This document shows positions 1 through 64,000 of a stretch of 64,000 bases of DNA, piece by piece. The notes below the pieces were generated by a model. That model did no database searches, was not told the origin of the DNA, and saw only the letters and a list, made by a program, of their open reading frames with translations. The stretch's first letter is position 1. Every line of letters starts with the position of its first letter. Made by a program: the position numbers and the translations under genes. The stretch is from Hymenobacter jeollabukensis (GTDB lineage Bacteria > Bacteroidota > Bacteroidia > Cytophagales > Hymenobacteraceae): NCBI RefSeq assembly GCF_005771675.1, contig NZ_VAJM01000009.1, forward strand, positions 186,001-250,000, given 5' to 3'.

Positions 1-3000
1 GCGCAGTGCGTGGCCCCCGAAGGGCGGGCGTCCTTCCACGCGTTTCTGCAGCGGGTGCTGGCCACCGATGAGCGCCAAAGCTGCGAGCTGGAGCTGCGGC
101 GCCCCGATGGCAGCGCCTGCTACGTGCTGCTCGAAGGCCTGCGCCTGCCGCCCGAGGCGGGTGAGCCGCGCTGCCGCCTGGCCCTCACCGACGATACCGC
201 CCGCCGCCAGGCCGCTGAAAGTCAGGTCGTGAGCGAGCAGAAATTCCGGGCCCTGTTCGAGGACTCGGCCGACGCGGCCGTGCTCGTGCGCGACGAGGTC
301 TTCCTCGACTGCAACCCTGCCGCCCTGGCCATGCTCGGGGCGACCCGGCGCGAGCAGCTGGTGGGCCAGTCGGTGCTGCTGCTCACCCCCGAGTTTCAGC
401 CCGACGGCGTGCCCTCGGCCCAGGGCCTGCGGCAGCACGTGGCCACTGCCCGGCACGAGGGCTCTTTCCGCTTCGAGTGGCTGCGGCACCGCTTCACGGG
501 CGAGGAAATCTGGCAGGAAATCGTGCTGACGCCCGTGCGGGTGCAGGGCGAAGGGCTGCTGCACGCCGTCTGGCGCGACATTACCGCGCGACGCCGCGCC
601 GCGCGGCAGCTGCAGGAAAGCGAAACCCGTCTCAGCACGGCCCTGGATGCGGCCGAGCTGGGCGTGGCGCAGTGGAATTTCACGACTGATGAGGTGTTTT
701 TCGATGCCCGGGCGCGGCAGATGTTCGGCCTGCCCGCCGAGGGGCCGCCGCTGACTTTCCCCGATATCCGGCAGGTGCTGCACCCCGACGACCGGGAGCG
801 GGTGGAAGCCGCCCTGCAGCGCGCCATCGAGGAGCACCAGCCGGTGGAAATGGACCAGCGCGTGGTGTGGCCCGATGGCACGGTGCGCTACGTGGTATCG
901 AGTGGGCAGGTGGGCTATGATGCCGCCGGACAGGCCCTGCACATGACCGGCGTGGTGCAGGACGTGACCGACAAAAAGCTGGCTGCCCAGCGGCTGCAGG
1001 AAAGCGAGATGCGCCTGAAAACGGCCGTGCGGGCCGCCGACATGGGCATTGGCATCTGGAATTTCACCTCCCAGCTCTTCTACGTCGACGAGCGGGCCCG
1101 CCGCATGTTCGGCCTGCCGCCCGAAGGCCCCGAGCTGACTTTCGCGGAGCTGATGGCCATGGTGCACCCCGCCGATGCCGAGCTGGCTGCAAGTTCCCTG
1201 CAGCGCGCCGCCAGCGGCGAAGCACCCCTCGACGTGGAAGTGCGCGTGGTGTGGCCGGATGGCACGGTGCGCTACGTGTACGCTAACGGTCAGGTGATGG
1301 TGGGAGAGGCCGGCGCACCCGTGCGCATGAGCGGAGTGCTGCGCGACGTGACCGAGAGCCGCCTGGCCGAGCAGCGCCTGCGCGAAAGCGAAGAGCAGCT
1401 GCGCACGGCTCTGAACGCGGCCAACATGGGCGTGGGCCTCTGGGAGCCGCACCGGGAAGAGGTGGTGCTCGACGCCCGAACCGCCGAAATCTTTGGCTTC
1501 GCGGCCGGCGCCGGCCGCTTTCCCGCCGCCGCCTTGAGCCAGCTGGTGCACCCCGACGACCTGCCCGGCGTGGTCGGGCAGGTCGAGCGCGGCCTGCGCA
1601 GCCACCAGGCCTTTTCGCTGCACGTGCGCGTGCAGCCCCCGGCGCCGACGCCGCTGCGCTACGTACGCATCAGTGGGCAGGCCCTCTACGACGACCACGG
1701 CCAGCCCAGTCGCGTGGTCGGCGTGGTGCGCGACATCACCGAGTTCCGGCGCGCCAATCTGCGCCTGCGGGAAAGTGAGCAGCGCCTGCGCCTGGCCCTG
1801 GAAGCGTCGCAGACCGGAGTGTTCGAGTGGCTTTTCGAGAGCGACGAGCTGTTTTGGGACGCGCGCACCCAGGCCATTTTCGGGCGCTCCTACGACGAGC
1901 GCCGCCAGAGCTTCGACGTCATTCGCCGCGCCGTGCACCCGGCCGACGCCGACGCCGTCACCGCCGCCCTGACCACCACCATCCGCGACGGGGTGCCCTT
2001 CGAGCTGGAGCACCGCATCGTGCGGCCCGATGGCGCGGTGCGCCACGTGGCCACCAGCGGGCAGGTGCACTACGACGAAGCCGGCCAGCCCCAGCGCCTG
2101 GCCGGCCTGCTGCGCGACGTGACCGAGCGCCGCCAGGCGCAGGACGAGCTGAACGCCAAAAACCGCCTGCTCGACCACATCCTGACGGCCATTCCGGTGG
2201 TGCTGTCGCGCGTGGCGGCCGACGGCACGCTGGAGCAGGTGACGGGCGCCGGCCTGCGCCGCCTCGGCGTGGCCGACAACGCCCTGGTGGGCCGCAACGT
2301 GTTTGAGGACTGGCCCCAGCTGACGCCCTACATCAAGCGGCTGATGGCGGGCGAGCCGGTGGAGTTTGTGGGCGCCCCGCCCCGCCGCGGCGACGAGCAG
2401 CTGTACTTCCAGAATTACGGCTTCTTCGACGAGGAAAGGCAAACGGGCGTGCTCTTCGGCCTCGACGTGACCGAAACCCACCAGGCCAACGCCCGGCTGG
2501 CGGCCGACGCGGCCTTTCTGCAGGGCCTGGTGTCGAACATCCAGGAGGGCATCATGGCCTTCGACACCGAGCTGCGCGTGACGGAGTGGAACTACCTGAT
2601 GGAGGAGTATCTGCAGGCCGAGCGAAGCACGGTGCTCAACCAGCCGATTTTCGAGGCGTTTCCGGCCGTGGATACCCCGCGCAACCGCGACATTCTGCGC
2701 CGCACCCTGGCCGGCGAAACCCAGACCTACTACAACGTGCCCTTCAGCCGGCGCGAAGGCTTCTTCGATGCGGCCTTTGTGCCCCTGCGCGACGCGCAGG
2801 GCGCGGTGGCCGGGGCGCTGGGCGTTGTCCGCAACGTGACGGAGCGCAACCGCCTGATGGAGGACGCCACCCAGGCCCGGCTGCAGCGCGAGAAGGAGGT
2901 GCTCAGCGCCATCATGCACACTCAGGAAGACGAGCGGAAGCGCATTGCCGAAGCCCTGCACAACGGCGTGGGCCAGCTGCTGTACGCGGCCAAGCTGCAC

Positions 3001-3531
3001 CTCTACAACCAGCCCGTGGACGAGGCCCACCGCACCGCGGCGCAGGGGCTGCTCAACGAGGCCATCAAGGCCACGCGCACCATCAGCTTCGAGCTGACGC
3101 CGAACATTCTGGAGGACTTTGGCCTGAAAACCGCGCTGGAGGAAATCTGCAAGCGCATTCCGCAGCAAAACCTGGCCGTGCACCTGAACGTGAGCGTGAT
3201 GCCCCATCCCTTGCCGCGCCTGCTCGAAACGGCCGTGTACCGCATCGTGCAGGAGCTGCTCAACAACGTCATCAAGCACGCGCAGGCCCGGGAAGCGTTT
3301 ATCTACGTGGAGGTGCAAAACCAGGTGCTGCACGCCAGCGTGGAGGACGACGGCACCGGCTTCGACGTGGAAGCCAGCACCCGCAAGCACGGCGGCATCG
3401 GCCTGACCGGCATCCGCAACCGGGTGAGCCTGCTCGGTGGCCGCCTCGACATCCGCTCCAAGCCGGGCCTGGGCACCACCATCACCATCGAGCTGCCCCT
3501 GGCCGCGCCCGAACCGCAAGCCGCTGACTAG
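1..3531 (+). CDS. Multi-PAS sensor histidine kinase, 5' end cut by window
   Basis: The frame is open from base 1, so the true start lies upstream; the GTG at 10 is only the first possible start in view. Numbering from that GTG, I see a PAS domain at about 77-190, four tandem PAS_3-like modules (about 205-715) that each end in a DVT or DIT motif and begin with a LRESE or LQESE coil, two more PAS-like modules (about 720-960), a dimerisation region with EALHNGVGQ (His984 the likely phosphoacceptor), and an ATPase domain with an N-box (ELLNNVIKHA) and GGIGLTGI. This layout matches the HisKA_3/NarX-like class of cytoplasmic kinases. No membrane segment is visible in the part present. Signal and partner are unknown; no response regulator is adjacent downstream. 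Confidence 0.9.
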   Translation, partial: AQCVAPEGRASFHAFLQRVLATDERQSCELELRRPDGSACYVLLEGLRLPPEAGEPRCRLALTDDTARRQAAESQVVSEQKFRALFEDSADAAVLVRDEVFLDCNPAALAMLGATRREQLVGQSVLLLTPEFQPDGVPSAQGLRQHVATARHEGSFRFEWLRHRFTGEEIWQEIVLTPVRVQGEGLLHAVWRDITARRRAARQLQESETRLSTALDAAELGVAQWNFTTDEVFFDARARQMFGLPAEGPPLTFPDIRQVLHPDDRERVEAALQRAIEEHQPVEMDQRVVWPDGTVRYVVSSGQVGYDAAGQALHMTGVVQDVTDKKLAAQRLQESEMRLKTAVRAADMGIGIWNFTSQLFYVDERARRMFGLPPEGPELTFAELMAMVHPADAELAASSLQRAASGEAPLDVEVRVVWPDGTVRYVYANGQVMVGEAGAPVRMSGVLRDVTESRLAEQRLRESEEQLRTALNAANMGVGLWEPHREEVVLDARTAEIFGFAAGAGRFPAAALSQLVHPDDLPGVVGQVERGLRSHQAFSLHVRVQPPAPTPLRYVRISGQALYDDHGQPSRVVGVVRDITEFRRANLRLRESEQRLRLALEASQTGVFEWLFESDELFWDARTQAIFGRSYDERRQSFDVIRRAVHPADADAVTAALTTTIRDGVPFELEHRIVRPDGAVRHVATSGQVHYDEAGQPQRLAGLLRDVTERRQAQDELNAKNRLLDHILTAIPVVLSRVAADGTLEQVTGAGLRRLGVADNALVGRNVFEDWPQLTPYIKRLMAGEPVEFVGAPPRRGDEQLYFQNYGFFDEERQTGVLFGLDVTETHQANARLAADAAFLQGLVSNIQEGIMAFDTELRVTEWNYLMEEYLQAERSTVLNQPIFEAFPAVDTPRNRDILRRTLAGETQTYYNVPFSRREGFFDAAFVPLRDAQGAVAGALGVVRNVTERNRLMEDATQARLQREKEVLSAIMHTQEDERKRIAEALHNGVGQLLYAAKLHLYNQPVDEAHRTAAQGLLNEAIKATRTISFELTPNILEDFGLKTALEEICKRIPQQNLAVHLNVSVMPHPLPRLLETAVYRIVQELLNNVIKHAQAREAFIYVEVQNQVLHASVEDDGTGFDVEASTRKHGGIGLTGIRNRVSLLGGRLDIRSKPGLGTTITIELPLAAPEPQAAD

Positions 3532-3572
3532 CGCCCGGCGGGCATCCGGCCGGTAGTCGCTTCCTTTGCCCC

Positions 3573-5408
3573 ATGCCCGTTGCCAACACCATCCGCCCGC
3601 TGACTATCGAGCCGCGGGACATCTTTACCGACAACCTCGCCACCTACGCCGCCGAGGAGCGGCACTTTGCCGGCCGCCACAGCCTCATCGGCTGGCTGCG
3701 GGTGGCCGTGTTCCTGGCCGGGGCCGGCGGGGCGTGGGGGCTGTTTCGGCACGACGAAAACCTGGCCGCCTTCGGCTGGCTGATTGGCGCCTACGTCATC
3801 TTCATGCTGGTGATGCGCTGGCACGGCCGCGTGGGCTACCAGCTGCGCCAGCGCCAGCTGCTGCGCCTCATCAACCAGGAAGAGCTGGACCGCCTGGCCG
3901 GCCAACTCACCGGCTTCGACGCCGGCCTGCGCTACCAGGACGCCCAGCACCCCTACACCGCCGACCTCGACGTGTTCGGCCCGCACTCCCTGTTTCAGCT
4001 GACTAGCCGGGCCACCTCGCGCCTGGGCCAGGACCGCCTGGCCGCCTGGCTGCAGGCTCCGGCCACCATACCAGAGTTGGAGCAGCGTCAGCCCGCCGTG
4101 GCTGAGCTGGCCGCCGACGTGGCGTGGCGGCAGCACTGGCAGGCCCGCGCCCGGCAGTTCCCCAAGCAGTCCGATGACCCGCGCCCTTTCCTGGCCTGGA
4201 TGCACGCCCCCGATTTCTACCAGGGCCGCGGCTGGGTGCTGGCCCTGCTGCCGGTGCTGCCGCCGCTGGCCGTGCTGGGCATTGCCGCCTGGCTGACGGG
4301 CTCCTCGGGCTGGCTGGCCACCGTGCCGGTGCTCCTGATGTACGCCGTCAACTACCGCTTCCGGCAGGAGCGCGACGAGGTGTTTGAGCGCTGCATGGAT
4401 ATGTACGACGTGCTGCGCGCCTACCGCGACCAGCTGCGCCACCTGGAGCAGCGCGAATGCGCCGCCCCGCGCCTCGCCGAGCTGCGGCAGGTGTTGCTGG
4501 CCCACGGCGCCCCGGCCTCGGCCTACGTGGGCCGGCTGGCGGGCATCGCGCAGAATTTCTCGCTGCGCTGGAGCACCCTGGCCGGCTTCTTCGCCAACAA
4601 CCTGCTGATGTGGGACTTCTTCTGGATGTGGCGACTGGAACGCTGGAAACGCCAGCTCGGCGGCCGGCTGGAGCCCTGGCTGGAAGTGGTGGCCGAAGTG
4701 GAAGCCCTCGGCAGCCTCGCCGCCGTGCAATACGCCAACCCCACCTGGGCCGTGCCCGCGCTGACCGCGGCGCCCCTGACCTTCGCGGCCACTCAGCTGG
4801 CGCACCCGCTCATCTTCAGCCCGGGCCGCGTGGCCAACGACTTCGCCACCGAGGGCCCGGGCCGCACCGGGCTGGTGACGGGCTCCAACATGTCGGGCAA
4901 AACCACTTTCCTGCGCACCATCGGCGTCAATGCCGTGCTGGCCCTGGCCGGCGGGCCGGTGTGCGCCCAGGCGCTGCGCATCGGGCCGCTGCAGCTGTTT
5001 ACGGCCATGCGCACCCAGGACAACCTGGCCGAAAGCACGTCGTCCTTCTATGCCGAGCTCAAGCGCCTGCGCCAGCTGCTCGACCTGACGGCCGCCGGCC
5101 AGCCGGTGTTCTTTCTGCTCGACGAAATCCTGAAGGGCACCAACTCCCGCGACCGGCACGACGGCGCCCGCGGCCTCATCCGGCAGCTGCACCGCCGCCC
5201 CGCCAGCGGCCTCGTGAGCACCCACGACCTGGAGCTGGGCGACCTAGCCGAGGAGCTGCCCGGCTTCGTGACCAACTACAGCTTCAACAGCGACATCGAG
5301 GGCGACGAAATCCGCTTCGATTACCGCCTCACGCCCGGCCTCTGCCGCGAGTTCAACGCCAGCAAGCTGATGGAGCTGATGGGCATTGAGGTGCAGAAAA
5401 GATTCTAA
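3573..5408 (+). CDS. Membrane-anchored MutS-family ATPase
   Basis: 611 aa. The C-terminal third is a MutS domain V ATPase: Walker A GSNMSGKTTF (residues 437-446), Walker B FFLLDE (Asp517-Glu518), and STHDLEL as the switch His motif. The N-terminal mismatch-recognition domain of MutS is absent. In its place are two hydrophobic segments near residues 45-90 and two more near 220-260, predicting a membrane-tethered protein, followed by a MutS core/lever-like helical region. MutS-related proteins without the recognition domain generally do not act in canonical mismatch repair, so the role here is unknown. It starts 41 nt after the histidine kinase and a G+C-rich hairpin with a short T run follows it. 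Confidence 0.85.
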   Translation: MPVANTIRPLTIEPRDIFTDNLATYAAEERHFAGRHSLIGWLRVAVFLAGAGGAWGLFRHDENLAAFGWLIGAYVIFMLVMRWHGRVGYQLRQRQLLRLINQEELDRLAGQLTGFDAGLRYQDAQHPYTADLDVFGPHSLFQLTSRATSRLGQDRLAAWLQAPATIPELEQRQPAVAELAADVAWRQHWQARARQFPKQSDDPRPFLAWMHAPDFYQGRGWVLALLPVLPPLAVLGIAAWLTGSSGWLATVPVLLMYAVNYRFRQERDEVFERCMDMYDVLRAYRDQLRHLEQRECAAPRLAELRQVLLAHGAPASAYVGRLAGIAQNFSLRWSTLAGFFANNLLMWDFFWMWRLERWKRQLGGRLEPWLEVVAEVEALGSLAAVQYANPTWAVPALTAAPLTFAATQLAHPLIFSPGRVANDFATEGPGRTGLVTGSNMSGKTTFLRTIGVNAVLALAGGPVCAQALRIGPLQLFTAMRTQDNLAESTSSFYAELKRLRQLLDLTAAGQPVFFLLDEILKGTNSRDRHDGARGLIRQLHRRPASGLVSTHDLELGDLAEELPGFVTNYSFNSDIEGDEIRFDYRLTPGLCREFNASKLMELMGIEVQKRF

Positions 5409-5481
5409 CCCGCACGACGCTCCATCTGCCTGTCAATAACGCGTGCCGCGCCTGCTAGCCGGCGGCTGCTGCTTTAGCAAT

Positions 5482-5507
5482 GCCCGGTGCCCCCGCGCCG
5501 GGCGTTT
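5482..5507 (+). terminator. Intrinsic terminator after the MutS-like gene
   Basis: A 9-bp stem (GCCCGGTGC with GCGCCGGGC, one G-T wobble) and a 4-nt C loop are followed by GTTTT. It lies about 75 nt after the MutS-like stop and before the bestrophin start. Confidence 0.6.
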
Positions 5508-5561
5508 TGCGTACAACGCGCGTTGCTAACCACGGCGCCCCGGGCGCCACCAACTTGCCGC

Positions 5562-6536
5562 ATGTACGTCCGCCAAAATCTTCGATGGAGCATCATCTGG
5601 CGCAGCGCCTGGCGCAGCGTGTTCATTCTGACGCTCTACAACCTGGTTATCTGCTGGTTTTACACCCACGGCTTCAACCACTTTTCCATTCCCTGGCAGC
5701 CCGTGGCCACGCTGGGCACGGCCGTGGCGTTCTACATCGGCTTCAAAAACAACGGCTCCTACGACCGGTTCTGGGAGGGCCGGCAGATTTGGGGCGGCAT
5801 CGTCAACACCAGCCGCACCTGGGCCATTCAGGCGCTGGAGTTTGTCACCTCCCGCGTCGATGCGCCCGAGCTGACGGATGTGCGGCCCCAGGCCACGGCC
5901 CGCGAGCTGACGGAGCGCCACCACCGGCTGCTGTACCGCCACATTGCCTGGTGCAATGCCCTGCGCCTGCAGCTGCGGCTGCAGCGCGACGACCTCTGGG
6001 ACAGCGACGTGGCCCCGTTTCTGCAGCCCGAAGAATCGGAGTTTATGCGGCAGCGGGCCAACCCGGCCACCCATCTGCTGCGCCGCCAAGCCGCCGAGCT
6101 GCGCATCCTGCGTGAGGAGCGCGGCCTGCTCAACGACTTCCAGCACGTGAACATGATGCGCACCCTGGAGCGCCTCTTCGACCTGCAGGGCGGCTGCGAG
6201 CGGATCAAAAACACGCCCTTCCCGCGCCAGTACGCTTTCTACAGCTTCCTGTTCGTGTGCCTGTTCTCGCTGATGCTGCCCCTGGGCCTGCTGCGCGAGT
6301 TCGACCAGCTCGGGCCCGGCATGGTCTGGCTTACCGTGCCCTTCTCGGTGCTCACCAGCTGGGTGTTCAACACCATCGAAGTGGTGGGCCACACCAGCGA
6401 AAACCCCTTCGAGTACCAGATGAACGACGTGCCGATGACCGCGCTGTGCCGCACCATCGAAATCGACCTGCGCGAGATGCTGGGCGAAACCGAGCTGCCG
6501 CCGAAGACCGTGCCCATCCAGGATATTCTGTACTAA
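5562..6536 (+). CDS. Bestrophin-family chloride/anion channel protein
   Basis: 324 aa from the ATG at 5562, chosen because the protein then begins MYVRQNLRWSIIW as in the family; the frame is open further upstream but overlaps a terminator. Four hydrophobic stretches are visible: about 20-38 and 46-60, then two between 225 and 275. The signature YDRFWEGRQIWGGIVN sits just after the second, matching bacterial bestrophin-like (UPF0187) proteins, which form pentameric anion channels in the cytoplasmic membrane. Ion selectivity cannot be read from sequence. It appears monocistronic, and a 400-nt non-coding stretch follows. Confidence 0.88.
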   Translation: MYVRQNLRWSIIWRSAWRSVFILTLYNLVICWFYTHGFNHFSIPWQPVATLGTAVAFYIGFKNNGSYDRFWEGRQIWGGIVNTSRTWAIQALEFVTSRVDAPELTDVRPQATARELTERHHRLLYRHIAWCNALRLQLRLQRDDLWDSDVAPFLQPEESEFMRQRANPATHLLRRQAAELRILREERGLLNDFQHVNMMRTLERLFDLQGGCERIKNTPFPRQYAFYSFLFVCLFSLMLPLGLLREFDQLGPGMVWLTVPFSVLTSWVFNTIEVVGHTSENPFEYQMNDVPMTALCRTIEIDLREMLGETELPPKTVPIQDILY

Positions 6537-6938
6537 GTGAGGCCGGAGCGGGAGCCAGAAGCCCTGCCAGGCAGCGCTGCCATCCGGGCATCGGTCTGCC
6601 AGATGCCGCGCTCGGCCCGCCGCTCCGAAACGGTGGGCGGTCTGACGGGCATTAGCCGCTACCAAGCCGGGAGCCTCGGGTATTGTTGAAGGAATAGTTG
6701 TGGCTTTTTTTAAGGTTTGTTTGGGCGCGGGAAAACGCGTTGAATAAGACGCAGATGCTAAAGCGGTAAAATTCAGGCAGTAAAATGCCGGGAAATAATA
6801 GGGCTGTTGTATATTAGGGGTATCAGAGCAAGAAAGACTTGTATAAAAGCAAGCTGATTGGTAATCTGACCAGACCGCCCCCGACTTCCCGCCACCGTTA
6901 ACACCGCACACCTATCCTCGCACCTGCTCCCACGAATT
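6537..6938. other. Non-coding stretch, partly AT-rich
   Basis: The first 130 nt are G+C-rich and resemble decayed coding or untranslated sequence. From about 6685 to 6875 the DNA becomes clearly AT-rich compared with its neighbours, with a T7 run near 6704. I found no ORF longer than about 12 codons starting with ATG here and no clear TAnnTTTG box. It probably holds the promoter of the small STAS-like gene at 6939. Confidence 0.4.
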
Positions 6939-7307
6939 ATGGAGGTTTACCGCGAAATTCTGCCGGAGAGCTACCTGCTCATCCTGGCCGACGACGTTCC
7001 GCCGAGCTTCGAGCGTGAGCACGCGCTCGACTATGCCCTGCGCCGCGCCGCCCGCAGCGGCAAATCCAGTGTGTGGGTCGACTGCAGCCACCTGCATCAC
7101 CTGCCGCCCGATGCGGCCGAACTGCTGGCCTACTACCACGACCGGCTGGCCCGGCACGGCATGAGCCTGGTACTCTGCCACCTGACCGACGACGTGCAAC
7201 TGGAGCTGCAGGCCCTGACGGCCGCCCCGCTCCCCGTGGTGTCGACGCTGCTCGACGCCGAGCGGTACTGTCACCGTCCCGCCTCCTTTGGGCGCTTCGC
7301 TTCCTAG
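6939..7307 (+). CDS. Small STAS-like protein
   Basis: 122 aa, soluble, no signal peptide. The order is beta-rich N-terminus (EVYREILPESYLLILAD), an acidic helix, then SVWVDCSHLHHLPPDAAELL, which sits where anti-anti-sigma (STAS) proteins carry their D-(S/T)-S/SAG phosphorylation loop. A second strand (MSLVLCHL) and a helix follow, so the fold is compatible with STAS. The usual phosphorylatable Ser of the loop is not obvious (CSHLHHLPPDA), so it may be non-phosphorylated or a different small alpha/beta protein. A canonical STAS/kinase/phosphatase set lies at 41136-44007, but there is no direct link. A strong terminator follows. Confidence 0.45.
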   Translation: MEVYREILPESYLLILADDVPPSFEREHALDYALRRAARSGKSSVWVDCSHLHHLPPDAAELLAYYHDRLARHGMSLVLCHLTDDVQLELQALTAAPLPVVSTLLDAERYCHRPASFGRFAS

Positions 7308-7417
7308 GCTCGGCGCCCGGCGGCACTTGAGGCACTGCCCCACGCGTTTGGCGGCCACTTTTGGGCTGCCTGGCAGCGGCTGTTGTCCTACATAAGGTCC
7401 ACAAAACCTGGCTTAGC

Positions 7418-7449
7418 ACCGCCACGGCCGAGCGGCCGTGGTGGTTTTT
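7418..7449 (+). terminator. Intrinsic terminator after the STAS-like gene
   Basis: A 13-bp stem (ACCGCCACGGCCG paired with CGGCCGTGGTGGT, one wobble) and a 2-nt loop are followed by TTTTT. Confidence 0.75.
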
Positions 7450-7529
7450 CGGCGGGCGTTGGTTACGTTCGGGCGCGGTTGCGTTTAAGGCTGGGCTTTG
7501 GGCCTGGCCCGCGCCGCCCGCCTCCGCTT

Positions 7530-9680
7530 ATGCGCCGACACGAACGCACCCTTCAATACTTCTTTTTCGGACAGGACTTCGCCGACGGTCTGCGCGTCAC
7601 GCTCGGCATTCTGCTGCCCACGCTCCTGATGGCCCAGTTCGGTCAGTTCGAGCTGGGCCTTACCGTGTCGCTCGGGGCCGTATGCGCCAGCCTGACGGAC
7701 ATTCCCGGTCCGGTACGGCACAAGCGCAACGGCCTCTGGCTTTGCACCGCGCTGGTGTTTGTGGTGGCCCTGCTCACCGGCGTGGCCCGGCTGAACGTGT
7801 GGGTGCTCGGCGGCGAAATCCTGCTGCTCAGCTTCGCCCTCACCATGCTGCTGGTCTACGGCGCCCGGGCCGGGGCCATCGGCTCGGCCGGGCTGCTCAT
7901 CATGATCCTGACCATGGACCGCGACCTGACCATGCCCCAGCTGGCCAGCTACGCGGGCCTGGTGCTGCTGGGCGGGGTGTGGTACACGCTGGTGTGTCTG
8001 CTGTTTTTTCGCATTCGGCCCTACCGGCCGGCGCAGCGGGCCCTGGGGGAGTGCATTCACGCCATTGCCGAGTATTTGCGCCTCAAGGCCGAGTTTTACG
8101 ACCCCGAAACCAGCCTCGACCGCGACTACCGCCAGCTGGTGCAGCAGCAGGTGACGGTGAGCGAAAAGCAGGACGCGGCCCGGGAGCTGCTGTTCAAGTC
8201 GCGCATGATCGTGCGCGAAACCACCGGCACCGGCCGCCGGCTGGTGCTGACGTTCGTGGATGCGGTGGACCTCTACGAACAGATTACGGCTACTTACTAC
8301 GACTACGCGGCCCTGCGCCAGCGCTTCAACCACACCGGCGTGCTGGCCGACGTGGCCCGGCTGATTCGCGTGATGGCCGTGGAGCTGGACCACATCGGCC
8401 TGGCCATTCAGGCCAACCGCGCCCCGGCCACGCCCCACGACCGGCTGCCCGAGCTAGAGCAGCTTAAGGCCCGCATCGACCGGATCGGGGAGGAGGAGCC
8501 GGGCTCCAACCTGGTGCTGCGCAAGATTCTGGTGCAGCTGCGCAACCTGCACCAGCGCCTGGCCGACATCAGCCGCGAAACCGACCCGACCTACCGCGCC
8601 CCCGCGCCCAACGGCGCCGCCGAGGCCGATTACAGCCGCTTCGTGTCGCACCAGTCGCTGAGCCCGGCCATTCTGCTGGGCAACCTCACCATGTCGTCGG
8701 CCACGTTTCGGCACGCGCTGCGGGTGAGCGTGGCGGCCATCATCGGCTTCGCGGTGGCGCGGCTGCTGGTGAGCGGGCACCACAGCTACTGGATTGTGAT
8801 GACCACGGTGTACATGCTCAAGCCCGGCTTCAGCCTGACCAAGGAGCGCAACATTCAGCGCGTGACGGGTACCCTGGTGGGCGGGCTGATTGGGGTGGCG
8901 GTCATCTGGCTGGTGCCGAATGAAATGGTGCAGTTCGGCTTTCTGCTGGTGTTCATGATAACGGCCTACAGCTTCCAGCGGCTCAACTACGTGGTGATGG
9001 TCACCTTCCTGACGCCCTTCCTGGTCATCATGTTTCACTTCCTGGGCATCCGCTACGTGGCCGTCATCGAGGAGCGCGTGCTCGACACGGTTATCGGCTG
9101 CGCCATTGCCCTGACCACCGGCTACGTGTTGTTTCCGCGCTGGGAGTCGGAGCAGCTGACCACCTATATGCGCGACGTGCTGCAGGCCAACCGCTACTAC
9201 CTGCACCGCCTGGGCGAGTGCCTGGCCGGCGGCACGCTCAGCCTCACCGACTACAAGCTGGCCCGCAAAGACGTGTACATCAGTTCGGCCAACCTGGCGG
9301 CGGCGTTTCAGCGCATGCTCTCCGAGCCCAAGAGCAAGCAGCGCCACGAGGCCGAAGTGCACCAGTTCGTGGTGCTGAACCTGATTTTGTCGTCGAACAT
9401 TGCCACGCTGGCTTCGGCGGCGCGCGGCGGCGCCTTGCCTGCCCGCCCGGCCGAAGCGCTGAAGCCGGTGCGGCAGTCGTTGATGCTGCTCACCGAGAGC
9501 CTGCGCAAGCTCAGCCCCGACGAAGTACCGGAGCTGGCGCCGCTGTCCACCGCCCCGGCACCGCTGGCCGCCGCCAAGCCTGCCCCGGTCGGGGAGGAGC
9601 GGCTGCTGCTGGAGCAGCTGGAGTTCGTGCAGAAAGTCAGCAACGACCTACGCAAGGTGACGGACGTGGTGGCCGCATAG
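7530..9680 (+). CDS. FUSC/YccS-type inner-membrane protein
   Basis: 716 aa from the ATG at 7530 (MRRHERTLQYFFFGQDF). The frame is open further upstream but overlaps the terminator at 7418-7449, so the later ATG is preferred. It has two membrane blocks of about five to six helices each (residues about 15-160 and about 390-540), each followed by a long soluble helical region. This duplicated layout is that of FUSC-family proteins (YccS/YhfK/AaeB-like), often described as efflux transporters for aromatic acids; substrates are mostly unknown. The C-terminal 40 residues are Pro/Ala-rich before a final helix. Confidence 0.82.
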   Translation: MRRHERTLQYFFFGQDFADGLRVTLGILLPTLLMAQFGQFELGLTVSLGAVCASLTDIPGPVRHKRNGLWLCTALVFVVALLTGVARLNVWVLGGEILLLSFALTMLLVYGARAGAIGSAGLLIMILTMDRDLTMPQLASYAGLVLLGGVWYTLVCLLFFRIRPYRPAQRALGECIHAIAEYLRLKAEFYDPETSLDRDYRQLVQQQVTVSEKQDAARELLFKSRMIVRETTGTGRRLVLTFVDAVDLYEQITATYYDYAALRQRFNHTGVLADVARLIRVMAVELDHIGLAIQANRAPATPHDRLPELEQLKARIDRIGEEEPGSNLVLRKILVQLRNLHQRLADISRETDPTYRAPAPNGAAEADYSRFVSHQSLSPAILLGNLTMSSATFRHALRVSVAAIIGFAVARLLVSGHHSYWIVMTTVYMLKPGFSLTKERNIQRVTGTLVGGLIGVAVIWLVPNEMVQFGFLLVFMITAYSFQRLNYVVMVTFLTPFLVIMFHFLGIRYVAVIEERVLDTVIGCAIALTTGYVLFPRWESEQLTTYMRDVLQANRYYLHRLGECLAGGTLSLTDYKLARKDVYISSANLAAAFQRMLSEPKSKQRHEAEVHQFVVLNLILSSNIATLASAARGGALPARPAEALKPVRQSLMLLTESLRKLSPDEVPELAPLSTAPAPLAAAKPAPVGEERLLLEQLEFVQKVSNDLRKVTDVVAA

Positions 9681-9691
9681 GCCGGCCAGGT

Positions 9692-10840
9692 CTATTCGTA
9701 GTAAGCGTAGAGGTAACGGTAAAACGTGTTTTTGCCGCCATGGCGGTTGGTGTTTTCGCGTTCCAGCAGGCCCGTTGGGGTATACGAAAAGACCGTGTAG
9801 TGCTGCCCCTGGGTGCCCGTGGATACGCTTTCTTCGCGCCCGATTAGCTGGTGCAGGACGTTGTAGGTAAAGCGGACGCTGGTCGTACTCACGGTACCTT
9901 CGGGCGAGGTAGTGGTGGTTTCGTGCCGTACCAAGCGGCGCCACCGGTCGTAGGCAAAACGCTGGTGTACCTGCCGGGGCTGGCCGTGGCGTAAGGCCGA
10001 CAGCATGCGCTGCAGCTCCTGGGCGCCTTCCTGCTTTCGGGTCTTGTTGCCTGTTAGCGCATTCGCTGGGAGCTGCCCGTACTCTATCGGCCGGCCCTGC
10101 CGGTAGAGGCGGTAGCTGGCCTGGCTCCGTAGCACTCGGCCTTTAGCTGAATAATAGCAATGCAGCGTCAGGGCAGTGTCGGGGTGCGGGGTGTAGGTAT
10201 ATACCCGCTGCAGCACCGTGGTGCCGTACGGTCGGCCGTTGACGGTCAGCCGGTAGTGCCAGCTCTGGGCCAGGGTGGTGTCGCCGTGCTGGTAGAGGTG
10301 GGTTTCGGCCAGGATAGGCGAGGAGCCATCGGAAAGGAATGCCTTTTGCACGCCCTGCTGGGTAGCCGGGTTAAAGTAGTAAAGGGTCAGAAAGGGCCAC
10401 CGCTGCGTGGGCGCATCGACGCGGCTCACGCACTGGCCCTGCGCGTCGTAGCCCCACTGCCGCCGGCTGGGTGAGTTGGCCGAGCCGGTGGTGGCCATCG
10501 TCCAGCGGCCCTGCGGGTCGATTTCCTGGTATCCCACCGTGTCGCGGACCATTCCCTCGTCGTCGAGTTGCAGGCGCAGCACCGACCGAACCCGGTTGCG
10601 CGCGAATACCCGTTGCGTGGCCGTATCGGGTTCGGGGTGCAAGGGGGCGACGGGTTTGAGGTTGGCAGTAGCGTCGGGCAGCCACGCAGCGGGGGCGGAG
10701 GTGACGCGCCGCATGGGGTCCCAGCCATAATAGCCCAGGGGCAGGCGGGGATTACCGGGTATCACCACGCCGTTTTGAATGACGGATTGCGCTACTGCAG
10801 CGCGGGCGGCCAACAGGCTGCTCAGCAGCAGCGCGGCCAT
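9692..10840 (-). CDS. Exported YD-repeat-like protein
   Basis: 382 aa from the ATG at 10840, which gives a clean signal peptide (MAALLLSSLLAARAAVAQ); the frame extends 24 codons further upstream but adds a poor N-terminus. The mature part is rich in aromatic residues and has four or more segments shaped like YD/RHS repeats (for example FAYDRWRRLVRHETTT, VRFTYNVLHQLIGREE, VFSYTPTGLLEREN). The shape suggests a small beta-wrapped exported protein, not a full RHS toxin: there is no core or toxin tip. Function unknown. It lies downstream of the S9 peptidase on the same strand but behind that gene's terminator. Confidence 0.6.
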   Translation of the reverse strand: MAALLLSSLLAARAAVAQSVIQNGVVIPGNPRLPLGYYGWDPMRRVTSAPAAWLPDATANLKPVAPLHPEPDTATQRVFARNRVRSVLRLQLDDEGMVRDTVGYQEIDPQGRWTMATTGSANSPSRRQWGYDAQGQCVSRVDAPTQRWPFLTLYYFNPATQQGVQKAFLSDGSSPILAETHLYQHGDTTLAQSWHYRLTVNGRPYGTTVLQRVYTYTPHPDTALTLHCYYSAKGRVLRSQASYRLYRQGRPIEYGQLPANALTGNKTRKQEGAQELQRMLSALRHGQPRQVHQRFAYDRWRRLVRHETTTTSPEGTVSTTSVRFTYNVLHQLIGREESVSTGTQGQHYTVFSYTPTGLLERENTNRHGGKNTFYRYLYAYYE

Positions 10841-10899
10841 CGATAAAGTGGAGGTACGTACGATAATGAATTGAATTAAATGGGAGCTTAAAATAACGC

Positions 10900-10932
10900 A
10901 AAAGCGCCGCAACTGGAAGAGCTGCGGCGCTT
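10900..10932 (-). terminator. Intrinsic terminator of the S9 peptidase gene
   Basis: An 11-bp stem (AAAGCGCCGCA with TGCGGCGCTTT) with an 11-nt loop lies 22 nt beyond the peptidase stop codon; read on the minus strand it ends in TTTTGC. Confidence 0.65.
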
Positions 10933-10954
10933 TCTGTCCTGAAATTCAAGCGGC

Positions 10955-13009
10955 TTATTTGGCCGCCTGCCCGTCGGGCTTGAGCGTGCGACCCAGCCAG
11001 TCGAAGAACACGCGGTTCCAGAGCACCGAGTTCTGCGGCTTCTGAATCCAGTGGCCCTCGTTGGGGAAGTACAGGAAGCGGCTCGGAATGCCGCGCAGCT
11101 GCGCCGCCCCGAAGGCCTCCATGCCCTGGCCCTCGGGCACCCGGAAGTCCTTGCCGCCGTGGATGACCAGGATGGGCGTATCCCACTGGCCCACGAAGTT
11201 GGCCGGGCTGAATTCCTGATAGCTCTTGGGCTGCGTTTTGTCCCAGGGCGCACCCTTAAACTCGTAGTTGGCGAAGAACATTTCCTCGGTGGTAGGGTAC
11301 CAGCTGGCCAGGTCGTAGAGGCCCGCGTGGGCAATGAAGGTCTTGAAGCGGCCCTGGTGGTGGCCCGCCAGATAGTACACCGAAAAGCCGCCGTACGAAG
11401 CGCCCACGCAGCCGCGCCGGTCCTTGTCCACGTAGGGCTCCTCGCTCACTTTGTCGATGGCGGAGAGGTAGTCGCGGATGGGCTGCCCGCCCCAGTCGCC
11501 GCTGATGGCATCGTTCCACTCGCGCCCGAAGCCGGGCAGGCCGCGGCGGTTCGGGGCCACCACGATGTAGCCCTGCGCGGCCATCAGGGCGAAATTCCAG
11601 CGGTACGAGAAGGCCTGGGTGATGGGGCTCTGCGGGCCGCCCTGGCAGTAAAGCAGCGCCGGGTACTTCTTGGCCGGGTCGAAATCGGGCGGATAGATGA
11701 CGTACACCTGCATCTGCTTGCCGTCGGTGGTCGTCACGCGGCGGTTTTCCACCTTGCCCACCTTCACCGGGCCCATCACGTCCTGGTTGAGCTGGGTCAG
11801 CGCGGTTTCCTGGCCGTTCTTGAGGTTCACGCGCACCACTTCGGCCGGGCTTTGCATGGTGGTGCGGTTGCAGATGGCCACGTCCGTTCCGGCCAGCTCA
11901 AAGCTGTTGTAGTTCTGCAGACCCTGGGTGAGCTGCTTGATTTTGCCGCCCTTGCTGGGCATCGAAAACAGCTGCTCGGTACCCTCCACCACGGCCACGA
12001 AGTACAGCGTCTTACCATCGGCCGACCAGCGCACGTTGCCCGCGCTCAGCTCCGAGCCCTTGGTCACGTCCTCGTGCTTGCCGGTTTTCAGGTCGTGCAC
12101 GATGATGCCGTTGCGGTCCGACTCGAAGCCCGGCGTGGCCATGCTCAGCCAGGCCACTTTCGAGCCGTCGGGCGAAAACACCGGCTCGATGTCGTAGCCG
12201 CCCAGGCCTTCGGAAAGGTTCTGGGTTTTCCCGTCACGCACCGAGTAGAGGTACACGTCCGAGTTGGTGCTGACGGCTTCGGCCCGGCCCGAGAGCTTGC
12301 GCGAGGTGTAGGCCAGCCAGTAGCCGTCGGGCGAAAAAGCCAGCTGCTCGGAGCCGGCCAGGGGCCGCACCGGCGCGTCGAAGGCTTCACCGGCCTGCAC
12401 GTCCTTGCCGTAGCCGGTCGGGCGGCCATCCTCGCCCACGGGCTGGAAGAACACGTGCGAGGCCTTGTCGTCTTCCCACTGCGTCCAGTGGCGGTAAAAC
12501 AGGTCGTCGTAGAGCTTGGCGTCGGCTTTGGGCAGGTCGGGGTAGAGGTCCTGCAGCGACTTGCGCACCTTCACGTCCTGGGTGTACAGGATGAACTTGC
12601 CCGAGCCGGCATACTTCAGATTCGACAGGCTGCCGTCCGCAAACTCGCTGATTTTCTGCTTGCCGGCGCCATCGGCATTCATGGCGTAGAGCTGCGTACC
12701 CTGGCCTTCGTCGGCCAGGAAGGTGAGCTTGCCGTCGGGGCGCCAGTTCAGGGTGTTTTCGCTGAACGGGGTGCTGGTGAGCTGCTTCACCGCGCCGCCG
12801 GCTGCGGGCACCGTGTAGATGTCGGTGTTGCCGCGGTTGGCGCCCAAATCGTAGCGCGTGACGGTGAAGGCCACGGTTTTACGGTCGGGCGACACCTGGT
12901 ATTCGCCCAGGCGGCCGAGCTTCCAGAGCAGCTCCGGCGTGAGCGTCTGCTGGGCCGAGGCGGAGAGCGTAGCGCCGGCCAGCACGGCCAGCAGCAACGG
13001 TTTTTTCAT
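10955..13009 (-). CDS. S9-family prolyl oligopeptidase-like peptidase
   Basis: 684 aa from the ATG at 13009, which starts a signal peptide (MKKPLLLAVLAGATLSASAQ); the longer frame runs through the promoter. The N-terminal half is a WD/TolB-like beta-propeller (repeated SPDG and SADG segments). The C-terminal half is an alpha/beta hydrolase with nucleophile motif GASYGG (Ser538), acid HGGKD (Asp621) and His in NEGHW (His653). This is the DPP/acylaminoacyl-peptidase layout of family S9, expected to cut peptides in the periplasm. A minus-strand TACCTTCG box lies 29 nt upstream of the ATG, back to back with the plus-strand box at 13092. Confidence 0.9.
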   Translation of the reverse strand: MKKPLLLAVLAGATLSASAQQTLTPELLWKLGRLGEYQVSPDRKTVAFTVTRYDLGANRGNTDIYTVPAAGGAVKQLTSTPFSENTLNWRPDGKLTFLADEGQGTQLYAMNADGAGKQKISEFADGSLSNLKYAGSGKFILYTQDVKVRKSLQDLYPDLPKADAKLYDDLFYRHWTQWEDDKASHVFFQPVGEDGRPTGYGKDVQAGEAFDAPVRPLAGSEQLAFSPDGYWLAYTSRKLSGRAEAVSTNSDVYLYSVRDGKTQNLSEGLGGYDIEPVFSPDGSKVAWLSMATPGFESDRNGIIVHDLKTGKHEDVTKGSELSAGNVRWSADGKTLYFVAVVEGTEQLFSMPSKGGKIKQLTQGLQNYNSFELAGTDVAICNRTTMQSPAEVVRVNLKNGQETALTQLNQDVMGPVKVGKVENRRVTTTDGKQMQVYVIYPPDFDPAKKYPALLYCQGGPQSPITQAFSYRWNFALMAAQGYIVVAPNRRGLPGFGREWNDAISGDWGGQPIRDYLSAIDKVSEEPYVDKDRRGCVGASYGGFSVYYLAGHHQGRFKTFIAHAGLYDLASWYPTTEEMFFANYEFKGAPWDKTQPKSYQEFSPANFVGQWDTPILVIHGGKDFRVPEGQGMEAFGAAQLRGIPSRFLYFPNEGHWIQKPQNSVLWNRVFFDWLGRTLKPDGQAAK

Positions 13010-13037
13010 GGCAGAAAAGAGGGGGAATGTGAAGTCC

Positions 13038-13045
13038 CGAAGGTA
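13038..13045 (-). promoter_or_regulatory. -7 box for the S9 peptidase gene
   Basis: Minus-strand TACCTTCG, one base off the Bacteroidetes TAnnTTTG consensus, 29 nt upstream of the chosen ATG. Confidence 0.5.
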
Positions 13046-13091
13046 GGCAGCCCCGAGGGCTTTTAAGCCGGCCGGTCGGCGCATTTTGGGG

Positions 13092-13099
13092 TACCTTTG
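13092..13099 (+). promoter_or_regulatory. -7 box for the small exported-protein gene
   Basis: A perfect TACCTTTG match to TAnnTTTG, 28 nt before the ATG at 13128. It is divergent from the minus-strand box at 13038-13045, giving a roughly 50-bp divergent promoter region. Confidence 0.55.
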
Positions 13100-13127
13100 C
13101 CGGAGCATGGCAGCAAACTCCCGGCAG

Positions 13128-13517
13128 ATGAAGCTTTTGCAGCACCCTTCCCGCTACGGGCGAGGTGCCCGCGGCTACGCGCGCCAGCTGGTGTTGCTGC
13201 TGGCTCTGCTGCTCAGCGGCCTGCTGCGGCCCGAGCGGCCCCTCGCCGCCGCCACGGTCGTCGCCCGGCAGACCGACGACGCCCTGGCGGCGGCCAGCCG
13301 GCACGCCGTGTTGCCGGCCCTGCTGCCGGGCGCCGAAGTGGCCGCACCGCAGCCGGGGCCCGAGCCGCTGCCGTTGCCGCCCGCGCTGCTCCCCGCCGCG
13401 CTGTTCCTGCCAGCGGCCCGGTTGCCCCGTCCGGCGCCGATCAGCATTCGACCGGTCCAGCCGGCGCGCGGCGAGGCCACCGCCCGCCTGATATCGGAAG
13501 TCCCGAACGGCCCGTAA
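13128..13517 (+). CDS. Small exported Pro/Ala-rich protein, unknown function
   Basis: 129 aa from the ATG at 13128 (an alternative ATG at 13107 lies too close to the promoter box). A basic N-terminus (PSRYGRGARGYARQ) is followed by one hydrophobic segment (LVLLLALLLSGLL) and then a low-complexity Pro/Ala/Leu tail. I recognise no domain. The overlapping plus-strand frame at 13097-13603 is an Arg/Ala-rich shadow. The protein resembles in layout, not clearly in sequence, the small exported protein at 57891. Coding status rests on the promoter box and the signal-like segment. Confidence 0.45.
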   Translation: MKLLQHPSRYGRGARGYARQLVLLLALLLSGLLRPERPLAAATVVARQTDDALAAASRHAVLPALLPGAEVAAPQPGPEPLPLPPALLPAALFLPAARLPRPAPISIRPVQPARGEATARLISEVPNGP

Positions 13518-13693
13518 AGGCAAGGGTCATCGGGCGGCAGCCCGGCTGCTTTGCCCGTTCATCCATCGGTTGCGTCGCCGGCCGGCTCCTACTAGGCCGC
13601 TGACGCCTGCCCGCGTTTTTCTACTCCTGAGTCACGCGCCCGTCCATCGACTGATGGGCCGGCGCCTTTGCGGCCTGTCCGCCCCCCCTACCT

Positions 13694-14581
13694 ATGCCTA
13701 CTACCGTTGCCCCGCCCGCGTCGTCGCCGGCCGAAACGCTCAAAAATACCGCCCTCGTCGTCCTGGGTATCATTTCCGCCGCCTTCGGGCTGAAGGGCTT
13801 TCTGCTCGGCAGCCATTTCATCGACGGCGGCGTGACCGGTGTTTCCATGCTGCTGGCCCAGGTGCTCGGCCTGCCGCTGGCCGCCCTGCTGCTGGTTATC
13901 AACCTGCCCTTCGTCATCCTCGGCTACCGGCAGATCGGCCGCCTGTTCGCCCTGAAAAGCGCCCTGGCCATTGCGGGCCTCTCCGTGGCCTTGGCCGTGC
14001 TCCCCATTCCCGACATCACCCCCGACAAGCTGCTGACGGCCGTGTTCGGCGGCTTGTTCATCGGCGCGGGCATCGGGCTGGCTATGCGCGGCGGGGCCGT
14101 GCTCGACGGCACCGAAATAGCCGCCCTGCTCATCACCAAGCATAGCCCGCTAGTCAAGGTCAGCGACGTGATTCTGATTCTGAACGTGTTCATCTTCACC
14201 GCCGCGGCGTTTTTCCTGGGCAAAGAGCCCGCGCTGTACTCTATCCTGACTTACGTTGCGGCCTCCAAGTCCCTGGATTTCCTGCTCAACGGCTTGGAGC
14301 AGTACACCGGCGTCACCATCGTGTCGGACTTGAGCGAGGAAATCCGCGAGGCCATTACCGAGAAGCTGGGCCGGGGTGTGACCATCTACCAGGGCAAGCG
14401 CGGCTACGGCAAGCGTGGCGACCGAAACGTGGACCGCGACATCGTCTTCACCGTCGTCACCCGCCTGGAGCTGCCGCAGCTGCGCACTGAAGTCCGCCGC
14501 ATCGACCCCGCGGCCTTCCTCATCCAGCAAACCGTCGACGACGCGGAGGGCGGCATGGTGAAGAAACGGCCGCTGCATTAA
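13694..14581 (+). CDS. YitT-family membrane protein (DUF161/DUF2179)
   Basis: 295 aa. Five or six membrane segments span about 20-205, with the family-typical HFIDGGVTGVSMLL, followed by a cytoplasmic DUF2179 domain (about 215-285) that includes LGRGVTIYQGKRGYGKR and VFTVVTRLELPQLR. Such proteins are widespread and mostly uncharacterised; the soluble domain is thought to be regulatory. Family A palindrome A1 begins 19 nt after the stop and ends in a T5 run, so it probably doubles as the terminator. Confidence 0.88.
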   Translation: MPTTVAPPASSPAETLKNTALVVLGIISAAFGLKGFLLGSHFIDGGVTGVSMLLAQVLGLPLAALLLVINLPFVILGYRQIGRLFALKSALAIAGLSVALAVLPIPDITPDKLLTAVFGGLFIGAGIGLAMRGGAVLDGTEIAALLITKHSPLVKVSDVILILNVFIFTAAAFFLGKEPALYSILTYVAASKSLDFLLNGLEQYTGVTIVSDLSEEIREAITEKLGRGVTIYQGKRGYGKRGDRNVDRDIVFTVVTRLELPQLRTEVRRIDPAAFLIQQTVDDAEGGMVKKRPLH

Positions 14582-14599
14582 GAAGCGGCATAATATTCT

Positions 14600-14687
14600 A
14601 GAACGTCATGCTGAGCCCCGCGAAGCATCCCTACCGCTTCGTTGTTCGGTAGAGATGCTTCGCTGGGCTCAGCATGACGTTCTTTTT
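14600..14687. repeat. Palindromic element A1
   Basis: Two 30-nt inverted arms (14600-14629 and 14654-14683, one mismatch) start AGAACGTCATGCTGAGC and enclose a 24-nt loop. The right arm is followed by TTTTT. It is one of four related elements (A1-A4) in this window. Confidence 0.85.
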
Positions 14688-14724
14688 GTTTAGTATGTGC
14701 GCAGCCCCGGCCAGCCAGCAGCTC

Positions 14725-14732
14725 TACTTTTG
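14725..14732 (+). promoter_or_regulatory. -7 box for the LysR gene
   Basis: A perfect TACTTTTG match to TAnnTTTG, 33 nt before the LysR ATG. No good -33 box is visible, as expected of a weak or activated promoter. Confidence 0.5.
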
Positions 14733-14764
14733 ACTTCCCGGCGCCGTTTCCGGCGCTTCGCACC

Positions 14765-15676
14765 ATGCCCGATTTCCGTCTTCGCGTTTTCCAGGCCGTG
14801 GCCCGGCACCTGAGCTTCACCAAGGCGGCCCAGGAGCTGTGCATCACCCAGCCGGCCGTCACCAAGCACATCCGCGAGCTGGAGCGCAGCTACGAGCAGC
14901 GCCTGTTCGAGCGGCGCGGCAACCGCGTGAGCCTCACCGAAGCCGGGCAGCTGCTGCTGCGCTACGCCGGGCAGGTGCACGAGCTGCACCACCAGCTGGC
15001 CGAGCAGCTGCACACCCTGCACGATACCACCGCCGGCCGTCTGCGCCTCGGGGCCAGCTCCACCCTGGCCCAGTACGTGGTACCGCCCATTCTGCCCGGT
15101 TTCCAGGCCCGCTACCCCCGCGTCGAGCTGACCCTGCTTATCGGCAACTCCGAGCAGGTGGCCGAAGCCCTGCTGCGCGGCGAAATCGACCTGGGCCTGG
15201 TGGAAGGCCAGGTGAAAAACCGCGACCTGCACTACGAATTTCTGCTCGACGACGAGCTGGTAGCCGTACGCCGCGGCACCGGCGCGGCCCTGGCCCCGCA
15301 GCCGCTAGCCGAGGTGCTCCGGCACCCGTTGGTGCTGCGCGAACGGGGCTCCGGCACGCTGGAAGTGCTGGAGCTGGCCCTGCGTGACCGAGGCATCCGT
15401 CTGGCCCAGTGCCGCGTGGCCATTTACCTCGACAACACCGAGGGCATCAAGTCCTACCTCGAAGCCGCGCCCGAGTGCGTGGGTTTCGTGTCGGTGCGCG
15501 GGCTGAAAAAGGAGCTGGCCAGCGGCGAGCTGGCGGTGGTACCCATCGAGGAGCTGCGCCTGACGCGCCATTTCGAGGCGGTGTGGCTGCAGGGGCAGCC
15601 CCTGCTGCGGGCCGCCGAACAGTTTCTGCGCTACGCCCACCAGCAGTTCGGAACCGATGCTCATAACCAGAAGTAA
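14765..15676 (+). CDS. LysR-type transcriptional regulator
   Basis: 303 aa. An N-terminal winged helix-turn-helix (FQAVARHLSFTKAAQEL, then CITQPAVTKHIRELE) is followed by a periplasmic-binding-protein-like effector domain (about 90-295) beginning LRLGASSTLAQYVVPPIL. It resembles the CysB/CbbR/YeiE group. The next gene on the same strand, 83 nt away, is a YeiH-type permease. In Enterobacteria the regulator YeiE is paired with yeiH, so regulation of that permease is a fair inference; here the two genes are co-directional, not divergent. The near-palindrome at 15680-15694 is a candidate binding site. Confidence 0.9.
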   Translation: MPDFRLRVFQAVARHLSFTKAAQELCITQPAVTKHIRELERSYEQRLFERRGNRVSLTEAGQLLLRYAGQVHELHHQLAEQLHTLHDTTAGRLRLGASSTLAQYVVPPILPGFQARYPRVELTLLIGNSEQVAEALLRGEIDLGLVEGQVKNRDLHYEFLLDDELVAVRRGTGAALAPQPLAEVLRHPLVLRERGSGTLEVLELALRDRGIRLAQCRVAIYLDNTEGIKSYLEAAPECVGFVSVRGLKKELASGELAVVPIEELRLTRHFEAVWLQGQPLLRAAEQFLRYAHQQFGTDAHNQK

Positions 15677-15679
15677 TTA

Positions 15680-15694
15680 CCGATAAATATTATT
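15680..15694. promoter_or_regulatory. Candidate LysR operator
   Basis: CGATAAATATTATTG is a near-palindrome fitting the LysR-type T-N11-A pattern. It lies between the regulator stop and the -7 box of the permease gene (15721-15728), where an activator would bind. Inference from position and symmetry only. Confidence 0.4.
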
Positions 15695-15720
15695 GATAAC
15701 CGTTCGGGGAGGGAAGGGCG

Positions 15721-15728
15721 TAATTTTG
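15721..15728 (+). promoter_or_regulatory. -7 box for the YeiH-type permease gene
   Basis: A perfect TAATTTTG match to TAnnTTTG, 32 nt upstream of the GTG start. The nearest upstream TTG (15693-15695) is 25 nt away, longer than the usual 19-21, consistent with dependence on an activator. Confidence 0.5.
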
Positions 15729-15759
15729 GGGCAACGCACCCACCCATTCCCGCCCACCC

Positions 15760-16785
15760 GTGAAACTTGCTCATCACCCCACCGCGGCCCCAGTCGAAGA
15801 AGACTGTAGCCGCTCCGTCCCGTTCTGGCACCGCCCGGTCCTGACCGTCGGTAGCCTCCATATCACCCCGCAAATGCTGGCTTTCGGGCTGGCCCTGCTG
15901 ATTTGCCTCACGCCCTGGGGCTCCCCGCCGCTGGCCCTGGCCCTGGGCCTGGCCCTGGCGCTGACCATCGGCAACCCTTTTCCCGCGCAGAGCAAGCAGT
16001 ACACCAGCAAGCTGCTGCAATGGTCAGTAGTGGGCCTGGGCTTCGGCATGAACGCCCACGCGGCCCTGCGCGCCGGGCAGGAAGGGCTGCTGTTCACCGT
16101 GGCCTCCATTTTCGGTACGCTCACCCTGGGCTACTTCGTGGGGCGCTGGCTGGGCATTGCGCCCAAAACCTCCCACCTCATTGCCAGCGGCACCGCCATC
16201 TGCGGCGGCTCGGCCATTGCGGCCGTCGGCCCGGTGGTGAAGGCCTCGGACGAGGAAATGTCGGTGGCGCTGGGCACGGTGTTCGTGCTCAATGCCGTGG
16301 CGCTGTTCCTCTTCCCGGTTATCGGCGAGGCGCTGAGCATGACGCAAAACCAGTTCGGTCTCTGGGCCGCCATTGCCATTCACGACACTTCCTCGGTGGT
16401 AGGAGCCGCCAGCCACTACGGCGACCAGGCCCTGCAGGTGGCCACCACCGTGAAGCTGGCCCGCGCCCTCTGGATTATCCCGGTGGCCCTGGGTACGGCG
16501 GTGCTGTTTCGCACGCCGGGCGCCAAGGTCAAACTGCCCTACTTCATCCTGGGCTTCATCGGCGCCATGCTGCTGACTACCTACGTGCCCGCGCTGCAGC
16601 CGCTGGGCCCCTGGATGGTGAAGCTGGCCAAAATTGGCCTGACCGTGACGCTGTTCCTCATCGGCGCCGGGCTCAGCACCAAGGTGCTCAAGGCCGTCGG
16701 GCCGAAGCCTTTCATGCAGGGCGTGCTGCTGTGGCTGACCATTTCGGCCGCCTCGCTCTGGGTGATTCTGCATACCGTAGCCTAA
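15760..16785 (+). CDS. YeiH/UPF0324-family putative sulfate/anion permease
   Basis: 341 aa from the GTG at 15760. The first 25 residues are polar; about ten hydrophobic segments follow. Family-typical stretches include SGTAICGGSAIAAVGPVVKA, AIHDTSSVVGAASHYG and LFLIGAGLSTK. UPF0324 members are integral membrane proteins annotated as putative sulfate exporters; the substrate is not proven. The co-directional LysR gene just upstream is the probable regulator. A strong terminator follows. Confidence 0.88.
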   Translation: MKLAHHPTAAPVEEDCSRSVPFWHRPVLTVGSLHITPQMLAFGLALLICLTPWGSPPLALALGLALALTIGNPFPAQSKQYTSKLLQWSVVGLGFGMNAHAALRAGQEGLLFTVASIFGTLTLGYFVGRWLGIAPKTSHLIASGTAICGGSAIAAVGPVVKASDEEMSVALGTVFVLNAVALFLFPVIGEALSMTQNQFGLWAAIAIHDTSSVVGAASHYGDQALQVATTVKLARALWIIPVALGTAVLFRTPGAKVKLPYFILGFIGAMLLTTYVPALQPLGPWMVKLAKIGLTVTLFLIGAGLSTKVLKAVGPKPFMQGVLLWLTISAASLWVILHTVA

Positions 16786-16808
16786 CCCCTCCCGCCACCC
16801 ACCCGAGC

Positions 16809-16845
16809 AGAGCCCCGGCTACTAAGCCGGGGCTCTGTTACTTTT
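16809..16845 (+). terminator. Intrinsic terminator after the YeiH-type gene
   Basis: A 12-bp perfect stem (AGAGCCCCGGCT with AGCCGGGGCTCT) with loop ACTA is followed by GTTACTTTTG; the tail overlaps the next promoter box. Confidence 0.75.
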
Positions 16846-16846
16846 G
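16839..16846 (+). promoter_or_regulatory. -7 box for the pseudouridine synthase gene
   Basis: A perfect TACTTTTG match directly after the terminator stem. It would give a 5' leader of about 108 nt that contains repeat element B1. Confidence 0.45.
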
Positions 16847-16908
16847 TAGTCTTTCTGCTAATTCCACGTCCGATCATCTGCCCGACACCGCTGGCCCCGC
16901 CGCGGTCA

Positions 16909-16960
16909 ATCGTCCACTAAATCCGTGCAATCCGGCAGGATCCGCCCAAATCCGTGATTC
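16909..16960. repeat. Element B1, degenerate CGGATT-repeat element
   Basis: On the minus strand this reads as several CGGATT-like units ending in GTGGACGATTG, the same architecture as B2-B4. It is a single unpaired arm and abuts the ATG of the pseudouridine synthase gene at 16961. Confidence 0.6.
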
Positions 16961-17674
16961 ATGAAGCTGCCCGCTTTTCAGGACCTCATTATTTTTGAAA
17001 ACGATGACTACATCGTCATCAACAAGCCGCCCTTCCTGGCCACCCTCGACGAGCGGGTAGGGGGGGCGCCCAACATCCTGCGCCTGGCCCGGCAGCACTA
17101 CGACGACATTCAGGCCTGCCACCGCCTCGACAAGGAAACCAGCGGCGCCCTGGCCCTGGCCAAAAATCCGGAGGCCTACCGCAACCTCGCCATGCAGTTT
17201 GAGGACCGCAAAGTGCGTAAGGTCTACCACGCCGTGGGCTGGGGTGTGCACCACTTCGACGGCTTGCGGGTGGAGCGCAACATCGAAACCACCACCAAGG
17301 GCAAGGCCCGCCTGGCGCCCGGCGGCAAACACGCCGAAACCCTGGTCCGCACCCTCGAAACCTTCGCCCGTCACACCCTCTTCGAGTGCCTGCCCGTCAC
17401 CGGCCGCATGCACCAGATTCGTCTGCACCTGATGTACCTGCAGGCCCCCATCGTGGGCGACAAAATGTACGGCGGCGAGGATTTCTACCTCTCCACGCTC
17501 AAGCGCAAATTCAACATGAAGGAAGGCGAGGAGGAGCAACCATTCATCAAGCGCTTCGCCCTGCACGCCCGCCAGCTCACCTTCGCCGGCCTCGACGGGG
17601 AGCCCATCAGCGTGGAAGCCGAGTACCCCAAGGACTTCCGCGTGCTCGTCGACACCCTGCGGCAGTACAGCTAA
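16961..17674 (+). CDS. RluA-family RNA pseudouridine synthase
   Basis: 237 aa. The family signature HRLDKETSGAL holds the catalytic Asp; GRMHQIRLHL and YVLINKP-like YIVINKPPFLATLDE are present. There is no N-terminal S4 domain, so it is the short RluA/RluC/TruC-like form; target RNA and position cannot be assigned. The ATG at 16961 gives MKLPAFQDLIIFENDDYIV. It isomerises uridines in rRNA or tRNA in the cytoplasm. A long terminator hairpin follows. Confidence 0.9.
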   Translation: MKLPAFQDLIIFENDDYIVINKPPFLATLDERVGGAPNILRLARQHYDDIQACHRLDKETSGALALAKNPEAYRNLAMQFEDRKVRKVYHAVGWGVHHFDGLRVERNIETTTKGKARLAPGGKHAETLVRTLETFARHTLFECLPVTGRMHQIRLHLMYLQAPIVGDKMYGGEDFYLSTLKRKFNMKEGEEEQPFIKRFALHARQLTFAGLDGEPISVEAEYPKDFRVLVDTLRQYS

Positions 17675-17692
17675 ACAAGTCAGTTGACAGGA

Positions 17693-17744
17693 ACGGCCGG
17701 TGCGCCGGGAGTTGCACAAACTCCCGGCGCACCGGCCGTTTTTA
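17693..17744 (+). terminator. Strong intrinsic terminator after the pseudouridine synthase gene
   Basis: A 20-bp perfect stem (arms 17693-17712 and 17720-17739) with a 7-nt loop and a T5 tail. It sits between convergent genes and may stop transcription from both sides, although the T run is on the plus side. Confidence 0.85.
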
Positions 17745-17754
17745 TTAGCCTGAC

Positions 17755-19233
17755 CTACCGCCGCTCAAACACCGCCAGCCGCGTGTAGCCTTTCTCCGGC
17801 TTGCGGGCGTCGCGCTGCACCGAGTCTTCGCGCACCAGCCGCAGCCGCGCGTCCTGCCGCAGCTGCCCGTAGCTCACCCGCGCTTCGGTGGGCGAAAACC
17901 AGTTGTCCCAGAGCAGCAGCGTGCCCGCCGGCACGGGCTTGTTCTCGCGCCAGGTATCCAACAGTTGATGCCGCGTGCTATCAAACGGGTCGATGCCCAG
18001 GCCGACGCTCCAGTACGGATGGTCCCAGAGCAGGAGGCGGCCGGCGGTGCGCGGCTGGAGTTGCGCGGCCACGTCTTCAATGAGCTGCTGCTCGGCCGGG
18101 CGGCTAAAGTCGGTGCGCCAGCGGAAGCCGGTGCGGGCCCCGGTGAGCGGGAAGACTAGCACGGCGGCGGCCAGCACGTAGGCCACCGCCGCCCGCCGCG
18201 GCTCCGGGGCCAGGCTCGTCAGCAGCGCCAGGCCCTGCAGGGCAATGACGGTCATTAGTGGCACCACGGCGTCCATCACCCGCGTCATGCCGAAGGAGGC
18301 GAACAGGCCCAGTGCCCAGAATACGGTGTGCGCGCCCAGGTAGGTCACCACGCTGCCGTACACCAGCAGCCGCTCGGCCCAGCGGTAGGCGGGCGGGCGG
18401 GCCGCGTCGCGGGCCGTGAGCCAGTTCAGCACCCCGGCCAGCATGCCCAGCCAGAACAGCCCCAGCAGCACCCAGCCCAATATTCCCGGCAGCTGCTGCA
18501 CGAAGTGGCCCCAGCGGCCCGCGCCGTAGTGCGAAATGGTTTCGTAGGCGTTGCGGTGAAACACCCAGCCCAGGTCGCGGTACACCACGGCGCCGGCCAC
18601 GCTATAAACCACGTAGCCGAAGGGCAGCCAGGGCAGCACCCGCCACTGCCGCGTCAGCACCAGGTACACCGCCCACACGGCCAGGATCAAAAAGCCCTCA
18701 GAGCGCACGAAAGGCAGAAACGACAGCACGATGGCCGCCGCGGTGGCCCGGTTGCGCACCGTCAGCGCTGCCCCACTTACCAGCAGCAGGCTGAACAACG
18801 GCTCGGTCAGCCCCGAAAACTGAATGCGGAAATAATCCGGGGTGCAATACACGAACAGCACCGCCAGCCAGGGCCAGCGCAGCCGCAGCCCCGCGGCCAC
18901 GCGGTAGGCCTGCCAAGCCGCCAGCGCCGCCACCACGCAATTGAAGAGCTTGATGCCGATAAAGCCCGCCTGGCTCGGCAGCACCGTCAGCAGCACAAAC
19001 ACCGGCTTGGCCCAGGAATCAAAGAAATTGTCGGGGTGCGCGGGGGCGTAGCGGCTGAACAGGTAGTGGTTGATACTGTCGCCCAGGTCGTAGGTATTGC
19101 CCGTCAGAAAGGCCGTCAGCACCGAAACCAGCAGGCCGGCCAGCGTCAGGCGCAGGGCCAGGCGGCGCTCAGCCGGGGCCGGTGAACTAGGGGCCGGGAG
19201 GCGCGGAATAGCCAGTGAATCGGCGAAAATCAT
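17755..19233 (-). CDS. Polytopic membrane protein, GT-C glycosyltransferase-like
   Basis: 492 aa with about ten to eleven hydrophobic segments between residues 25 and 365 and a soluble C-terminal domain of about 110 residues (RTAGRLLLWDHPYWSVGLG, ending near ARKPEKGYTRLAVFERR). An acidic residue pair in the first long loop (NTYDLGDSINHY) and the overall shape are those of family-39/GT-C mannosyltransferase-like enzymes that use lipid-linked sugars. I cannot identify donor or acceptor. No cell-surface gene cluster is nearby. A minus-strand TATCTTCG box lies 20 nt upstream. Confidence 0.6.
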   Translation of the reverse strand: MIFADSLAIPRLPAPSSPAPAERRLALRLTLAGLLVSVLTAFLTGNTYDLGDSINHYLFSRYAPAHPDNFFDSWAKPVFVLLTVLPSQAGFIGIKLFNCVVAALAAWQAYRVAAGLRLRWPWLAVLFVYCTPDYFRIQFSGLTEPLFSLLLVSGAALTVRNRATAAAIVLSFLPFVRSEGFLILAVWAVYLVLTRQWRVLPWLPFGYVVYSVAGAVVYRDLGWVFHRNAYETISHYGAGRWGHFVQQLPGILGWVLLGLFWLGMLAGVLNWLTARDAARPPAYRWAERLLVYGSVVTYLGAHTVFWALGLFASFGMTRVMDAVVPLMTVIALQGLALLTSLAPEPRRAAVAYVLAAAVLVFPLTGARTGFRWRTDFSRPAEQQLIEDVAAQLQPRTAGRLLLWDHPYWSVGLGIDPFDSTRHQLLDTWRENKPVPAGTLLLWDNWFSPTEARVSYGQLRQDARLRLVREDSVQRDARKPEKGYTRLAVFERR

Positions 19234-19253
19234 GCGTAGCAGCGTTGGGGCGC

Positions 19254-19261
19254 CGAAGATA
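19254..19261 (-). promoter_or_regulatory. -7 box for the GT-C-like gene
   Basis: Minus-strand TATCTTCG, one base off TAnnTTTG, 20 nt upstream of the ATG at 19233. Confidence 0.45.
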
Positions 19262-19308
19262 CGGCCGCTTCGTTGTGAGGGCCCGAATTGGATTAATTAC
19301 GCTACTGC

Positions 19309-19339
19309 TTTGCTTCTCAAGCAAAAAGCACTAATTTTG
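19309..19339 (+). promoter_or_regulatory. Promoter of the rplM-rpsI-rpsB operon
   Basis: Near-ideal Bacteroidetes sigma promoter: TTTG at 19309-19312, a 19-nt spacer, then TAATTTTG at 19332-19339. The start of transcription should fall near 19346, giving a leader of about 80 nt. A small hairpin (GTCCG with CGGAC, 19341-19357) overlaps the predicted start and is probably not a complete leader structure. Confidence 0.75.
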
Positions 19340-19425
19340 TGTCCGTTTTTCCCGGACCCTTTCTTCTTTCTCAGGGTTTCGGGCTGAATCGTAAATACTT
19401 ACCCAACCCCACAAGAAACTGATCC

Positions 19426-19878
19426 ATGGATCATCTGAGCTTCAAGACGCGCTCGGTGAACAAAGCCTCGGCCGATAAGGCCTGGGTTGTTGTTGACGCC
19501 AGCGACAACACGCTCGGGCGAGTGGCCAGCCAGATTGCCAACATTCTGCGCGGCAAGCACAAGCCCTCGTTCACGCCCAACGCCGACTGCGGCGACTACG
19601 TCATCGTCATCAACGCCGACAAGCTGCGCGTGACCGGCAAAAAGTTGACGGACAAGATCTACCTGCGCCACACGGGCTACCCCGGCGGTCAGCGTAGCAT
19701 CAACCTCCGCGACAAAAAGGCCAAGAACTCGGCCTCGGTTATCGAGCACGCCGTGAAAGGCATGTTGCAGGGCAACCGCCTCGGCGCCGCCCAGTACCGC
19801 AACATGTTCGTGTATGCCGGTGCCGAGCACCCGCACGAAGCCCAGCAGCCCACCACGGTTTCGCTGACCAACCTGTAA
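19426..19878 (+). CDS. rplM: 50S ribosomal protein L13
   Basis: 150 aa, the normal length. Typical segments are WVVVDASDNTLGRVASQIA, the KIYLRHTGYPGG loop and the VKGMLQGNRLGAAQYRN region. L13 is an early assembly protein of the large subunit. It is first in the conserved order rplM-rpsI-rpsB-tsf and shares the promoter at 19309 with rpsI, 48 nt downstream. Confidence 0.98.
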   Translation: MDHLSFKTRSVNKASADKAWVVVDASDNTLGRVASQIANILRGKHKPSFTPNADCGDYVIVINADKLRVTGKKLTDKIYLRHTGYPGGQRSINLRDKKAKNSASVIEHAVKGMLQGNRLGAAQYRNMFVYAGAEHPHEAQQPTTVSLTNL

Positions 19879-19926
19879 AAAACCGCGTAGCCCCGCTGCG
19901 GGCCGCGTCTCATTGATTCTCAACTC

Positions 19927-20313
19927 ATGGAAATCACCAACACCTCTGGTAGAAGAAAAACCTCGGTGGCGCGCATCTACATGCAAGCCGGGCAAGGGAA
20001 TATCACTATCAACGACCGGGACATGAAGTCGTACTTCAGCAACGAGCTCCTGGAAACCATCGTCAACCAGCCCTTCGCTACGGTCGATGCCGTGGGTAAG
20101 TACGACGTGCAAGTAAACGTGCACGGCGGAGGCATCGCCGCTCAGGCCGAAGCAATTCGCCTGGCTATTTCGAAGGCCCTGGTTGAAGAAAACGCCGAAG
20201 CCCGTCCGGCCCTGAAGAAAGAAGGCTTCCTGACCCGCGACCCCCGCATGGTGGAGCGCAAGAAGCCGGGCCGCCGCAAGGCTCGTCGTTCGTTCCAGTT
20301 CTCGAAACGCTAA
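19927..20313 (+). CDS. rpsI: 30S ribosomal protein S9
   Basis: 128 aa. It has the N-terminal SGRRKTSVARIYM, the HGGGIAAQAEAIRLAI segment and the basic tail KKPGRRKARRSFQFSKR that reaches into the P site of the small subunit. It lies 48 nt after rplM and 21 nt before rpsB, so it is co-transcribed with both. Confidence 0.98.
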   Translation: MEITNTSGRRKTSVARIYMQAGQGNITINDRDMKSYFSNELLETIVNQPFATVDAVGKYDVQVNVHGGGIAAQAEAIRLAISKALVEENAEARPALKKEGFLTRDPRMVERKKPGRRKARRSFQFSKR

Positions 20314-20334
20314 TCTTCCAGAGGAACTCCTATC

Positions 20335-21102
20335 ATGGCTCAGTCCGTAACCTATAAAGACCTGCTGGATGCTGGTGCCCACTTTGGTCACCTCACCCGT
20401 AAGTGGGACCCGAAAATGGCCCCGTTCATCTTCATGGAGAAGAACGGCATCCACATCATCGACCTGAACAAGACCCTGGCGTCGCTGGAGCAAGCCACCT
20501 CGGCTATCCGCAACATCGCCAAGTCGGGCCGCAAAGTAATGTTCGTAGCCACGAAGAAGCAGGCTCAGGAAATCGTTTCGGACGAAGCGAAGCGCCTGAA
20601 AATGCCCTACGTGACCGACCGTTGGCTGGGTGGCATGCTCACCAACTTCGCCACCGTACGCAAGTCGCTGAAGAAGATGAGCACCATCGACAAGATGGTG
20701 AAAGAGAACACCGCCTACGCCGCCCTGGCTAAGCGCGAGAAGCTCATGATGAACCGCGAGCGTGAGAAGCTGGAGCGCGTACTCGGTGGCATTGCCGACC
20801 TGAGCCGCCTGCCCGCCGCCCTGTTCATCGTGGACGTGAAGCGTGAGCACATTGCCGTGAAGGAAGCCCAGAAACTGGGTATCCCGGTATTCGCCATCGT
20901 CGACACGAACTCGAACCCCGAGCTGGTCGACTTCCCGATTCCGGCCAACGACGACGCCTCGAAGTCGATTTCGCTGATCATCAACGCCGTCGGCAAAGCC
21001 ATCGAAGAAGGCCTGTCGGAGCGTAAGGTGGACAAAGAAGACGCCGACCGCAAGCAGGCTGACGAAGAAGCCATCCAGGAAAAGCAGACCGCCGACGAAT
21101 AG
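20335..21102 (+). CDS. rpsB: 30S ribosomal protein S2
   Basis: 255 aa. It has the N-terminal [25 protein letters not shown]-type [11 protein letters not shown] and the [19 protein letters not shown] region typical of S2. The last 30 residues are a charged Asp/Glu/Lys tail common in Bacteroidetes S2. It is followed by 276 nt that hold palindrome A2 before tsf. Confidence 0.98.
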
Positions 21103-21202
21103 TCCCGCACTGCCCCTGATTTGAGAGGAGGGAACATTCGAAGCACACAGGCTCCGGTTGTTCCCTTCTTTTTTAAGCTGCGGCTAGCAGGAACGACTTT
21201 GC

Positions 21203-21316
21203 AGAACGTCATTCCGAGCGAAGTCGAGGAATCTCGCTGGATAGTAAAATCAATCATTGAGTTGCTATCAGGCATCAGCACGCGAGATGTCTCGGCTGCA
21301 CTCGACATGACGTTCT
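21203..21316. repeat. Palindromic element A2
   Basis: Inverted arms of about 34 nt (21203-21236 and 21282-21316, several mismatches) start AGAACGTCATTCCGAGC and end GACGTTCT, with a 45-nt loop. It sits inside the rpsB-tsf pair and could reduce read-through. Same family as A3. Confidence 0.8.
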
Positions 21317-21378
21317 AAAGTCACCGGCCGCAGTTATCCACGAGAAACCCTCATCAACCTCTCCCAATTTTCACCGCT

Positions 21379-22215
21379 ATGGCAATTACCGCCCAAGACG
21401 TGAACAAGCTGCGCGCTATGACCGGCGCCGGCATGATGGACTGCAAAAAAGCGCTGACCGAAGCCAATGGTGACTTCGAGCAGGCCAAAGACATCCTGCG
21501 CAAGCAGGGCCAGAAAATTGCCGACAAGCGTTCGGACAACACCACCTCGGAAGGCCTCGTGCTGGCCAGCGTAAGCGAAGACGGCACCAACGGCAAGCTG
21601 GTGGCCCTGGCCTGCGAAACCGAGCCGGTAGCGAAAGTAGCCGACTTCAAAGCCCTGGCCCAGCTGGCCATCGAAGCGGCCGTGAAGAGCAACGCCGCGA
21701 CCAAGGAAGACCTGCTGGCCGCCCCGCAGGCTGACGGACGCTCGCTGCAGGAGCACATCACCGACCTGATGGGCAAAATCGGCGAGAAAATCGACGTGGT
21801 AGCTTACGCTACGCTGAACGCCGAGAAAGTGGCTTCGTACATCCACTCGGACAACAAGAAAGGCGTACTGGTGGGCCTGAAGAACACCGGCGGCACCGAC
21901 GTAGCCGGCGTAGGCCGCGACGTGGCTATGCAGATCGTAGCCATGCGTCCCGTAGCCGTTGACAAAGACGGTGTGGACTCGGCTACCGTGGAGCGCGAAA
22001 TCGAAATCGGCAAAGAGCAGGCGCGTGCCGAAGGCAAGCCCGAAGCTATGCTGGAGAAGATTGCTCAGGGCAAGCTGAACAAGTTCTACAAGGAAAACAC
22101 CCTGCTGAACCAGGAGTTCGTGAAAGACGGCTCGCTGACCATCGCCCAGCTGCTCGACAAGACGTCGAAAGGCATGACGGTGACGGACTTCAAGCGCGTG
22201 GCTATTGGTGCGTAA
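21379..22215 (+). CDS. tsf: Translation elongation factor Ts
   Basis: 278 aa. The N-terminal UBA-like region contains VNKLRAMTGAGMMDCKKAL, the standard EF-Ts signature. The core (about 60-200) has VALACETEPVAK and LMGKIGEKIDV. EF-Ts is the nucleotide-exchange factor of EF-Tu. It follows rpsB as in most bacteria, and the rho-independent terminator at 22241 ends the operon. Confidence 0.98.
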   Translation: MAITAQDVNKLRAMTGAGMMDCKKALTEANGDFEQAKDILRKQGQKIADKRSDNTTSEGLVLASVSEDGTNGKLVALACETEPVAKVADFKALAQLAIEAAVKSNAATKEDLLAAPQADGRSLQEHITDLMGKIGEKIDVVAYATLNAEKVASYIHSDNKKGVLVGLKNTGGTDVAGVGRDVAMQIVAMRPVAVDKDGVDSATVEREIEIGKEQARAEGKPEAMLEKIAQGKLNKFYKENTLLNQEFVKDGSLTIAQLLDKTSKGMTVTDFKRVAIGA

Positions 22216-22240
22216 AACACCTAGTAACTAATACGGAAAA

Positions 22241-22272
22241 AGCCTGCTGGTACTTACCAGCGGGCTTTTTTT
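22241..22272 (+). terminator. Intrinsic terminator of the tsf operon
   Basis: A stem of about 11 bp (AGCCTGCTGGT with ACCAGCGGGCT) is followed by a T7 run. Confidence 0.85.
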
Positions 22273-22320
22273 ATTGCCAAAGCGGAACTCAAACGCTTTA
22301 CGGCCGTAAACGCCCTTCCA

Positions 22321-22467
22321 ATGATATATGATACCATGCTAAAAGCAGATCAAATAGGTAGGTTAAAATATTTAATTGCTTCTAATCTATTGTATGATAC
22401 CGATAAAATATTATCTTTGGTAGTGTCAAAATGGGAAGCGCATTCGACTAGCAAAATCTTGCTTTAA
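22321..22467 (+). CDS. Putative 48-aa AT-rich ORF, unknown
   Basis: ATG to TAA, 48 codons, inside an AT-rich pocket (about 22315-22470) whose base use differs sharply from the G+C-rich surroundings. The product starts MIYDTMLKADQIGRLKYL and ends in KILL, with mixed charge and no membrane segment. It uses AT-rich codons (ATA, TTA, AAA) that neighbouring genes avoid. It may be a remnant or a complete small gene from transferred DNA, or a chance open frame: at this base composition a 48-codon run is not decisive. I saw no promoter box. Confidence 0.25.
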   Translation: MIYDTMLKADQIGRLKYLIASNLLYDTDKILSLVVSKWEAHSTSKILL

Positions 22468-22606
22468 GCTAGGAAAGTGCCCCGTTCGGCGAAATTACGG
22501 TCTTGGGCAGACCAGGTAAGATGATAATAGAGTCAATAACGCCCACTTTTGTACCCCGCTTCTCCACCGGCTTCTTGCCACTGCAACAATCTAACCTTTT
22601 CCAAAA

Positions 22607-23287
22607 ATGAAACTTAGCGCTACGCCTTTTCACCGCGCCACCGGTGAACTGCTGCCCGCTTACAGGGACGCTTACCTGCGCGGGGACCTCACAAGCGAAA
22701 ACACCGAACTGGTGGACGCCTATCTGAAAGCCAACAAAGGTTTGGCTGACGAAACGCTCCGCCGCTTCTACGAAATGAAAAATGCTGGCCACAGTGTCAA
22801 GCCGGTAGGCTGGGTACAGCGGCAGTTTGATTTGATTCGGACAGAACCGGAGCGTTTCCGCCGCCGGGCTGCCATGCTGGTAACGGCTGGTGCGCTGGTT
22901 GGTGGGGCCGTGTTTGCCGGCACCAACCTGCCCACTACGCCGACGGAAAACCTGCCGGCCGTGACGGAAGTAACGGATGCCGCCATGGGCACCGAAGCCG
23001 CCGGCGCCATGCGCATGGTGGCCGTACGTGGCCGCATTCTTGACGAAAACGGGCGGCCCCTGGTAGGCGCCACCGTGCTGCAAAAAGGAACCCGCACGGG
23101 CGTGAGCACCGACGCCAACGGCACCTACACGATGCGCATTCCGGCCGGCCAGAAAGCCACGCTGCAGTACGCTTACGGCGGCTACGCCGAAGAAGAACTG
23201 CAGGTACGAGCCGGAGCTACTGAGAACGTAACTCTGGTACCGCGCGCAGCTGAGCGCGCACCGAAAAAGCGCTGGCTGTTCTTCTAA
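22607..23287 (+). CDS. Single-pass membrane protein with carboxypeptidase-regulatory-like domain
   Basis: 226 aa. Residues 1-80 are a helical cytoplasmic region (PAYRDAYLRGDLTSENTELVD...) that resembles the N-terminus of anti-sigma proteins but lacks their zinc His/Cys residues. One membrane helix lies at about 86-105. Residues about 142-205 form a CarboxypepD_reg-like beta-sandwich (VRGRILDENGRPLVGATVLQ, then GVSTDANGTYTMRIPAG), usually exposed in the periplasm. Function unknown. A clear terminator follows. Confidence 0.65.
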   Translation: MKLSATPFHRATGELLPAYRDAYLRGDLTSENTELVDAYLKANKGLADETLRRFYEMKNAGHSVKPVGWVQRQFDLIRTEPERFRRRAAMLVTAGALVGGAVFAGTNLPTTPTENLPAVTEVTDAAMGTEAAGAMRMVAVRGRILDENGRPLVGATVLQKGTRTGVSTDANGTYTMRIPAGQKATLQYAYGGYAEEELQVRAGATENVTLVPRAAERAPKKRWLFF

Positions 23288-23358
23288 CCTGAGAAAAGGC
23301 CAGCGGCGCAACACGGAACGCAAGAAGCCGGAGCGCCGCCTGGGCTTGACTTCACTGC

Positions 23359-23390
23359 AAAAGTCCCTCCGCTGCGGCGAAGGGACTTTT
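23359..23390 (+). terminator. Intrinsic terminator after the gene at 22607
   Basis: Arms AAAAGTCCCT (23359-23368) and AGGGACTTTT (23381-23390) with inner GC pairs form a near-symmetric hairpin with T4 on the plus side and A4 on the other. Confidence 0.75.
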
Positions 23391-23446
23391 GTCGGGCCCA
23401 GCCGGGCTACTATTTCCATGCTTCCTGACTGCCGAAATTCCGCTAC

Positions 23447-23869
23447 ATGAGACTTCCTTTTCTGCACAAAACGGTTGTGAAGAAAATCACGGGAGACGCA
23501 TTAGGCATCGAACGTTACAAGGCCGACGCGGTCATCTCCAACCTGCTACGTGAGCTGCCCGAGCTGGTAGCCGCCGCGGTAGTGGATATCCAGTCGAAAA
23601 AAACCCTGGCCGCCTACACCACCGTGGCCAGCTTCGACCCCTACAAAATCAGCAGCCGTAACGCGGAGCTGATTAGTCAGACTCAAAAAAACCTGACCGC
23701 GCCGTGGCTGGCCGGCCAGCAGCTCAATGACCTGGTGATTGTGCTCGACGAACAGCTGCACTGCCTGCGCACTACGCCCGACGGGCAGCGCTTGTGCTAC
23801 GTAGCCGTGCGCCTCGCCGATACCAACATGGCGCTGGTCCGCGACGTGATGCGTCGCCATTCCAACTGA
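23447..23869 (+). CDS. Roadblock/LC7-like protein 1
   Basis: 140 aa, soluble. The core pattern LLRELPELVAAAVVDIQSKKTLA, then a central helix and QQLNDLVIVLDEQLHCLR, then LCYVAVRLADTNMALVRDVM fits the alpha/beta roadblock/LC7 fold. Such proteins bind small Ras-like GTPases as MglB binds MglA. It has a 20-residue basic extension before the domain that the next gene lacks. The two are paralogues spaced 41 nt apart and probably form a heterodimer. No GTPase gene is adjacent. The fold call is by pattern only. Confidence 0.55.
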   Translation: MRLPFLHKTVVKKITGDALGIERYKADAVISNLLRELPELVAAAVVDIQSKKTLAAYTTVASFDPYKISSRNAELISQTQKNLTAPWLAGQQLNDLVIVLDEQLHCLRTTPDGQRLCYVAVRLADTNMALVRDVMRRHSN

Positions 23870-23910
23870 CCTTCTTTTTAACATCCACCACCTCTTTTCC
23901 TCACCCTTTC

Positions 23911-24279
23911 ATGGCAAACATTACCCCGCAACAAGCTGTCCAGAACATTCTGAAGGAAATCCCCTCGCTGGTTGCCGTTGCCGTCGTGGAGACCGAAACC
24001 GGTATGCCGCTGGCCCACCACTCCAACCTGGCTACGTTCGATGCCGAAACCGCCGCTGCCTACAACACGGAGGTTATCAAGCAAAAGCTGAAGGCCATCC
24101 AGGCCCTGAAGCTCAATCAAACGCTGCAGGATATTCTGCTGACGCTGACCGACCAGCTGCACCTGCTGAAGCTGTCGGCCGACGGCGGCAAGTTCATCTA
24201 CCTGGCCGTCAACTCGGCTGACACCAACCTGGCTATGGCTCGTCAGGTAATGAAAGGCCAAGCTTCGGTGCTGAACTAA
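23911..24279 (+). CDS. Roadblock/LC7-like protein 2
   Basis: 122 aa from the ATG at 23911 (the frame is open upstream into the previous gene's tail). It shares with its neighbour ILKEIPSLVAVAVVETETGMPLA, QTLQDILLTLTDQLHLLK and YLAVNSADTNLAMARQVMK in the same order. Best read as the partner or paralogue of the upstream protein. A 14-bp terminator follows, so the pair is a two-gene unit. Confidence 0.55.
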   Translation: MANITPQQAVQNILKEIPSLVAVAVVETETGMPLAHHSNLATFDAETAAAYNTEVIKQKLKAIQALKLNQTLQDILLTLTDQLHLLKLSADGGKFIYLAVNSADTNLAMARQVMKGQASVLN

Positions 24280-24300
24280 GGCACTTTTGCTTCTGACAGA

Positions 24301-24331
24301 AAGCCCGCTGGCACAATGCCAGCGGGCTTTC
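24301..24331 (+). terminator. Terminator after the roadblock pair
   Basis: A 14-bp perfect stem (AAAGCCCGCTGGCA with TGCCAGCGGGCTTT) with a 3-nt loop; it also faces the convergent minus-strand operon. Confidence 0.8.
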
Positions 24332-24377
24332 TTGTTTGTACGCCTCACTGGTCAAAACGCGTGGAATTAGTTTCAAC

Positions 24378-25436
24378 CTACGGGTTGGCACGCTGCCAGG
24401 CGCGCAACCGGGCCCTAGCGTTGCGCCGCACGCTGAGGTAGTACAGGCCGTAGTCGTTGAGGTGGTAGGAGTGGCGCAGCTCCCACTTGCCCGGCAGCGG
24501 AAACCGGAAGTAGCCGCGGCGGCCCGAAGGGTGGGTCCAGAGGATGCCTTGATGGACCTGGGCATCGGCCACGCCGGGCTGGTCGAGGCGCTTGAAGGAG
24601 AGAGGGACGCTGCCACGGTTCAGGCGGGCAGGCGCGTAGGCGGTATCGACGCGCCAGGTGAGCGGGTTGGTGACCAGGGCGCCGTCGTAAGGCGGATAGT
24701 CGTGGCCCCAGGAGCCGGTGTTCCAGCTCACGTAGCAGCCAGTTTGCAGCGAGTCGCGGCAAGGGCGCAGCGCCCGGTAGCCCAGCGTGTCGACGTTCAG
24801 CCCGACGAGGTAGGCGGCTACGAGGCGGCGGCGCAGGGCCGGGTCGCGGTCGAAAAACTCGCGCAGCAGGCGCCGGGCGTGGTAGGTGCCCTGGCTGTGA
24901 GCGGCAATGATGATGGGCCGGCCCTGGTTGTAATGAGCTAGGTAGTACTCGAAAGCCGATTTGACGTCGGCATACGCTAGGGCCAGAGCCTGCCGGCTGT
25001 TGGCGGTGCTGTCGAAGAAGGAGTAGAGCGTGGCCTGCCGGTAGCGCGGAGCATACACGCGGCCGGCGGCGTTGAACACGCTGGCCTGGGTGCGGATGCT
25101 GTAGCGGTCGGTGTAGCGGTTGACGTGCCGGTTGGCAATGTCCGTGTTCCAGCCCCGCGGGCGCACGCGCGTGGTCAGGTGCAGAAAGAACACGTCGGCC
25201 GGGGCACTGGCCTGGCGGCTGCGCAGACCGGAGTTCAGCGGCACGGCATCGGCCGAATCGGCGCGGGTGGGCAGGGTAGCCCAGCTCTCGGGGCGGCTGT
25301 AGTCGGGCGCGGGCGGCGGCGTGTAGTGCTCGAAGCTGCGCAGGGGCTTGATGAGCCGGATGCAGCCGCCACTAATCAGCATCAGCAGCACCAGCGCTGC
25401 CGGCCACCAGAAGCCTGACCGTGAGGAGGCGCCCAT
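24378..25436 (-). CDS. DUF3089 alpha/beta-hydrolase-like lipoprotein
   Basis: 352 aa. The N-terminus has a lipobox (LMLISGGC), so it is probably anchored as a lipoprotein. DUF3089 features are present: PADVFFLHLTTR near 90, YADVKSAFEYYLAHYNQGRPIIIAAHSQGTYHARRLL around the nucleophile Ser181, and a C-terminal YHLNDYGLYYLSVRRN. The family is an esterase/lipase-like hydrolase group without a defined substrate. It is the last gene of a four-gene minus-strand operon, 4 nt after the SHOCT gene. Confidence 0.85.
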   Translation of the reverse strand: MGASSRSGFWWPAALVLLMLISGGCIRLIKPLRSFEHYTPPPAPDYSRPESWATLPTRADSADAVPLNSGLRSRQASAPADVFFLHLTTRVRPRGWNTDIANRHVNRYTDRYSIRTQASVFNAAGRVYAPRYRQATLYSFFDSTANSRQALALAYADVKSAFEYYLAHYNQGRPIIIAAHSQGTYHARRLLREFFDRDPALRRRLVAAYLVGLNVDTLGYRALRPCRDSLQTGCYVSWNTGSWGHDYPPYDGALVTNPLTWRVDTAYAPARLNRGSVPLSFKRLDQPGVADAQVHQGILWTHPSGRRGYFRFPLPGKWELRHSYHLNDYGLYYLSVRRNARARLRAWQRANP

Positions 25437-25440
25437 GCGG

Positions 25441-26595
25441 CTAGTTCTGCTGAGGCGTGGTGCCCGCGTCCGGCGTGGTGGTGACCGGGGCGGCTGGTTT
25501 AGCGTCGGTGAAGGTGTTTTCGAGCAGGCGCTCCTGGCGGAAGTACGTCAGCTTGCCGCTACGGTCGAAGCGGGCGCGCACCTGGGCCAAGGTCTGCTGG
25601 TACTGGTTCAGGGACTTGCGCAGGGAACGGCCGCGCTCCTGGAAGGTGGCCGTTACGGCACCATCGGCGTCGGGGGCGCTGATCTGCAGCGTGCTCGGGT
25701 CGAAGCTGATGCGGCTTTCGGTGAATTCGGGGAAGTGCGTGCGGTTCAGCTCATCCTCGATACCGGCGGGCGTGGTGTTCTGCAAGGAGAAAAACCGCTC
25801 CACCTGCGGGGCAAAGTGCTGGCTGGCGTTGAAAGGCGCCGTCAGCAGGTCGTTGTAGAAGGCCGTAAGCACCCGTTGCACCTTGGCGCGGGTAGCGGCC
25901 TCCAGCGCCGCCGCGTCGGTGACGGGGCCGGTGGTGCTGCCGGTGGCGCCGACGGAGTCCAGCGGCTGCGAAGTCAGTGGGATGGTGGGCTGCACGCGCA
26001 CGGTTTCGGGGGCCTGCACGGGCGGCAGATCGAGCTGGGCCGCCTGCGGGCCTTCTTCCACGGCTACGGCGGTGGTATCAGCGGCGGTGATGGAGTTGCT
26101 GGTCAGGCGCTCCGAGCTGCGGTTGCCGAGCACCAGGTAGCCAATCAGCGCCAGCAGCGCCACCACGCCGCCGATGATGAGCACCATGCCCAGCGGCGAC
26201 TGACGCGGAGCTTCCACGGGCTCGTCAGCCTCATATGCTACCGGCGACGAGCCTATGGGGCCTTCCGTCGGGCGGTGGGTGCCAGGGTCAATCACCACCG
26301 GCTCCAGGGGCGGCGCACCGTAGGGCGCGGCCACCGGCGGCAGCAGCGGGTCGTCGATGGGTGGGGGAATGACGTGGGGACCGGCTACCGAGGTGGGCGC
26401 ATCGAACGAGAAAGGCGGTACTGCTACGGGTTCCGCGGGTACGTCGACCGGGGCGGCGGGCGGCGCGGCGTTGGTTTCGCCGAACAGCAACTGCTGCTTC
26501 AGCCTGTTGAATTCGTCCTGGGTAATGGCGCCCGCGTCGAGCATTTCCTTGAGCTGACGCAGGGTATCGAGGGGAGACGGAGTGGGCTTATCCAT
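25441..26595 (-). CDS. SHOCT-domain membrane protein
   Basis: 384 aa. Residues about 8-42 are a SHOCT motif (LRQLKEMLDAGAITQDEFNRLKQQLL). A Pro/Ala-rich linker follows to about 145, then one membrane helix (VLIIGGVVALLALIGYLVL). The periplasmic C-terminal region (about 225-365) is mixed alpha/beta with LTAFYNDLLTAPFNASQHF, reminiscent of NTF2-like or DUF4878-type folds but not assignable. It lies 29 nt after the upstream gene and 4 nt before the DUF3089 gene. Confidence 0.65.
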   Translation of the reverse strand: MDKPTPSPLDTLRQLKEMLDAGAITQDEFNRLKQQLLFGETNAAPPAAPVDVPAEPVAVPPFSFDAPTSVAGPHVIPPPIDDPLLPPVAAPYGAPPLEPVVIDPGTHRPTEGPIGSSPVAYEADEPVEAPRQSPLGMVLIIGGVVALLALIGYLVLGNRSSERLTSNSITAADTTAVAVEEGPQAAQLDLPPVQAPETVRVQPTIPLTSQPLDSVGATGSTTGPVTDAAALEAATRAKVQRVLTAFYNDLLTAPFNASQHFAPQVERFFSLQNTTPAGIEDELNRTHFPEFTESRISFDPSTLQISAPDADGAVTATFQERGRSLRKSLNQYQQTLAQVRARFDRSGKLTYFRQERLLENTFTDAKPAAPVTTTPDAGTTPQQN

Positions 26596-26624
26596 GGGGA
26601 GCGGAGGAGGACCGGCGGTTCAGG

Positions 26625-27356
26625 CTACTTACGGTCGAGGGCGGACAGTCGGTCACGCCGGCGCTGCACCAGAATCTTGCGGCGCTCGGTTTCGGTGGCG
26701 TTCTGCGTGAGTTTCTGCTGGTCTTCCTTGATTTTAGTGGCATGCTGCACGTTCTGCTCGCGCAGCTGCTGCATCTTGGCCAGGTTGCTCACCGTATCGG
26801 CCGCCAAGGTCTTGATTTCCTTGTCGAGCCGGGCCTTTTCCTTTTCGGCATCGGCCAGCTGCTTTTCGGCGGCGGCCACCTCGAGCTTGTAGTGGTAGGG
26901 GCGGTAGTCCCGGGCAAAGTTCTGCACCATGGTGCGCAGGGCGGCAAACTCCGAGGCGGTTTTGTCCGGGTCTAGCCAGGTACTGCCGTTGTCAAAGGCG
27001 GCGAAGACCTGCAGCTCGGCGGTGCTGTCGGTGGGGGCCACCACGTTGGTATAAAGGTCGAGCAGCTTGCCCGACACGCTCGAAACCGGCGTTTGCTTGG
27101 CCAGCAGCACGTCCTTATTGCCGCCGATGCCGAGCACGCCGCCCGCGCGCAGCTTGATGTTGTAGCTGTCCTTCAGAAACTGCTGCCAGAACTCGCGGGC
27201 TTCCTTGGCGGGGCCTTCCACCTGCACTTTCAGGGCCGGCCGCTCGCGCTTGTCCACGCTCACGGTGCTCGTACGCACGTCGTATACCTGCGCCGCGGCG
27301 GGCAGGCTCAAGAGCAGCAGCCCGGCCAGCAAAGCGCGGAAAAATGGGGTTGTCAT
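26625..27356 (-). CDS. Periplasmic coiled-coil protein, unknown function
   Basis: 243 aa from the ATG at 27356, which gives a signal peptide (MTTPFFRALLAGLLLLSLPAAAQ). The middle has KVQVEGPAKEAREFWQQFLKDSYNIKLRAGG and looks globular. The last 80 residues are a strongly charged coiled coil beginning AAAEKQLADAEKEKARLDKE. I recognise no family. The gene is second in the four-gene operon. Confidence 0.6.
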   Translation of the reverse strand: MTTPFFRALLAGLLLLSLPAAAQVYDVRTSTVSVDKRERPALKVQVEGPAKEAREFWQQFLKDSYNIKLRAGGVLGIGGNKDVLLAKQTPVSSVSGKLLDLYTNVVAPTDSTAELQVFAAFDNGSTWLDPDKTASEFAALRTMVQNFARDYRPYHYKLEVAAAEKQLADAEKEKARLDKEIKTLAADTVSNLAKMQQLREQNVQHATKIKEDQQKLTQNATETERRKILVQRRRDRLSALDRK

Positions 27357-27393
27357 CAGCAAGGAGGTTGTAGTGAGAGAGGGGGAGGCCAAG

Positions 27394-27645
27394 CTACACC
27401 AAATCGTGGCGTTCGAGGGCGGCGCCAAAGTCGGCGCGCATGTCGGCGAAGCGGCGCAGCACGGCGGCTACGAAGGCTTCGTCGAGCAGCTGCGGCAGCT
27501 CGGCGTCGCCGCCCAGCAAGTCCAGCTCGGCCACCTTGTAGGTCTGTTCCAGCGGGCCCTGCTCACACTTGAGCAGGTACTTGCCGTTCCACGCCAGCAG
27601 CGTGAGTTTCATGTCGGGGTGCGGAATGTCGGCTACGTGGCGCAT
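27394..27645 (-). CDS. Small conserved-looking cytoplasmic protein, unknown
   Basis: 83 aa from the ATG at 27645; the alternative ATG at 27612 removes 11 residues. A minus-strand TATCTTCG box lies about 20 nt upstream and supports the earlier start. Mostly strand then helix (MKLTLLAWNGKYLLKCEQG, then VAAVLRRFADMRADFGAAL). No family recognised. First gene of the operon, 37 nt before the coiled-coil gene. Confidence 0.5.
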   Translation of the reverse strand: MRHVADIPHPDMKLTLLAWNGKYLLKCEQGPLEQTYKVAELDLLGGDAELPQLLDEAFVAAVLRRFADMRADFGAALERHDLV

Positions 27646-27775
27646 GGGCAGGTATTTGGCGGGGCGAAGATACCACCTTGGGGCGGCAAACGCCGGGCTA
27701 CTCAAACCGCGGTTTAGGCCCGCGCGTACAACAGGATCAGTTGCCGCGCTCCTTTCACTCCAACCATCCACAGCC

Positions 27776-27958
27776 ATGCCACAGGGAGATAAGTCCAAGT
27801 ACACGGACAAGCAAAAACGCCAGGCCGAACACATCGAAGACAGCTACGAAAAGCGCGGCCTCTCGGAAGAAGAAGCCGAACGCCGCGCCTGGGCCACCGT
27901 CAACAAGCACGACGGCGGCGGCAAAAAGCCCGGCGGCTCCGGCCGCAAGTCCAGCTAA
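27776..27958 (+). CDS. Small hydrophilic protein of the plasmid-stabilization-like family
   Basis: 60 aa: starts MPQGDKSKYTDKQKRQAEHI, then YEKRGLSEEEAERRAWATVNK and a Gly/Lys-rich tail. Very similar small proteins are common on bacterial chromosomes and are often labelled plasmid stabilization protein on weak grounds; the pattern is that of a basic, possibly nucleic-acid-binding or stress-related protein. Convergent with the histidine kinase gene and followed by a strong bidirectional terminator. Confidence 0.75.
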   Translation: MPQGDKSKYTDKQKRQAEHIEDSYEKRGLSEEEAERRAWATVNKHDGGGKKPGGSGRKSS

Positions 27959-27979
27959 GTTTCTTGCTGACATATATAG

Positions 27980-28012
27980 AAAACGGCCGCCGGAAGCTCC
28001 GGCGGCCGTTTT
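27980..28012. terminator. Bidirectional terminator between convergent genes
   Basis: A 15-bp perfect stem (AAAACGGCCGCCGGA with TCCGGCGGCCGTTTT) and a 3-nt loop, with T4 on either strand. Confidence 0.85.
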
Positions 28013-28053
28013 CCGTGTAGTGGGCTGGCATCAATCTATAATCAGCGCCAGCC

Positions 28054-29232
28054 TTAACCGGCGGGCGGCGTTTGCCGGGCCCGCGGCAGCTTAAATTCCA
28101 GCGTGGTGCCCTGCCCGGCGCTGCTGCGCACCCGGATGGTCGACTTGTGCGCCTCCACGATGTGCTTGCTGATGGCCAAGCCCAGGCCCGAGCCGCCCGC
28201 GTCGCGTGAGCGGCTTTTGTCGATGCGGTAAAACCGCTCGAAGATGCGGCGCTGGTGCTCTTCAGCAATGCCTTCACCGTCGTCGTGCACGCTGATGCGC
28301 ACCGACTTGCCCACGTCGGCAAGCCGGACGGTGACGTGGCCCTGCTCGCGGCCGTACTTGATGGCGTTGTCGATGAGGTTGACGAGCACCTGCCGGATGC
28401 GGTTGCGGTCGGCCAGCACCGGCATTCCTTCGGCGGGCAGGTGGTCGGGCTGCAGGTGCAGCGTCATCTGCCGCTTGCTGGCTTTCTGTTCCAGATGATC
28501 GAAGATTTCGCGCACCAGCAGGGCCAGGTCGAAAGCCTGCCGGCGCATGCGCACCACGCCCTTTTCCAGCTGCGAAATCGTGACCAGGTCCTGCACCAGC
28601 GCGTCGAGGGCGTCGAGGGCGGAAGCGGCTTTGAGCAGGAACTTCTCGCGAATAAATACCTCGTCTTCGCCCGCGTCGAGCACGGTGTATACAAAGCCTT
28701 GGGCGGCGAAAATCGGTGTTTTCAACTCGTGCGACACGTCGGCCAGGAAGTCGGAGCGCAACTGCTGCAGGCGCCGCAGCTCGTCGATTTCCTTCTGGCG
28801 GCGCACGGCCATGTCGAGGATTTCCTCGCGCATGCGCTTGAGCGGCTCGGGCCGGAACAGGAACTTGTTCGACAGCTTCTTGAACTCCTTGCGCTTGACG
28901 TGCTCCAGGCCCGAGTAAATCTGGTTGACCTCGCGGAACATTAACGCCTCAAACGAGAGGTAAACCAGCAGAAAGCAGGCCGCCACCGTGACCCCCCCCG
29001 CCAGCACGGCCTGCTGAAACGGCAGCTGCGGCACCGCCGAGGCAAACAGCGTGAGCACGCCCGCAACCAGCAGCGCGATGATGACGGCAATGGCCCGGGA
29101 CGACAGATGGAGGCGAAACACGAACGGAATGGGCGCCTCCTGGGCCGAAAACGCGCTGCGGACGGCCGGCTCCTGCACGACGCGGCCCACCACGGCGCGC
29201 CACAGCCCGGCGACGGTTTGGTTGGTCTTCAC
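28054..29232 (-). CDS. PhoR-like sensor histidine kinase
   Basis: 392 aa. Two membrane helices (about 46-67 and 75-97) are separated by only a few residues, so there is no periplasmic sensor domain. A HisKA domain follows with SDFLADVSHELKTP (His168) and an HATPase domain with N-box, DDGEGI, GSGLGLAI and STIRVRSS-type end. It is encoded downstream of the OmpR-type response regulator on the same strand and is its likely partner. Element H lies in the 107-nt gap between the two genes and could lower kinase expression. Confidence 0.93.
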   Translation of the reverse strand: MKTNQTVAGLWRAVVGRVVQEPAVRSAFSAQEAPIPFVFRLHLSSRAIAVIIALLVAGVLTLFASAVPQLPFQQAVLAGGVTVAACFLLVYLSFEALMFREVNQIYSGLEHVKRKEFKKLSNKFLFRPEPLKRMREEILDMAVRRQKEIDELRRLQQLRSDFLADVSHELKTPIFAAQGFVYTVLDAGEDEVFIREKFLLKAASALDALDALVQDLVTISQLEKGVVRMRRQAFDLALLVREIFDHLEQKASKRQMTLHLQPDHLPAEGMPVLADRNRIRQVLVNLIDNAIKYGREQGHVTVRLADVGKSVRISVHDDGEGIAEEHQRRIFERFYRIDKSRSRDAGGSGLGLAISKHIVEAHKSTIRVRSSAGQGTTLEFKLPRARQTPPAG

Positions 29233-29248
29233 CGCAAAAGTCGTTGTT

Positions 29249-29335
29249 TAAATGGCTAAATGGCTGCCTCATTAAATGGCTGGCCGTTCAGGAAGACAGA
29301 ACGGTCGGCCATTTAACAAGGCAGCCATTTGACAA
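29249..29335. repeat. Element H, octamer-built inverted repeat
   Basis: The left arm contains TAAATGGC-type octamers in register. Nested inverted arms are 29258-29269 with 29319-29330 and 29274-29289 with 29299-29314. Loop of 9 nt. It starts 5 nt beyond the response-regulator stop (29340) and lies inside the two-component operon. Confidence 0.8.
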
Positions 29336-29339
29336 TTAA

Positions 29340-30050
<711 letters not shown>

Positions 30051-30091
30051 GGCGGGAATGACTTAGGTGAGCAAAGGCACGCGTTGCGCCA

Positions 30092-30099
30092 CAAAAATA
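30092..30099 (-). promoter_or_regulatory. -7 box for the response-regulator gene
   Basis: Minus-strand TATTTTTG, a perfect TAnnTTTG match; no -33 TTG at standard spacing. Confidence 0.5.
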
Positions 30100-30134
30100 C
30101 CGCCTAGCCGGGGAGTGTGCGTGTTACCATATTG

Positions 30135-30342
30135 TGAACCACGGATTCGACGGATTTTTCGGATTACGCGGATTTCGTGGACGATTGTCCGTCAGACGAG
30201 ACAGCCCGACCGCAAGGCTGAGCTGTTTGTGTTAGTGCCGGCTCAGTTCGTCACCAAAAAATGAGCCGAAGCGGTCAGCCTCGGCTCAATAATCGTCCAC
30301 GAAATCCGCGTAATCCGAAAAATCCGTCGAATCCGTGGTCTA
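30135..30342. repeat. Element B2, large inverted repeat of CGGATT nonamers
   Basis: Two nearly perfect arms of about 48 nt (30137-30186 and 30292-30339) are each made of CGGATT units with a 9-nt period ending in GTGGACGATT. They enclose about 105 nt that contain an inner GCTGAG/GAGCCG-type hairpin. The right arm ends at the stop codon of the DUF3108 gene: on that gene's strand the stop is followed directly by ACCACGGATT. Confidence 0.9.
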
Positions 30343-31167
30343 GTTCTTCGCTACCACGGCCAGCTTGTTTTTCAGGCCGCTGCATTTGTACATGTCAATC
30401 TTCACCGAGCCGACGAACATTTCCGCCTCGAACAGCACCGGAATCTTGTTCCGGTCGTCGGAGAGGTACACGGAAATGGCGTCCTCGCCGCGAAACAGCT
30501 TGTTCTTGGGCATCTTGGGCGTCAGGCGGATGGCGCGGATGACGCCGGCCTTGGTTTCCACGTTCTGCCGGCCCATGTACTTCACCGTCATGTCGAATAC
30601 CTCGTCGTCGAAGAAGCCCTTCACGTTCATCACCTCGCCGATTTTGCGGTTGTTGTAGTCCAGCGTCCGCAGGTAGTAAAAGCCGCTGACCAGGTCCTGC
30701 ACATTGTCGGGCACCTTGAACGACTCGCGCTTGATCTTGTTCTTATCCCGTTTGTGAGACTCCACGTCCACCGTATTCTTGTAGTGGTCGAAGTCCACGG
30801 TTTCGCGCTTGCGGTAGTTGTTTTCCTCGATGTTGCGGAAAAAGCGCTGCGGCAGAATGCTCGTCGTGTCGATGTAGGAGCGCCAGGTGTCGCGAACTTT
30901 CAGAAACAGGTCGAAGGAGCCGGTGGTGCGGCCCGTCACGGTGGCCTTGTAGCAGGGCCGGTCGTTCACTTTGTGAATGTCGTCGGACAGCTCGATGGTG
31001 GCTTCGGCGGCCGTAAGCAGGCCGTAGTGCACTTTGTACTGCATCGTCTCGCCGCGGCCGAAACTATCGTTGCGGACGGTACGCGGCGCCTCGTTTGGCG
31101 CGAAGGCCATCAGGCCGGCGCTCAGCAAAGCAGGTAGGGAAAGCAGAAGCCAGGGGCGACGGTTCAT
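30340..31167 (-). CDS. DUF3108 exported protein
   Basis: 275 aa from the ATG at 31167, giving a signal peptide (MNRRPWLLLSLPALLSAGLMAFA). The mature protein begins GETMQYKVHYGLLTAAEATIEL, contains NFRKRETVDFD-like NNYRKRETVDFDHYKN, and ends near VLFEAEMFVGSVKIDMY, all typical of DUF3108, a periplasmic lipocalin-like beta-barrel family of unknown role. A perfect TATATTTG promoter box (31229-31236) lies about 62 nt upstream. Confidence 0.85.
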   Translation of the reverse strand: MNRRPWLLLSLPALLSAGLMAFAPNEAPRTVRNDSFGRGETMQYKVHYGLLTAAEATIELSDDIHKVNDRPCYKATVTGRTTGSFDLFLKVRDTWRSYIDTTSILPQRFFRNIEENNYRKRETVDFDHYKNTVDVESHKRDKNKIKRESFKVPDNVQDLVSGFYYLRTLDYNNRKIGEVMNVKGFFDDEVFDMTVKYMGRQNVETKAGVIRAIRLTPKMPKNKLFRGEDAISVYLSDDRNKIPVLFEAEMFVGSVKIDMYKCSGLKNKLAVVAKN

Positions 31168-31228
31168 GTAAGCAAGTAAACGATATGCAATCTGGGGCTT
31201 TTTGATGCTAGGCAAAGCAGGTGCCAAG

Positions 31229-31236
31229 CAAATATA
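31229..31236 (-). promoter_or_regulatory. -7 box for the DUF3108 gene
   Basis: Minus-strand TATATTTG, a perfect match to TAnnTTTG. The rest of the recA-DUF3108 gap (31168-31397) shows no gene. Confidence 0.55.
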
Positions 31237-31397
31237 CCGGGCGCCGTTGCCACACGAAACCCATATACGGGATTTCCGCCGTTGGCAGCTTAACGGATGT
31301 TGATGTGGCTGTAGTTCAGCGGCTAAGAAATTGTGACCCGGTGTGATACTATGTCGTCCGCGCCCTCAACGTCGTAGCGCGGTCGACACCAAACGAA

Positions 31398-31427
31398 AAA
31401 AGCCCGCGACACCAGTCGCGGGCTTTT
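31398..31427 (-). terminator. recA terminator
   Basis: A 13-bp perfect stem (AAAAGCCCGCGAC with GTCGCGGGCTTTT), loop ACCA; on the minus strand it ends in TTTTTTCG. Confidence 0.85.
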
Positions 31428-31447
31428 CCAAATGAAAGCAGAGAGGC

Positions 31448-32536
31448 TTACAGCGTGTCTTCGCCGTCCTCGGGGCCGCTCAGGTCCACCGGAATGGCGG
31501 CGGCTACGGCTTCGGGCTCACCCTTGGCCATGGCGCGTACTTTAGCTTCGATTTCGTCGGCCAGCTCGGGGTTGTCCTGCAGAATGGTTTTCACCCCTTC
31601 GCGGCCCTGGCCGAGGCGGTTGCCGTTGTACGAGAACCAGGAACCCGACTTGGCGATAATGCCCATGTCGGTAGCCAGGTCGAGTATTTCACCGACTTTG
31701 CTGATACCCTCGCCGTAGATGATGTCAAACTCGACCACTTTGAAGGGCGGCGCGACTTTGTTTTTCACCACCTTCACCTTGGTGCGGTTGCCGGTCACGT
31801 TATCCTTGTCTTCCTTGATCTGACCGATGCGGCGGATGTCGAGGCGGACGGAGGCGTAGAATTTCAGGGCGTTACCACCGGTGGTGGTTTCGGGCGAGCC
31901 GAACATCACGCCGATTTTCTCGCGCAGCTGGTTGATGAAGATGCACAGGCAGCCGGTCTTGTTGATGGTGCCGGTGAGCTTGCGCAACGCCTGCGACATG
32001 AGGCGGGCGTGCAGGCCCACTTTCGAGTCGCCCATGTCGCCTTCCAGTTCGCCTTTCGGCACCAGGGCGGCCACAGAGTCGATAACGATGATGTCGATGG
32101 CACCCGACGAAATCAGCTGGTCGGCAATTTCGAGGGCCTGCTCGCCGTTGTCGGGCTGCGAGATGATCAGGTTTTCGGTGTCGATGCCGAGCTTCTGGGC
32201 GTAGATCGGGTCGAAGGCGTGCTCGGCGTCGATGAACGCGGCAATGCCGCCCTTCTTCTGGGCTTCGGCAATGGCGTGCATGGTCAGCGTGGTCTTACCC
32301 GACGATTCCGGGCCGTAAATCTCAACGACGCGGCCGCGGGGCAGGCCACCAATGCCAAGGGCAATGTCCAGCCCGAGCGAACCGGTGCTGATGGCGGGAA
32401 TGTCGCCGACTTTGTTGTCGCTCAGCTTCATGACGGTGCCCTTGCCGTAGGCTTTGTCGAGCTTATCCATCGTGAGCTGAAGCGCCTTGAGTTTCTCGGC
32501 TTGTTGGTTGACCGTCTTGTCAGTGGTAGCAGCCAT
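31448..32536 (-). CDS. recA: Recombinase RecA
   Basis: 362 aa. Walker [11 protein letters not shown], the [18 protein letters not shown] segment, Walker [11 protein letters not shown] and loop L2 with [21 protein letters not shown] are intact. RecA forms filaments on single-stranded DNA, drives strand exchange and stimulates LexA cleavage where LexA is present. I could not identify a SOS box or a clear TAnnTTTG box upstream. Its own terminator follows, so it appears monocistronic. Confidence 0.98.
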
Positions 32537-32698
32537 GTGTTGCTGGGGGTTGGGGAGATATGATGTAGGTTTGAAAGTCCTTTCGGGCCAAGCCGCCGGG
32601 ACGGGAGCTATTACGGTGAAAACCGCGTCAGCGTCCGTTGCAGGCAGCTTTTTCTAACACAGCCGACCGTCTTTTTGTGCCAACTGCGCAATAAATAT

Positions 32699-33841
32699 AT
32701 GAGAAAATCTTTGCTAAAACTATTAGTAGCTGGGGTTCTGTATTTTATAAGTCCGTTAGCATGGGGTCAGCTCGACAACCGGGCGTTTCAGTACCGCGCC
32801 CCGGTGCGGCCGGAGTACGACAATCAGCTGCGGCTGGCGGTGCAGAGCTTTCTGTTCACGAAGGATAACGAATATTTCAACAAGATCTTCGAGGGCCGCA
32901 CCTACTACGGCACCCAGCTGGCCACCCGGCTGGCCTACTTTCCCAGCCCCAAGCTGCGGCTGGAGGGCGGCATCTTTCTCTATAAAGATTACGGCAACCC
33001 GCGGATGCGGCAGGTGCAGCCGCTGTTTACGGCCATCTACCAGACGGGTCCGCACCGCATCCTGTTCGGCAACATCGACGCCCACCTCAACCACAACTAC
33101 ATCGAGCCGCTGTTCGACTTCGAGCGGGTGATGCTCAAGCGGCTGGAGGAGGGCATGCAGTACCAGTACACCACCCGCCGCTGGAACATTGATGCCTGGG
33201 TGGACTGGCAGCGGCAGCAGTACCGCTTCAGCGACTTCCAGGAGCGCATTGCCGGCGGGCTGGTAGCCGACGCGGCCGTGGTGCGCGACTCCAGCGGCTG
33301 GCTGGTGCGGGTGCCGTTTCAGTTTCTGGCCACCCACCGCGGCGGGCAGCTCGACACCATCGAAACGCCCTTGCAGACCCTGTTCAACGTGGCCAGCGGC
33401 CTGCGCGTGCGCAAGGAAGTGGGCCGCAAGTTCCTACATAGCTGGTACGCCGACGCCTACGGTACCTTTTTCCACGACTATTCCTTCACGCGGGAGCTGC
33501 CCTACAAGAACGGCACCGGCCTCTACCTGAACTTGGGCGCCGATACGCGCTTCTCGAAAATCCAGGTCAGCTACTGGAGCGGCACGGGCTTCGTGGCGCC
33601 GCTGGGCGGCCCGCTCTACCAGTCGATTTCCTACACGGTGCGCAACCCCGACTACACCGAGCGCCACCGGCAGCTGCTGATTCTGCGCTTCTTCAGCGAC
33701 TACCGCCTCACCGACGGCCTCACGCTCAGCACCCGCTTCGAGCCGTTCTACGACTTCACCAACAAGCAGATCGAGTTTTCCTTCGGCACCTACATCAACT
33801 TCAACCGCGAATTTCGCCTGACCACGCTCAAGCGGGAATAA
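32699..33841 (+). CDS. Exported outer-membrane-type protein, unknown
   Basis: 380 aa from the ATG at 32699, which gives a signal peptide (MRKSLLKLLVAGVLYFISPLAWG); the first codons are AT-rich, as often in secreted proteins here. The mature part alternates short amphipathic strands rich in Tyr, Phe and Arg, and the last strand ends with Arg-Glu after LTTLKRE, not with the usual C-terminal Phe. A beta-barrel or a large beta-sandwich in the outer membrane is likely. No specific family recognised. Confidence 0.55.
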   Translation: MRKSLLKLLVAGVLYFISPLAWGQLDNRAFQYRAPVRPEYDNQLRLAVQSFLFTKDNEYFNKIFEGRTYYGTQLATRLAYFPSPKLRLEGGIFLYKDYGNPRMRQVQPLFTAIYQTGPHRILFGNIDAHLNHNYIEPLFDFERVMLKRLEEGMQYQYTTRRWNIDAWVDWQRQQYRFSDFQERIAGGLVADAAVVRDSSGWLVRVPFQFLATHRGGQLDTIETPLQTLFNVASGLRVRKEVGRKFLHSWYADAYGTFFHDYSFTRELPYKNGTGLYLNLGADTRFSKIQVSYWSGTGFVAPLGGPLYQSISYTVRNPDYTERHRQLLILRFFSDYRLTDGLTLSTRFEPFYDFTNKQIEFSFGTYINFNREFRLTTLKRE

Positions 33842-33888
33842 GCGGCAAGACGACGAGGCTGAACGGCTCCTGGGAGGTGCCAGGTGCT

Positions 33889-34075
33889 CAGAAACCATTG
33901 GTTTTGCCCAGGTGCGACGTCACATAAGGACGAAAACCACAGTTTCCGGGCATATGCGACGTCACATGAGGATAAAAACTGTGGTTTCCGGGCAAGTGCG
34001 ACGTCACATGAGGACGAAAACCACGGTTTTTGCCTTCATGTGACGTCGCACTTGGGTAAAATCAATGGTTTCCGG
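33889..34075. repeat. Element E: 42-nt tandem repeats nested in a long inverted repeat
   Basis: Three direct copies with a 42-nt period share the core GCGACGTCACAT (starting near 33914, 33956 and 33998). Outer inverted arms of about 35 nt (33889-33923 and 34039-34073) and an inner inverted pair (AAACCACAGTTT with AAACTGTGGTTT) fold the array back on itself. A plus-strand frame (33884-34177) runs through it as 14-residue repeats of the type ATSHEDENHGFRA. I consider the element non-coding, but the open frame is preserved. The remaining gap up to 34194 shows nothing else. Confidence 0.85.
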
Positions 34076-34194
34076 GTACCTGGGATGTCCTATGTGCCTC
34101 GCGGCAGCAGTTTTGCGCGTAGCAGCAGGCCCGGTAGGGTTCGAGTAAATGCAGAACAGACCTGCTACCTGGAATAAGGTGGATTCCACCGCGG

Positions 34195-34728
34195 TTACGC
34201 TCGGCTGAGCGTGTAGTGCCAGATGCCGGGCTCGTCGATGCCGGTGCGCTGAAAGCCCAGGGCCTCGGCCGTGGCCTGGCTGCGCTGGTTGTCGGGGCGG
34301 CAGCGCAGGGTGAGCTGGCGGGCGTGCAGCATGGCAAAGGCAAAGTCGACCACGGCGGCCAGGGCCTCGCGGGCGTAGCCCTGGCCTTCGGCGGCGGCGG
34401 CCAGGTAGTAGCCGATTTCGCCGGTGCGGATGCGCGGCGAATCGGGCTGCAGACTGATGTCGCCGAGGTACTGGCCGGTGCCGAGCTGCCAGATGCCCCA
34501 GACCAGCAGGCGCCGCTGCCGCCACTGCTCCGTGAACAGGCGCAGCTGCTGCTCAGCGTCGGCGTAGGTGCGCACCGCCGCCACGCGGCGCGGAAAGGCC
34601 GGTTGCAGGCGCGCCGCCTCCGCATCGAGCAGGGCGAAGAAGGCGGAGGCGTCGGTGAGCAGGTAGGGGCGGAGCAGCAGGCGGGCCGTGCGCAGGGGCG
34701 TCGGGGCCAGCAGAGGCAGGAGCGTCAT
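34195..34728 (-). CDS. GNAT acetyltransferase, RimJ/RimL-like
   Basis: 177 aa from the ATG at 34728; the frame can be extended 22 codons but the added residues are atypical. Family features: TARLLLRPYLLTDASAFFALL at the N-terminus, IGYYLAAAAEGQGYAREALAAVV as the acetyl-CoA loop (Q/RxxGxG/A as EGQGYA), and NQRSQATAEALGFQRTG at the C-terminus. These enzymes acetylate N-terminal or small-molecule amines; the target is unknown. Confidence 0.85.
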   Translation of the reverse strand: MTLLPLLAPTPLRTARLLLRPYLLTDASAFFALLDAEAARLQPAFPRRVAAVRTYADAEQQLRLFTEQWRQRRLLVWGIWQLGTGQYLGDISLQPDSPRIRTGEIGYYLAAAAEGQGYAREALAAVVDFAFAMLHARQLTLRCRPDNQRSQATAEALGFQRTGIDEPGIWHYTLSRA

Positions 34729-34806
34729 AGGCGGCACTTTTCCACACGTAAGGCGGTGCGGAACGGTTGCGCGCGGGCTGGTTTCAGTGGGCAAACTCCA
34801 GGCGCG

Positions 34807-35229
34807 CTACGCGAGGCGACGATAATCAGGACCAAACTGCGCTTCTACATCTGCGAGTGAGGCCAGGTGCCACAGCGCAGCCGCTCCGGTACCACTTGGC
34901 GCCATGTTCACCTCGGTAAGCAGATAACCGTTGGCAAGTTCCAGCAGCGCGGCAGTGAGTATGTCGTCTTCATACTCATAGCTGATGATGCCCACAATAG
35001 GTTGATTCAACACAAACGGTACCCGATGAGTTAGCTCCGTTGACCCGGCAGGTAGCGCGTCCTGCGTGCCCACTCCGTCCTCAAGGGATTCGACCATCGA
35101 AGGCAGGTCGATAACCAGCCCGTTATCCAGTTGCAGGTAGCAGTAGCACGTATCGAGCCAGCCATCAACGAGGCCAAACTGAGCGGAAATCCGGATAATG
35201 GAACGGCCTAATAACTCTCTGAGCAACAT
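34807..35229 (-). CDS. Hypothetical protein
   Basis: 140 aa from the ATG at 35229 (the frame extends 20 codons upstream). It is soluble, acidic, with balanced base use closer to 50% G+C by eye than its neighbours. It starts MLLRELLGRSIIRISAQFGL and has a central YCYLQLDNGLVIDLPS. No family recognised. The lower G+C suggests later acquisition than its neighbours, but this is weak evidence. Confidence 0.55.
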   Translation of the reverse strand: MLLRELLGRSIIRISAQFGLVDGWLDTCYCYLQLDNGLVIDLPSMVESLEDGVGTQDALPAGSTELTHRVPFVLNQPIVGIISYEYEDDILTAALLELANGYLLTEVNMAPSGTGAAALWHLASLADVEAQFGPDYRRLA

Positions 35230-35306
35230 ATGGCAATGGACCAACCTAAACGCAATAACGCCGCGGCTGGTAAACCGCGGCGTCACCAAGTAAAACCATA
35301 ATCTGC

Positions 35307-35768
35307 TTACCGCTGCGCCGGCAGCGTCGAAATCAGGGCAGCTTCGCTCAGGTGCGGGTGGCGGTACTGGGCCGGGCTGCCCAAGGACTGCTGGGTGCGC
35401 ATCACGTTCATCTGCCGGGCGGCTTCGTTGAAAAATTCCAGGCGGCGGATGAGCATTTCCTTGGTCAGCACGCGGCCTTCGGGCGTCTTCATGTAGTCCT
35501 TCGCGTCGTCGAGCAGGCGGCGCATGATGGCGTTGCTGTTGTCGAAGCTGGCTTCGTACTGCTGCTTGAACTCGGCCACGCGGGCCAAGCCGTCGGTGGT
35601 GAGCTGAAACGAGGCGCCGCCGTGGTTGAGCACCTCGCTCAGCACGTAGATTTCCAGCGGCAGCGAGGTTTCGAGGGCCGTGGTGCGCAGGTCGAGGCCG
35701 GCGCGCAGCGCGTCGTCCACCATGTGCAGGTTGCGGGAAAAGCTGTCGTAGTAGCCTTGGACTTCCAT
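35307..35768 (-). CDS. Hypothetical all-helical protein
   Basis: 153 aa, soluble, mainly helical, starting MEVQGYYDSFSRNLHMVDDA and containing FKQQYEASFDNSNAIMRRLLDDAKDYM. No domain recognised. It lies downstream of the MoxR gene on the same strand, with repeat D between, so a link to MoxR function is possible but unproven. Confidence 0.6.
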   Translation of the reverse strand: MEVQGYYDSFSRNLHMVDDALRAGLDLRTTALETSLPLEIYVLSEVLNHGGASFQLTTDGLARVAEFKQQYEASFDNSNAIMRRLLDDAKDYMKTPEGRVLTKEMLIRRLEFFNEAARQMNVMRTQQSLGSPAQYRHPHLSEAALISTLPAQR

Positions 35769-35781
35769 GGGAAGAGAATGA

Positions 35782-35861
35782 TGAATTATGAATGCTGAAT
35801 TATGAATTTGATTCTGGCTTGGTGCGGAACGACCAATTCATAATTCAGCATTCATAATTCA
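35782..35861. repeat. Element D, heptamer-built inverted repeat
   Basis: Perfect 27-nt arms (35782-35808 and 35835-35861), each built of TGAATTA-type heptamers in a 7-nt period. The 26-nt loop contains TTCTGGCTTGGT, which is also the loop core of element C1. It ends 7 nt from the MoxR stop codon. Confidence 0.9.
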
Positions 35862-35867
35862 GAATTG

Positions 35868-36833
35868 CTAGAGCAGTTCCTGAACGATTTGGTCCACCGT
35901 CACGCCTTCGGCCTCGGCCTTGAAGTTGCGCACGATGCGGTGGCGCAGGATGGCCGGGGCCACGGCGCGCACGTCCTCGATGTCGGGGGAGTACTTGCCG
36001 TTGAGCAGGGCGTTGCACTTGGCCCCCACGATGAGGTGCTGCGAGGCGCGCGGACCGGCACCCCATTCCAGCAGCTGGGTGGCGCGCGGGGTGGCGCGGG
36101 GCCCGCCGGGGCGGGTTTTGTGCACCAGGTTCACGGCGTATTCGATGACGTTGTCCGTCACCGGCACGCGGCGCACCAGGTGCTGGAAGGCCTCGATTTC
36201 GTCGGCCTGCAGGATGCGCTGCACCGTGGGCTTGAAGTCGGCCGTGGTGTTTTTCACGATCTGCAGCTCGGCCTCGTAGCTGGGGTAGTCCAGCGTGATG
36301 TTGAACATGAAGCGGTCCAGCTGCGCCTCGGGCAGCGGGTAGGTGCCTTCCTGTTCGATGGGGTTCTGCGTCGCCAGCACGAAGAAGGGGCGCGGCAGCG
36401 CGTAACGCTGCCCGGCCACCGTCACGGCGTGCTCCTGCATGGCTTCGAGCAGGGCCGCCTGCGTCTTGGGCGGCGTGCGGTTGATTTCGTCGGCGAGGAT
36501 GATGTTGGCGAAAATCGGCCCCTTCACGAAGTGAAATTCGCGCTGCTGGTTGAGCGTTTCCGAGCCCACGATGTCAGAGGGCATCAGGTCGGGCGTGAAC
36601 TGAATGCGGTTGAAGGAGAGGTCCAGCGCGTTGCTGATGGTTTGCACCAGCAGCGTTTTGGCCAGACCCGGCACGCCCACCAGCAGGGCGTGGCCCTGCG
36701 AGAAAACGGCGGTCAGCATCAGCCGCACCACCTCGTCCTGCCCGATAATAACCTTACCGATTTCCTGCCGCAAGGTGCGGTACGACTGCGCCAGGGCGTC
36801 AGCCGCTTCTTTGTCCGAGGAGTATGTGCGCAT
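35868..36833 (-). CDS. MoxR-family AAA+ ATPase
   Basis: 321 aa. Walker A GVPGLAKTLL, Walker B ILADEINRTPPKTQAALLEAM, sensor 1 VLATQNPIEQEGTYPLPEAQLDRF and the C-terminal lid domain are intact. MoxR ATPases act as chaperones that help assemble or activate partner proteins, often with VWA-domain proteins; none is adjacent here. It follows the SurA-like gene on the same strand. Confidence 0.93.
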   Translation of the reverse strand: MRTYSSDKEAADALAQSYRTLRQEIGKVIIGQDEVVRLMLTAVFSQGHALLVGVPGLAKTLLVQTISNALDLSFNRIQFTPDLMPSDIVGSETLNQQREFHFVKGPIFANIILADEINRTPPKTQAALLEAMQEHAVTVAGQRYALPRPFFVLATQNPIEQEGTYPLPEAQLDRFMFNITLDYPSYEAELQIVKNTTADFKPTVQRILQADEIEAFQHLVRRVPVTDNVIEYAVNLVHKTRPGGPRATPRATQLLEWGAGPRASQHLIVGAKCNALLNGKYSPDIEDVRAVAPAILRHRIVRNFKAEAEGVTVDQIVQELL

Positions 36834-36845
36834 TAAGGGAGGTAT

Positions 36846-36942
36846 CAGTGGTCAGTTGCGAGTTGTCAGTGTAGCATGGTCGAGGTTCCGCGCCCGGAGG
36901 CTGCGTCAGGCCCGACAACTAAAAACGGACAACGGACAACCG
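36846..36942. repeat. Element I, degenerate heptamer inverted repeat
   Basis: The left side shows four TCAGTTG-like units and the right side four GGACAAC-like units, both with a 7-nt period and roughly complementary. It lies 2 nt from the SurA-like stop codon and fills the gap to the MoxR start. Confidence 0.6.
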
Positions 36943-36943
36943 C

Positions 36944-38323
36944 TTATTGTTCGGCATCCAGCACTTTGCAGCCGGCGTACTCGGGGTCTACTTCGATAAA
37001 CACGGTGCCGCGGTTGCGCAGGAACCACTCATCGAGGGCTTTATTTTTCTTCTGGTTCAGGGCCGCCAGCGCAATCTTCTGGTAGTCGTCCTTGAGGTTG
37101 GCCTGGTGGGGCGGGGTGTTCGACTTCAGCCAGATGATGCGCACCGCGTCCTTGCCGTCGTCGGTGCGGTAGGGCAGGGGCTTGCTGATGCGGCCCACCT
37201 TCATCGTGTCGATGGTGAAGAAGATGGCCGGGTCGAGCTGGTCGAGCGGAATGTAGGAGCTGCCGTCGCGGCGGTTGGCGAGCAGGCCCCCGTTGGCACC
37301 CGACTCCTTGTCCTCCGACATATCCTTGGCCGCTTTGGCGAAGGTGATGCTGTCGTGCTGAATGCGCGAGCGAAGCTTGAGCAGCGCCGCCGAAGCCGCG
37401 TCGATATCGGCGCCGCCCGATACGGGCTTCATCAGGATGTGGCGGGTGTTGTAGGAGTCGCCCTTCTTCTCGATCAGCTGAATCAGGTGGTAGCCGAACT
37501 GCGACTTGACGATGGGCGAGAGGCCGCCCGGCTCCATGCGCAGCGAGGCCGCTTCGTACTCGGGCACCAGCTCCTTGCGCTTGAAGAAGCCCAGGTTGCC
37601 GCCGTCCTTGGCCGATACCGGGTCTTCGGAATACTGCCGGGCGAGGGCGGCAAAATCGGCGCCGGCCAGAATCTGGGCGCGCAAATCGTTCATTTTGGCC
37701 ACCACGGCCTGCTCGGCCTTCTCATCGGGCTTGGCCAGCTTCACGATCTGGCCTACTTCCACTTCGGTGGAGTAGTAAGGCAGCGAATCCTTGGGAATCT
37801 TGTTGAAGAACTGGCGCACCTCGCGCGGCGTCACCGTCACCTTGCCAGCAATCTGGTCCTGCATTTTCTGCTGCACCAGCTGTTCCTTCACCTGAAGCCG
37901 CAGCTCCTCCTTGAGCTGGCGCAGGGGCTTGTTGTAGTACTCTTCGAGCTTCTTCTCCGAGCCGATCTGCTGGATGAAGTAGTTCATGCGGCGGTTCAGC
38001 TCGTTGTTTACCTGCGAGTCTTCCACCACCACCGAGTCGGTTTCGGCCTTGGCTACCAATAGCTTGTTGAGCGTGAGCGACTGCAGAATCTTGCACTGAA
38101 TGTCGGGCGGCAGGGGCTTGCCCTCGGCCTGCTGCAGCTGCTGCTGGTAGATGGCATCGAGGTCGGAGCGCAGCACAATCTGGTTGTCGACTTTCACGAT
38201 GATACCGTCGACGGTCTGGCGAGCGGGGCCCGAGCGGCCTACCCCGGCCAGGGTTTGCGCCTCAGCGCGGCCGAAAACCAGCACGGCCAGCAACAAGGCG
38301 GCGAAACGAAACAAATAGGTCAT
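36944..38323 (-). CDS. SurA-like periplasmic peptidyl-prolyl isomerase
   Basis: 459 aa from the ATG at 38323, giving a signal peptide (MTYLFRFAALLLAVLVFGRAEA). An N-terminal SurA chaperone region (about 35-170) contains VDGIIVKVDNQIVLRSDL. Two parvulin modules follow: about 180-290 with FAALARQYSEDPVSAKDGGNLGFF, and about 290-400 with NTRHILMKP and FAKAAKDMSED. It folds outer-membrane proteins in the periplasm. It is clustered with a second parvulin protein and MoxR. Confidence 0.92.
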   Translation of the reverse strand: MTYLFRFAALLLAVLVFGRAEAQTLAGVGRSGPARQTVDGIIVKVDNQIVLRSDLDAIYQQQLQQAEGKPLPPDIQCKILQSLTLNKLLVAKAETDSVVVEDSQVNNELNRRMNYFIQQIGSEKKLEEYYNKPLRQLKEELRLQVKEQLVQQKMQDQIAGKVTVTPREVRQFFNKIPKDSLPYYSTEVEVGQIVKLAKPDEKAEQAVVAKMNDLRAQILAGADFAALARQYSEDPVSAKDGGNLGFFKRKELVPEYEAASLRMEPGGLSPIVKSQFGYHLIQLIEKKGDSYNTRHILMKPVSGGADIDAASAALLKLRSRIQHDSITFAKAAKDMSEDKESGANGGLLANRRDGSSYIPLDQLDPAIFFTIDTMKVGRISKPLPYRTDDGKDAVRIIWLKSNTPPHQANLKDDYQKIALAALNQKKNKALDEWFLRNRGTVFIEVDPEYAGCKVLDAEQ

Positions 38324-38695
38324 GTCAGAAGAAAAAGCAACGGTGGCGGGCCCGGCAAACGCCCGATGACGGCCGACACTACCACCCCGCCAAGGCAAAC
38401 GCCACAAGCGGCCGGTAAATTTCAACATAAATAGCTGCGCGGACAAAAAGCCGGCCCGCTACGACCGAAAGAGCCCGGCTGCGGGGCCAGGGTTGCAAGC
38501 GTCCGGCCGTGGTTTTCGGCCAGTCGCCAGTCATTGCTGCGGCCGGTTAAAAAGCGCCACGGCTACAACCAAGTGGCCAAGAAATACCAGTAGCTTAAAA
38601 ATAGTGGTGCCACGGCTTTAAGCCGTGGCACCACTTCGTTCGGACGACAATCGTCCACAAAATCCGTGTCCGTCAAATCCGGAAAAATCCGTGGT
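38324..38695. other. Gap between PpiC and SurA genes
   Basis: No gene. It holds the SurA promoter region (no perfect TAnnTTTG seen), a 33-nt palindrome G (38603-38635, AGTGGTGCCACGGCTT and its complement), and element B3 next to the PpiC stop. Confidence 0.6.
38603..38635. repeat. Palindrome G
   Basis: Perfect 16-nt arms around one base; on either strand a strong hairpin. Possible terminator for the PpiC gene. Confidence 0.75.
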
Positions 38696-38698
38696 CTA
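38647..38698. repeat. Element B3, CGGATT-repeat element at the PpiC stop
   Basis: On the minus strand the stop TAG is followed at once by ACCACGGATT and further CGGATT units ending in GTGGACGATTGTC. Same design as B2 and B4, with a single arm. Confidence 0.8.
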
Positions 38699-41026
38699 CT
38701 TGGTGACCAGCTTGCTTACTTCGGCTTCGTTGACTTTCACCGGGTACTTGCCGCGCAGCTCCTGCACCCACTGCTGCTCCAGGTAGTTCTGGTAATCGGA
38801 AGTGGCCTGGCCGCGGGCTTCGGCGAGGGTTTTGGGGCCGGCGGGCAGCACTTTCTCCACCTTCACGGCGTAGTAGCGGCCATCCTGCTGCACGGTGTAG
38901 GTGCCGGGCTGCTGGGGCACGCCGTCCACCACTTTGTTGTCGCCTTTGGGGAAGGCCCGCTGCTGAATCTGCACGCCCAGCGGGTTCTGAGCCTGGTTGT
39001 TCAGCATTTCCTCCAGCACGCTGGGCTGAGAGCTGAGCAACTCAATTTTGGCCGTCGGTGCGCTGGCGCGCGCAGCCGTAGCGGAGCTGATGCGGTTGGC
39101 CGAAACCTTGCTGTCGGTCAGGAATTTTACCACGCGCTGGGTGCGGTCCTTGGCTAGGCTGGCTTTTTCACCGGCTTTGAACTGCCCCGTGACGCGCACG
39201 CTCATGTCCGGCTCGTTCACCAGCCGCTGCAGCAGCTTCGTGCGGTTGAGCAGCCCAATCTTGGTCATTTCCACCGAGTTGGGGCGGAACTCCAGGGCCG
39301 GCGGCATGTCGCGCTGCACTACGTACTGCCCCACGGCCAGCTGCTGCTGGGCTTTCTTGAGCAGCTCCGGCGTGGCGGCGTTGATGACGGTAGCCTGCAC
39401 GCGCGGCTCCCACTGGTATTTCGCCTGGTTCTCGGTGAAATACTTCTGCAGGCCCACGGTGTCCTCGATGGCCTTCGACCATACCTTCTCGTCCATCAGC
39501 TGGAACAGCAGAATTCCGTCGCGGTACTCTTTCACGAGCATGCGGTAGTCTTCGTGCTTGGTTTCCAGGTTGGCGCGCTCGTACTCCATCAGCGACTGAT
39601 CCACGAACTGGTCGTAGAGCAGCTGCATGGCGTAGCTGGGCGAGGTGCCAGGACGGGCCTGTTGGTGCTGGGCTGTGTAGTCGGCGAAGTCCTTCACCGT
39701 GTAGGCCTTGGTGCCGATGGTGAAGACCGGCGTAGCGCCGGCCACGGTGCTCTTTTTACCCTTGGCGGCCGGCACGTTGGTCAGCCGGGTCAGGTAAGGG
39801 TCGGTTTTGAAATGGCCGGCCGTCAGCGCGGTGTCGGCCTGGGCCAGCAGCAGGTCTTTTACCGGCGCCACTTCGGTGAAGTGGTTTTCGGTGCGCACGC
39901 GCTTGATGAAGGCGGCGCGGTTCAACTCGGAGCGGGAGTCTTTGGCTACTTTTTGCTTCAGCCCGGCCTCCGACTGCTCAAACGTGGGCACCGCCTGCTT
40001 TTCGATCAGCTTGATGATGTGCCAGCCGTAGGGCGTCTGCACGGGGCCGGCAAGCTGGCCCGGCGTCTGCAGCTTGAAGGCGGCCTCCTCGAAGGAGGGA
40101 ATCATGCGGCCGGTGCCGAAGGGCGGCAGCTCCCCGGCGTTAGCGGCTGAGCCCTGGTCCTCGGAGAACTGGGCCACGAGCTTGTCCCAGTTTTCACCCT
40201 TCTGCAGGCGGCTGTACAGCTCGTCGACCTTCTTCTTGGCCATGACGGAGTCGGCCTTGGGCATGCCGGGCGTGGCGCGCACCATCAGGTGAGCCACTTT
40301 GATTTCGCCCTGGGCCGGGCGCATGTCGTTGACCTTGATGATGTGGTAGCCGAAGCGCGTGCGGATCGGCTGCGACACTTGACCCACCGGCGTTTTGTAG
40401 GCCGCGGCCTCAAACGGGTACACCATCTGCAGGGCCGTGAAGTAGCCCAGGCGGCCGCCGTTTTCGCGGGCTGAGGGGTCTTCCGATGTTTCGCGGGCTA
40501 CTTTCTCGAAGTCCTCGCCGCCGGTTACGCGCTGGCGCAGGGCCACAATCTTGTTGTAGGCGGCCAGCGTGTCCTTGGGGTCGGCCTCGGGCGTGACGCG
40601 GATGAGAATGTGCGAGGCGTTGACCTCCTTCTGCATGTGCTCATACGCTTCGCGCACCAGCTGATCCGTGACGCTTTTCTCCGTCAGGTAGGGCTGGGCC
40701 AGCTGCTGCTTGTAGCCCTCCAGCTCGCGCTTGAAGGCCTGCGTAGTGTCGAGGCCTTTGGCTTCGGCTTCGATGACCTTCAGCTTGAAGTTGGTGTACA
40801 GGTTCAGGTATTCCTGCACACTGGCCTTGCTGCCGGCATCGGGGGCGGAGCTGTTGTTTTTGCGGTACACGTAGGCAAACTCCGACGCGGGCACTTCGTG
40901 GGTGCCCAGGGTCATCAGGACCGGCTGCGGGGTGGAGGTTGCGGTAGTGGGTTTAGTGGCCTGGCAAGCGGCCAGGAAGGCGGCCACCGCGGCGGCGCCG
41001 GAAAACAGAATGCGGTTGTTACGCAT
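38696..41026 (-). CDS. PpiC/PrsA-type peptidyl-prolyl isomerase lipoprotein
   Basis: 776 aa from the ATG at 41026. The lipobox (AAFLAAC) predicts a lipoprotein. Two parvulin domains are visible: about 140-245 with ASHILIRVTPEADPKD and FGYHIIKVNDM, and about 245-360 with KVAHLMVRATPG and YGWHIIKLIEKQ. A long C-terminal chaperone-like region follows, ending in a parvulin-like hydrophobic segment. It is much longer than E. coli PpiD. Together with the SurA-like gene and guaB it forms a grouping I associate with Bacteroidetes genomes (from memory, unverified). Confidence 0.9.
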   Translation of the reverse strand: MRNNRILFSGAAAVAAFLAACQATKPTTATSTPQPVLMTLGTHEVPASEFAYVYRKNNSSAPDAGSKASVQEYLNLYTNFKLKVIEAEAKGLDTTQAFKRELEGYKQQLAQPYLTEKSVTDQLVREAYEHMQKEVNASHILIRVTPEADPKDTLAAYNKIVALRQRVTGGEDFEKVARETSEDPSARENGGRLGYFTALQMVYPFEAAAYKTPVGQVSQPIRTRFGYHIIKVNDMRPAQGEIKVAHLMVRATPGMPKADSVMAKKKVDELYSRLQKGENWDKLVAQFSEDQGSAANAGELPPFGTGRMIPSFEEAAFKLQTPGQLAGPVQTPYGWHIIKLIEKQAVPTFEQSEAGLKQKVAKDSRSELNRAAFIKRVRTENHFTEVAPVKDLLLAQADTALTAGHFKTDPYLTRLTNVPAAKGKKSTVAGATPVFTIGTKAYTVKDFADYTAQHQQARPGTSPSYAMQLLYDQFVDQSLMEYERANLETKHEDYRMLVKEYRDGILLFQLMDEKVWSKAIEDTVGLQKYFTENQAKYQWEPRVQATVINAATPELLKKAQQQLAVGQYVVQRDMPPALEFRPNSVEMTKIGLLNRTKLLQRLVNEPDMSVRVTGQFKAGEKASLAKDRTQRVVKFLTDSKVSANRISSATAARASAPTAKIELLSSQPSVLEEMLNNQAQNPLGVQIQQRAFPKGDNKVVDGVPQQPGTYTVQQDGRYYAVKVEKVLPAGPKTLAEARGQATSDYQNYLEQQWVQELRGKYPVKVNEAEVSKLVTK

Positions 41027-41135
41027 ACAAAATAATTGGCACGAAAAAGCCGTCCGCACGCTAGATCACGCCCGGCGCGGACGGCTGCTTGTCGCAATGT
41101 TACGCAAAAATCGGCGCCTGCCGAAGCCTTAAAGC

Positions 41136-41546
41136 TCAGGGCAGGCGCTTACTCAGGCGGCAGAAATTGCGCGTACCGACGGTGGTGTACTCCACGTGGT
41201 CCATGATGCGGTTGACCAGGGCAATGCCCACGCCGCCTTTTTTGCCGATGCGGATGTGCTCCTGCAGGTCTGGGTCGCGGTATTCAGTGGGGGAGAAGGA
41301 CTGCCCGTCATCCTCGGCTTCAAAGCGAAACTCGTGGTCGGCAATTTCCACCCGGATGTCGAGGTGCTTGTGCTCGTCCTCGTGGTTGGAGTGAATGATC
41401 AGGTTGGCTACAATCTCGTCGACGGCCAGAATAATCTGGTTCTGCAGAATATCCGAGAGCTGGTGCTCCTGCAGCACGCCCGCCACAAAATCGCGCACCG
41501 TCTTCAGATTGCTGCGGCTGCAACTGACGCGGATGGTGTGCTGCAT
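41136..41546 (-). CDS. RsbW-like anti-sigma/switch kinase
   Basis: 136 aa from the ATG at 41546. GHKL ATPase motifs are intact: N-box VDEIVANLIIHSN, G1 DDGQSF and G2 GKKGGVGIALVNRIMD. RsbW/SpoIIAB-type kinases phosphorylate a STAS protein and bind a sigma factor or another output protein. It is last in a three-gene unit after the STAS protein (26 nt) and the PP2C phosphatase; no sigma factor gene is adjacent. Confidence 0.85.
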   Translation of the reverse strand: MQHTIRVSCSRSNLKTVRDFVAGVLQEHQLSDILQNQIILAVDEIVANLIIHSNHEDEHKHLDIRVEIADHEFRFEAEDDGQSFSPTEYRDPDLQEHIRIGKKGGVGIALVNRIMDHVEYTTVGTRNFCRLSKRLP

Positions 41547-41572
41547 GGCGAAATCGGGCGTAGACAACGAAA

Positions 41573-41902
41573 TTAAACGGCCGTAGCCTCCTGCTGGGTG
41601 GGCACGATGGTCATCAGCGAGTCGAGGCCCAGAATCTCGAACACGTTGTGGACTTTGTCCTGCATGTTGAAGAATACCAGCTTCACGCCGGCATCCTGAA
41701 AGCGCTGCAGGTGCGAGATGAATACCCCCAGACCGGCCGAAGAGATGTAGTTAAGGCGCTGGCAGTCAATCATTACCTTGCGGTAATCGAGCACGTCGGG
41801 CTTGGTCAGCTCTGTGTCGAGCGACACCGAGGAGCTGGCGTCCAGCTCGCCGTCGAGGGCGAGGGTGAGGGTATCGGTGGAGGCGTGGGGTACAATTTTC
41901 AT
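41573..41902 (-). CDS. STAS-domain anti-anti-sigma factor (RsbV-like)
   Basis: 109 aa. LTLALDGELDASSSVSLD at the N-terminus and VMIDCQRLNYISSAGLGVF hold the phosphorylatable Ser loop (SSAG). This is the substrate of RsbW-type kinases and SpoIIE/RsbU-type phosphatases. Position between the phosphatase and kinase genes fits a complete partner switch. Confidence 0.92.
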   Translation of the reverse strand: MKIVPHASTDTLTLALDGELDASSSVSLDTELTKPDVLDYRKVMIDCQRLNYISSAGLGVFISHLQRFQDAGVKLVFFNMQDKVHNVFEILGLDSLMTIVPTQQEATAV

Positions 41903-41922
41903 AGCTGAGTTCTACGCGGTGG

Positions 41923-44007
41923 TCAGGCGAGGGGTTGGGCGTTCTTGAACTTGATGATGAGCAGGGTCTGGTCGTCGAAGGGCGGCAGGCCGCGGCTGAA
42001 CTCCTCCACGTCGCGGATGATGCTCTGCTTGATGTCCTCGGCTTCGAGGTAGTGGCTGCGTTCCAGGAGCTTACGCAGGCGGTCCTCGCCGTACTCCTCG
42101 TCCTGGGCGTTGCGCGCCTCCACGATGCCGTCGGTATACATGACCATCACGTCGCCGGGATTGTAGTCGTAGTACATGTTCTTGATGCGCTTCTCGTAGG
42201 CCGCCCCGTCGCGCAGAATGCCCAGGCCGAGGCCTTCCGTCTGGAAATAGAACGTTTCCTCGGTAATGGCATTGTAGTAGAGCGTGTGGCAGTGCCCGGC
42301 CCGCGCGAAGGCGAAGCCCCGCTCTTTGTAATCGACGATGTAGAAGGAAGCGGTGATAAACGAACTGCGCTCCAGGCAGTGGCTCAGGGCCTGATTGGCC
42401 ATAGCCATGAACTTGCTCGGCTGCAGGGGCTGGCCCTTTTCGGGCTTGTCGAGCAGCATCAGCGAGTGGAAGATGCCCTTCATCTGGGCCACGTGGAAGG
42501 CCGCCGTGGTACCCTTGCCCGACACGTCGCCGATGATAATGGCAATGCGCGAGGCGCTCAGCTGCAGGAAGTCGTAGAAGTCGCCGCCCACTTCGCGGGC
42601 GGGCAGGCTGTGCCAGCGGATTTCAAACCAGCTGTCGGCGGGCAGGGTCTTCGGAATCAGGCTTTCCTGCACCAGGCTGGCAATCTTCAGCTCCTCCTTC
42701 ACTCGCTCCGACTGCAAGGACTCCTGCAGCAGGCGCAGGTTTTCGATGCTGAGCACCGTCTGGTTGGTGAAGATCTGCAGCAGGCTGAGGTTTTCGCGGT
42801 CGAAGCCCTGGCGCGTTTCCTTCAGCAGGTAGAGCGTGCCGTAGTGGTGCTTGGTGGAGCGCAGCGGCATCACGATGAGCGAGCCGTAAGGAAGCTCCAG
42901 GGCGCGGAAGCCGGCGCTGTTGGGCAGGTCGTTGTTGAGGTACTCGATGTGGCCGATGTTGTAATCGGCCAGCAGGCGGCAGATACCTTCACGGGTGGAC
43001 GCGTCTACCTGGTAGGAGAAGCCGGGCGCTCCGCCGTCGGTGTCGAGGTCGAGCCACGCGGCGTCGGCCTCCACCGTTTGCACGGCGGAATCAAACAGGA
43101 GCGAGTAGACCTCCTTTTCGCTTTGCCCTTTCTGAATCAGCTGGGAGAGGCGTTGCATGCTCAGGATTTCCTCGCGCTTCTGCTCGAATACGCCCGCAGT
43201 GGGCAGGTTGAACAGGGTCACGAGGAAGCCCATCACGGCGTAAAAACCGGCAAAGAAGCTGGTCAGGACCAGAAAGGCGTGCTGGGCCAGCGGGCCGGCC
43301 AGCTGCGGGTCGTCCTGCAGGCTATAGAAATAAGCCCCGAACACCGCCATGACGCCCAGAATAGCCAGCTGCAGAAACACGATTTCCCACTTCTGGCGGC
43401 GGTTCAGGTAGGCTATCCACTGCTGGTGCGCACTCAGGTACACGCCCAGGCCGGCCAGCAGCAGCAGCACCGGCAGGATAAACCAGGAAATCGTGTCGCC
43501 GCTGACCAGGCGGAACATCAGGGCCACGCCCAGCAGTACCTCAAACCAGCGCCATTCCTGCCGGATGCGCGGCTGGGAGCGGAAAAACACCAAGGACCGC
43601 CACGTGTAGCAGGTGCGGGCCAGGAAGTAGACGAAGAGGCCGAGGTTGATGACGTAGAACGTGTTCAGCAGCACCGGGCCGCGGTCGGGCACGTAGGCGG
43701 CGAGCAGGTGCTCGGTGAGGTGCAGCACCACGCACACGGCCGCCAGGGCGCCGGGCCAAACCAGCAGCTGGCGCAGCAGGGGCACAAACTCGGTGCCGCG
43801 CAGGCGGTCGGGGCGGGCCCGCTCGTGCAGGAAGACACCGGCGGCAAACAGGGCCTGGGTGGTCAGAATGGCCCAGTCGGGGGGAAAGCCCCAGCGGGCC
43901 GCCGCGGGTGGGCTGGCGCGCAACAACATGCACAGCAACAGCCCCAGCCAACTGAGCACCGCCACGGGCAGGGCTAGCGGAATAAGCTTGCGGAGCAGTG
44001 CAATCAT
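41923..44007 (-). CDS. Membrane GAF-PP2C (RsbU/SpoIIE-like) phosphatase
   Basis: 694 aa from the ATG at 44007 (starts MIALLRKLIPLALPVAVLSW); the frame extends upstream but past the likely promoter. About seven hydrophobic segments span residues 5-260, a GAF domain spans about 290-440, and a SpoIIE-type PP2C domain spans about 465-690 with REVGGDFYDF, GDVSGKGTTAAFH, ARAGHCH, YTDGIVEA and FDDQTLLII. It would dephosphorylate the STAS protein encoded next, freeing it to bind the kinase. The signal is sensed in the membrane or GAF region. A minus-strand TATCTTGG box (44067-44074) lies 60 nt upstream. Confidence 0.92.
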   Translation of the reverse strand: MIALLRKLIPLALPVAVLSWLGLLLCMLLRASPPAAARWGFPPDWAILTTQALFAAGVFLHERARPDRLRGTEFVPLLRQLLVWPGALAAVCVVLHLTEHLLAAYVPDRGPVLLNTFYVINLGLFVYFLARTCYTWRSLVFFRSQPRIRQEWRWFEVLLGVALMFRLVSGDTISWFILPVLLLLAGLGVYLSAHQQWIAYLNRRQKWEIVFLQLAILGVMAVFGAYFYSLQDDPQLAGPLAQHAFLVLTSFFAGFYAVMGFLVTLFNLPTAGVFEQKREEILSMQRLSQLIQKGQSEKEVYSLLFDSAVQTVEADAAWLDLDTDGGAPGFSYQVDASTREGICRLLADYNIGHIEYLNNDLPNSAGFRALELPYGSLIVMPLRSTKHHYGTLYLLKETRQGFDRENLSLLQIFTNQTVLSIENLRLLQESLQSERVKEELKIASLVQESLIPKTLPADSWFEIRWHSLPAREVGGDFYDFLQLSASRIAIIIGDVSGKGTTAAFHVAQMKGIFHSLMLLDKPEKGQPLQPSKFMAMANQALSHCLERSSFITASFYIVDYKERGFAFARAGHCHTLYYNAITEETFYFQTEGLGLGILRDGAAYEKRIKNMYYDYNPGDVMVMYTDGIVEARNAQDEEYGEDRLRKLLERSHYLEAEDIKQSIIRDVEEFSRGLPPFDDQTLLIIKFKNAQPLA

Positions 44008-44149
44008 GCGTGGTGGTGGAGAGGGCAAGGCGCCGTCAAAAAACGGCAACGAGGGCGACAGGAGGACCAAGATACGAACCACCCAGAAAATAGATAAGCC
44101 CTTTAACGGGCTTTTAATTAGGAGGTACTGGCAGTCAGCGGTATACCAA

Positions 44150-44177
44150 AACCGCCGCCCCAAAGTGGGCGGCGGTT
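44150..44177 (-). terminator. guaB terminator
   Basis: An 11-bp perfect stem (AACCGCCGCCC with GGGCGGCGGTT), 6-nt loop; on the minus strand followed by TTGG, a weak U tract. Confidence 0.5.
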
Positions 44178-44241
44178 CGGCGTAAAACAACTCGGAAAAC
44201 GTCCGGAAGCAGCGTCAGCCGTTTCCGGATCAAGACCAGAA

Positions 44242-45768
<1,527 letters not shown>

Positions 45769-45852
45769 CGGCGAATTTCGGACTCCCGACGAATCGGCGG
45801 CTTACTTAATGGAAAGCTGACGGGATACATGCCCGGGGCCAAGAACCAAACA

Positions 45853-45982
45853 AGAACGTCATTCCGAGCTTGTCGAGGAATCTCGCGTGGGTTCGTCCGA
45901 GAGTAGAATTCTCGTTGAACGAAAGGAATAGTACCCGAACATCAACACGCGAGATTCCTCGCCAAGCTCGGAATGACGTTCT
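45853..45982. repeat. Palindromic element A3
   Basis: 37-nt inverted arms (45853-45889 and 45946-45982, few mismatches) starting AGAACGTCATTCCGAGC, loop 56 nt. It ends 22 nt from the DUF2490 gene stop and may terminate it. Confidence 0.85.
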
Positions 45983-46003
45983 GAGTAGCGGCGTAACTGG
46001 TGC

Positions 46004-46783
46004 TCAATATCCTGGCGGCAGCGGCGCGGCCATGGGCGCGTCCGCCCGCAAATCCAGGTTCAGCAGCAGGCTCAATTGCAGGGTGTGGTTGTGCTCGAAT
46101 ACCCGGCCGTTGCGCTGCTGTAGCAACTGATTGAGGTAGCCGGCTTCCAGGCGCACCAGTTTGGAAGCGGTGTAGCCCAGGCCGGCGTAGAGGCGGTTCT
46201 GATCGAAACGGTTGGGGGCATTGCGGCCAAAATTCACCAGGATTTCGTCGGAGGCAATGAGGTAGGGCATGCGCGTGGTCAGCCTGGGGCCGAGCAGGGG
46301 CAGCAGCAGGCCGAGCTGGTAGCGGGTGCGGTTCTGGTAGGTGAAGCGGTTGGCTTCGGGCCAGCGAATCCAGCGCTGCTCCAGGCGGTAGCGGTGCAGC
46401 AGCTGCACCCGGCCCGATACGTCCTGCACCTGCACCTGCTGATAAAAGCCGTGCTCGGGCGCCGATTCGGACGCGGCGAACTGGCCGTAGGGGTAAATCT
46501 TCTGGTAGAGCGCGCCGGCGCCCAGCTGAAAGTGCTGGCCGAGGTGGTAGTTGGCGGCGAGGCGCAGCACCGTTTGCTGGGGCTTGCGGCCCTGGTCGGC
46601 GCGGCGCAGCTGCATTTCGGCGTAGCTGCTCCACTTATCGGTGAGGCGCAGCTGGCCGGCGCCGACCAGCCAAAGGTTGTCGTTGCGTTCGGCCACGCGG
46701 GCTTCGGGCAGCTGTTGGGCGGCGACGAACAAAGGAAGGAAGAAGGCCAGCAGCGGGCCGGTAGCGCGGAAAAGTGCAGTCAT
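46004..46783 (-). CDS. DUF2490 outer-membrane-type protein
   Basis: 259 aa from the ATG at 46783, giving a signal peptide (MTALFRATGPLLAFFLPLFVAAQ). Mature sequence begins NDNLWLVGAGQLRLTDKWSSY, the DUF2490 hallmark, followed by a series of amphipathic strands. The family is a predicted small outer-membrane beta-barrel common in Bacteroidetes; function unknown. Divergent from the FRG gene. Confidence 0.85.
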   Translation of the reverse strand: MTALFRATGPLLAFFLPLFVAAQQLPEARVAERNDNLWLVGAGQLRLTDKWSSYAEMQLRRADQGRKPQQTVLRLAANYHLGQHFQLGAGALYQKIYPYGQFAASESAPEHGFYQQVQVQDVSGRVQLLHRYRLEQRWIRWPEANRFTYQNRTRYQLGLLLPLLGPRLTTRMPYLIASDEILVNFGRNAPNRFDQNRLYAGLGYTASKLVRLEAGYLNQLLQQRNGRVFEHNHTLQLSLLLNLDLRADAPMAAPLPPGY

Positions 46784-46868
46784 GCCGGGGCGGGAAAAAA
46801 GGCGGACGACCAGTGTTATCAAACTGTTACCGAAGATCGGTCAAGGTTACGGGAATGTTACGCTTTGG

Positions 46869-46907
46869 TATGTTAAGTTTTCGGCCGGTGTATGTTAAGT
46901 TTTTCGG
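46869..46907 (+). repeat. Two direct TATGTTAAGTTTT repeats
   Basis: TATGTTAAGTTTTCGG at 46869 and TATGTTAAGTTTTTCGG at 46891, 22 nt apart, in the divergent gap between the DUF2490 and FRG genes. Two helical turns apart, so they suit binding of a dimeric regulator. No protein is assigned. Confidence 0.5.
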
Positions 46908-46949
46908 GATGCGGTGCCGCCCGCGGAGCCGGGGCTGGCTGCCCCGCGC

Positions 46950-46957
46950 CAACTTTG
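46950..46957 (+). promoter_or_regulatory. Candidate -7 box for the FRG gene
   Basis: CAACTTTG, one base off TAnnTTTG, 27 nt before the ATG at 46984. Confidence 0.35.
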
Positions 46958-46983
46958 CGTACTTGCAGGGCCGCTTGGCCCCA

Positions 46984-47844
46984 ATGCTCCCGCCCGTGTC
47001 CACCTCCCCCAACGAAATTGAAGTCAGCTCCTGGGAGGAGCTGCAGCACGTCCTGTTCCGCGACACCTGGGACGGCCGCCTCGGCCGGTTCCGCTCGCCG
47101 TTTGTGTACCGGGGGGTACGTTCCAGGGCCTACACCCTCAGCACCAGCCTGCAGCGCCTCGGCGGGCCCTACCACGAGCTGGAAAACCACTTGCTGCGCA
47201 ACTTCCGCAAGTACGCCCACGACACGGCCGTGCCCGATCATTCCTCGGTGTGGGACTGGCTGGCGGTGGCCCAGCACCACGGTCTGCCCACCCGCCTGCT
47301 CGACTGGACGTACTCGCCCTACGTGGCCCTGCACTTCGCCACCGACGACCTCGAAGCCTACGACCAGGATGGCGTTATCTGGGCGCTGAACTACGTGAAG
47401 GCGGCCGAGTACATGCCCCAGCGGCTGCGCGAGGCCCTGCGCGCCGAGGGCTCCAACGTGTTTACGCCCGAGCTGCTGCAGCCCGTGTGCCGCAACCTGC
47501 GCGAGCTGGGCGACATGCAGCCCGAGCAGCCGTTTCTGCTGTTTCTGGAGCCGCCCTCGCTGGATGCGCGCATCATCCACCAGTACGCTTTGTTCGCCCT
47601 TATGTCGACGCCGCACGCCAACCTGGACAGCTGGCTGGAAGAGCACCCGGAGCTGTTTTACCGCATCATCCTGCCGGCCCGCCTGAAGTGGGAAACCCGC
47701 GACAAGCTCGATCAGGCCAATATCACCGAGCGGGTGCTGTTCCCGGGCCTGAGCGGACTGAGCCGCTGGCTGCACCGCCACTACAGCCCCACCACCGGCC
47801 ACGGCGGCCAGCCCCTCGACTCCGGCCGCGACCCGCTGGGTTAG
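46984..47844 (+). CDS. FRG-domain protein
   Basis: 286 aa from the ATG at 46984. The FRG domain is clear: FVYRGVRSRAYTLSTSLQRL at about 40-60 and VAQHHGLPTRLLDWTYSPYV at about 95-115. FRG proteins are a scattered family of unknown activity, sometimes found in mobile or defence contexts. Here the neighbours are ordinary. A RNA-like CGGATTCG/CGAATCCG inverted pair follows the stop. Confidence 0.85.
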   Translation: MLPPVSTSPNEIEVSSWEELQHVLFRDTWDGRLGRFRSPFVYRGVRSRAYTLSTSLQRLGGPYHELENHLLRNFRKYAHDTAVPDHSSVWDWLAVAQHHGLPTRLLDWTYSPYVALHFATDDLEAYDQDGVIWALNYVKAAEYMPQRLREALRAEGSNVFTPELLQPVCRNLRELGDMQPEQPFLLFLEPPSLDARIIHQYALFALMSTPHANLDSWLEEHPELFYRIILPARLKWETRDKLDQANITERVLFPGLSGLSRWLHRHYSPTTGHGGQPLDSGRDPLG

Positions 47845-47919
47845 TAGATAGCGGATTCGTAGCCGCTGGCTGGTGCGGGCCGAATCCGTAGCTTGGCCGA
47901 CCAACCCAACGGCCCCGTC

Positions 47920-48738
47920 ATGGTTATTGCCCAGCTCAGCGACACCCACATCAACGACGACGCGCCGGAGGCCGCCGTCCGGCTACGGGCGGCCGTGGCG
48001 CACCTGCTGCACCTGCCGGCCGTGCCCGACATCGTCCTGCTCACCGGCGACTGCGCCGAGCACGGTACGGCCAGCGAATACGCGCAGCTGCGGGAGCTGC
48101 TGCGGCCGCTGACCGTGCCCGTCTACGTCATCCTCGGCAACCACGACGACCGGCCGCGGCTGCGGGCGCTGTTCGGGGCGCAGGGCGAGCAGACCATGCC
48201 CGAATTCATGCAGTACACAGTGGCGGCCGGGCCGCTGCGGCTGCTGGCGCTGGATACTCACGTGCCGGGGCAGGACGGCGGCACGCTGTGCCCCGCCCGC
48301 CTGCAGTGGCTGGAGGAGCGACTCACGGAGCAGCCCGAGCGGCCCACCATCATCCTGATGCACCACCCGCCGTTCCGCTGCGGCCTCGCGCCCTTCGACG
48401 CCATCGGACTGGACGCCATAGCCGAATTCGGCGCCGTGCTAGCCCGGCACCCGCAGGTGACGCGCGTGCTGGCCGGGCACCTGCACATGGCCATGCAGCG
48501 GCCCCTGCACTCAGCCCTGGCGGTTACCTGCCCCTCCACACTACACCAGCTGCTGGCTGATGTTCGGCGCCCGGCCGGGCTGGAAGTCCGGTTCGACCCG
48601 CCCGCCGTGCTGCTGCACACCTGGTCGGACGATACCGGTCTGCTCACGCACACCAGCCCCATCGGGGAGCCTGGGCCAGTAGTCGTCATGCACGACGGGC
48701 AGCAGTGGCAGGCGCCACCGTGGCCGGTGCGCGGGTGA
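47920..48738 (+). CDS. CpdA/Icc-like metallophosphoesterase
   Basis: 272 aa from the ATG at 47920 (MVIAQLSDTHIND), preferred over a TTG 27 nt upstream. Calcineurin-like metal motifs are complete: SDTHI, TGDCAEHG, GNHDD, LMHHPP and AGHLHMAMQ. It resembles cyclic-AMP phosphodiesterase CpdA and related class III enzymes; substrate not determined. It converges on hrpB with palindrome F between. Confidence 0.9.
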   Translation: MVIAQLSDTHINDDAPEAAVRLRAAVAHLLHLPAVPDIVLLTGDCAEHGTASEYAQLRELLRPLTVPVYVILGNHDDRPRLRALFGAQGEQTMPEFMQYTVAAGPLRLLALDTHVPGQDGGTLCPARLQWLEERLTEQPERPTIILMHHPPFRCGLAPFDAIGLDAIAEFGAVLARHPQVTRVLAGHLHMAMQRPLHSALAVTCPSTLHQLLADVRRPAGLEVRFDPPAVLLHTWSDDTGLLTHTSPIGEPGPVVVMHDGQQWQAPPWPVRG

Positions 48739-48739
48739 G

Positions 48740-48843
48740 GTAGCGCGAAGCTCTGCTGCGCGTATTCAGCGCGTTAATCATCGATATACCTAACCTGTTC
48801 TGCGGCAATCGTTCGGAATACGCGCAGCAGAGCTTCGCGCTAC
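48740..48843. repeat. Palindrome F between convergent genes
   Basis: Perfect 27-nt inverted arms (48740-48766 and 48817-48843) starting GTAGCGCGAAGCTCTGCTGC, with a 50-nt loop. It fills the whole gap between the metallophosphoesterase stop (1 nt away) and the hrpB stop (4 nt away). Confidence 0.9.
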
Positions 48844-48847
48844 GGCG

Positions 48848-51382
48848 CTACATGCCTTCCAGCCGCTTCTTGGTCAGCTTAGTGGGAATGTGGTTCATAG
48901 GGTCGTCGGGCCAGGGGTGCTTGGGGTAGCGGCCCTTCAGGTCCTTGCGCACCTCGAAGTAGCCTTTCTCCCAGAAGCTGCGCAGGTCGCGGGTGACCTG
49001 GGCGGGGCGGCCGCCGGGGCTGAGCAGGTGCAGCAGCAGCGGCACTCGGCCGGCGGCCACGGCGGGCGTTTCTACCAGCCCAAACAGCTCCTGCAGCTTC
49101 ACGGCCAGCACCGGCGCGGCCGGGTCGCCGTAGTCGATGCGGACGTGGGAGCCGCTGGGCACTTCCAAGTGCGCGGGTGCGAGACGGTCCAGCTCCTGGC
49201 GCTGGGCCCAACCGCCGGGCAGGCGCTGCAGCAGCAGCTCAGCCACGTCGAGGCGGCCTACGTCGGCGAGGCTGCGCAGGCCGGCCAGGTTGGGCGCCAG
49301 CCACTCGTCGGCATCGGCCAGCAGGGCTTCGGTGGAGGCGGCGGGCCAGTCGGCGGGATTGAGGTGGTGCAGGAAGGTCAGCCGCTCGCGCAGCTGCTGG
49401 GCGTGCTCGGTCCAGTTGAGGGCGCGCAGCTCCCCGTCGCGCACGGCCGTGAGCAGGGCCGCCGCCACGTCGTCGGCGCTGGGGTTGGGCAGGTTGGTTT
49501 CCGACAGCACCAGCGCGCCCAGGCGGCGCAGCTTGCGGGCCAGCACCCGGCCGGTAGCCGCGTCGAACTGCACTTCAGCCTGCTCGCTGATTTGCTCCCG
49601 GAACAGCTCTTCTACCTCCACCTTGGTCAGCGGCGCGGCCAGGGCGGCGCGGGGCGCGTTGGCGGGGCCGTCGAGGTGGGCGGCGGCGAAAAACACGTCG
49701 GAGCCGGCGAAAAACTCGGCTGGCAGCTGCACCCGCTGTCCGGTGACGAGGCGCAGCCGGTCCGAGCCTTCGCGCTGGCCGAGGCGGTCGGGGTAGGCGA
49801 GGGCGGCCAGCAGGCCGGCTACGTCGGGCTCCAGGTCGGCTGATTTCACGCCGGCGCGGCCCCGCAGGGCAGTAGCGGCTTCGCGGACGCGGCGTAGGCC
49901 CTGGCTGTCGGGCTGCAGGCCGGGCAGGGGCGCGCGGCCGGTTTGCAGGGCTTCGAGGCGCAGACGCAGGTCGGGCGGGGCGGGGCGGCCGTCGGTGGCG
50001 CGCAGGATGTCGCGCTCGGCCAGCAGGGCGGCGAGGGCGCAGGCCGTGGGGCCGTGGCCCAGCTCCCGGCCGCGCACCACCAAGTGGCCCAGGCGCGGCG
50101 GCAAGCCCAGGCGGGCCAGCTCGCGGCCGTGCGGGGTGGGCTGACCGGCCGGCGTGAGGGCGCCGAGGCGCACCAGCAGCTCCCGGGCCTGGGCCAGCGC
50201 CGGGGCGGGCGGGGCATCGAGCCAGAGCAGATTTTGCGCTTCGGCGCCCCACAAGGCCAGCTCCAGGGCCAGGGCGCTGAGGTCGGCGGTGAGGATTTCG
50301 GGCGCGAGGTGGGCGGGCAGCGCGGCCTGGTCGATTTCGGGCCAGAGGCGGTAGCACACGCCGGGGCCGAGGCGGCCAGCGCGGCCCCGGCGCTGGTCGG
50401 CGGCGGCCTGGCTGACGGGCACGGTTTCGAGCGTGGTGAGGCCGGTGCGGGCAATGAAGCGCGGCACCCGGGCAAAGCCGCCGTCCACGACCACCCGCAC
50501 GCCTTCGATGGTGAGGCTGGTTTCGGCAATGCTGGTGGCCAGCACCACCTTGCGCCGGCCGGCGGGGGCGGGGCGCAGGGCGGCATCCTGCTTGTCGAGC
50601 GGCAACTCGCCGTGCAGCACGTGAAGGTCGATTTCCGTGGGCAGCGTGGCTTCCAGCTTTTCGCCCACGCGGCGCTGGTCGGCCAGGCCGGGCAGGAATA
50701 CCAGCACATCGCCGGCTTGGGTGTTCAGCGCCTCGCGCACGGTGGCGGGCGTCAACTCGGCCAGCCGCTCGCCGGGGCGGTTCGAGAGGCCGGCGGCGCG
50801 GCGCGGGCTCAGGTAAATCGTTTCGACGGGGTACATGCGGCCCTCGCTCGTCACCACCGGGGCCTGCAGCCAGGGGCCGAGCCGGGCCGCGTCCAGCGTG
50901 GCCGACATCACGACGAGGCGCAGATCGGGCCGCAGTACCTGCTGGGCGTCGAGGGTGAGGGCCAGGCCCAGGTCGGCCTGCAGGCTGCGCTCGTGAAACT
51001 CGTCGAAGAGCACGGCGGCCACGCCTTCCAGGGCCGGGTCGTCCTGCACCATGCGCGTGAGGATGCCCTCGGTGACGACTTCGATGCGGGTGCGGGCCGA
51101 AACCTTGTTTTCGAGGCGCACGCGGTAGCCGACGGTCTGGCCCACTGGCTCACCCAGCAGCTGGGCCATGCGGGTGGCGGCGGCGCGGGCGGCCAGCCGG
51201 CGCGGCTCCAGCACGATGATTTTGCCTTCCGCGGGCCGCCAGGGCGCGTCCAGCAGGGCCAGCGGCACCAGCGTGGTCTTGCCGGCGCCCGGCGGGGCCT
51301 GCAGCACGACGCGGTTGCCGGCCACCAGGGCCGCCAGCAGCTCGGGCAGCGCGGCGCGAATCGGCAGATCGGGGAAGGTCAA
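48848..51382 (-). CDS. hrpB: ATP-dependent RNA helicase HrpB
   Basis: 844 aa from a TTG at 51382 (TTG-ACC-TTC-CCC...), the first codon of the conserved region; upstream in-frame codons are repeat C1. DEAH-type motifs: Walker A APPGAGKTTL, DEFHERS, SATLDA, and QRRGRAGRLGPG (motif VI). The HrpB-specific C-terminus (about 490-840) ends with PKHPWPDDPMNHIPTKLTKK. HrpB helicases are common bacterial RNA helicases of uncertain role. A non-ATG start next to the repeat is unusual. Confidence 0.92.
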   Translation of the reverse strand: MTFPDLPIRAALPELLAALVAGNRVVLQAPPGAGKTTLVPLALLDAPWRPAEGKIIVLEPRRLAARAAATRMAQLLGEPVGQTVGYRVRLENKVSARTRIEVVTEGILTRMVQDDPALEGVAAVLFDEFHERSLQADLGLALTLDAQQVLRPDLRLVVMSATLDAARLGPWLQAPVVTSEGRMYPVETIYLSPRRAAGLSNRPGERLAELTPATVREALNTQAGDVLVFLPGLADQRRVGEKLEATLPTEIDLHVLHGELPLDKQDAALRPAPAGRRKVVLATSIAETSLTIEGVRVVVDGGFARVPRFIARTGLTTLETVPVSQAAADQRRGRAGRLGPGVCYRLWPEIDQAALPAHLAPEILTADLSALALELALWGAEAQNLLWLDAPPAPALAQARELLVRLGALTPAGQPTPHGRELARLGLPPRLGHLVVRGRELGHGPTACALAALLAERDILRATDGRPAPPDLRLRLEALQTGRAPLPGLQPDSQGLRRVREAATALRGRAGVKSADLEPDVAGLLAALAYPDRLGQREGSDRLRLVTGQRVQLPAEFFAGSDVFFAAAHLDGPANAPRAALAAPLTKVEVEELFREQISEQAEVQFDAATGRVLARKLRRLGALVLSETNLPNPSADDVAAALLTAVRDGELRALNWTEHAQQLRERLTFLHHLNPADWPAASTEALLADADEWLAPNLAGLRSLADVGRLDVAELLLQRLPGGWAQRQELDRLAPAHLEVPSGSHVRIDYGDPAAPVLAVKLQELFGLVETPAVAAGRVPLLLHLLSPGGRPAQVTRDLRSFWEKGYFEVRKDLKGRYPKHPWPDDPMNHIPTKLTKKRLEGM

Positions 51383-51385
51383 GTG

Positions 51386-51469
51386 GTGAAGTGGTGAGAT
51401 GGTGAACTGGTGAGTTGACGTTCTGGCTTGGTAGACGGCACTCACCAGTTCACCATCTCACCACTTCAC
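51386..51469. repeat. Element C1, octamer-built inverted repeat
   Basis: Perfect 30-nt arms (51386-51415 and 51440-51469) built of GTGAACTG-like octamers in an 8-nt period. The 24-nt loop contains TTCTGGCTTGGT, shared with element D. It ends 4 nt from the rhodanese stop and abuts the hrpB start. Confidence 0.9.
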
Positions 51470-51472
51470 TAA

Positions 51473-51799
51473 TTAATACACCGGCACCTGCGGGTCGACT
51501 TTCACCGACCAGGCGTGGATGCCGCCGCGCAGGTTCAGCAGGTTCTGCAGGCCGTGGCGGTGCTGCAGGTAGGCCAGGGCCTGCATGGAGCGCACGCCGT
51601 GGTGGCAGATGAGCACCACCGGCTGCTCGGGGCTGATTTCGTCGGTGCGGCGGGCCAGCTCGCCCAGCGGAATGAGCTGGCTACCCGCGATACGGCAGTA
51701 CTCAAACTCCTCGGGCTGGCGCACGTCCACCAGCTGCAGGGTTTCGCCGGCGGCCAGCCGGTCGCGGAGTTGTTCGGGCGTGAGTTCGGGCAGGGACAT
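51473..51799 (-). CDS. Rhodanese-like sulfurtransferase
   Basis: 108 aa from the ATG at 51799. Single rhodanese domain with LVDVRQPEEFEYCRIAGSQLIPLGEL and the active-site loop ICHHGVRS containing the catalytic Cys. It would transfer sulfane sulfur; partner unknown. The gene is boxed in by repeats C1 and C2. Confidence 0.9.
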   Translation of the reverse strand: MSLPELTPEQLRDRLAAGETLQLVDVRQPEEFEYCRIAGSQLIPLGELARRTDEISPEQPVVLICHHGVRSMQALAYLQHRHGLQNLLNLRGGIHAWSVKVDPQVPVY

Positions 51800-51803
51800 G
51801 CGG

Positions 51804-51915
51804 CGGTGAAATGGCGAGATGGTGAAATGGGGCGTTGATGTTCGGGAGGTGCGGTGCTGCGCGTTTCGCGCAAGCAGGACGGCACTCACCAGCTCACCAT
51901 CTCGCCATTTCACCG
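51804..51915. repeat. Element C2, octamer-built inverted repeat
   Basis: Arms of about 27 nt (51804-51830 and 51889-51915, three mismatches) made of GTGAAATG-like octamers. The longer loop contains TTGATGTTC and GACGGCACTCACC (both C1-like) plus an inner hairpin (TGCTGCGCG with CGCGCAAGCA). Confidence 0.85.
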
Positions 51916-51937
51916 ACAAAAGTAGCTTCGGAGTCGT

Positions 51938-51945
51938 TAGCTTTG
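51938..51945 (+). promoter_or_regulatory. -7 box for pnuC
   Basis: TAGCTTTG, perfect TAnnTTTG, 52 nt before the TTG start of pnuC. Confidence 0.55.
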
Positions 51946-51996
51946 ACGGCGCCACGCGTTGGCTGCCCGCTCCGTCCACCGTTTCGTTTCTCTGTT

Positions 51997-52635
51997 TTGT
52001 CCTGGTATGACCTTCTGACCGCGGTGGCCGGCACCGGCCCGCTGGAGTGGGCGGCCTTTGCCACCGGGCTGGCCTGCGTGGTGCTGGCGGCCGTGGGCAC
52101 CATCTGGAATTTCCCGGTAGCCATCGTCAGCTGCGCGTTTTACGTGGTGGTGTTTCACCGCGCCCAGCTGTATTCCGACCGCAACCTGCAGTTCGTGTTC
52201 ATTGCCATGAGCGTGTACGGCTGGTACGAGTGGCTGCGCGGCGGCAAGGCGCACACGGCCCTGGTCGTGACGCATTCGACGGCGCGGGAGTGGCTGTGGC
52301 TGACCCTGGCCGGGGCCTGCTACACCGGCGGTTTCGGCTACTACCTGGCCCATCACACCGACGCCGCGCTGCCGTTTCTCGATTCGCTGACCACCGCCAT
52401 CAGCCTGATGGCCCAGTACCTGATGACGCGCAAGCGCCTGGAAAACTGGCTGCTGTGGATTCTGGTTGATATCATTTACGTGCCGATGTACTGGGTCAAG
52501 AGCCTGCACGCCACCAGCGGGCTGTACCTGCTCTACCTCGGCATTGCCGCCTTCGGCTACTGGGAGTGGCGCCGACTGATGCGCCAGGCCCAGGCCGCTC
52601 CCGCCTTCGACACCGCTACTCCACCCACCCGCTGA
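51997..52635 (+). CDS. pnuC: Nicotinamide riboside transporter PnuC
   Basis: 212 aa from the TTG at 51997 (read as MSWYDLLTAVAGTGPLEW); no in-frame ATG or GTG lies between the promoter box and this codon. About seven membrane helices and the PnuC signature (GWYEWLRGG, QYLMTRKRLENWLLWI, VDIIYVPMYW) are present. PnuC brings nicotinamide riboside across the cytoplasmic membrane. Its stop overlaps the NadR-like ATG (TGATG), so the two are translationally coupled. Confidence 0.93.
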   Translation: MSWYDLLTAVAGTGPLEWAAFATGLACVVLAAVGTIWNFPVAIVSCAFYVVVFHRAQLYSDRNLQFVFIAMSVYGWYEWLRGGKAHTALVVTHSTAREWLWLTLAGACYTGGFGYYLAHHTDAALPFLDSLTTAISLMAQYLMTRKRLENWLLWILVDIIYVPMYWVKSLHATSGLYLLYLGIAAFGYWEWRRLMRQAQAAPAFDTATPPTR

Positions 52636-53216
52636 TGCTGCGCGTTGCCCTCACTGGTCCCGAATCGACGGGCAAAACCACGCTTAGCCAGCAGCTGGCT
52701 GCCCGCTACGGCACGCTGTGGGTGCCCGAATACGCCCGCGAGTACCTCGACCAGCACGGCATCGGCCTCGACTACACCCCCGACGACCTCGAAGCCATTG
52801 CCCGCGGGCAGCTGGCCGCCGAAGAAGCCGCCGTGGCCGAAGCCGAAGCCCGCGGCCTGCCGGTCATCTTCTGCGACACCGAGCTGCTGGTCATCAAGGT
52901 ATGGGCCGAGCATGCCTTCGGGCAGTGCCCCAACTGGGTGCGCGAGCAAATCGAGCAGCACCGCTACGACCTGATTCTGCTGCTGGGCACCGACATTCCC
53001 TGGGAGCCCGACCCGCGCCGCGAGCATCCGCACCTGCGCCAGTATTTCTACGAGCTGTACCGCCGCGAGCTGAACGGGCAGCTCTCGAACTTCGCCGAAA
53101 TCAGCGGCCCGGCGGCCCACCGCCTGGAAGAAGCCTGCTTCCTGGTCGATACCCTGCTGGGCCGCGTGCCCGATTCCATCCTGCCCGGCCGCGACCCGTT
53201 TCAACTACCCTTATGA
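52635..53216 (+). CDS. NadR-like ribosylnicotinamide kinase (ATP-binding)
   Basis: 193 aa from the ATG at 52635. Walker A GPESTGKTTLS, VPEYAREYLD, FCDTELLVIKVWAE and LLLGTDIPWEPDPRREHP match the kinase domain of NadR. The N-terminal adenylyltransferase and DNA-binding domains of full NadR are absent. It would phosphorylate the nicotinamide riboside imported by PnuC, trapping it for NAD synthesis. Confidence 0.9.
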   Translation: MLRVALTGPESTGKTTLSQQLAARYGTLWVPEYAREYLDQHGIGLDYTPDDLEAIARGQLAAEEAAVAEAEARGLPVIFCDTELLVIKVWAEHAFGQCPNWVREQIEQHRYDLILLLGTDIPWEPDPRREHPHLRQYFYELYRRELNGQLSNFAEISGPAAHRLEEACFLVDTLLGRVPDSILPGRDPFQLPL

Positions 53217-54094
53217 GCGCCTATTTCCTCGAAAACGAGCAGTGCCGCGTGCGCGTCAACCAGCACGGCGCCGAGCTGAGCAGCCTCGTGCGCAAAGACC
53301 TCGACGGCCTCGAATACCTCTGGCAAGCCGACCCGGCGGTGTGGGCCCGCCACGCGCCGGTGCTGTTTCCCATCGTCGGCCGCCTGCCCGAGGATACGTA
53401 TTACCACCAGGGTCAGGCCTACCGCCTGTCCCAGCACGGCTTCGCCCGCGACCGGGCCTTCGAGCTGGTGCGCGCGTCGGCCACCGAGGTGCAGCTGCGC
53501 CTGACGGACGACGCCGCAAGCCAGCAGGCGTTTCCCTTCGCTTTCGAGCTGACCATCACGCACCGGCTCCAGGGAACCACCGTGCACGTTATCTGGGAGG
53601 TGCGCAACCCGGCCGCCGACCAGGAGCTGCTCTTCAGCATCGGCGCGCACCCGGCCTTCCGCTGCCCGCTGCTGCCCGAGGAAACCTTCGAGGACTACGC
53701 TTTCCGCTTCGACCACCCGGTGCAGCTGGAGCGCCACCTGCTGCAGGGCGGTTTGCTGAACGGCCAGACCGAAGCCGTGCCGACCAATGGGCAGGAGCTG
53801 CCGCTGAGCTACGAGCTGTTTGCCCACGATGCGCTGGTGCTGAAGCACTACGACTTCACCCGCCTGGCCCTGGTGAGCCGCCGCAGCCCCCGGGCCGTGC
53901 AGATGCAGTTCGACGGCTTTCCCTACCTCGGCCTCTGGACCAAGGGCCCCGGTGCCCCGTTCGTGTGCATCGAGCCCTGGCACGGCATTGCCAGCAGCGT
54001 GGGCGACCCCGCCGAGCTGGCCGACAAGGAAGGTATTCTGACGTTGGCGCCCGGCGCCTCGTTCCGGGCCGCCTACACCATCAGCGCCGAGTAA
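53213..54094 (+). CDS. Aldose 1-epimerase-like protein (LacX type)
   Basis: 293 aa; ATG overlaps the previous stop (ATGA), so it is translationally coupled. Family features: ISRHGAEL-like NQHGAELSSLVRK, LFPIVGRLPED, LSQHGFARDRAFE (catalytic His), and SIGAHPAFRCPL (second His). It would act on aldose or related sugars. The link to nicotinamide riboside genes is by position only. Confidence 0.88.
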   Translation: MSAYFLENEQCRVRVNQHGAELSSLVRKDLDGLEYLWQADPAVWARHAPVLFPIVGRLPEDTYYHQGQAYRLSQHGFARDRAFELVRASATEVQLRLTDDAASQQAFPFAFELTITHRLQGTTVHVIWEVRNPAADQELLFSIGAHPAFRCPLLPEETFEDYAFRFDHPVQLERHLLQGGLLNGQTEAVPTNGQELPLSYELFAHDALVLKHYDFTRLALVSRRSPRAVQMQFDGFPYLGLWTKGPGAPFVCIEPWHGIASSVGDPAELADKEGILTLAPGASFRAAYTISAE

Positions 54095-54097
54095 GCG

Positions 54098-54514
54098 GTG
54101 GAAATCCGCCTCATTCCCGCCGCCGCTACCTACGACCTACGCCACCGCGTGCTCTGGCCCGACCAGCCGGCGGCCTACGTCGAGCTGCCCGAGGATGCGG
54201 CGGGCTGGCATTACGGCGCGTTCGAGGACGGGCAGCTGCGCAGCGTGGTGTCGTTGTTCGTCGACGGCGAAGTGGCGCGTTTCCGCAAGTTTGCCACCGA
54301 GCCCGCGTGGCAGGGAAGGGGCATCGGGTCGGCTTTGCTGCGGCACATGATGCAAGAAGCCGCCGAGCATGGGGCCCGGCGGCTGTGTTGTGATGCCCGG
54401 CAGGAGAAGGCCGGTTTTTACCAGAAGTTCGGCTTCGGTGTGGAGGGGGAGCCGTTCTACAAAGGCCCGATTCCCTACGTGCGCATGAGCTGCGCGCTGC
54501 CGGCGGCGGGCTGA
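54098..54514 (+). CDS. GNAT-family acetyltransferase
   Basis: 138 aa from the GTG at 54098, 3 nt after the epimerase stop. KFATEPAWQGRGIGSALLRHM is the acetyl-CoA loop; DARQEKAGFYQKFGF is the C-terminal segment. Similar to ElaA/YjcF-like enzymes. Substrate unknown. Last gene of the pnuC unit. Confidence 0.85.
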   Translation: MEIRLIPAAATYDLRHRVLWPDQPAAYVELPEDAAGWHYGAFEDGQLRSVVSLFVDGEVARFRKFATEPAWQGRGIGSALLRHMMQEAAEHGARRLCCDARQEKAGFYQKFGFGVEGEPFYKGPIPYVRMSCALPAAG

Positions 54515-54518
54515 AAAC

Positions 54519-54755
54519 TTAGAGCAGCATCGGCTCGCGCGGGCGCACCGGGCGGCGGTTGTAGTCGGGCTCCCAGTCGTTGATGGGGCGCGAGATGCCC
54601 GGCGGCAAGTCCAGGTCGGGCAGGCCGTCGTCGAGCGGTTCGCCGCCGTCGTCGTCGTTGTCGGTGGCGGGCGGGCGGTAGGGCGTGGGGCGCGGCATCA
54701 CCATGAAGTAGGCCAGAATGGTGAGGACCACGAGGGAGTAGATAAGGCTAATCAT
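54519..54755 (-). CDS. Small single-pass membrane protein
   Basis: 78 aa from the ATG at 54755. One N-terminal membrane helix (SLIYSLVVLTILAYFMVM) followed by a Pro/Asp-rich tail (TDNDDDGGEPLDDG...). No family recognised. Confidence 0.5.
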   Translation of the reverse strand: MISLIYSLVVLTILAYFMVMPRPTPYRPPATDNDDDGGEPLDDGLPDLDLPPGISRPINDWEPDYNRRPVRPREPMLL

Positions 54756-54962
54756 GGCGGTTTCCGGGCTGGGGTGACAACCGGCGCCACGGCGTCGGCT
54801 ATGTAGCTGGTAACGGGACAAGGGCCGGCCTGGTTTTGGTCGGACCCGGTTTTTTGCGGGGGAGCGGCGTCACAGGTAATATACTTAAGGGTAGTGGGTT
54901 ATCCTAACTATTGGAGCTGCGTCAGGCGTGGTCATGGCAAGTCTGCCGGGACAATACCAGAC

Positions 54963-55050
54963 GTCCTGCTGAGCCCCGCGAAGCAGCCCTGCCGCCTCGC
55001 GGAACAATCCAGATGAAGCGGTAGAGATGTTTCGCGGGGCTCAGCAGGAC
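54963..55050. repeat. Palindromic element A4
   Basis: 21-nt arms (54963-54983 and 55030-55050, one mismatch) with CTGCTGAGCCCCGCGAAG; inner ACCGCTTC-like hairpin. Same family as A1. It lies between the small membrane protein gene and the TPP riboswitch; the rest of 54756-55093 shows no gene. Confidence 0.8.
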
Positions 55051-55093
55051 GGTCCTGCTTACCCCCGCCGCTTTCCGGATGGAAACCCAAAAG

Positions 55094-55124
55094 TTGCGGC
55101 AATCCGCGCCCGCCGCTACCTTTG
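55094..55124 (+). promoter_or_regulatory. Promoter of the TPP-riboswitch receptor gene
   Basis: TTG at 55094-55096, 20-nt spacer, TACCTTTG at 55117-55124. The aptamer begins 7 nt downstream. Confidence 0.75.
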
Positions 55125-55130
55125 CGCCGC

Positions 55131-55215
55131 GTTTAGGGGTGCTTTGCCGTACGCAGCAAAGCTGAGATGATACCCATTGAACCTGATTCGGCTAATACCG
55201 ACGAAGGGAACAAAC
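55131..55215 (+). promoter_or_regulatory. TPP (THI-box) riboswitch
   Basis: Consensus parts in order: GGGGTGC, an optional P3a hairpin (TTTGC with GCAAA), GCTGAGATGATACCC, GAACCTGATTCGG, CTAATACCGACG and AGGGAA. GTTT/AAAC flanks close P1. It binds thiamin pyrophosphate. The downstream platform is unclear; a short palindrome (ACCCC-T-GGGGT, 55245) and a T7 tract (55270-55276) precede the receptor. Confidence 0.95.
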
Positions 55216-55235
55216 GGTCCGCGAGCGAGCAAACC

Positions 55236-55295
55236 ATGACTCCGACCCCTGGGGTGTGGCTTCGTTCCATTTTTTTCCATTCACACCTTGTTTAA
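55236..55295 (+). other. 19-codon leader frame ahead of the receptor
   Basis: ATG at 55236 to TAA at 55293 (MTPTPGVWLRSIFFHSHLV). It contains the T7 tract and ends inside the receptor's first codons. It could be a leader peptide, or the true receptor start interrupted by a one-base difference in the T7 run. Confidence 0.35.
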
Positions 55296-57720
55296 GTTGT
55301 CGAATCTGCCGGGGGCAGCGCTGCTAGCGTGCCTGCCCATCGGCGCGGCGTGGGCCCAGGGCCCCGTCAGCGGCACCGTCACCGACGGCCGCACCCAACA
55401 GGGCCTGCCCGGGGCCACCATCCTGCTCGACGGCACGGCCGTGGGCACCACCGACGCCAGCGGGGCGTACCAGGTGCCGGCCGTGGCGGCCGGCGCGCAC
55501 GAGCTGCGCATCACCTTCGTGGGCTACGACGCGGCCACGCGCTCGGTGCAGGGCCAGCCCGGCGCCCAGCAGCTGAGTCTGGCTTTGCAGCCCGGCAGCG
55601 TGCTCACCGGCGAGGCGCTGGTAACGGCCAGCCGCGCCAACGACCGCACCGGCACGGCCTACACCAACCTGAGCAAGGAAGACCTGGAGAAGCGCAACTT
55701 CGGTCAGGACATTCCCTACCTGCTCGACCAGACGCCCTCCGTCGTGACCAGCTCCGATGCCGGCACGGGCATCGGCTACACCGGCCTGCGCATTCGGGGC
55801 ACGGGCATCGAGGGCATCAACGTGATGGTGAACGGGGTGCCGCTCAACGACGCGGAGTCGCATGGGGCGTTTTTCGTGAACCTGCCCGACCTGGCCTCCT
55901 CGACGACCTCCCTGCAGATTCAGCGCGGGGTGGGCACCAGCCAGAACGGCGGGGCAGCTTTCGGGGCCAGCCTGAACCTGAGCACCCTGGCCCAGCGGCG
56001 CGAGGCCTACGCCGAAAGCCAGAACAGCTTCGGCTCCTACCACACCTGGAAAAACAACGTCTCGTTCGGCACCGGGCTGGTGGGCAAGTACTTCACCTTC
56101 GACGGCCGCCTCTCGCGCCTGGCCTCCGAGGGCTACATCGACCGGGCCTCGTCGGACCTGAAGTCGTACTACTTCGCGGCGGGCTACCAGCGCGGCAGCA
56201 CGCTGCTGAAGTTCATCACCTTCTCAGGCCGCGAGAAAACCTACCAGGCCTGGAACGGCGTGCCGGAGGAGTTGCTCAAAACCAACCGCCGCTACAACGA
56301 GTTCACCTACGACAACCAGACCGACAACTACCAGCAAAACCACTACCAGCTGCACCTGGCCCAGGGCATCGGGGCCGACTGGAACCTGGCGGCGGCCCTG
56401 CACCTGACGCGCGGCTTTGGCTATTACGAAGAATACAAAACCGACCGGGCACTGGCTGATTACGGGCTGGCGCCGGTGGTGCTGGGTGATACCACCATTG
56501 AGTACACCGACCTGATCCGGCGCAAGTGGCTGGACAACTACTTCTACGGCGGCACCGTGGCCCTGAACTACCAGCCGCGCCACAACGACCGGCTGCAGGC
56601 CACCGTGGGCGGCGCCTGGAACCGCTACGACGGCGACCATTACGGCGAGGTCATCTGGGCGCAGTACGCCTCCAACGGTGCCATTCGCCACCGCTACTAC
56701 TTCAACGACGCCACCAAGACCGACTTCAACACCTACGCCCGCGCCACCTGGCAGGTGCTGCCACGCCTGGGCGTGTACGGCGACGCGCAGGTGCGCCACA
56801 TCGGCTACGACATTCGGGGGCTCGACGACGACAAGCGCGACGTGACCACCCACGCCCGCTACACCTTCTTCAACCCCAAGGCCGGCGCCACCTTCGACCT
56901 GGCTACGGGCAGCCAGCTCTACGGCAGCGTGGCCGTGGGCCAGCGCGAGCCGGTGCGCTCCGACTTCACCGACCGCCCCACCACCGACCGCGCCAAGGCC
57001 GAGCACCTGACCGATTTCGAAGCGGGCTACCGCCTCACCCAGGCCACCGACTCCTGGCTGGGCCGCGGTACCAGCCTGCGCCTGGAAGTGAACTACTTCT
57101 ACATGGACTACCGCAACCAGCTAGTCAACACCGGGCAGCTGAACGACGTGGGCTCGGCCATCCGCACCAACATCCCGCGCAGCTTCCGCACGGGCGTGGA
57201 GCTGACTGGGGCCGCCGGGCTGCTGCAAAACCGCCTTACCCTGAGCAGCACCCTCACGCTGAGCCGCAACCAGCTGCGCAACTACCTCGAAACGGTGTAC
57301 GTGTACGACGACGACTATAACCTGCTCGACACCCGCGAGCTGACGTACCGCAACTCCACCATTTCCTACTCGCCTGCGGTGGTATCGGCCAGCACGGTGG
57401 AGGGCGAGCCGCTGAAAGGCCTGCGCTTGGCCTTGCTCTACAAAACCGTCAGCCGCCAGTACCTCGACAACTCGGCCAGCGCGGCCCGCAGCATTCCGGC
57501 CTACCAGGTGATGGACCTGCGCCTGCGCTACACGCTGCGCCCCTCGTGGATGCGGGAGCTGGAGCTGGGCCTGCTGGTCAACAACCTGCTGAATAAGGAG
57601 TACGTGAACAACGGCTATACCTTCGGCAACTTCGACCCCGCCGGCCAGCGCCTGAGCTACAACTACTACTACCCCCAGGCCACGCGCAACTTCCTGGCTT
57701 CGGTGGGCGTGAAGTTCTAG
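55288..57720 (+). CDS. TonB-dependent receptor under TPP control, probably thiamin
   Basis: 810 aa from the TTG at 55288, the only in-frame start ahead of the signal-like segment (LPGAALLACLPIGAAWAQ). A CarboxypepD_reg-like domain (about 25-100, GTVTDGRTQQGLPGATILLD), plug domain (about 125-225, LRIRGTGIEGINVMVNGVPL), and a 22-strand-type beta-barrel ending ATRNFLASVGVKF follow. Bacteroidetes TonB receptors behind TPP riboswitches are held to import thiamin. The non-ATG start next to a homopolymer is worth checking. Confidence 0.88.
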   Translation: MFKLSNLPGAALLACLPIGAAWAQGPVSGTVTDGRTQQGLPGATILLDGTAVGTTDASGAYQVPAVAAGAHELRITFVGYDAATRSVQGQPGAQQLSLALQPGSVLTGEALVTASRANDRTGTAYTNLSKEDLEKRNFGQDIPYLLDQTPSVVTSSDAGTGIGYTGLRIRGTGIEGINVMVNGVPLNDAESHGAFFVNLPDLASSTTSLQIQRGVGTSQNGGAAFGASLNLSTLAQRREAYAESQNSFGSYHTWKNNVSFGTGLVGKYFTFDGRLSRLASEGYIDRASSDLKSYYFAAGYQRGSTLLKFITFSGREKTYQAWNGVPEELLKTNRRYNEFTYDNQTDNYQQNHYQLHLAQGIGADWNLAAALHLTRGFGYYEEYKTDRALADYGLAPVVLGDTTIEYTDLIRRKWLDNYFYGGTVALNYQPRHNDRLQATVGGAWNRYDGDHYGEVIWAQYASNGAIRHRYYFNDATKTDFNTYARATWQVLPRLGVYGDAQVRHIGYDIRGLDDDKRDVTTHARYTFFNPKAGATFDLATGSQLYGSVAVGQREPVRSDFTDRPTTDRAKAEHLTDFEAGYRLTQATDSWLGRGTSLRLEVNYFYMDYRNQLVNTGQLNDVGSAIRTNIPRSFRTGVELTGAAGLLQNRLTLSSTLTLSRNQLRNYLETVYVYDDDYNLLDTRELTYRNSTISYSPAVVSASTVEGEPLKGLRLALLYKTVSRQYLDNSASAARSIPAYQVMDLRLRYTLRPSWMRELELGLLVNNLLNKEYVNNGYTFGNFDPAGQRLSYNYYYPQATRNFLASVGVKF

Positions 57721-57746
57721 ATTCAGAACCAGGCCGCTAATTGCAG

Positions 57747-57780
57747 AGCCCGGCGCGTCAAATGGATGCGCCGGGCTTTT
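57747..57780 (+). terminator. Terminator of the TonB receptor gene
   Basis: A 10-bp stem (AGCCCGGCGC with GCGCCGGGCT) followed by TTTTG. Confidence 0.75.
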
Positions 57781-57864
57781 GCTTTGGGTGCTATCCGGCG
57801 GGCAAAAATCCAGTTCCGGCCCCGGCCGAAGGCAAAACCTCTTTCCCTGAGCGGCGGGATTAAC

Positions 57865-57872
57865 TATATTTG
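57865..57872 (+). promoter_or_regulatory. -7 box for the gene at 57891
   Basis: TATATTTG, perfect TAnnTTTG, 18 nt before the GTG start. Confidence 0.55.
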
Positions 57873-57890
57873 TAGCCCCCGCTTTGCATC

Positions 57891-58259
57891 GTGCTGTTTC
57901 TCACCACCATATTGCCCCGTCTGCGCTTCAGTCTGCTGGCCGCTACCCTGCTGCTGGTCGTCGGGCTGAACAACCAGGCCGTAGCCACCTTCCGCGTCGC
58001 GGCCAAGGCTGGCGCGCCGGCGCGGGTGACGGGCGCGCCCAAGGGCACGGTGGTGAAGCAGAAGGTGATGCTGGAAGCCACGAGCCAACTCGGCCCCTGG
58101 CTGCAGCCCGCCGCCGAAGCCTGGGAGCCCGCGGCCCCTGCGGCCGCCACCCGAATTGCCTGGTTCCGGGCCACCGCGCCCGCCGTACGGCCCTCGGCCG
58201 TACCCGACTGGTTCCGCACGCGCCTGCTGGAAGCGGCGCTGTCGCCGCACGCGCCCTAG
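57891..58259 (+). CDS. Small exported protein, unknown function
   Basis: 122 aa from the GTG at 57891, supported by the promoter box 18 nt upstream. A signal or anchor segment (LRFSLLAATLLLVVGLNNQ) is followed by an Ala/Pro-rich region and a short helix (FRTRLLEAALS). No family recognised. The gap to secDF (58260-58440) holds no clear element. Confidence 0.5.
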   Translation: MLFLTTILPRLRFSLLAATLLLVVGLNNQAVATFRVAAKAGAPARVTGAPKGTVVKQKVMLEATSQLGPWLQPAAEAWEPAAPAAATRIAWFRATAPAVRPSAVPDWFRTRLLEAALSPHAP

Positions 58260-58440
58260 GGCGGCCGCGCGCCGCATTGGGCGCGCCGGCCCCGGCTTTA
58301 GGCGAAGCCTGAGCGGATGGCCGAAAAACGGAAGCAGGTTTTCTGACCTGCGTCAGCCGAAGAGGCGGCCGCGTAGCCGCCGCAGTCGATGACTTTCATC
58401 GGCCGCACCCCAACCCCGCAATTCATTTACCCCTTTTTTC

Positions 58441-61400
58441 ATGCGTAATAAAGGTATAGTCATTGCGCTGACGCTTATCGTGTCGGCGTTGTGCGTCTAC
58501 TTTCTCTACTTCACGTTCGTCTCGCGGCGGGTGCAGGCCGATGCCGTGCGCTACGCCACCCACAACGGTGAAGTCAACCAGCCCCAGCGCCAGCACTACC
58601 TCGACTCGGTGTGGCGGGCGCCCGTCACCAGCGTGCTCGGGGCCGATTACACCTACCGCGACGTGCGCGCCTCGGAGCTGGGCCTCGGCCTCGACCTGAA
58701 GGGCGGCATGCACGTGACGCTGGAAGTGTCGCCGGTGGAGATTGTGCGCGCCATGGCCGGCAACTCCAAGGATGCCAAGTTCAACCAGGCCCTGCGCCGC
58801 GCCCAGGAGCTGCAGAAGCAGAACCCGAGCACCTCGTTCACGGCCCTGTTTGGTCAAGCCTGGCGCGAAGTGGCCCCCGGCGACCGGCTGGCCCGCATCT
58901 TCGCCAACACCACCAACCGCAGCCGCAACATCGACGCCGGCACCACCGACGAGAAAGTGTTGCGCACCATCGACCAGGAAGTGGAGGAGGCCATTACCCG
59001 CGCCTTCACCATCCTGCGCACCCGCGTCGACAAGTTCGGCGTGAACCAGCCGAACATTCAGCGCGTGAAGGGCACCGGCCGCATCCAGGTGGAAATGCCC
59101 GGCGTCGACAACCCCGACCGTATCCGCAAGCTGTTGCAGAGCCAGGCCAAGCTGGAGTTCTGGGAAGTGTGGAACATCGACGAAATCGGGCCGTTCCTGA
59201 CCCAGGCCAACGAGCTGGTCATTGCCCAGGAGAAAGCCGCTAAGAACGGCACCGCCACCACGGCTGCCGCCACCCCCGGCGACACCACCGCTGCCGCTGC
59301 TACCGCCGCCGCCGACACCACTTCGCTGGCTGGTAAGCTGGCCAACAAAACCAAGGACGCCAAAGCCGCCGCCAAGGACACCAGCGCCGCCGCCCAGCAG
59401 GGCCAGGGCCTGTTCCGCTACCTGACGGCCGTGGGCCCCGGCACCCTAGGCGCCCGCCTGCGCGACACCGCCCGCGTCAACAAGCTGCTGGCTTCGCCCG
59501 AAGTGCGCGCCGCGCTGCCCCCGAACCTGACCTTCCTGTGGAGCTTCAAGCCCGACGTGATTGGCAAGGAAGAGATGCTGACCATCTACCCAATCCGCAA
59601 GTCGCGCGACCAGCAGGCCCCCATCGGCGGCGAAGTGGTAACCGACGCCCGCCAGGACTACGACCAGAGCGGCCAGCCGGAGGTATCGATGCAGATGAAC
59701 CCCTCGGGCGCCAAGAAGTGGCAGAAGCTGACCGGGGCCAACGCCGGCCGCCAGGTGGCCATCGTGCTTGACGACCAGGTGCAGTCGGCCCCGCGCGTCA
59801 ACGGCGAAATTGCCGGGGGCAACTCCAGCATCTCGGGCTCCTTCACCATCGACGAAGCGCAGGACCTCGCTACCAAGCTGAAGTCGGGTACGCTGCCGGC
59901 CCCCACGCGCATCGTGGAAGAAGCCGTGGTGGGTCCCTCGCTCGGTCAGGAAGCCATCAACCAGGGCCTGTACTCCTCGCTGGCTGGTCTGGGCGTCATC
60001 ATGCTGTTCATGGCCTTCTACTACGGCCGCGCCGGTCTGGTCGCCGATGCCGTGCTGCTCTTCAACATGTTCCTGATTCTGGGCGTACTGGCTCAGTTCA
60101 GCACCGCTCTCACCCTGCCCGGCATTGCCGGTATGATCCTGGTCATTGCCACCTCGGTGGACGCCAACGTACTGATCTTCGAGCGGATCCGCGAAGAGCT
60201 CAACCACGGCCTCTCGCACAAGGACGCCATCAACAAGGGCTACTCGCGCGCCTTCACGGCCATCTTCGACACCAACGTCACCACGCTGATTATTGCCATC
60301 ATCCTGGGCTTCTTCGGCACGGGTCCGGTGCAGAACTTCGCCGTGACGCTGGGTATCGGCGTGTTCACCTCGTTCCTCTCGGCCTTCTTCGTGTCGCGCC
60401 TCATCATCGAGTGGCTGATCAAGGGCAAGGAAACGACCCGCATCACCTTCTCGACCTTCCTCTCGCGCAACCTGTTCCAGAACGTGAACTTCGACATCGT
60501 GGGCAAGCGCTACTTAGCCTACGCCCTCTCGTCGTCGATCATCGTGATTGGCTTTATCCTGATGTTCATTCAGGGTGGCCCGAACCTGGGCGTGGACTTC
60601 CGTGGGGGCCGCGCCTACGTGGTGGACTTCAACAAGGAAATGGTGGCCTCCGACGTGCGGGAGCACCTGCACGGGGTGTTCCAGGATGCCGGTACCGAGG
60701 TGAAAACCTACGGCTCGCCCGACCGCCTGCGCATCACCACCGGCTACCTGGCCGATGACGAGAGCGTAACTGCCGACCAGAAAGTGCGCGCCGCCCTCGA
60801 CCGCGGCCTGCAGCAGTACGCCGCCGACGCGCCGGTGGTGCAGAGCACCTCGAAAGTGGGCGCTACCATTGCCGACGACATCAAGAAAACCTCGGTGCTG
60901 AGCCTGGGCCTGACCCTGCTGGCCATCTTCGTGTACGTACTCTTCCGCTTCGAGAAGTGGCAGTACTCGATGGCCGCCGTGGTGGCGCTGTTCCACGATG
61001 CGCTGTTCGTAATTGCCTGCTACCCGATTGCGCGGGCCCTGGGCATGAACCTGGAAATCGACCAAGTATTCGTGGCCGCCGTGCTCACGGTAATCGGCTA
61101 CTCGATGAACGACACCGTGGTTATCTACGACCGGATTCGCGAGTACCTCAAGGAAAACCCCAACCTGACCTTCGCGCAGGTGGTGAACCCGGCCCTGAAC
61201 AGCACCTTCTCCCGCACGATGATTACCGCCACGACCATCCTGATGGTAGTGACGGTGCTCTTCTTCTTCGGCGGCGAGACGCTGCGCTCGTTCTCCTTCG
61301 CCATGATTGTGGGTATGATCATCGGGACGTACTCTTCGCTGTTCATTGCCGCCCCGCTCATTCTCGACACCTCGGCCGGCAAGGCCAAAGGCAAAGGCTC

Positions 61401-61458
61401 GGAACCCGGCGCTCCGACCGACGCCGCCGCGCCCAAGCTGTCGACGGCCCTGCAATAA
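58441..61458 (+). CDS. secDF: Fused protein translocase subunit SecDF
   Basis: 1005 aa. SecD half: membrane helix 1, LGLGLDLKGGMHVTLEV, P1 head domain with DDQVQSAPRVNGEIAGG, then helices with GMILVIATSVDANVLIFERIREEL. SecF half from about 690: PNLGVDFRGGRAYVVDF and TVIGYSMNDTVVIYDRIREYL. The fused form uses the proton gradient to pull secreted proteins across the membrane. A low-complexity Ala/Thr/Lys insertion (about 268-325) interrupts the P1 region. Element B4 follows within 2 nt of the stop. Confidence 0.97.
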   Translation: MRNKGIVIALTLIVSALCVYFLYFTFVSRRVQADAVRYATHNGEVNQPQRQHYLDSVWRAPVTSVLGADYTYRDVRASELGLGLDLKGGMHVTLEVSPVEIVRAMAGNSKDAKFNQALRRAQELQKQNPSTSFTALFGQAWREVAPGDRLARIFANTTNRSRNIDAGTTDEKVLRTIDQEVEEAITRAFTILRTRVDKFGVNQPNIQRVKGTGRIQVEMPGVDNPDRIRKLLQSQAKLEFWEVWNIDEIGPFLTQANELVIAQEKAAKNGTATTAAATPGDTTAAAATAAADTTSLAGKLANKTKDAKAAAKDTSAAAQQGQGLFRYLTAVGPGTLGARLRDTARVNKLLASPEVRAALPPNLTFLWSFKPDVIGKEEMLTIYPIRKSRDQQAPIGGEVVTDARQDYDQSGQPEVSMQMNPSGAKKWQKLTGANAGRQVAIVLDDQVQSAPRVNGEIAGGNSSISGSFTIDEAQDLATKLKSGTLPAPTRIVEEAVVGPSLGQEAINQGLYSSLAGLGVIMLFMAFYYGRAGLVADAVLLFNMFLILGVLAQFSTALTLPGIAGMILVIATSVDANVLIFERIREELNHGLSHKDAINKGYSRAFTAIFDTNVTTLIIAIILGFFGTGPVQNFAVTLGIGVFTSFLSAFFVSRLIIEWLIKGKETTRITFSTFLSRNLFQNVNFDIVGKRYLAYALSSSIIVIGFILMFIQGGPNLGVDFRGGRAYVVDFNKEMVASDVREHLHGVFQDAGTEVKTYGSPDRLRITTGYLADDESVTADQKVRAALDRGLQQYAADAPVVQSTSKVGATIADDIKKTSVLSLGLTLLAIFVYVLFRFEKWQYSMAAVVALFHDALFVIACYPIARALGMNLEIDQVFVAAVLTVIGYSMNDTVVIYDRIREYLKENPNLTFAQVVNPALNSTFSRTMITATTILMVVTVLFFFGGETLRSFSFAMIVGMIIGTYSSLFIAAPLILDTSAGKAKGKGSEPGAPTDAAAPKLSTALQ

Positions 61459-61460
61459 GG

Positions 61461-61512
61461 ACCACGGATTCAGAAGGATTATTGCGGATTCTACGGATTT
61501 CGTGAACGATTC
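61461..61512. repeat. Element B4, CGGATT-repeat element at the secDF stop
   Basis: GGACCACGGATT starts right after the TAA; further GGATT units at 9-10 nt steps end in GTGAACGATT. Same orientation to its gene as B2 and B3. Confidence 0.8.
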
Positions 61513-61519
61513 GGCAAGC

Positions 61520-61553
61520 AGCCCGACCTCAACAGGTCGGGCTGTTTTGTTTT
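61520..61553 (+). terminator. secDF terminator
   Basis: A 10-bp perfect stem (AGCCCGACCT with AGGTCGGGCT) followed by GTTTTGTTTT. Confidence 0.8.
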
Positions 61554-61555
61554 GT

Positions 61556-61817
61556 GGGTATGTCAAGGTCAGGATTAAAAGTCTTAATCAGACATTGACA
61601 TCCGCTAATATTTTATTTAACTATGAAGGTTGCCGACAAGCGGTGGATACTAGTTATCAGTTGATTTCCACTGGTTTTGTCGGCTGGTGCTTTCCCTGAA
61701 AATCGGTTGTCACTGAATTTCATGTAGCTACATGGCTTTTCGGGAATTTTAGGAATTATCAAGCAACCATTTGTCCAGCAGCCTGCGAGTTGCCAGCTGT
61801 AAACTTCTCCCACCGCC
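61556..61817. other. AT-rich gap before the sigma factor gene
   Basis: Relatively AT-rich. Contains a perfect 14-nt palindrome CATGTAGCTACATG (about 61720-61733) and an imperfect GCCGACAA/TTGTCGGC inverted pair. No gene and no perfect TAnnTTTG box seen; likely holds the sigma gene promoter. Confidence 0.4.
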
Positions 61818-62426
61818 GTGTCCTCCGCTCAGCCCGACCACGACCCCGATTTGCTGCTTGGCCTGCTTGGCGGCTGCCAGCGGGCTGACCGTGGCAGCCA
61901 GCGCCGGCTCTACATGCTGTACTACAGCTACGCCATGGGCATCTGCCTGCGCTACGCCCGCACCCGCGACGAAGCCATGGAAGCCGTCAACGACGGGTTC
62001 ATGAAGGTGTTCCGCGACGTGACGCGTTTCGACACGACGAAATACGACCAGCTGACCAGCACCTTCCGCGGGTGGCTGAAGCGCATCATGATTCACACCG
62101 CCATCGACCAGTACCGCGCCAGCGGCAAGCACCGCCTGCAGCAGTCCATCGACGACACGCCGGCCCTGCAGTACGCCGACGACCACTACACCGCCCTCGA
62201 CGCGCTGAGCTACGACGAAATCATTGAATTGGTCGGTCAGCTCACCCCCGGCTACCGGGCCGTGTTCAACCTCTACGTCATCGACGGCTACACTCACGAG
62301 GAAATTGCCAGCCAGCTCGGCATTTCGGTGGGGGCTTCCAAGTCCAACCTCTCCAAGGCCCGGGCCCACCTGAAAACCTTGCTCTTTAAAAACCGCCACC
62401 ATGCATACGCCGGATCTATCGGATGA
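61818..62426 (+). CDS. ECF-type RNA polymerase sigma factor
   Basis: 202 aa from the GTG at 61818. Region 2 (LYMLYYSYAMGICLRYARTR, AVNDGFMKVFRDV) and region 4 (LTPGYRAVFNLYVIDGYTHE, EIASQLGISVGASKSNLSKA) are present; no region 3. The next gene overlaps it by 26 nt and encodes its probable membrane regulator, so the pair forms a sigma/anti-sigma-type unit. Confidence 0.93.
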   Translation: MSSAQPDHDPDLLLGLLGGCQRADRGSQRRLYMLYYSYAMGICLRYARTRDEAMEAVNDGFMKVFRDVTRFDTTKYDQLTSTFRGWLKRIMIHTAIDQYRASGKHRLQQSIDDTPALQYADDHYTALDALSYDEIIELVGQLTPGYRAVFNLYVIDGYTHEEIASQLGISVGASKSNLSKARAHLKTLLFKNRHHAYAGSIG

Positions 62427-64000
62427 AGAACTCGATGCGCTGTTTCGGCAGGGCGCCGAGCGCTACCCCGAGGAACTGAACCTGGGGGCGTGGGCGCGCA
62501 TGGAGCAGAAGCTGGACGAGGCCCACGTGCAGCAGCTGGTCAACCGCAAGGTGGCCCGCCTGTTCGCGGCCGAAATCGGTATCGTGGCGGTGCTGCTGCT
62601 CATCTGGGGCGGCTACCGCGAATACCTGCCGCTATCGGAAACCGCCGCTCCGGCCGCTGCCGCCGTGGTGGGACATGCAGCCGCACCGGGTAATGATGCA
62701 TCGGCACCGATTCGCCCCGGCGCAGCAGCCGGCACGACGCGTAAGCTGAGCCCCGCCGCTGAGGTGGCCGCCGCAACCGCCGCTGCCAGCCAGACCGCTG
62801 AACCGGCTGAAACGAGGACCGAGGCACCAGGTCAGCCGCCGGTAAATGCTGCCGATCCGGCCGTGTCGGCACCCGCGGAGCTGGCCGTCGGGCCAAATTC
62901 GCGCCGCAAAACGCGCCGCGTGCCGTTGACCGCGGGGGCTCTGGCCGCTGATGAACCAGGTGCGACGACGGAAGCCGGCGAGGCAGCTACCAGGTCGGCA
63001 GCCGGCCGGACGCCCAACCGCCGCCGGCGCCAGGCTAAGCTGAACGCGGCGCTACTGGCGGCGGCAACCGCCCGTCCGAAGCATCCGGCGGCTAGTGCCG
63101 CTGCCAGCCGTGAAATGAGCGCCCGGTGGTCTGAGCATACGATTCCCACCACGGCTGCCGCGCTGAACGATGGTTCGGCACCGGCTGCCGCTGAAGCCGG
63201 GACGGGGAGCAAGGCCGCCAGCCGTACCAACCGCAACGTCGGTTCCAAAGGCGGGCAAGGCACTTCGGCTTCGACGGGCTTGCTGCCGCTGCCTTCTGTC
63301 AGCAGCAATCAGGCAGGAGCCTTACAGCCCGCCTCTGAATCGGCACTACTGGCTGCTCCAGCCGCTGCCGCGACGCGGGGCAACGCTACCGGCACTACGA
63401 CTGCCGGGGCGGACCAACCCAACAACGAAGGCGCCGGGCTGACGGCCGACGCGCTGCGGCCGCTGACGACGGCGCTGCTGACGATGCCCGCCGAGGAACT
63501 GCCCGCTACGCTGCCGGCCGACAGCATCGTGCGGCGCCGCCCGCGGCCGTTCGTGCCCAGCCGCATCTTCATCACTGGGCTGTACGCGCCGGAGCTGACC
63601 ACCGTGCGCAACGCCGGCTTCGAGCGGCCAGGCCACAGCGCGGGCATTCAGGTGGAATACCTGCTGCTGCCGCGGCTGCGCCTGAACGTGGGCCTGCTCA
63701 GCTCGATGAAATACTACCAGGCGCGGGGCTCCGACTATACCTGGCCCCGGCCGCCGATGTACACCATTCCGCGCGTGGAAGGCACCTGCCGAATTACCGA
63801 CGTGCCGGTGAACCTGCGCTTCGATGCCATGCAGGGCGTGCGTTACCGGGCTTTCGTCAGCGCGGGGCTGTCGTCGCTGCTGATGCGCGACGAGCAGTAC
63901 TACTACCACTACAACAACTACGGTACCTCCTACAGCCGCACCTGGCAGGTGAAAAAAGGCAGCAAGCACCTTTTCAGCGTGGTCAACCTCTCGGCCGGGC
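62401..64000 (+). CDS. Anti-sigma-like inner-membrane/outer-membrane hybrid protein, 3' end cut by window
   Basis: At least 533 codons, open to the right edge, starting at the ATG at 62401 inside the sigma gene. Residues 1-50 (LSDEELDALFRQGAERYPEE, then AWARMEQKLDEAHVQQL) resemble the cytoplasmic part of Bacteroidetes anti-sigma-like proteins. One membrane helix follows (about 54-73, FAAEIGIVAVLLLIWGGY). Then comes about 300 residues of Ala/Thr/Pro-rich linker, and from about 380 amphipathic strands of an outer-membrane beta-barrel (FVPSRIFITGLYAPELTTV; VEYLLLPRLRLNVGLLSSMK). It would span both membranes. Confidence 0.8.
   Translation, partial: MHTPDLSDEELDALFRQGAERYPEELNLGAWARMEQKLDEAHVQQLVNRKVARLFAAEIGIVAVLLLIWGGYREYLPLSETAAPAAAAVVGHAAAPGNDASAPIRPGAAAGTTRKLSPAAEVAAATAAASQTAEPAETRTEAPGQPPVNAADPAVSAPAELAVGPNSRRKTRRVPLTAGALAADEPGATTEAGEAATRSAAGRTPNRRRRQAKLNAALLAAATARPKHPAASAAASREMSARWSEHTIPTTAAALNDGSAPAAAEAGTGSKAASRTNRNVGSKGGQGTSASTGLLPLPSVSSNQAGALQPASESALLAAPAAAATRGNATGTTTAGADQPNNEGAGLTADALRPLTTALLTMPAEELPATLPADSIVRRRPRPFVPSRIFITGLYAPELTTVRNAGFERPGHSAGIQVEYLLLPRLRLNVGLLSSMKYYQARGSDYTWPRPPMYTIPRVEGTCRITDVPVNLRFDAMQGVRYRAFVSAGLSSLLMRDEQYYYHYNNYGTSYSRTWQVKKGSKHLFSVVNLSAG

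Follow-up and report, generated by a model that had tools for sequence, protein, structure and literature searches.

The window, the 64,000-nucleotide stretch of DNA analysed here, contains two hairpins, D and C1, whose arms are built from different short words and whose loops share a string. This raises the question of which part of such an element is conserved, the arms or the core, and what kind of element it is.

Hairpins in the window

Both hairpins proved to be real, with perfect periodic arms of the originally predicted length and period (27 nt at period 7 and 30 nt at period 8; Table 1). Autocorrelation of the arms was 0.80 at 7 for D and 0.78 at 8 for C1, and the RNA folding energies were -39.4 kcal/mol (z -10.9) and -62.2 kcal/mol (z -11.9), respectively. 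The loops were also as predicted, each having TGA, then TTCTGGCTTGGT, then ACG. D lies between the stop of a moxR-like gene (35868-36833, minus strand) and the start of the next minus strand gene (35307-35768), and C1 between the stop of a rhodanese gene and the start of an hrpB-like helicase gene on the minus strand (gene names assigned by eye). Together with the other intergenic elements they are found between predicted protein genes, not inside a 23S rRNA gene. Elements of the window carry no S23p/IVP gene, and their loops are short (at most 104 nt). A search of the window with Rfam at the gathering cut-off returned a TPP riboswitch as its sole match. The same design had been proposed for H and for a set of nonamer elements; C2 and the nonamer element of Table 1 bear this out, but the periodicity of H is weak and the window scan yielded one nonamer pair only.

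Table 1. Word-armed elements of the window.
Element	Coordinates	Strand	Word	Arms	Loop	Remarks
H	29251-29337	.	AAATGGCT, octamer type	82% complementary		weak periodicity (0.39 at 8)
Nonamer element	30138-30339	.	CGGATT	perfect, 49 nt	104 nt	
D	35782-35861	.	heptamer, TGAATTA/TGAATGC	perfect, 27 nt (35782-35808 and 35835-35861)	26 nt	
C1	51386-51469	.	octamer, GGTGAAAT type	perfect, 30 nt (51386-51415 and 51440-51469)	24 nt	
C2	51804-51915	.	octamer	imperfect, 32 nt	48 nt	few nt upstream of rhodanese start codon

Dispersed arms and the genes between them

Inverted word arms are abundant. On contig C1 of genome G000, 62 of 125 tracts had an inverted partner, compared with 1 of 16 in shuffled sequence, and 78 intergenic word-armed elements were counted in 2.05 Mb from three Hymenobacter-group genomes. 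Matches to the arm of D (up to three mismatches allowed, overlapping matches in pure arrays included) numbered 33 in G000, 29 in G007, 7 in G002, 4 in G003, 2 in G006, 1 in G004 and 0 in both G001 and G005, with 0 for the reversed control; copy number is patchy between close species.

Similar arms are found around small genes. Within the genus, 22 of 23 PF05635 genes (23S-rRNA-IVP, a four-helix bundle) lie between inverted arms of 7- or 8-nt words, against 2 of 427 control genes of 300-600 nt (arm score at least 16, periodicity at least 0.55, no more than 300 nt away). L332 fails the arm test, and L338, L344, L352 and L359 are marginal. Pooled IVP loci had a best period of 7 (15 loci) or 8 (8 loci). 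GxxExxY (PF13366) genes are flanked by less regular arms of 9- or 10-nt words, the class to which the nonamer element of the window belongs; their best period was 9 (3) or 10 (4), counting 7 of the 8 matches, and only 2 of 8 pass the periodicity cut applied to IVP loci. Family names were taken from NCBIfam and Pfam, with 8 proteins scanned. An internal stop interrupts two IVP genes, one of them among the 3 IVP matches in G000, and a GxxExxY gene is apparently split. Several words are common to gene-bearing and gene-less elements, namely GGTGAAAT (L346/L347), AAATGGCT (L336), AATTAAT (L341), CAATGAG (L342), AGGAGCT (L343), GTTGTCA (L334/L335/L339) and CGGATT (L354-L356, where the arms flanking GxxExxY genes are of the same family as those of the nonamer element). 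None of the 23 gene-bearing IVP loci has D's own word, and D is therefore placed by its architecture. Moreover, protein relatedness predicts arm similarity (Mantel test, r = 0.24, p = 0.0004, n = 28, proteins below 60% identity), and the same holds within the genus (r = 0.27, p = 0.003, n = 17); at less than 45% identity the correlation is not significant (n = 10, p = 0.12).

We consider D and C1 to be, probably, gene-less ('miniature') representatives of an element class that resembles rRNA intervening sequences (IVS) and resides in intergenic slots. Such an element consists of two inverted arms, in each of which a short word is repeated several times, and of a centre between them that is either gene-less (sometimes a transcription terminator) or holds one small gene, and it lies after the stop of one gene and before the start of the next. 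A 7- or 8-nt word accompanies a 23S-rRNA-IVP four-helix-bundle gene, and a 9-10-nt word a GxxExxY gene (PD-(D/E)XK fold). By analogy with rRNA IVS, the arms may form an RNA stem that is cut by RNase III, which would make insertion within operons tolerable. Gene-less forms may have arisen through gene loss and may spread by means of proteins supplied in trans.

Ordinary type II MITEs, in which an unseen transposase binds the repeated word and the IVP and GxxExxY genes are mere passengers, would account for part of these data. Dispersed copies have terminal inverted repeats in common, as MITEs do, the arms resemble such conserved repeats around variable interiors, and the patchy copy numbers also fit. 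However, a non-systematic look at gene-bearing loci found no transposase between the arms, both protein families recur across phyla, each with its own word lengths, and arm similarity tracks protein relatedness. This explanation is unlikely.

Conserved arms and changing slots

Under the original prediction the core is the conserved part and the arms are regenerated around it, by slippage or an enzyme; a weaker variant of this model would have lasting loop ends and a new word written into both arms. Part of the loop evidence favours this. Twenty-five G000 elements have loops no longer than 40 nt. Over their 300 pairs, 1 of 400 shuffle trials produced a match of 12 nt, the length of the string common to D and C1, and 0 of 400 did so when the comparison was limited to heptamer-octamer pairs. 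When long loops were added, bringing the set to all 53, a match of at least 12 was reached in 11 of 60 shuffles; as long loops dominate that test, the D-C1 signal rests on short loops. GTTC stands at 27 of 96 loop ends and at 2 of 96 in shuffled loops, the main share coming from GGTGA octamers (19/40; heptamers 6/46). At one switched slot (G000 305543, G002 700567) the arms differ yet the GTTC and GAAC loop ends are kept on both sides. The D-C1 string exceeds chance and a loop-end motif recurs, but a core shared by the whole set was not confirmed. A fixed core across the genome was ruled out, the 12-mer occurring only three times in the 6.18 Mb genome (reversed control, 0), once without arms.

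Within a word family it is the arms that are conserved and not the loops. The exact 27-nt arm of D is also found outside its slot in G000 and G007, around different loops, which runs counter to the notion of changeable arms around a fixed core. The dispersed and conserved part of the element is the arms, not the core. In 11 same-family orthologous elements, 36 site patterns were vertical, 5 concerted and 4 cross, the vertical count being somewhat inflated because the fixed 42-nt windows extend into the loop in places and include a few arms that align poorly. Arm differences between same-family orthologues are inherited, and the claim that arms are regenerated is not supported here. Mutual correction of the arms by gene conversion or template switching is likewise ruled out by these patterns at the G000-G002 time scale. 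With scarce copies of the 12-mer, vertical inheritance of arms and loops that vary within word families, a conserved core with regenerated arms is very unlikely.

Elements fill a median of 0.90 of the gap between genes. Twenty orthologous slots of G000 and G002 were classed by eye, of which 12 held the same word family, 6 another word family (including 55728 and 179539, with short or weak arms in G002) and 2 a CGTC-REP; at 8 of 20, therefore, the near relative carries a different word or a REP. The count leaves aside three elements of G000 (87936, 216868 and 299671) and some of G002 for which the two flanks were not both matched, as well as matched cases omitted as coding repeats (G000 64101 and 354465; G002 649366, 952505 and 977617). 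None of the 20 slots had a short or empty counterpart in the other genome, and neither a transposition event nor a target duplication was seen, which leaves dispersal and replacement as the grounds for inferring mobility. An automatic matrix of 210 orthologous gaps picked up only part of the elements; five of its gaps had a periodic hairpin in one genome only. On inspection, three of these held same-family elements that scored below the cut, and the other two were GC-rich and had no word arms. At the moxR slot, 6 of 22 genomes passed the strict arm test, and the idea that word arms always occupy this slot was dropped.

Replacement of the whole element at a slot occurs, and therefore arm swapping, taken more widely, is real. 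For IVS-like elements, a slot would change its word through replacement of the entire element. A word may also change gradually into another, since switched slots often retain unit length. It is very unlikely that these are RNA hairpins selected for an intergenic function (terminator, mRNA stabiliser or insulator) with arms free to change while pairing: slots do remain occupied though sequence changes, folds are strong and some centres hold U-tract terminators (by eye), but same-family orthologues show few paired changes in the site patterns above, and words are common to different slots and species, which counts against this explanation because such sharing is not expected if selection acts on pairing alone.

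Known repeats and other phyla

The 23S rRNA IVS of Coxiella is reported to have a 28-bp terminal stem, an S23p ORF, RNase III excision and tandem heptamers (PMC4990558). The word-armed elements resemble it in the long stem formed by their terminal inverted repeats, the PF05635 protein of gene-bearing relatives, tandem heptamers, reported there near the ORF, and small size. Two of five scanned IVP proteins are weak matches, below the curated cut-off, to Avd of diversity-generating retroelements, and IVP-Avd homology is discussed in PMC10053308. Unlike the rRNA IVS, word-armed elements sit between protein genes, are mostly gene-less and differ in arm word between slots; there is also a second class here, whose words are 9-10 nt long and whose gene is of the GxxExxY family.

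Cyanobacterial short tandem heptamer repeats are named STRRs. D likewise consists of intergenic tandem 7-nt units, whereas C1 is octameric. Heptamers in Xanthomonas and Nostoc (PMC4692102) and in Beggiatoaceae (PMC4679880) are also tandem and intergenic, and are treated in these papers as direct repeats or G-quadruplexes. Inverted heptamer pairs are reported for Xanthomonas (70 and 75 cases; PMC4692102), and that paper lacks the terms S23 and four helix. Cyanobacterial repeats had been predicted to lack a paired layout; on the contrary, four-helix-bundle genes in cyanobacteria are flanked by inverted pairs of heptamer arrays, although a published survey of the Anabaena/Nostoc repeat GGGGA(C/T)T reports only a few pairs (PMC4692102). 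At plasmid IVP loci, mostly cyanobacterial, 12 of 19 have arms unmatched in 200 shuffles and 7 do not beat shuffles. For GxxExxY loci in other phyla, arms exceeded shuffles at 3 of 5 (two at 0/200, one at 1/200) and not at the other 2. In the open-licence literature covered, the word GxxExxY appears in 2 papers, one of which mentions it in passing.

More tentatively, these elements could belong to a class of mobile elements that spans phyla and has the word as its defining feature, in which an IVP (Avd-like) or GxxExxY protein would read the 7/8- or 9/10-nt arm word, and copy-and-replace (through RNA/cDNA or a nuclease cut) would swap whole elements at fixed intergenic slots; cyanobacterial STRRs, CTCTGCG-type nonamers and many Bacteroidota heptamer arrays would on the same reading be arms and remnants. 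A word-armed class would give an origin to the short 7-9-nt tandem repeats of several bacterial groups, which have so far been without one. Tying the repeats to two protein families, with word length tracking protein class, would make their function and movement testable, and would give a setting to two small, little-studied families (IVP and GxxExxY). It would also widen the scope of rRNA intervening sequences, which would then take in intergenic elements that occupy, and repeatedly change, the gaps between genes. No published link between intergenic tandem-word inverted repeats and IVP or GxxExxY genes was found among the open-licence papers retrieved.

REPs, BIMEs and CGTC/GTAG repeats (PMC3733652) are likewise dispersed intergenic palindromes, and CGTC-type repeats occupy the same slots here. 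However, REPs are 20-40 bp units tagged GTAG or CGTC, with no word periodicity described in the available text of that source, whereas the arms of D and C1 begin with neither tag and are word-periodic instead. Octamer loops carry CGTC at their inner end, in the form GAACGTCA, and it is found nowhere else in these elements. For a RAYT transposase as a candidate driver, the genome offers one Y1_Tnp match, at C3:154920. A Porphyromonas gingivalis MITE with an internal minisatellite (PMC4596501) also combines inverted and tandem repeats; as described there, the tandem repeat lies inside the MITE, whereas in word-armed elements it forms the arms.

Arms and loops of the word-armed elements

The elements considered here are hairpins whose inverted arms consist of a repeated short word of 7, 8 or 9 nt. 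As the original prediction stated, elements D and C1 have perfect arms, of 27 and 30 nt respectively, and both give very stable single-strand folds. That their loops share a string was also borne out, and the match is above chance: among 25 elements with loops of up to 40 nt, D-C1 was the top of 300 loop pairs, with a 12-nt match arising in 1/400 shuffle trials (0/400 for heptamer-octamer pairs). When all loops of 53 elements from the genome of the window (G000; 52 intergenic plus C2) were compared, 9/1378 pairs had at least 12 nt in common and shuffled loops reached this length in 11/60 trials; this test is dominated by long loops, and the chance estimate depends on the loops compared. The further proposal, that the string is the conserved core, was not supported: of the three copies of TTCTGGCTTGGT in the 6.18-Mb genome, one has no inverted arms. 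GTTC is enriched near loop ends (27/96 vs 2/96 shuffled), at 19/40 ends in GGTGA octamers, 6/46 in heptamers and 2/10 in other octamers. We read TTCTGGCTTGGT as a loop-end feature common to some word families, not as an element-defining core.

It is the arms that recur. The exact arm of D is found again on G000 contigs C12 and C21 and, in the relative G007, on contig C1 at 3406729, at 3491908 and, as a perfect pair, at 400740/400837. All of these lie outside D's own slot, and their loops differ from that of D. The C21 arm is solitary, the palindrome reported there being another one; the C12 and 3491908 sites, judging by similar flanks, may be orthologous. Many matches to the nonamer arm of the window occur in G000 and G002; of the matches listed, most have 88-98% identity. 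The arms are thus what is conserved in such a dispersed family. Within G000 samples the best full-length paralogue identity had a median of 0.66 and a maximum of 0.81 (shuffled 0.50), so these samples gave no sign of a very recent copy.

A scan of 2.05 Mb from three genomes for period 7-9 tandem tracts with an inverted partner yielded 94 candidates. Their words include the heptamers GAATTAT, GTTGTCA, GGTGACA, AATTAAT, CAATGAA, AGGAGCT and TCGTTTT, the octamers GGTGAAAT, GAATGAGT, AAATGGCT and ATTGCTTA, and CGGATT-type nonamers. On contig C1 of G000, 32/42 period-7 and 25/30 period-8 tracts had an inverted partner, whereas shuffled versions of the six contigs together yielded a single case. Gene calls from a custom script placed 78 candidates between genes, where they fill a median of 0.90 of the gap. 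The other 16 overlap predicted genes and are mostly GC-rich coding repeats; C2 and two G002 elements (672472, 878641) fall in this group since gene calls run across them. Neighbours of 75 intergenic period-7/8 elements were co-directional in 59 cases, convergent in 9 and divergent in 7, against a background of 774, 205 and 264 for all gaps of at least 70 nt.

Inheritance and word switching at orthologous slots

The 600-1000 kb region of G002 contig C11 is colinear with 16-400 kb of G000 contig C1 at ~92% identity. Arm differences in 11 same-family orthologous elements were vertical at 36 sites, concerted at 5 and cross at 4. Inspected by eye, 20 orthologous slots kept the word family in 12, held another word family in 6 (two with short or weak G002 arms) and a CGTC-type REP in 2; a short or empty gap in the other genome was seen in 0/20. 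In switched slots the near-identity of the flanks extends as far as the neighbouring stop or start codon. At fabZ-lpxA, six of the eight Hymenobacter genomes have a CAATGAA word and two (G002, G006) AATT-type words. Across the family, among the best-scoring 30 loci of 150 genomes searched, an automatic paired-arm test was passed by 23/30 at lpxD-lpxC and 23/30 at fabZ-lpxA (shuffled 0); words at lpxD-lpxC include, by eye, GTTGTCA, AGGAGCT, GCTGTTA, GTTTCTG and GAAGTGA. At D's own moxR slot 6/22 passed, the others having CGTC-REPs or nothing that meets the test.

IVP and GxxExxY genes between word arms

At two loci where nonamer arms like those in the window stand ~600-800 nt apart, a GxxExxY gene was found, and PF05635 (23S_rRNA_IVP) and PF13366 (PDDEXK_3; GxxExxY) were therefore searched across the genus, giving 23 matches in 7/8 genomes and 8 matches in 4/8 genomes respectively. 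Inverted arms (score at least 16, periodicity at least 0.55, within 300 nt) flank 22/23 IVP loci, compared with 2/427 genes of 300-600 nt; L332 fails, and L338, L344, L352 and L359 are marginal. For GxxExxY, score 16 was reached by 6/8 within 300 nt and 8/8 within 450 nt, and only 2/8 passed the periodicity cut because 9/10-nt words are less regular. The pooled best period was 7 (15 loci) or 8 (8 loci) for IVP and 9 (3) or 10 (4) for GxxExxY, leaving out L361, which looks like the other piece of one split gene with L360. Gene-bearing loci use the words of gene-less elements, including C1's octamer family with inner TGACGTTC-type ends (L346, L347).

NCBIfam assigned the 8 proteins scanned to four helix bundle protein (TIGR02436) and GxxExxY protein (TIGR04256); the L331 protein has a solved relative in 2gsc (XCC0516). 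Two of five IVP proteins scanned gave weak matches to Avd models that fall short of the curated cut-off; PF05635-Avd homology is discussed in PMC10053308. Internal stops in two IVP genes (L335 in G000, L337 in G006; relatives without the stop exist) and the apparently split GxxExxY gene are signs of gene decay. By eye, GxxExxY elements L357 and L358 apparently occupy one gene gap in G003 and G007 with nearly identical flanks, and their proteins and arms are both clearly unlike.

Searching plasmids (tblastn) gave 30 records with IVP, mostly cyanobacterial, and 5 with GxxExxY. Arms unmatched in 200 shuffles were found at 12 of 19 IVP loci examined, Azospirillum among them; at the remaining 7 arms were not beyond the shuffles, four having heptamers 5′ and a short remnant 3′. 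Arm words include TAGGGAG in Nostoc edaphicum, CAGGGAA in Nostoc C052, AGGTGAC in Anabaena 90 and GGGCAGGA in Gemmatirosa. All 5 GxxExxY records were examined: ACAGAG/GCAGAGG-type arms were matched in 0/200 shuffles in Gemmatirosa and Bacteroides finegoldii and 1/200 in Bernardetia, and arms were not significant in Sphingomonas and a Fusobacteria record. Three word-armed IVP genes on cyanobacterial plasmids (L364, L369, L370) lie amid CRISPR genes, between cas6 and cas4 or between cas10 and cmr3.

Arm similarity rises with protein identity (Mantel r = 0.24, p = 0.0004; 28 loci, proteins <60% identical). Plasmid loci in this test were limited to the 12 with significant arms, and L332 was left out for its arm score, so the result bears on loci with arms. 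The correlation was also found within the genus (r = 0.27, p = 0.003, n = 17) and was not significant at <45% identity (p = 0.12, n = 10). Nearest protein neighbours had the same period in 22/28 cases (permutation p = 0.027).

Stem-forming ends and a small S23p/IVP ORF liken word-armed elements to rRNA intervening sequences (IVSs), which in Coxiella have tandem heptamers and RNase III excision, according to PMC4990558. The window elements sit between protein genes and carry no IVP gene, and we therefore call them IVS-like and gene-less rather than IVSs. RNase III may process their stems; that the elements move, and the way in which words are swapped, we infer. For Xanthomonas, and in few cases for Nostoc/Anabaena, a published study reports heptamers arranged as inverted pairs; the passages of it that were examined make no link to a protein (PMC4692102). 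Our search of the open-licence literature found no earlier description tying intergenic word arms to the IVP and GxxExxY families.

Other repeats and features nearby

The motif AGAACGTCA is common to CGTC-type REP pairs and to octamer elements, where it stands at the inner end of the loop; in some relatives such REPs occupy the slots of word-armed elements. The 42-nt tandem repeat is distinct from the word-armed class. C2 begins just downstream of a TACTTTTG box (the Bacteroidota -7 consensus is TAnnTTTG), and the rhodanese mRNA may thus start with a hairpin; by eye, G002, G005 and G006 have the same arrangement. In some elements, also by eye, a U-tract terminator or a GC-rich hairpin lies at the centre, between the word arms. 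Pure heptamer arrays may be single arms that slippage has expanded.

Coordinates of word-armed elements and other features
Feature	Location	Description
Element D	window 35782-35861	
Element C1	window 51386-51469	
Nonamer element	window 30138-30339	
CGTC-type REP pairs	window 14600-14683, 21203-21316, 45853-45982, 54962-55051	AGAACGTCATnCTGAGC ... ATGACGTTCT and related forms
GTAG-REP-like palindrome	window 48740-48843	perfect, 28 nt; starts GTAGCGCGAAGC; 48-nt loop
42-nt tandem repeat	window 33865-34098	TGCGACGTCACATGAGGACGAAAACC...; nested, partly inverted; 102-nt arms, 75% complementary
Box upstream of C2	window 51917-51924, - strand	
Terminator/hairpin-centred elements	G000 contig C1 55728, 95570, 179539, 389043, 525857; G007 contig C1 1030314, 1300740	
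Pure heptamer arrays	G000 C27:31420, C1:48456, C1:530937	~7 or more units; no inverted partner detected
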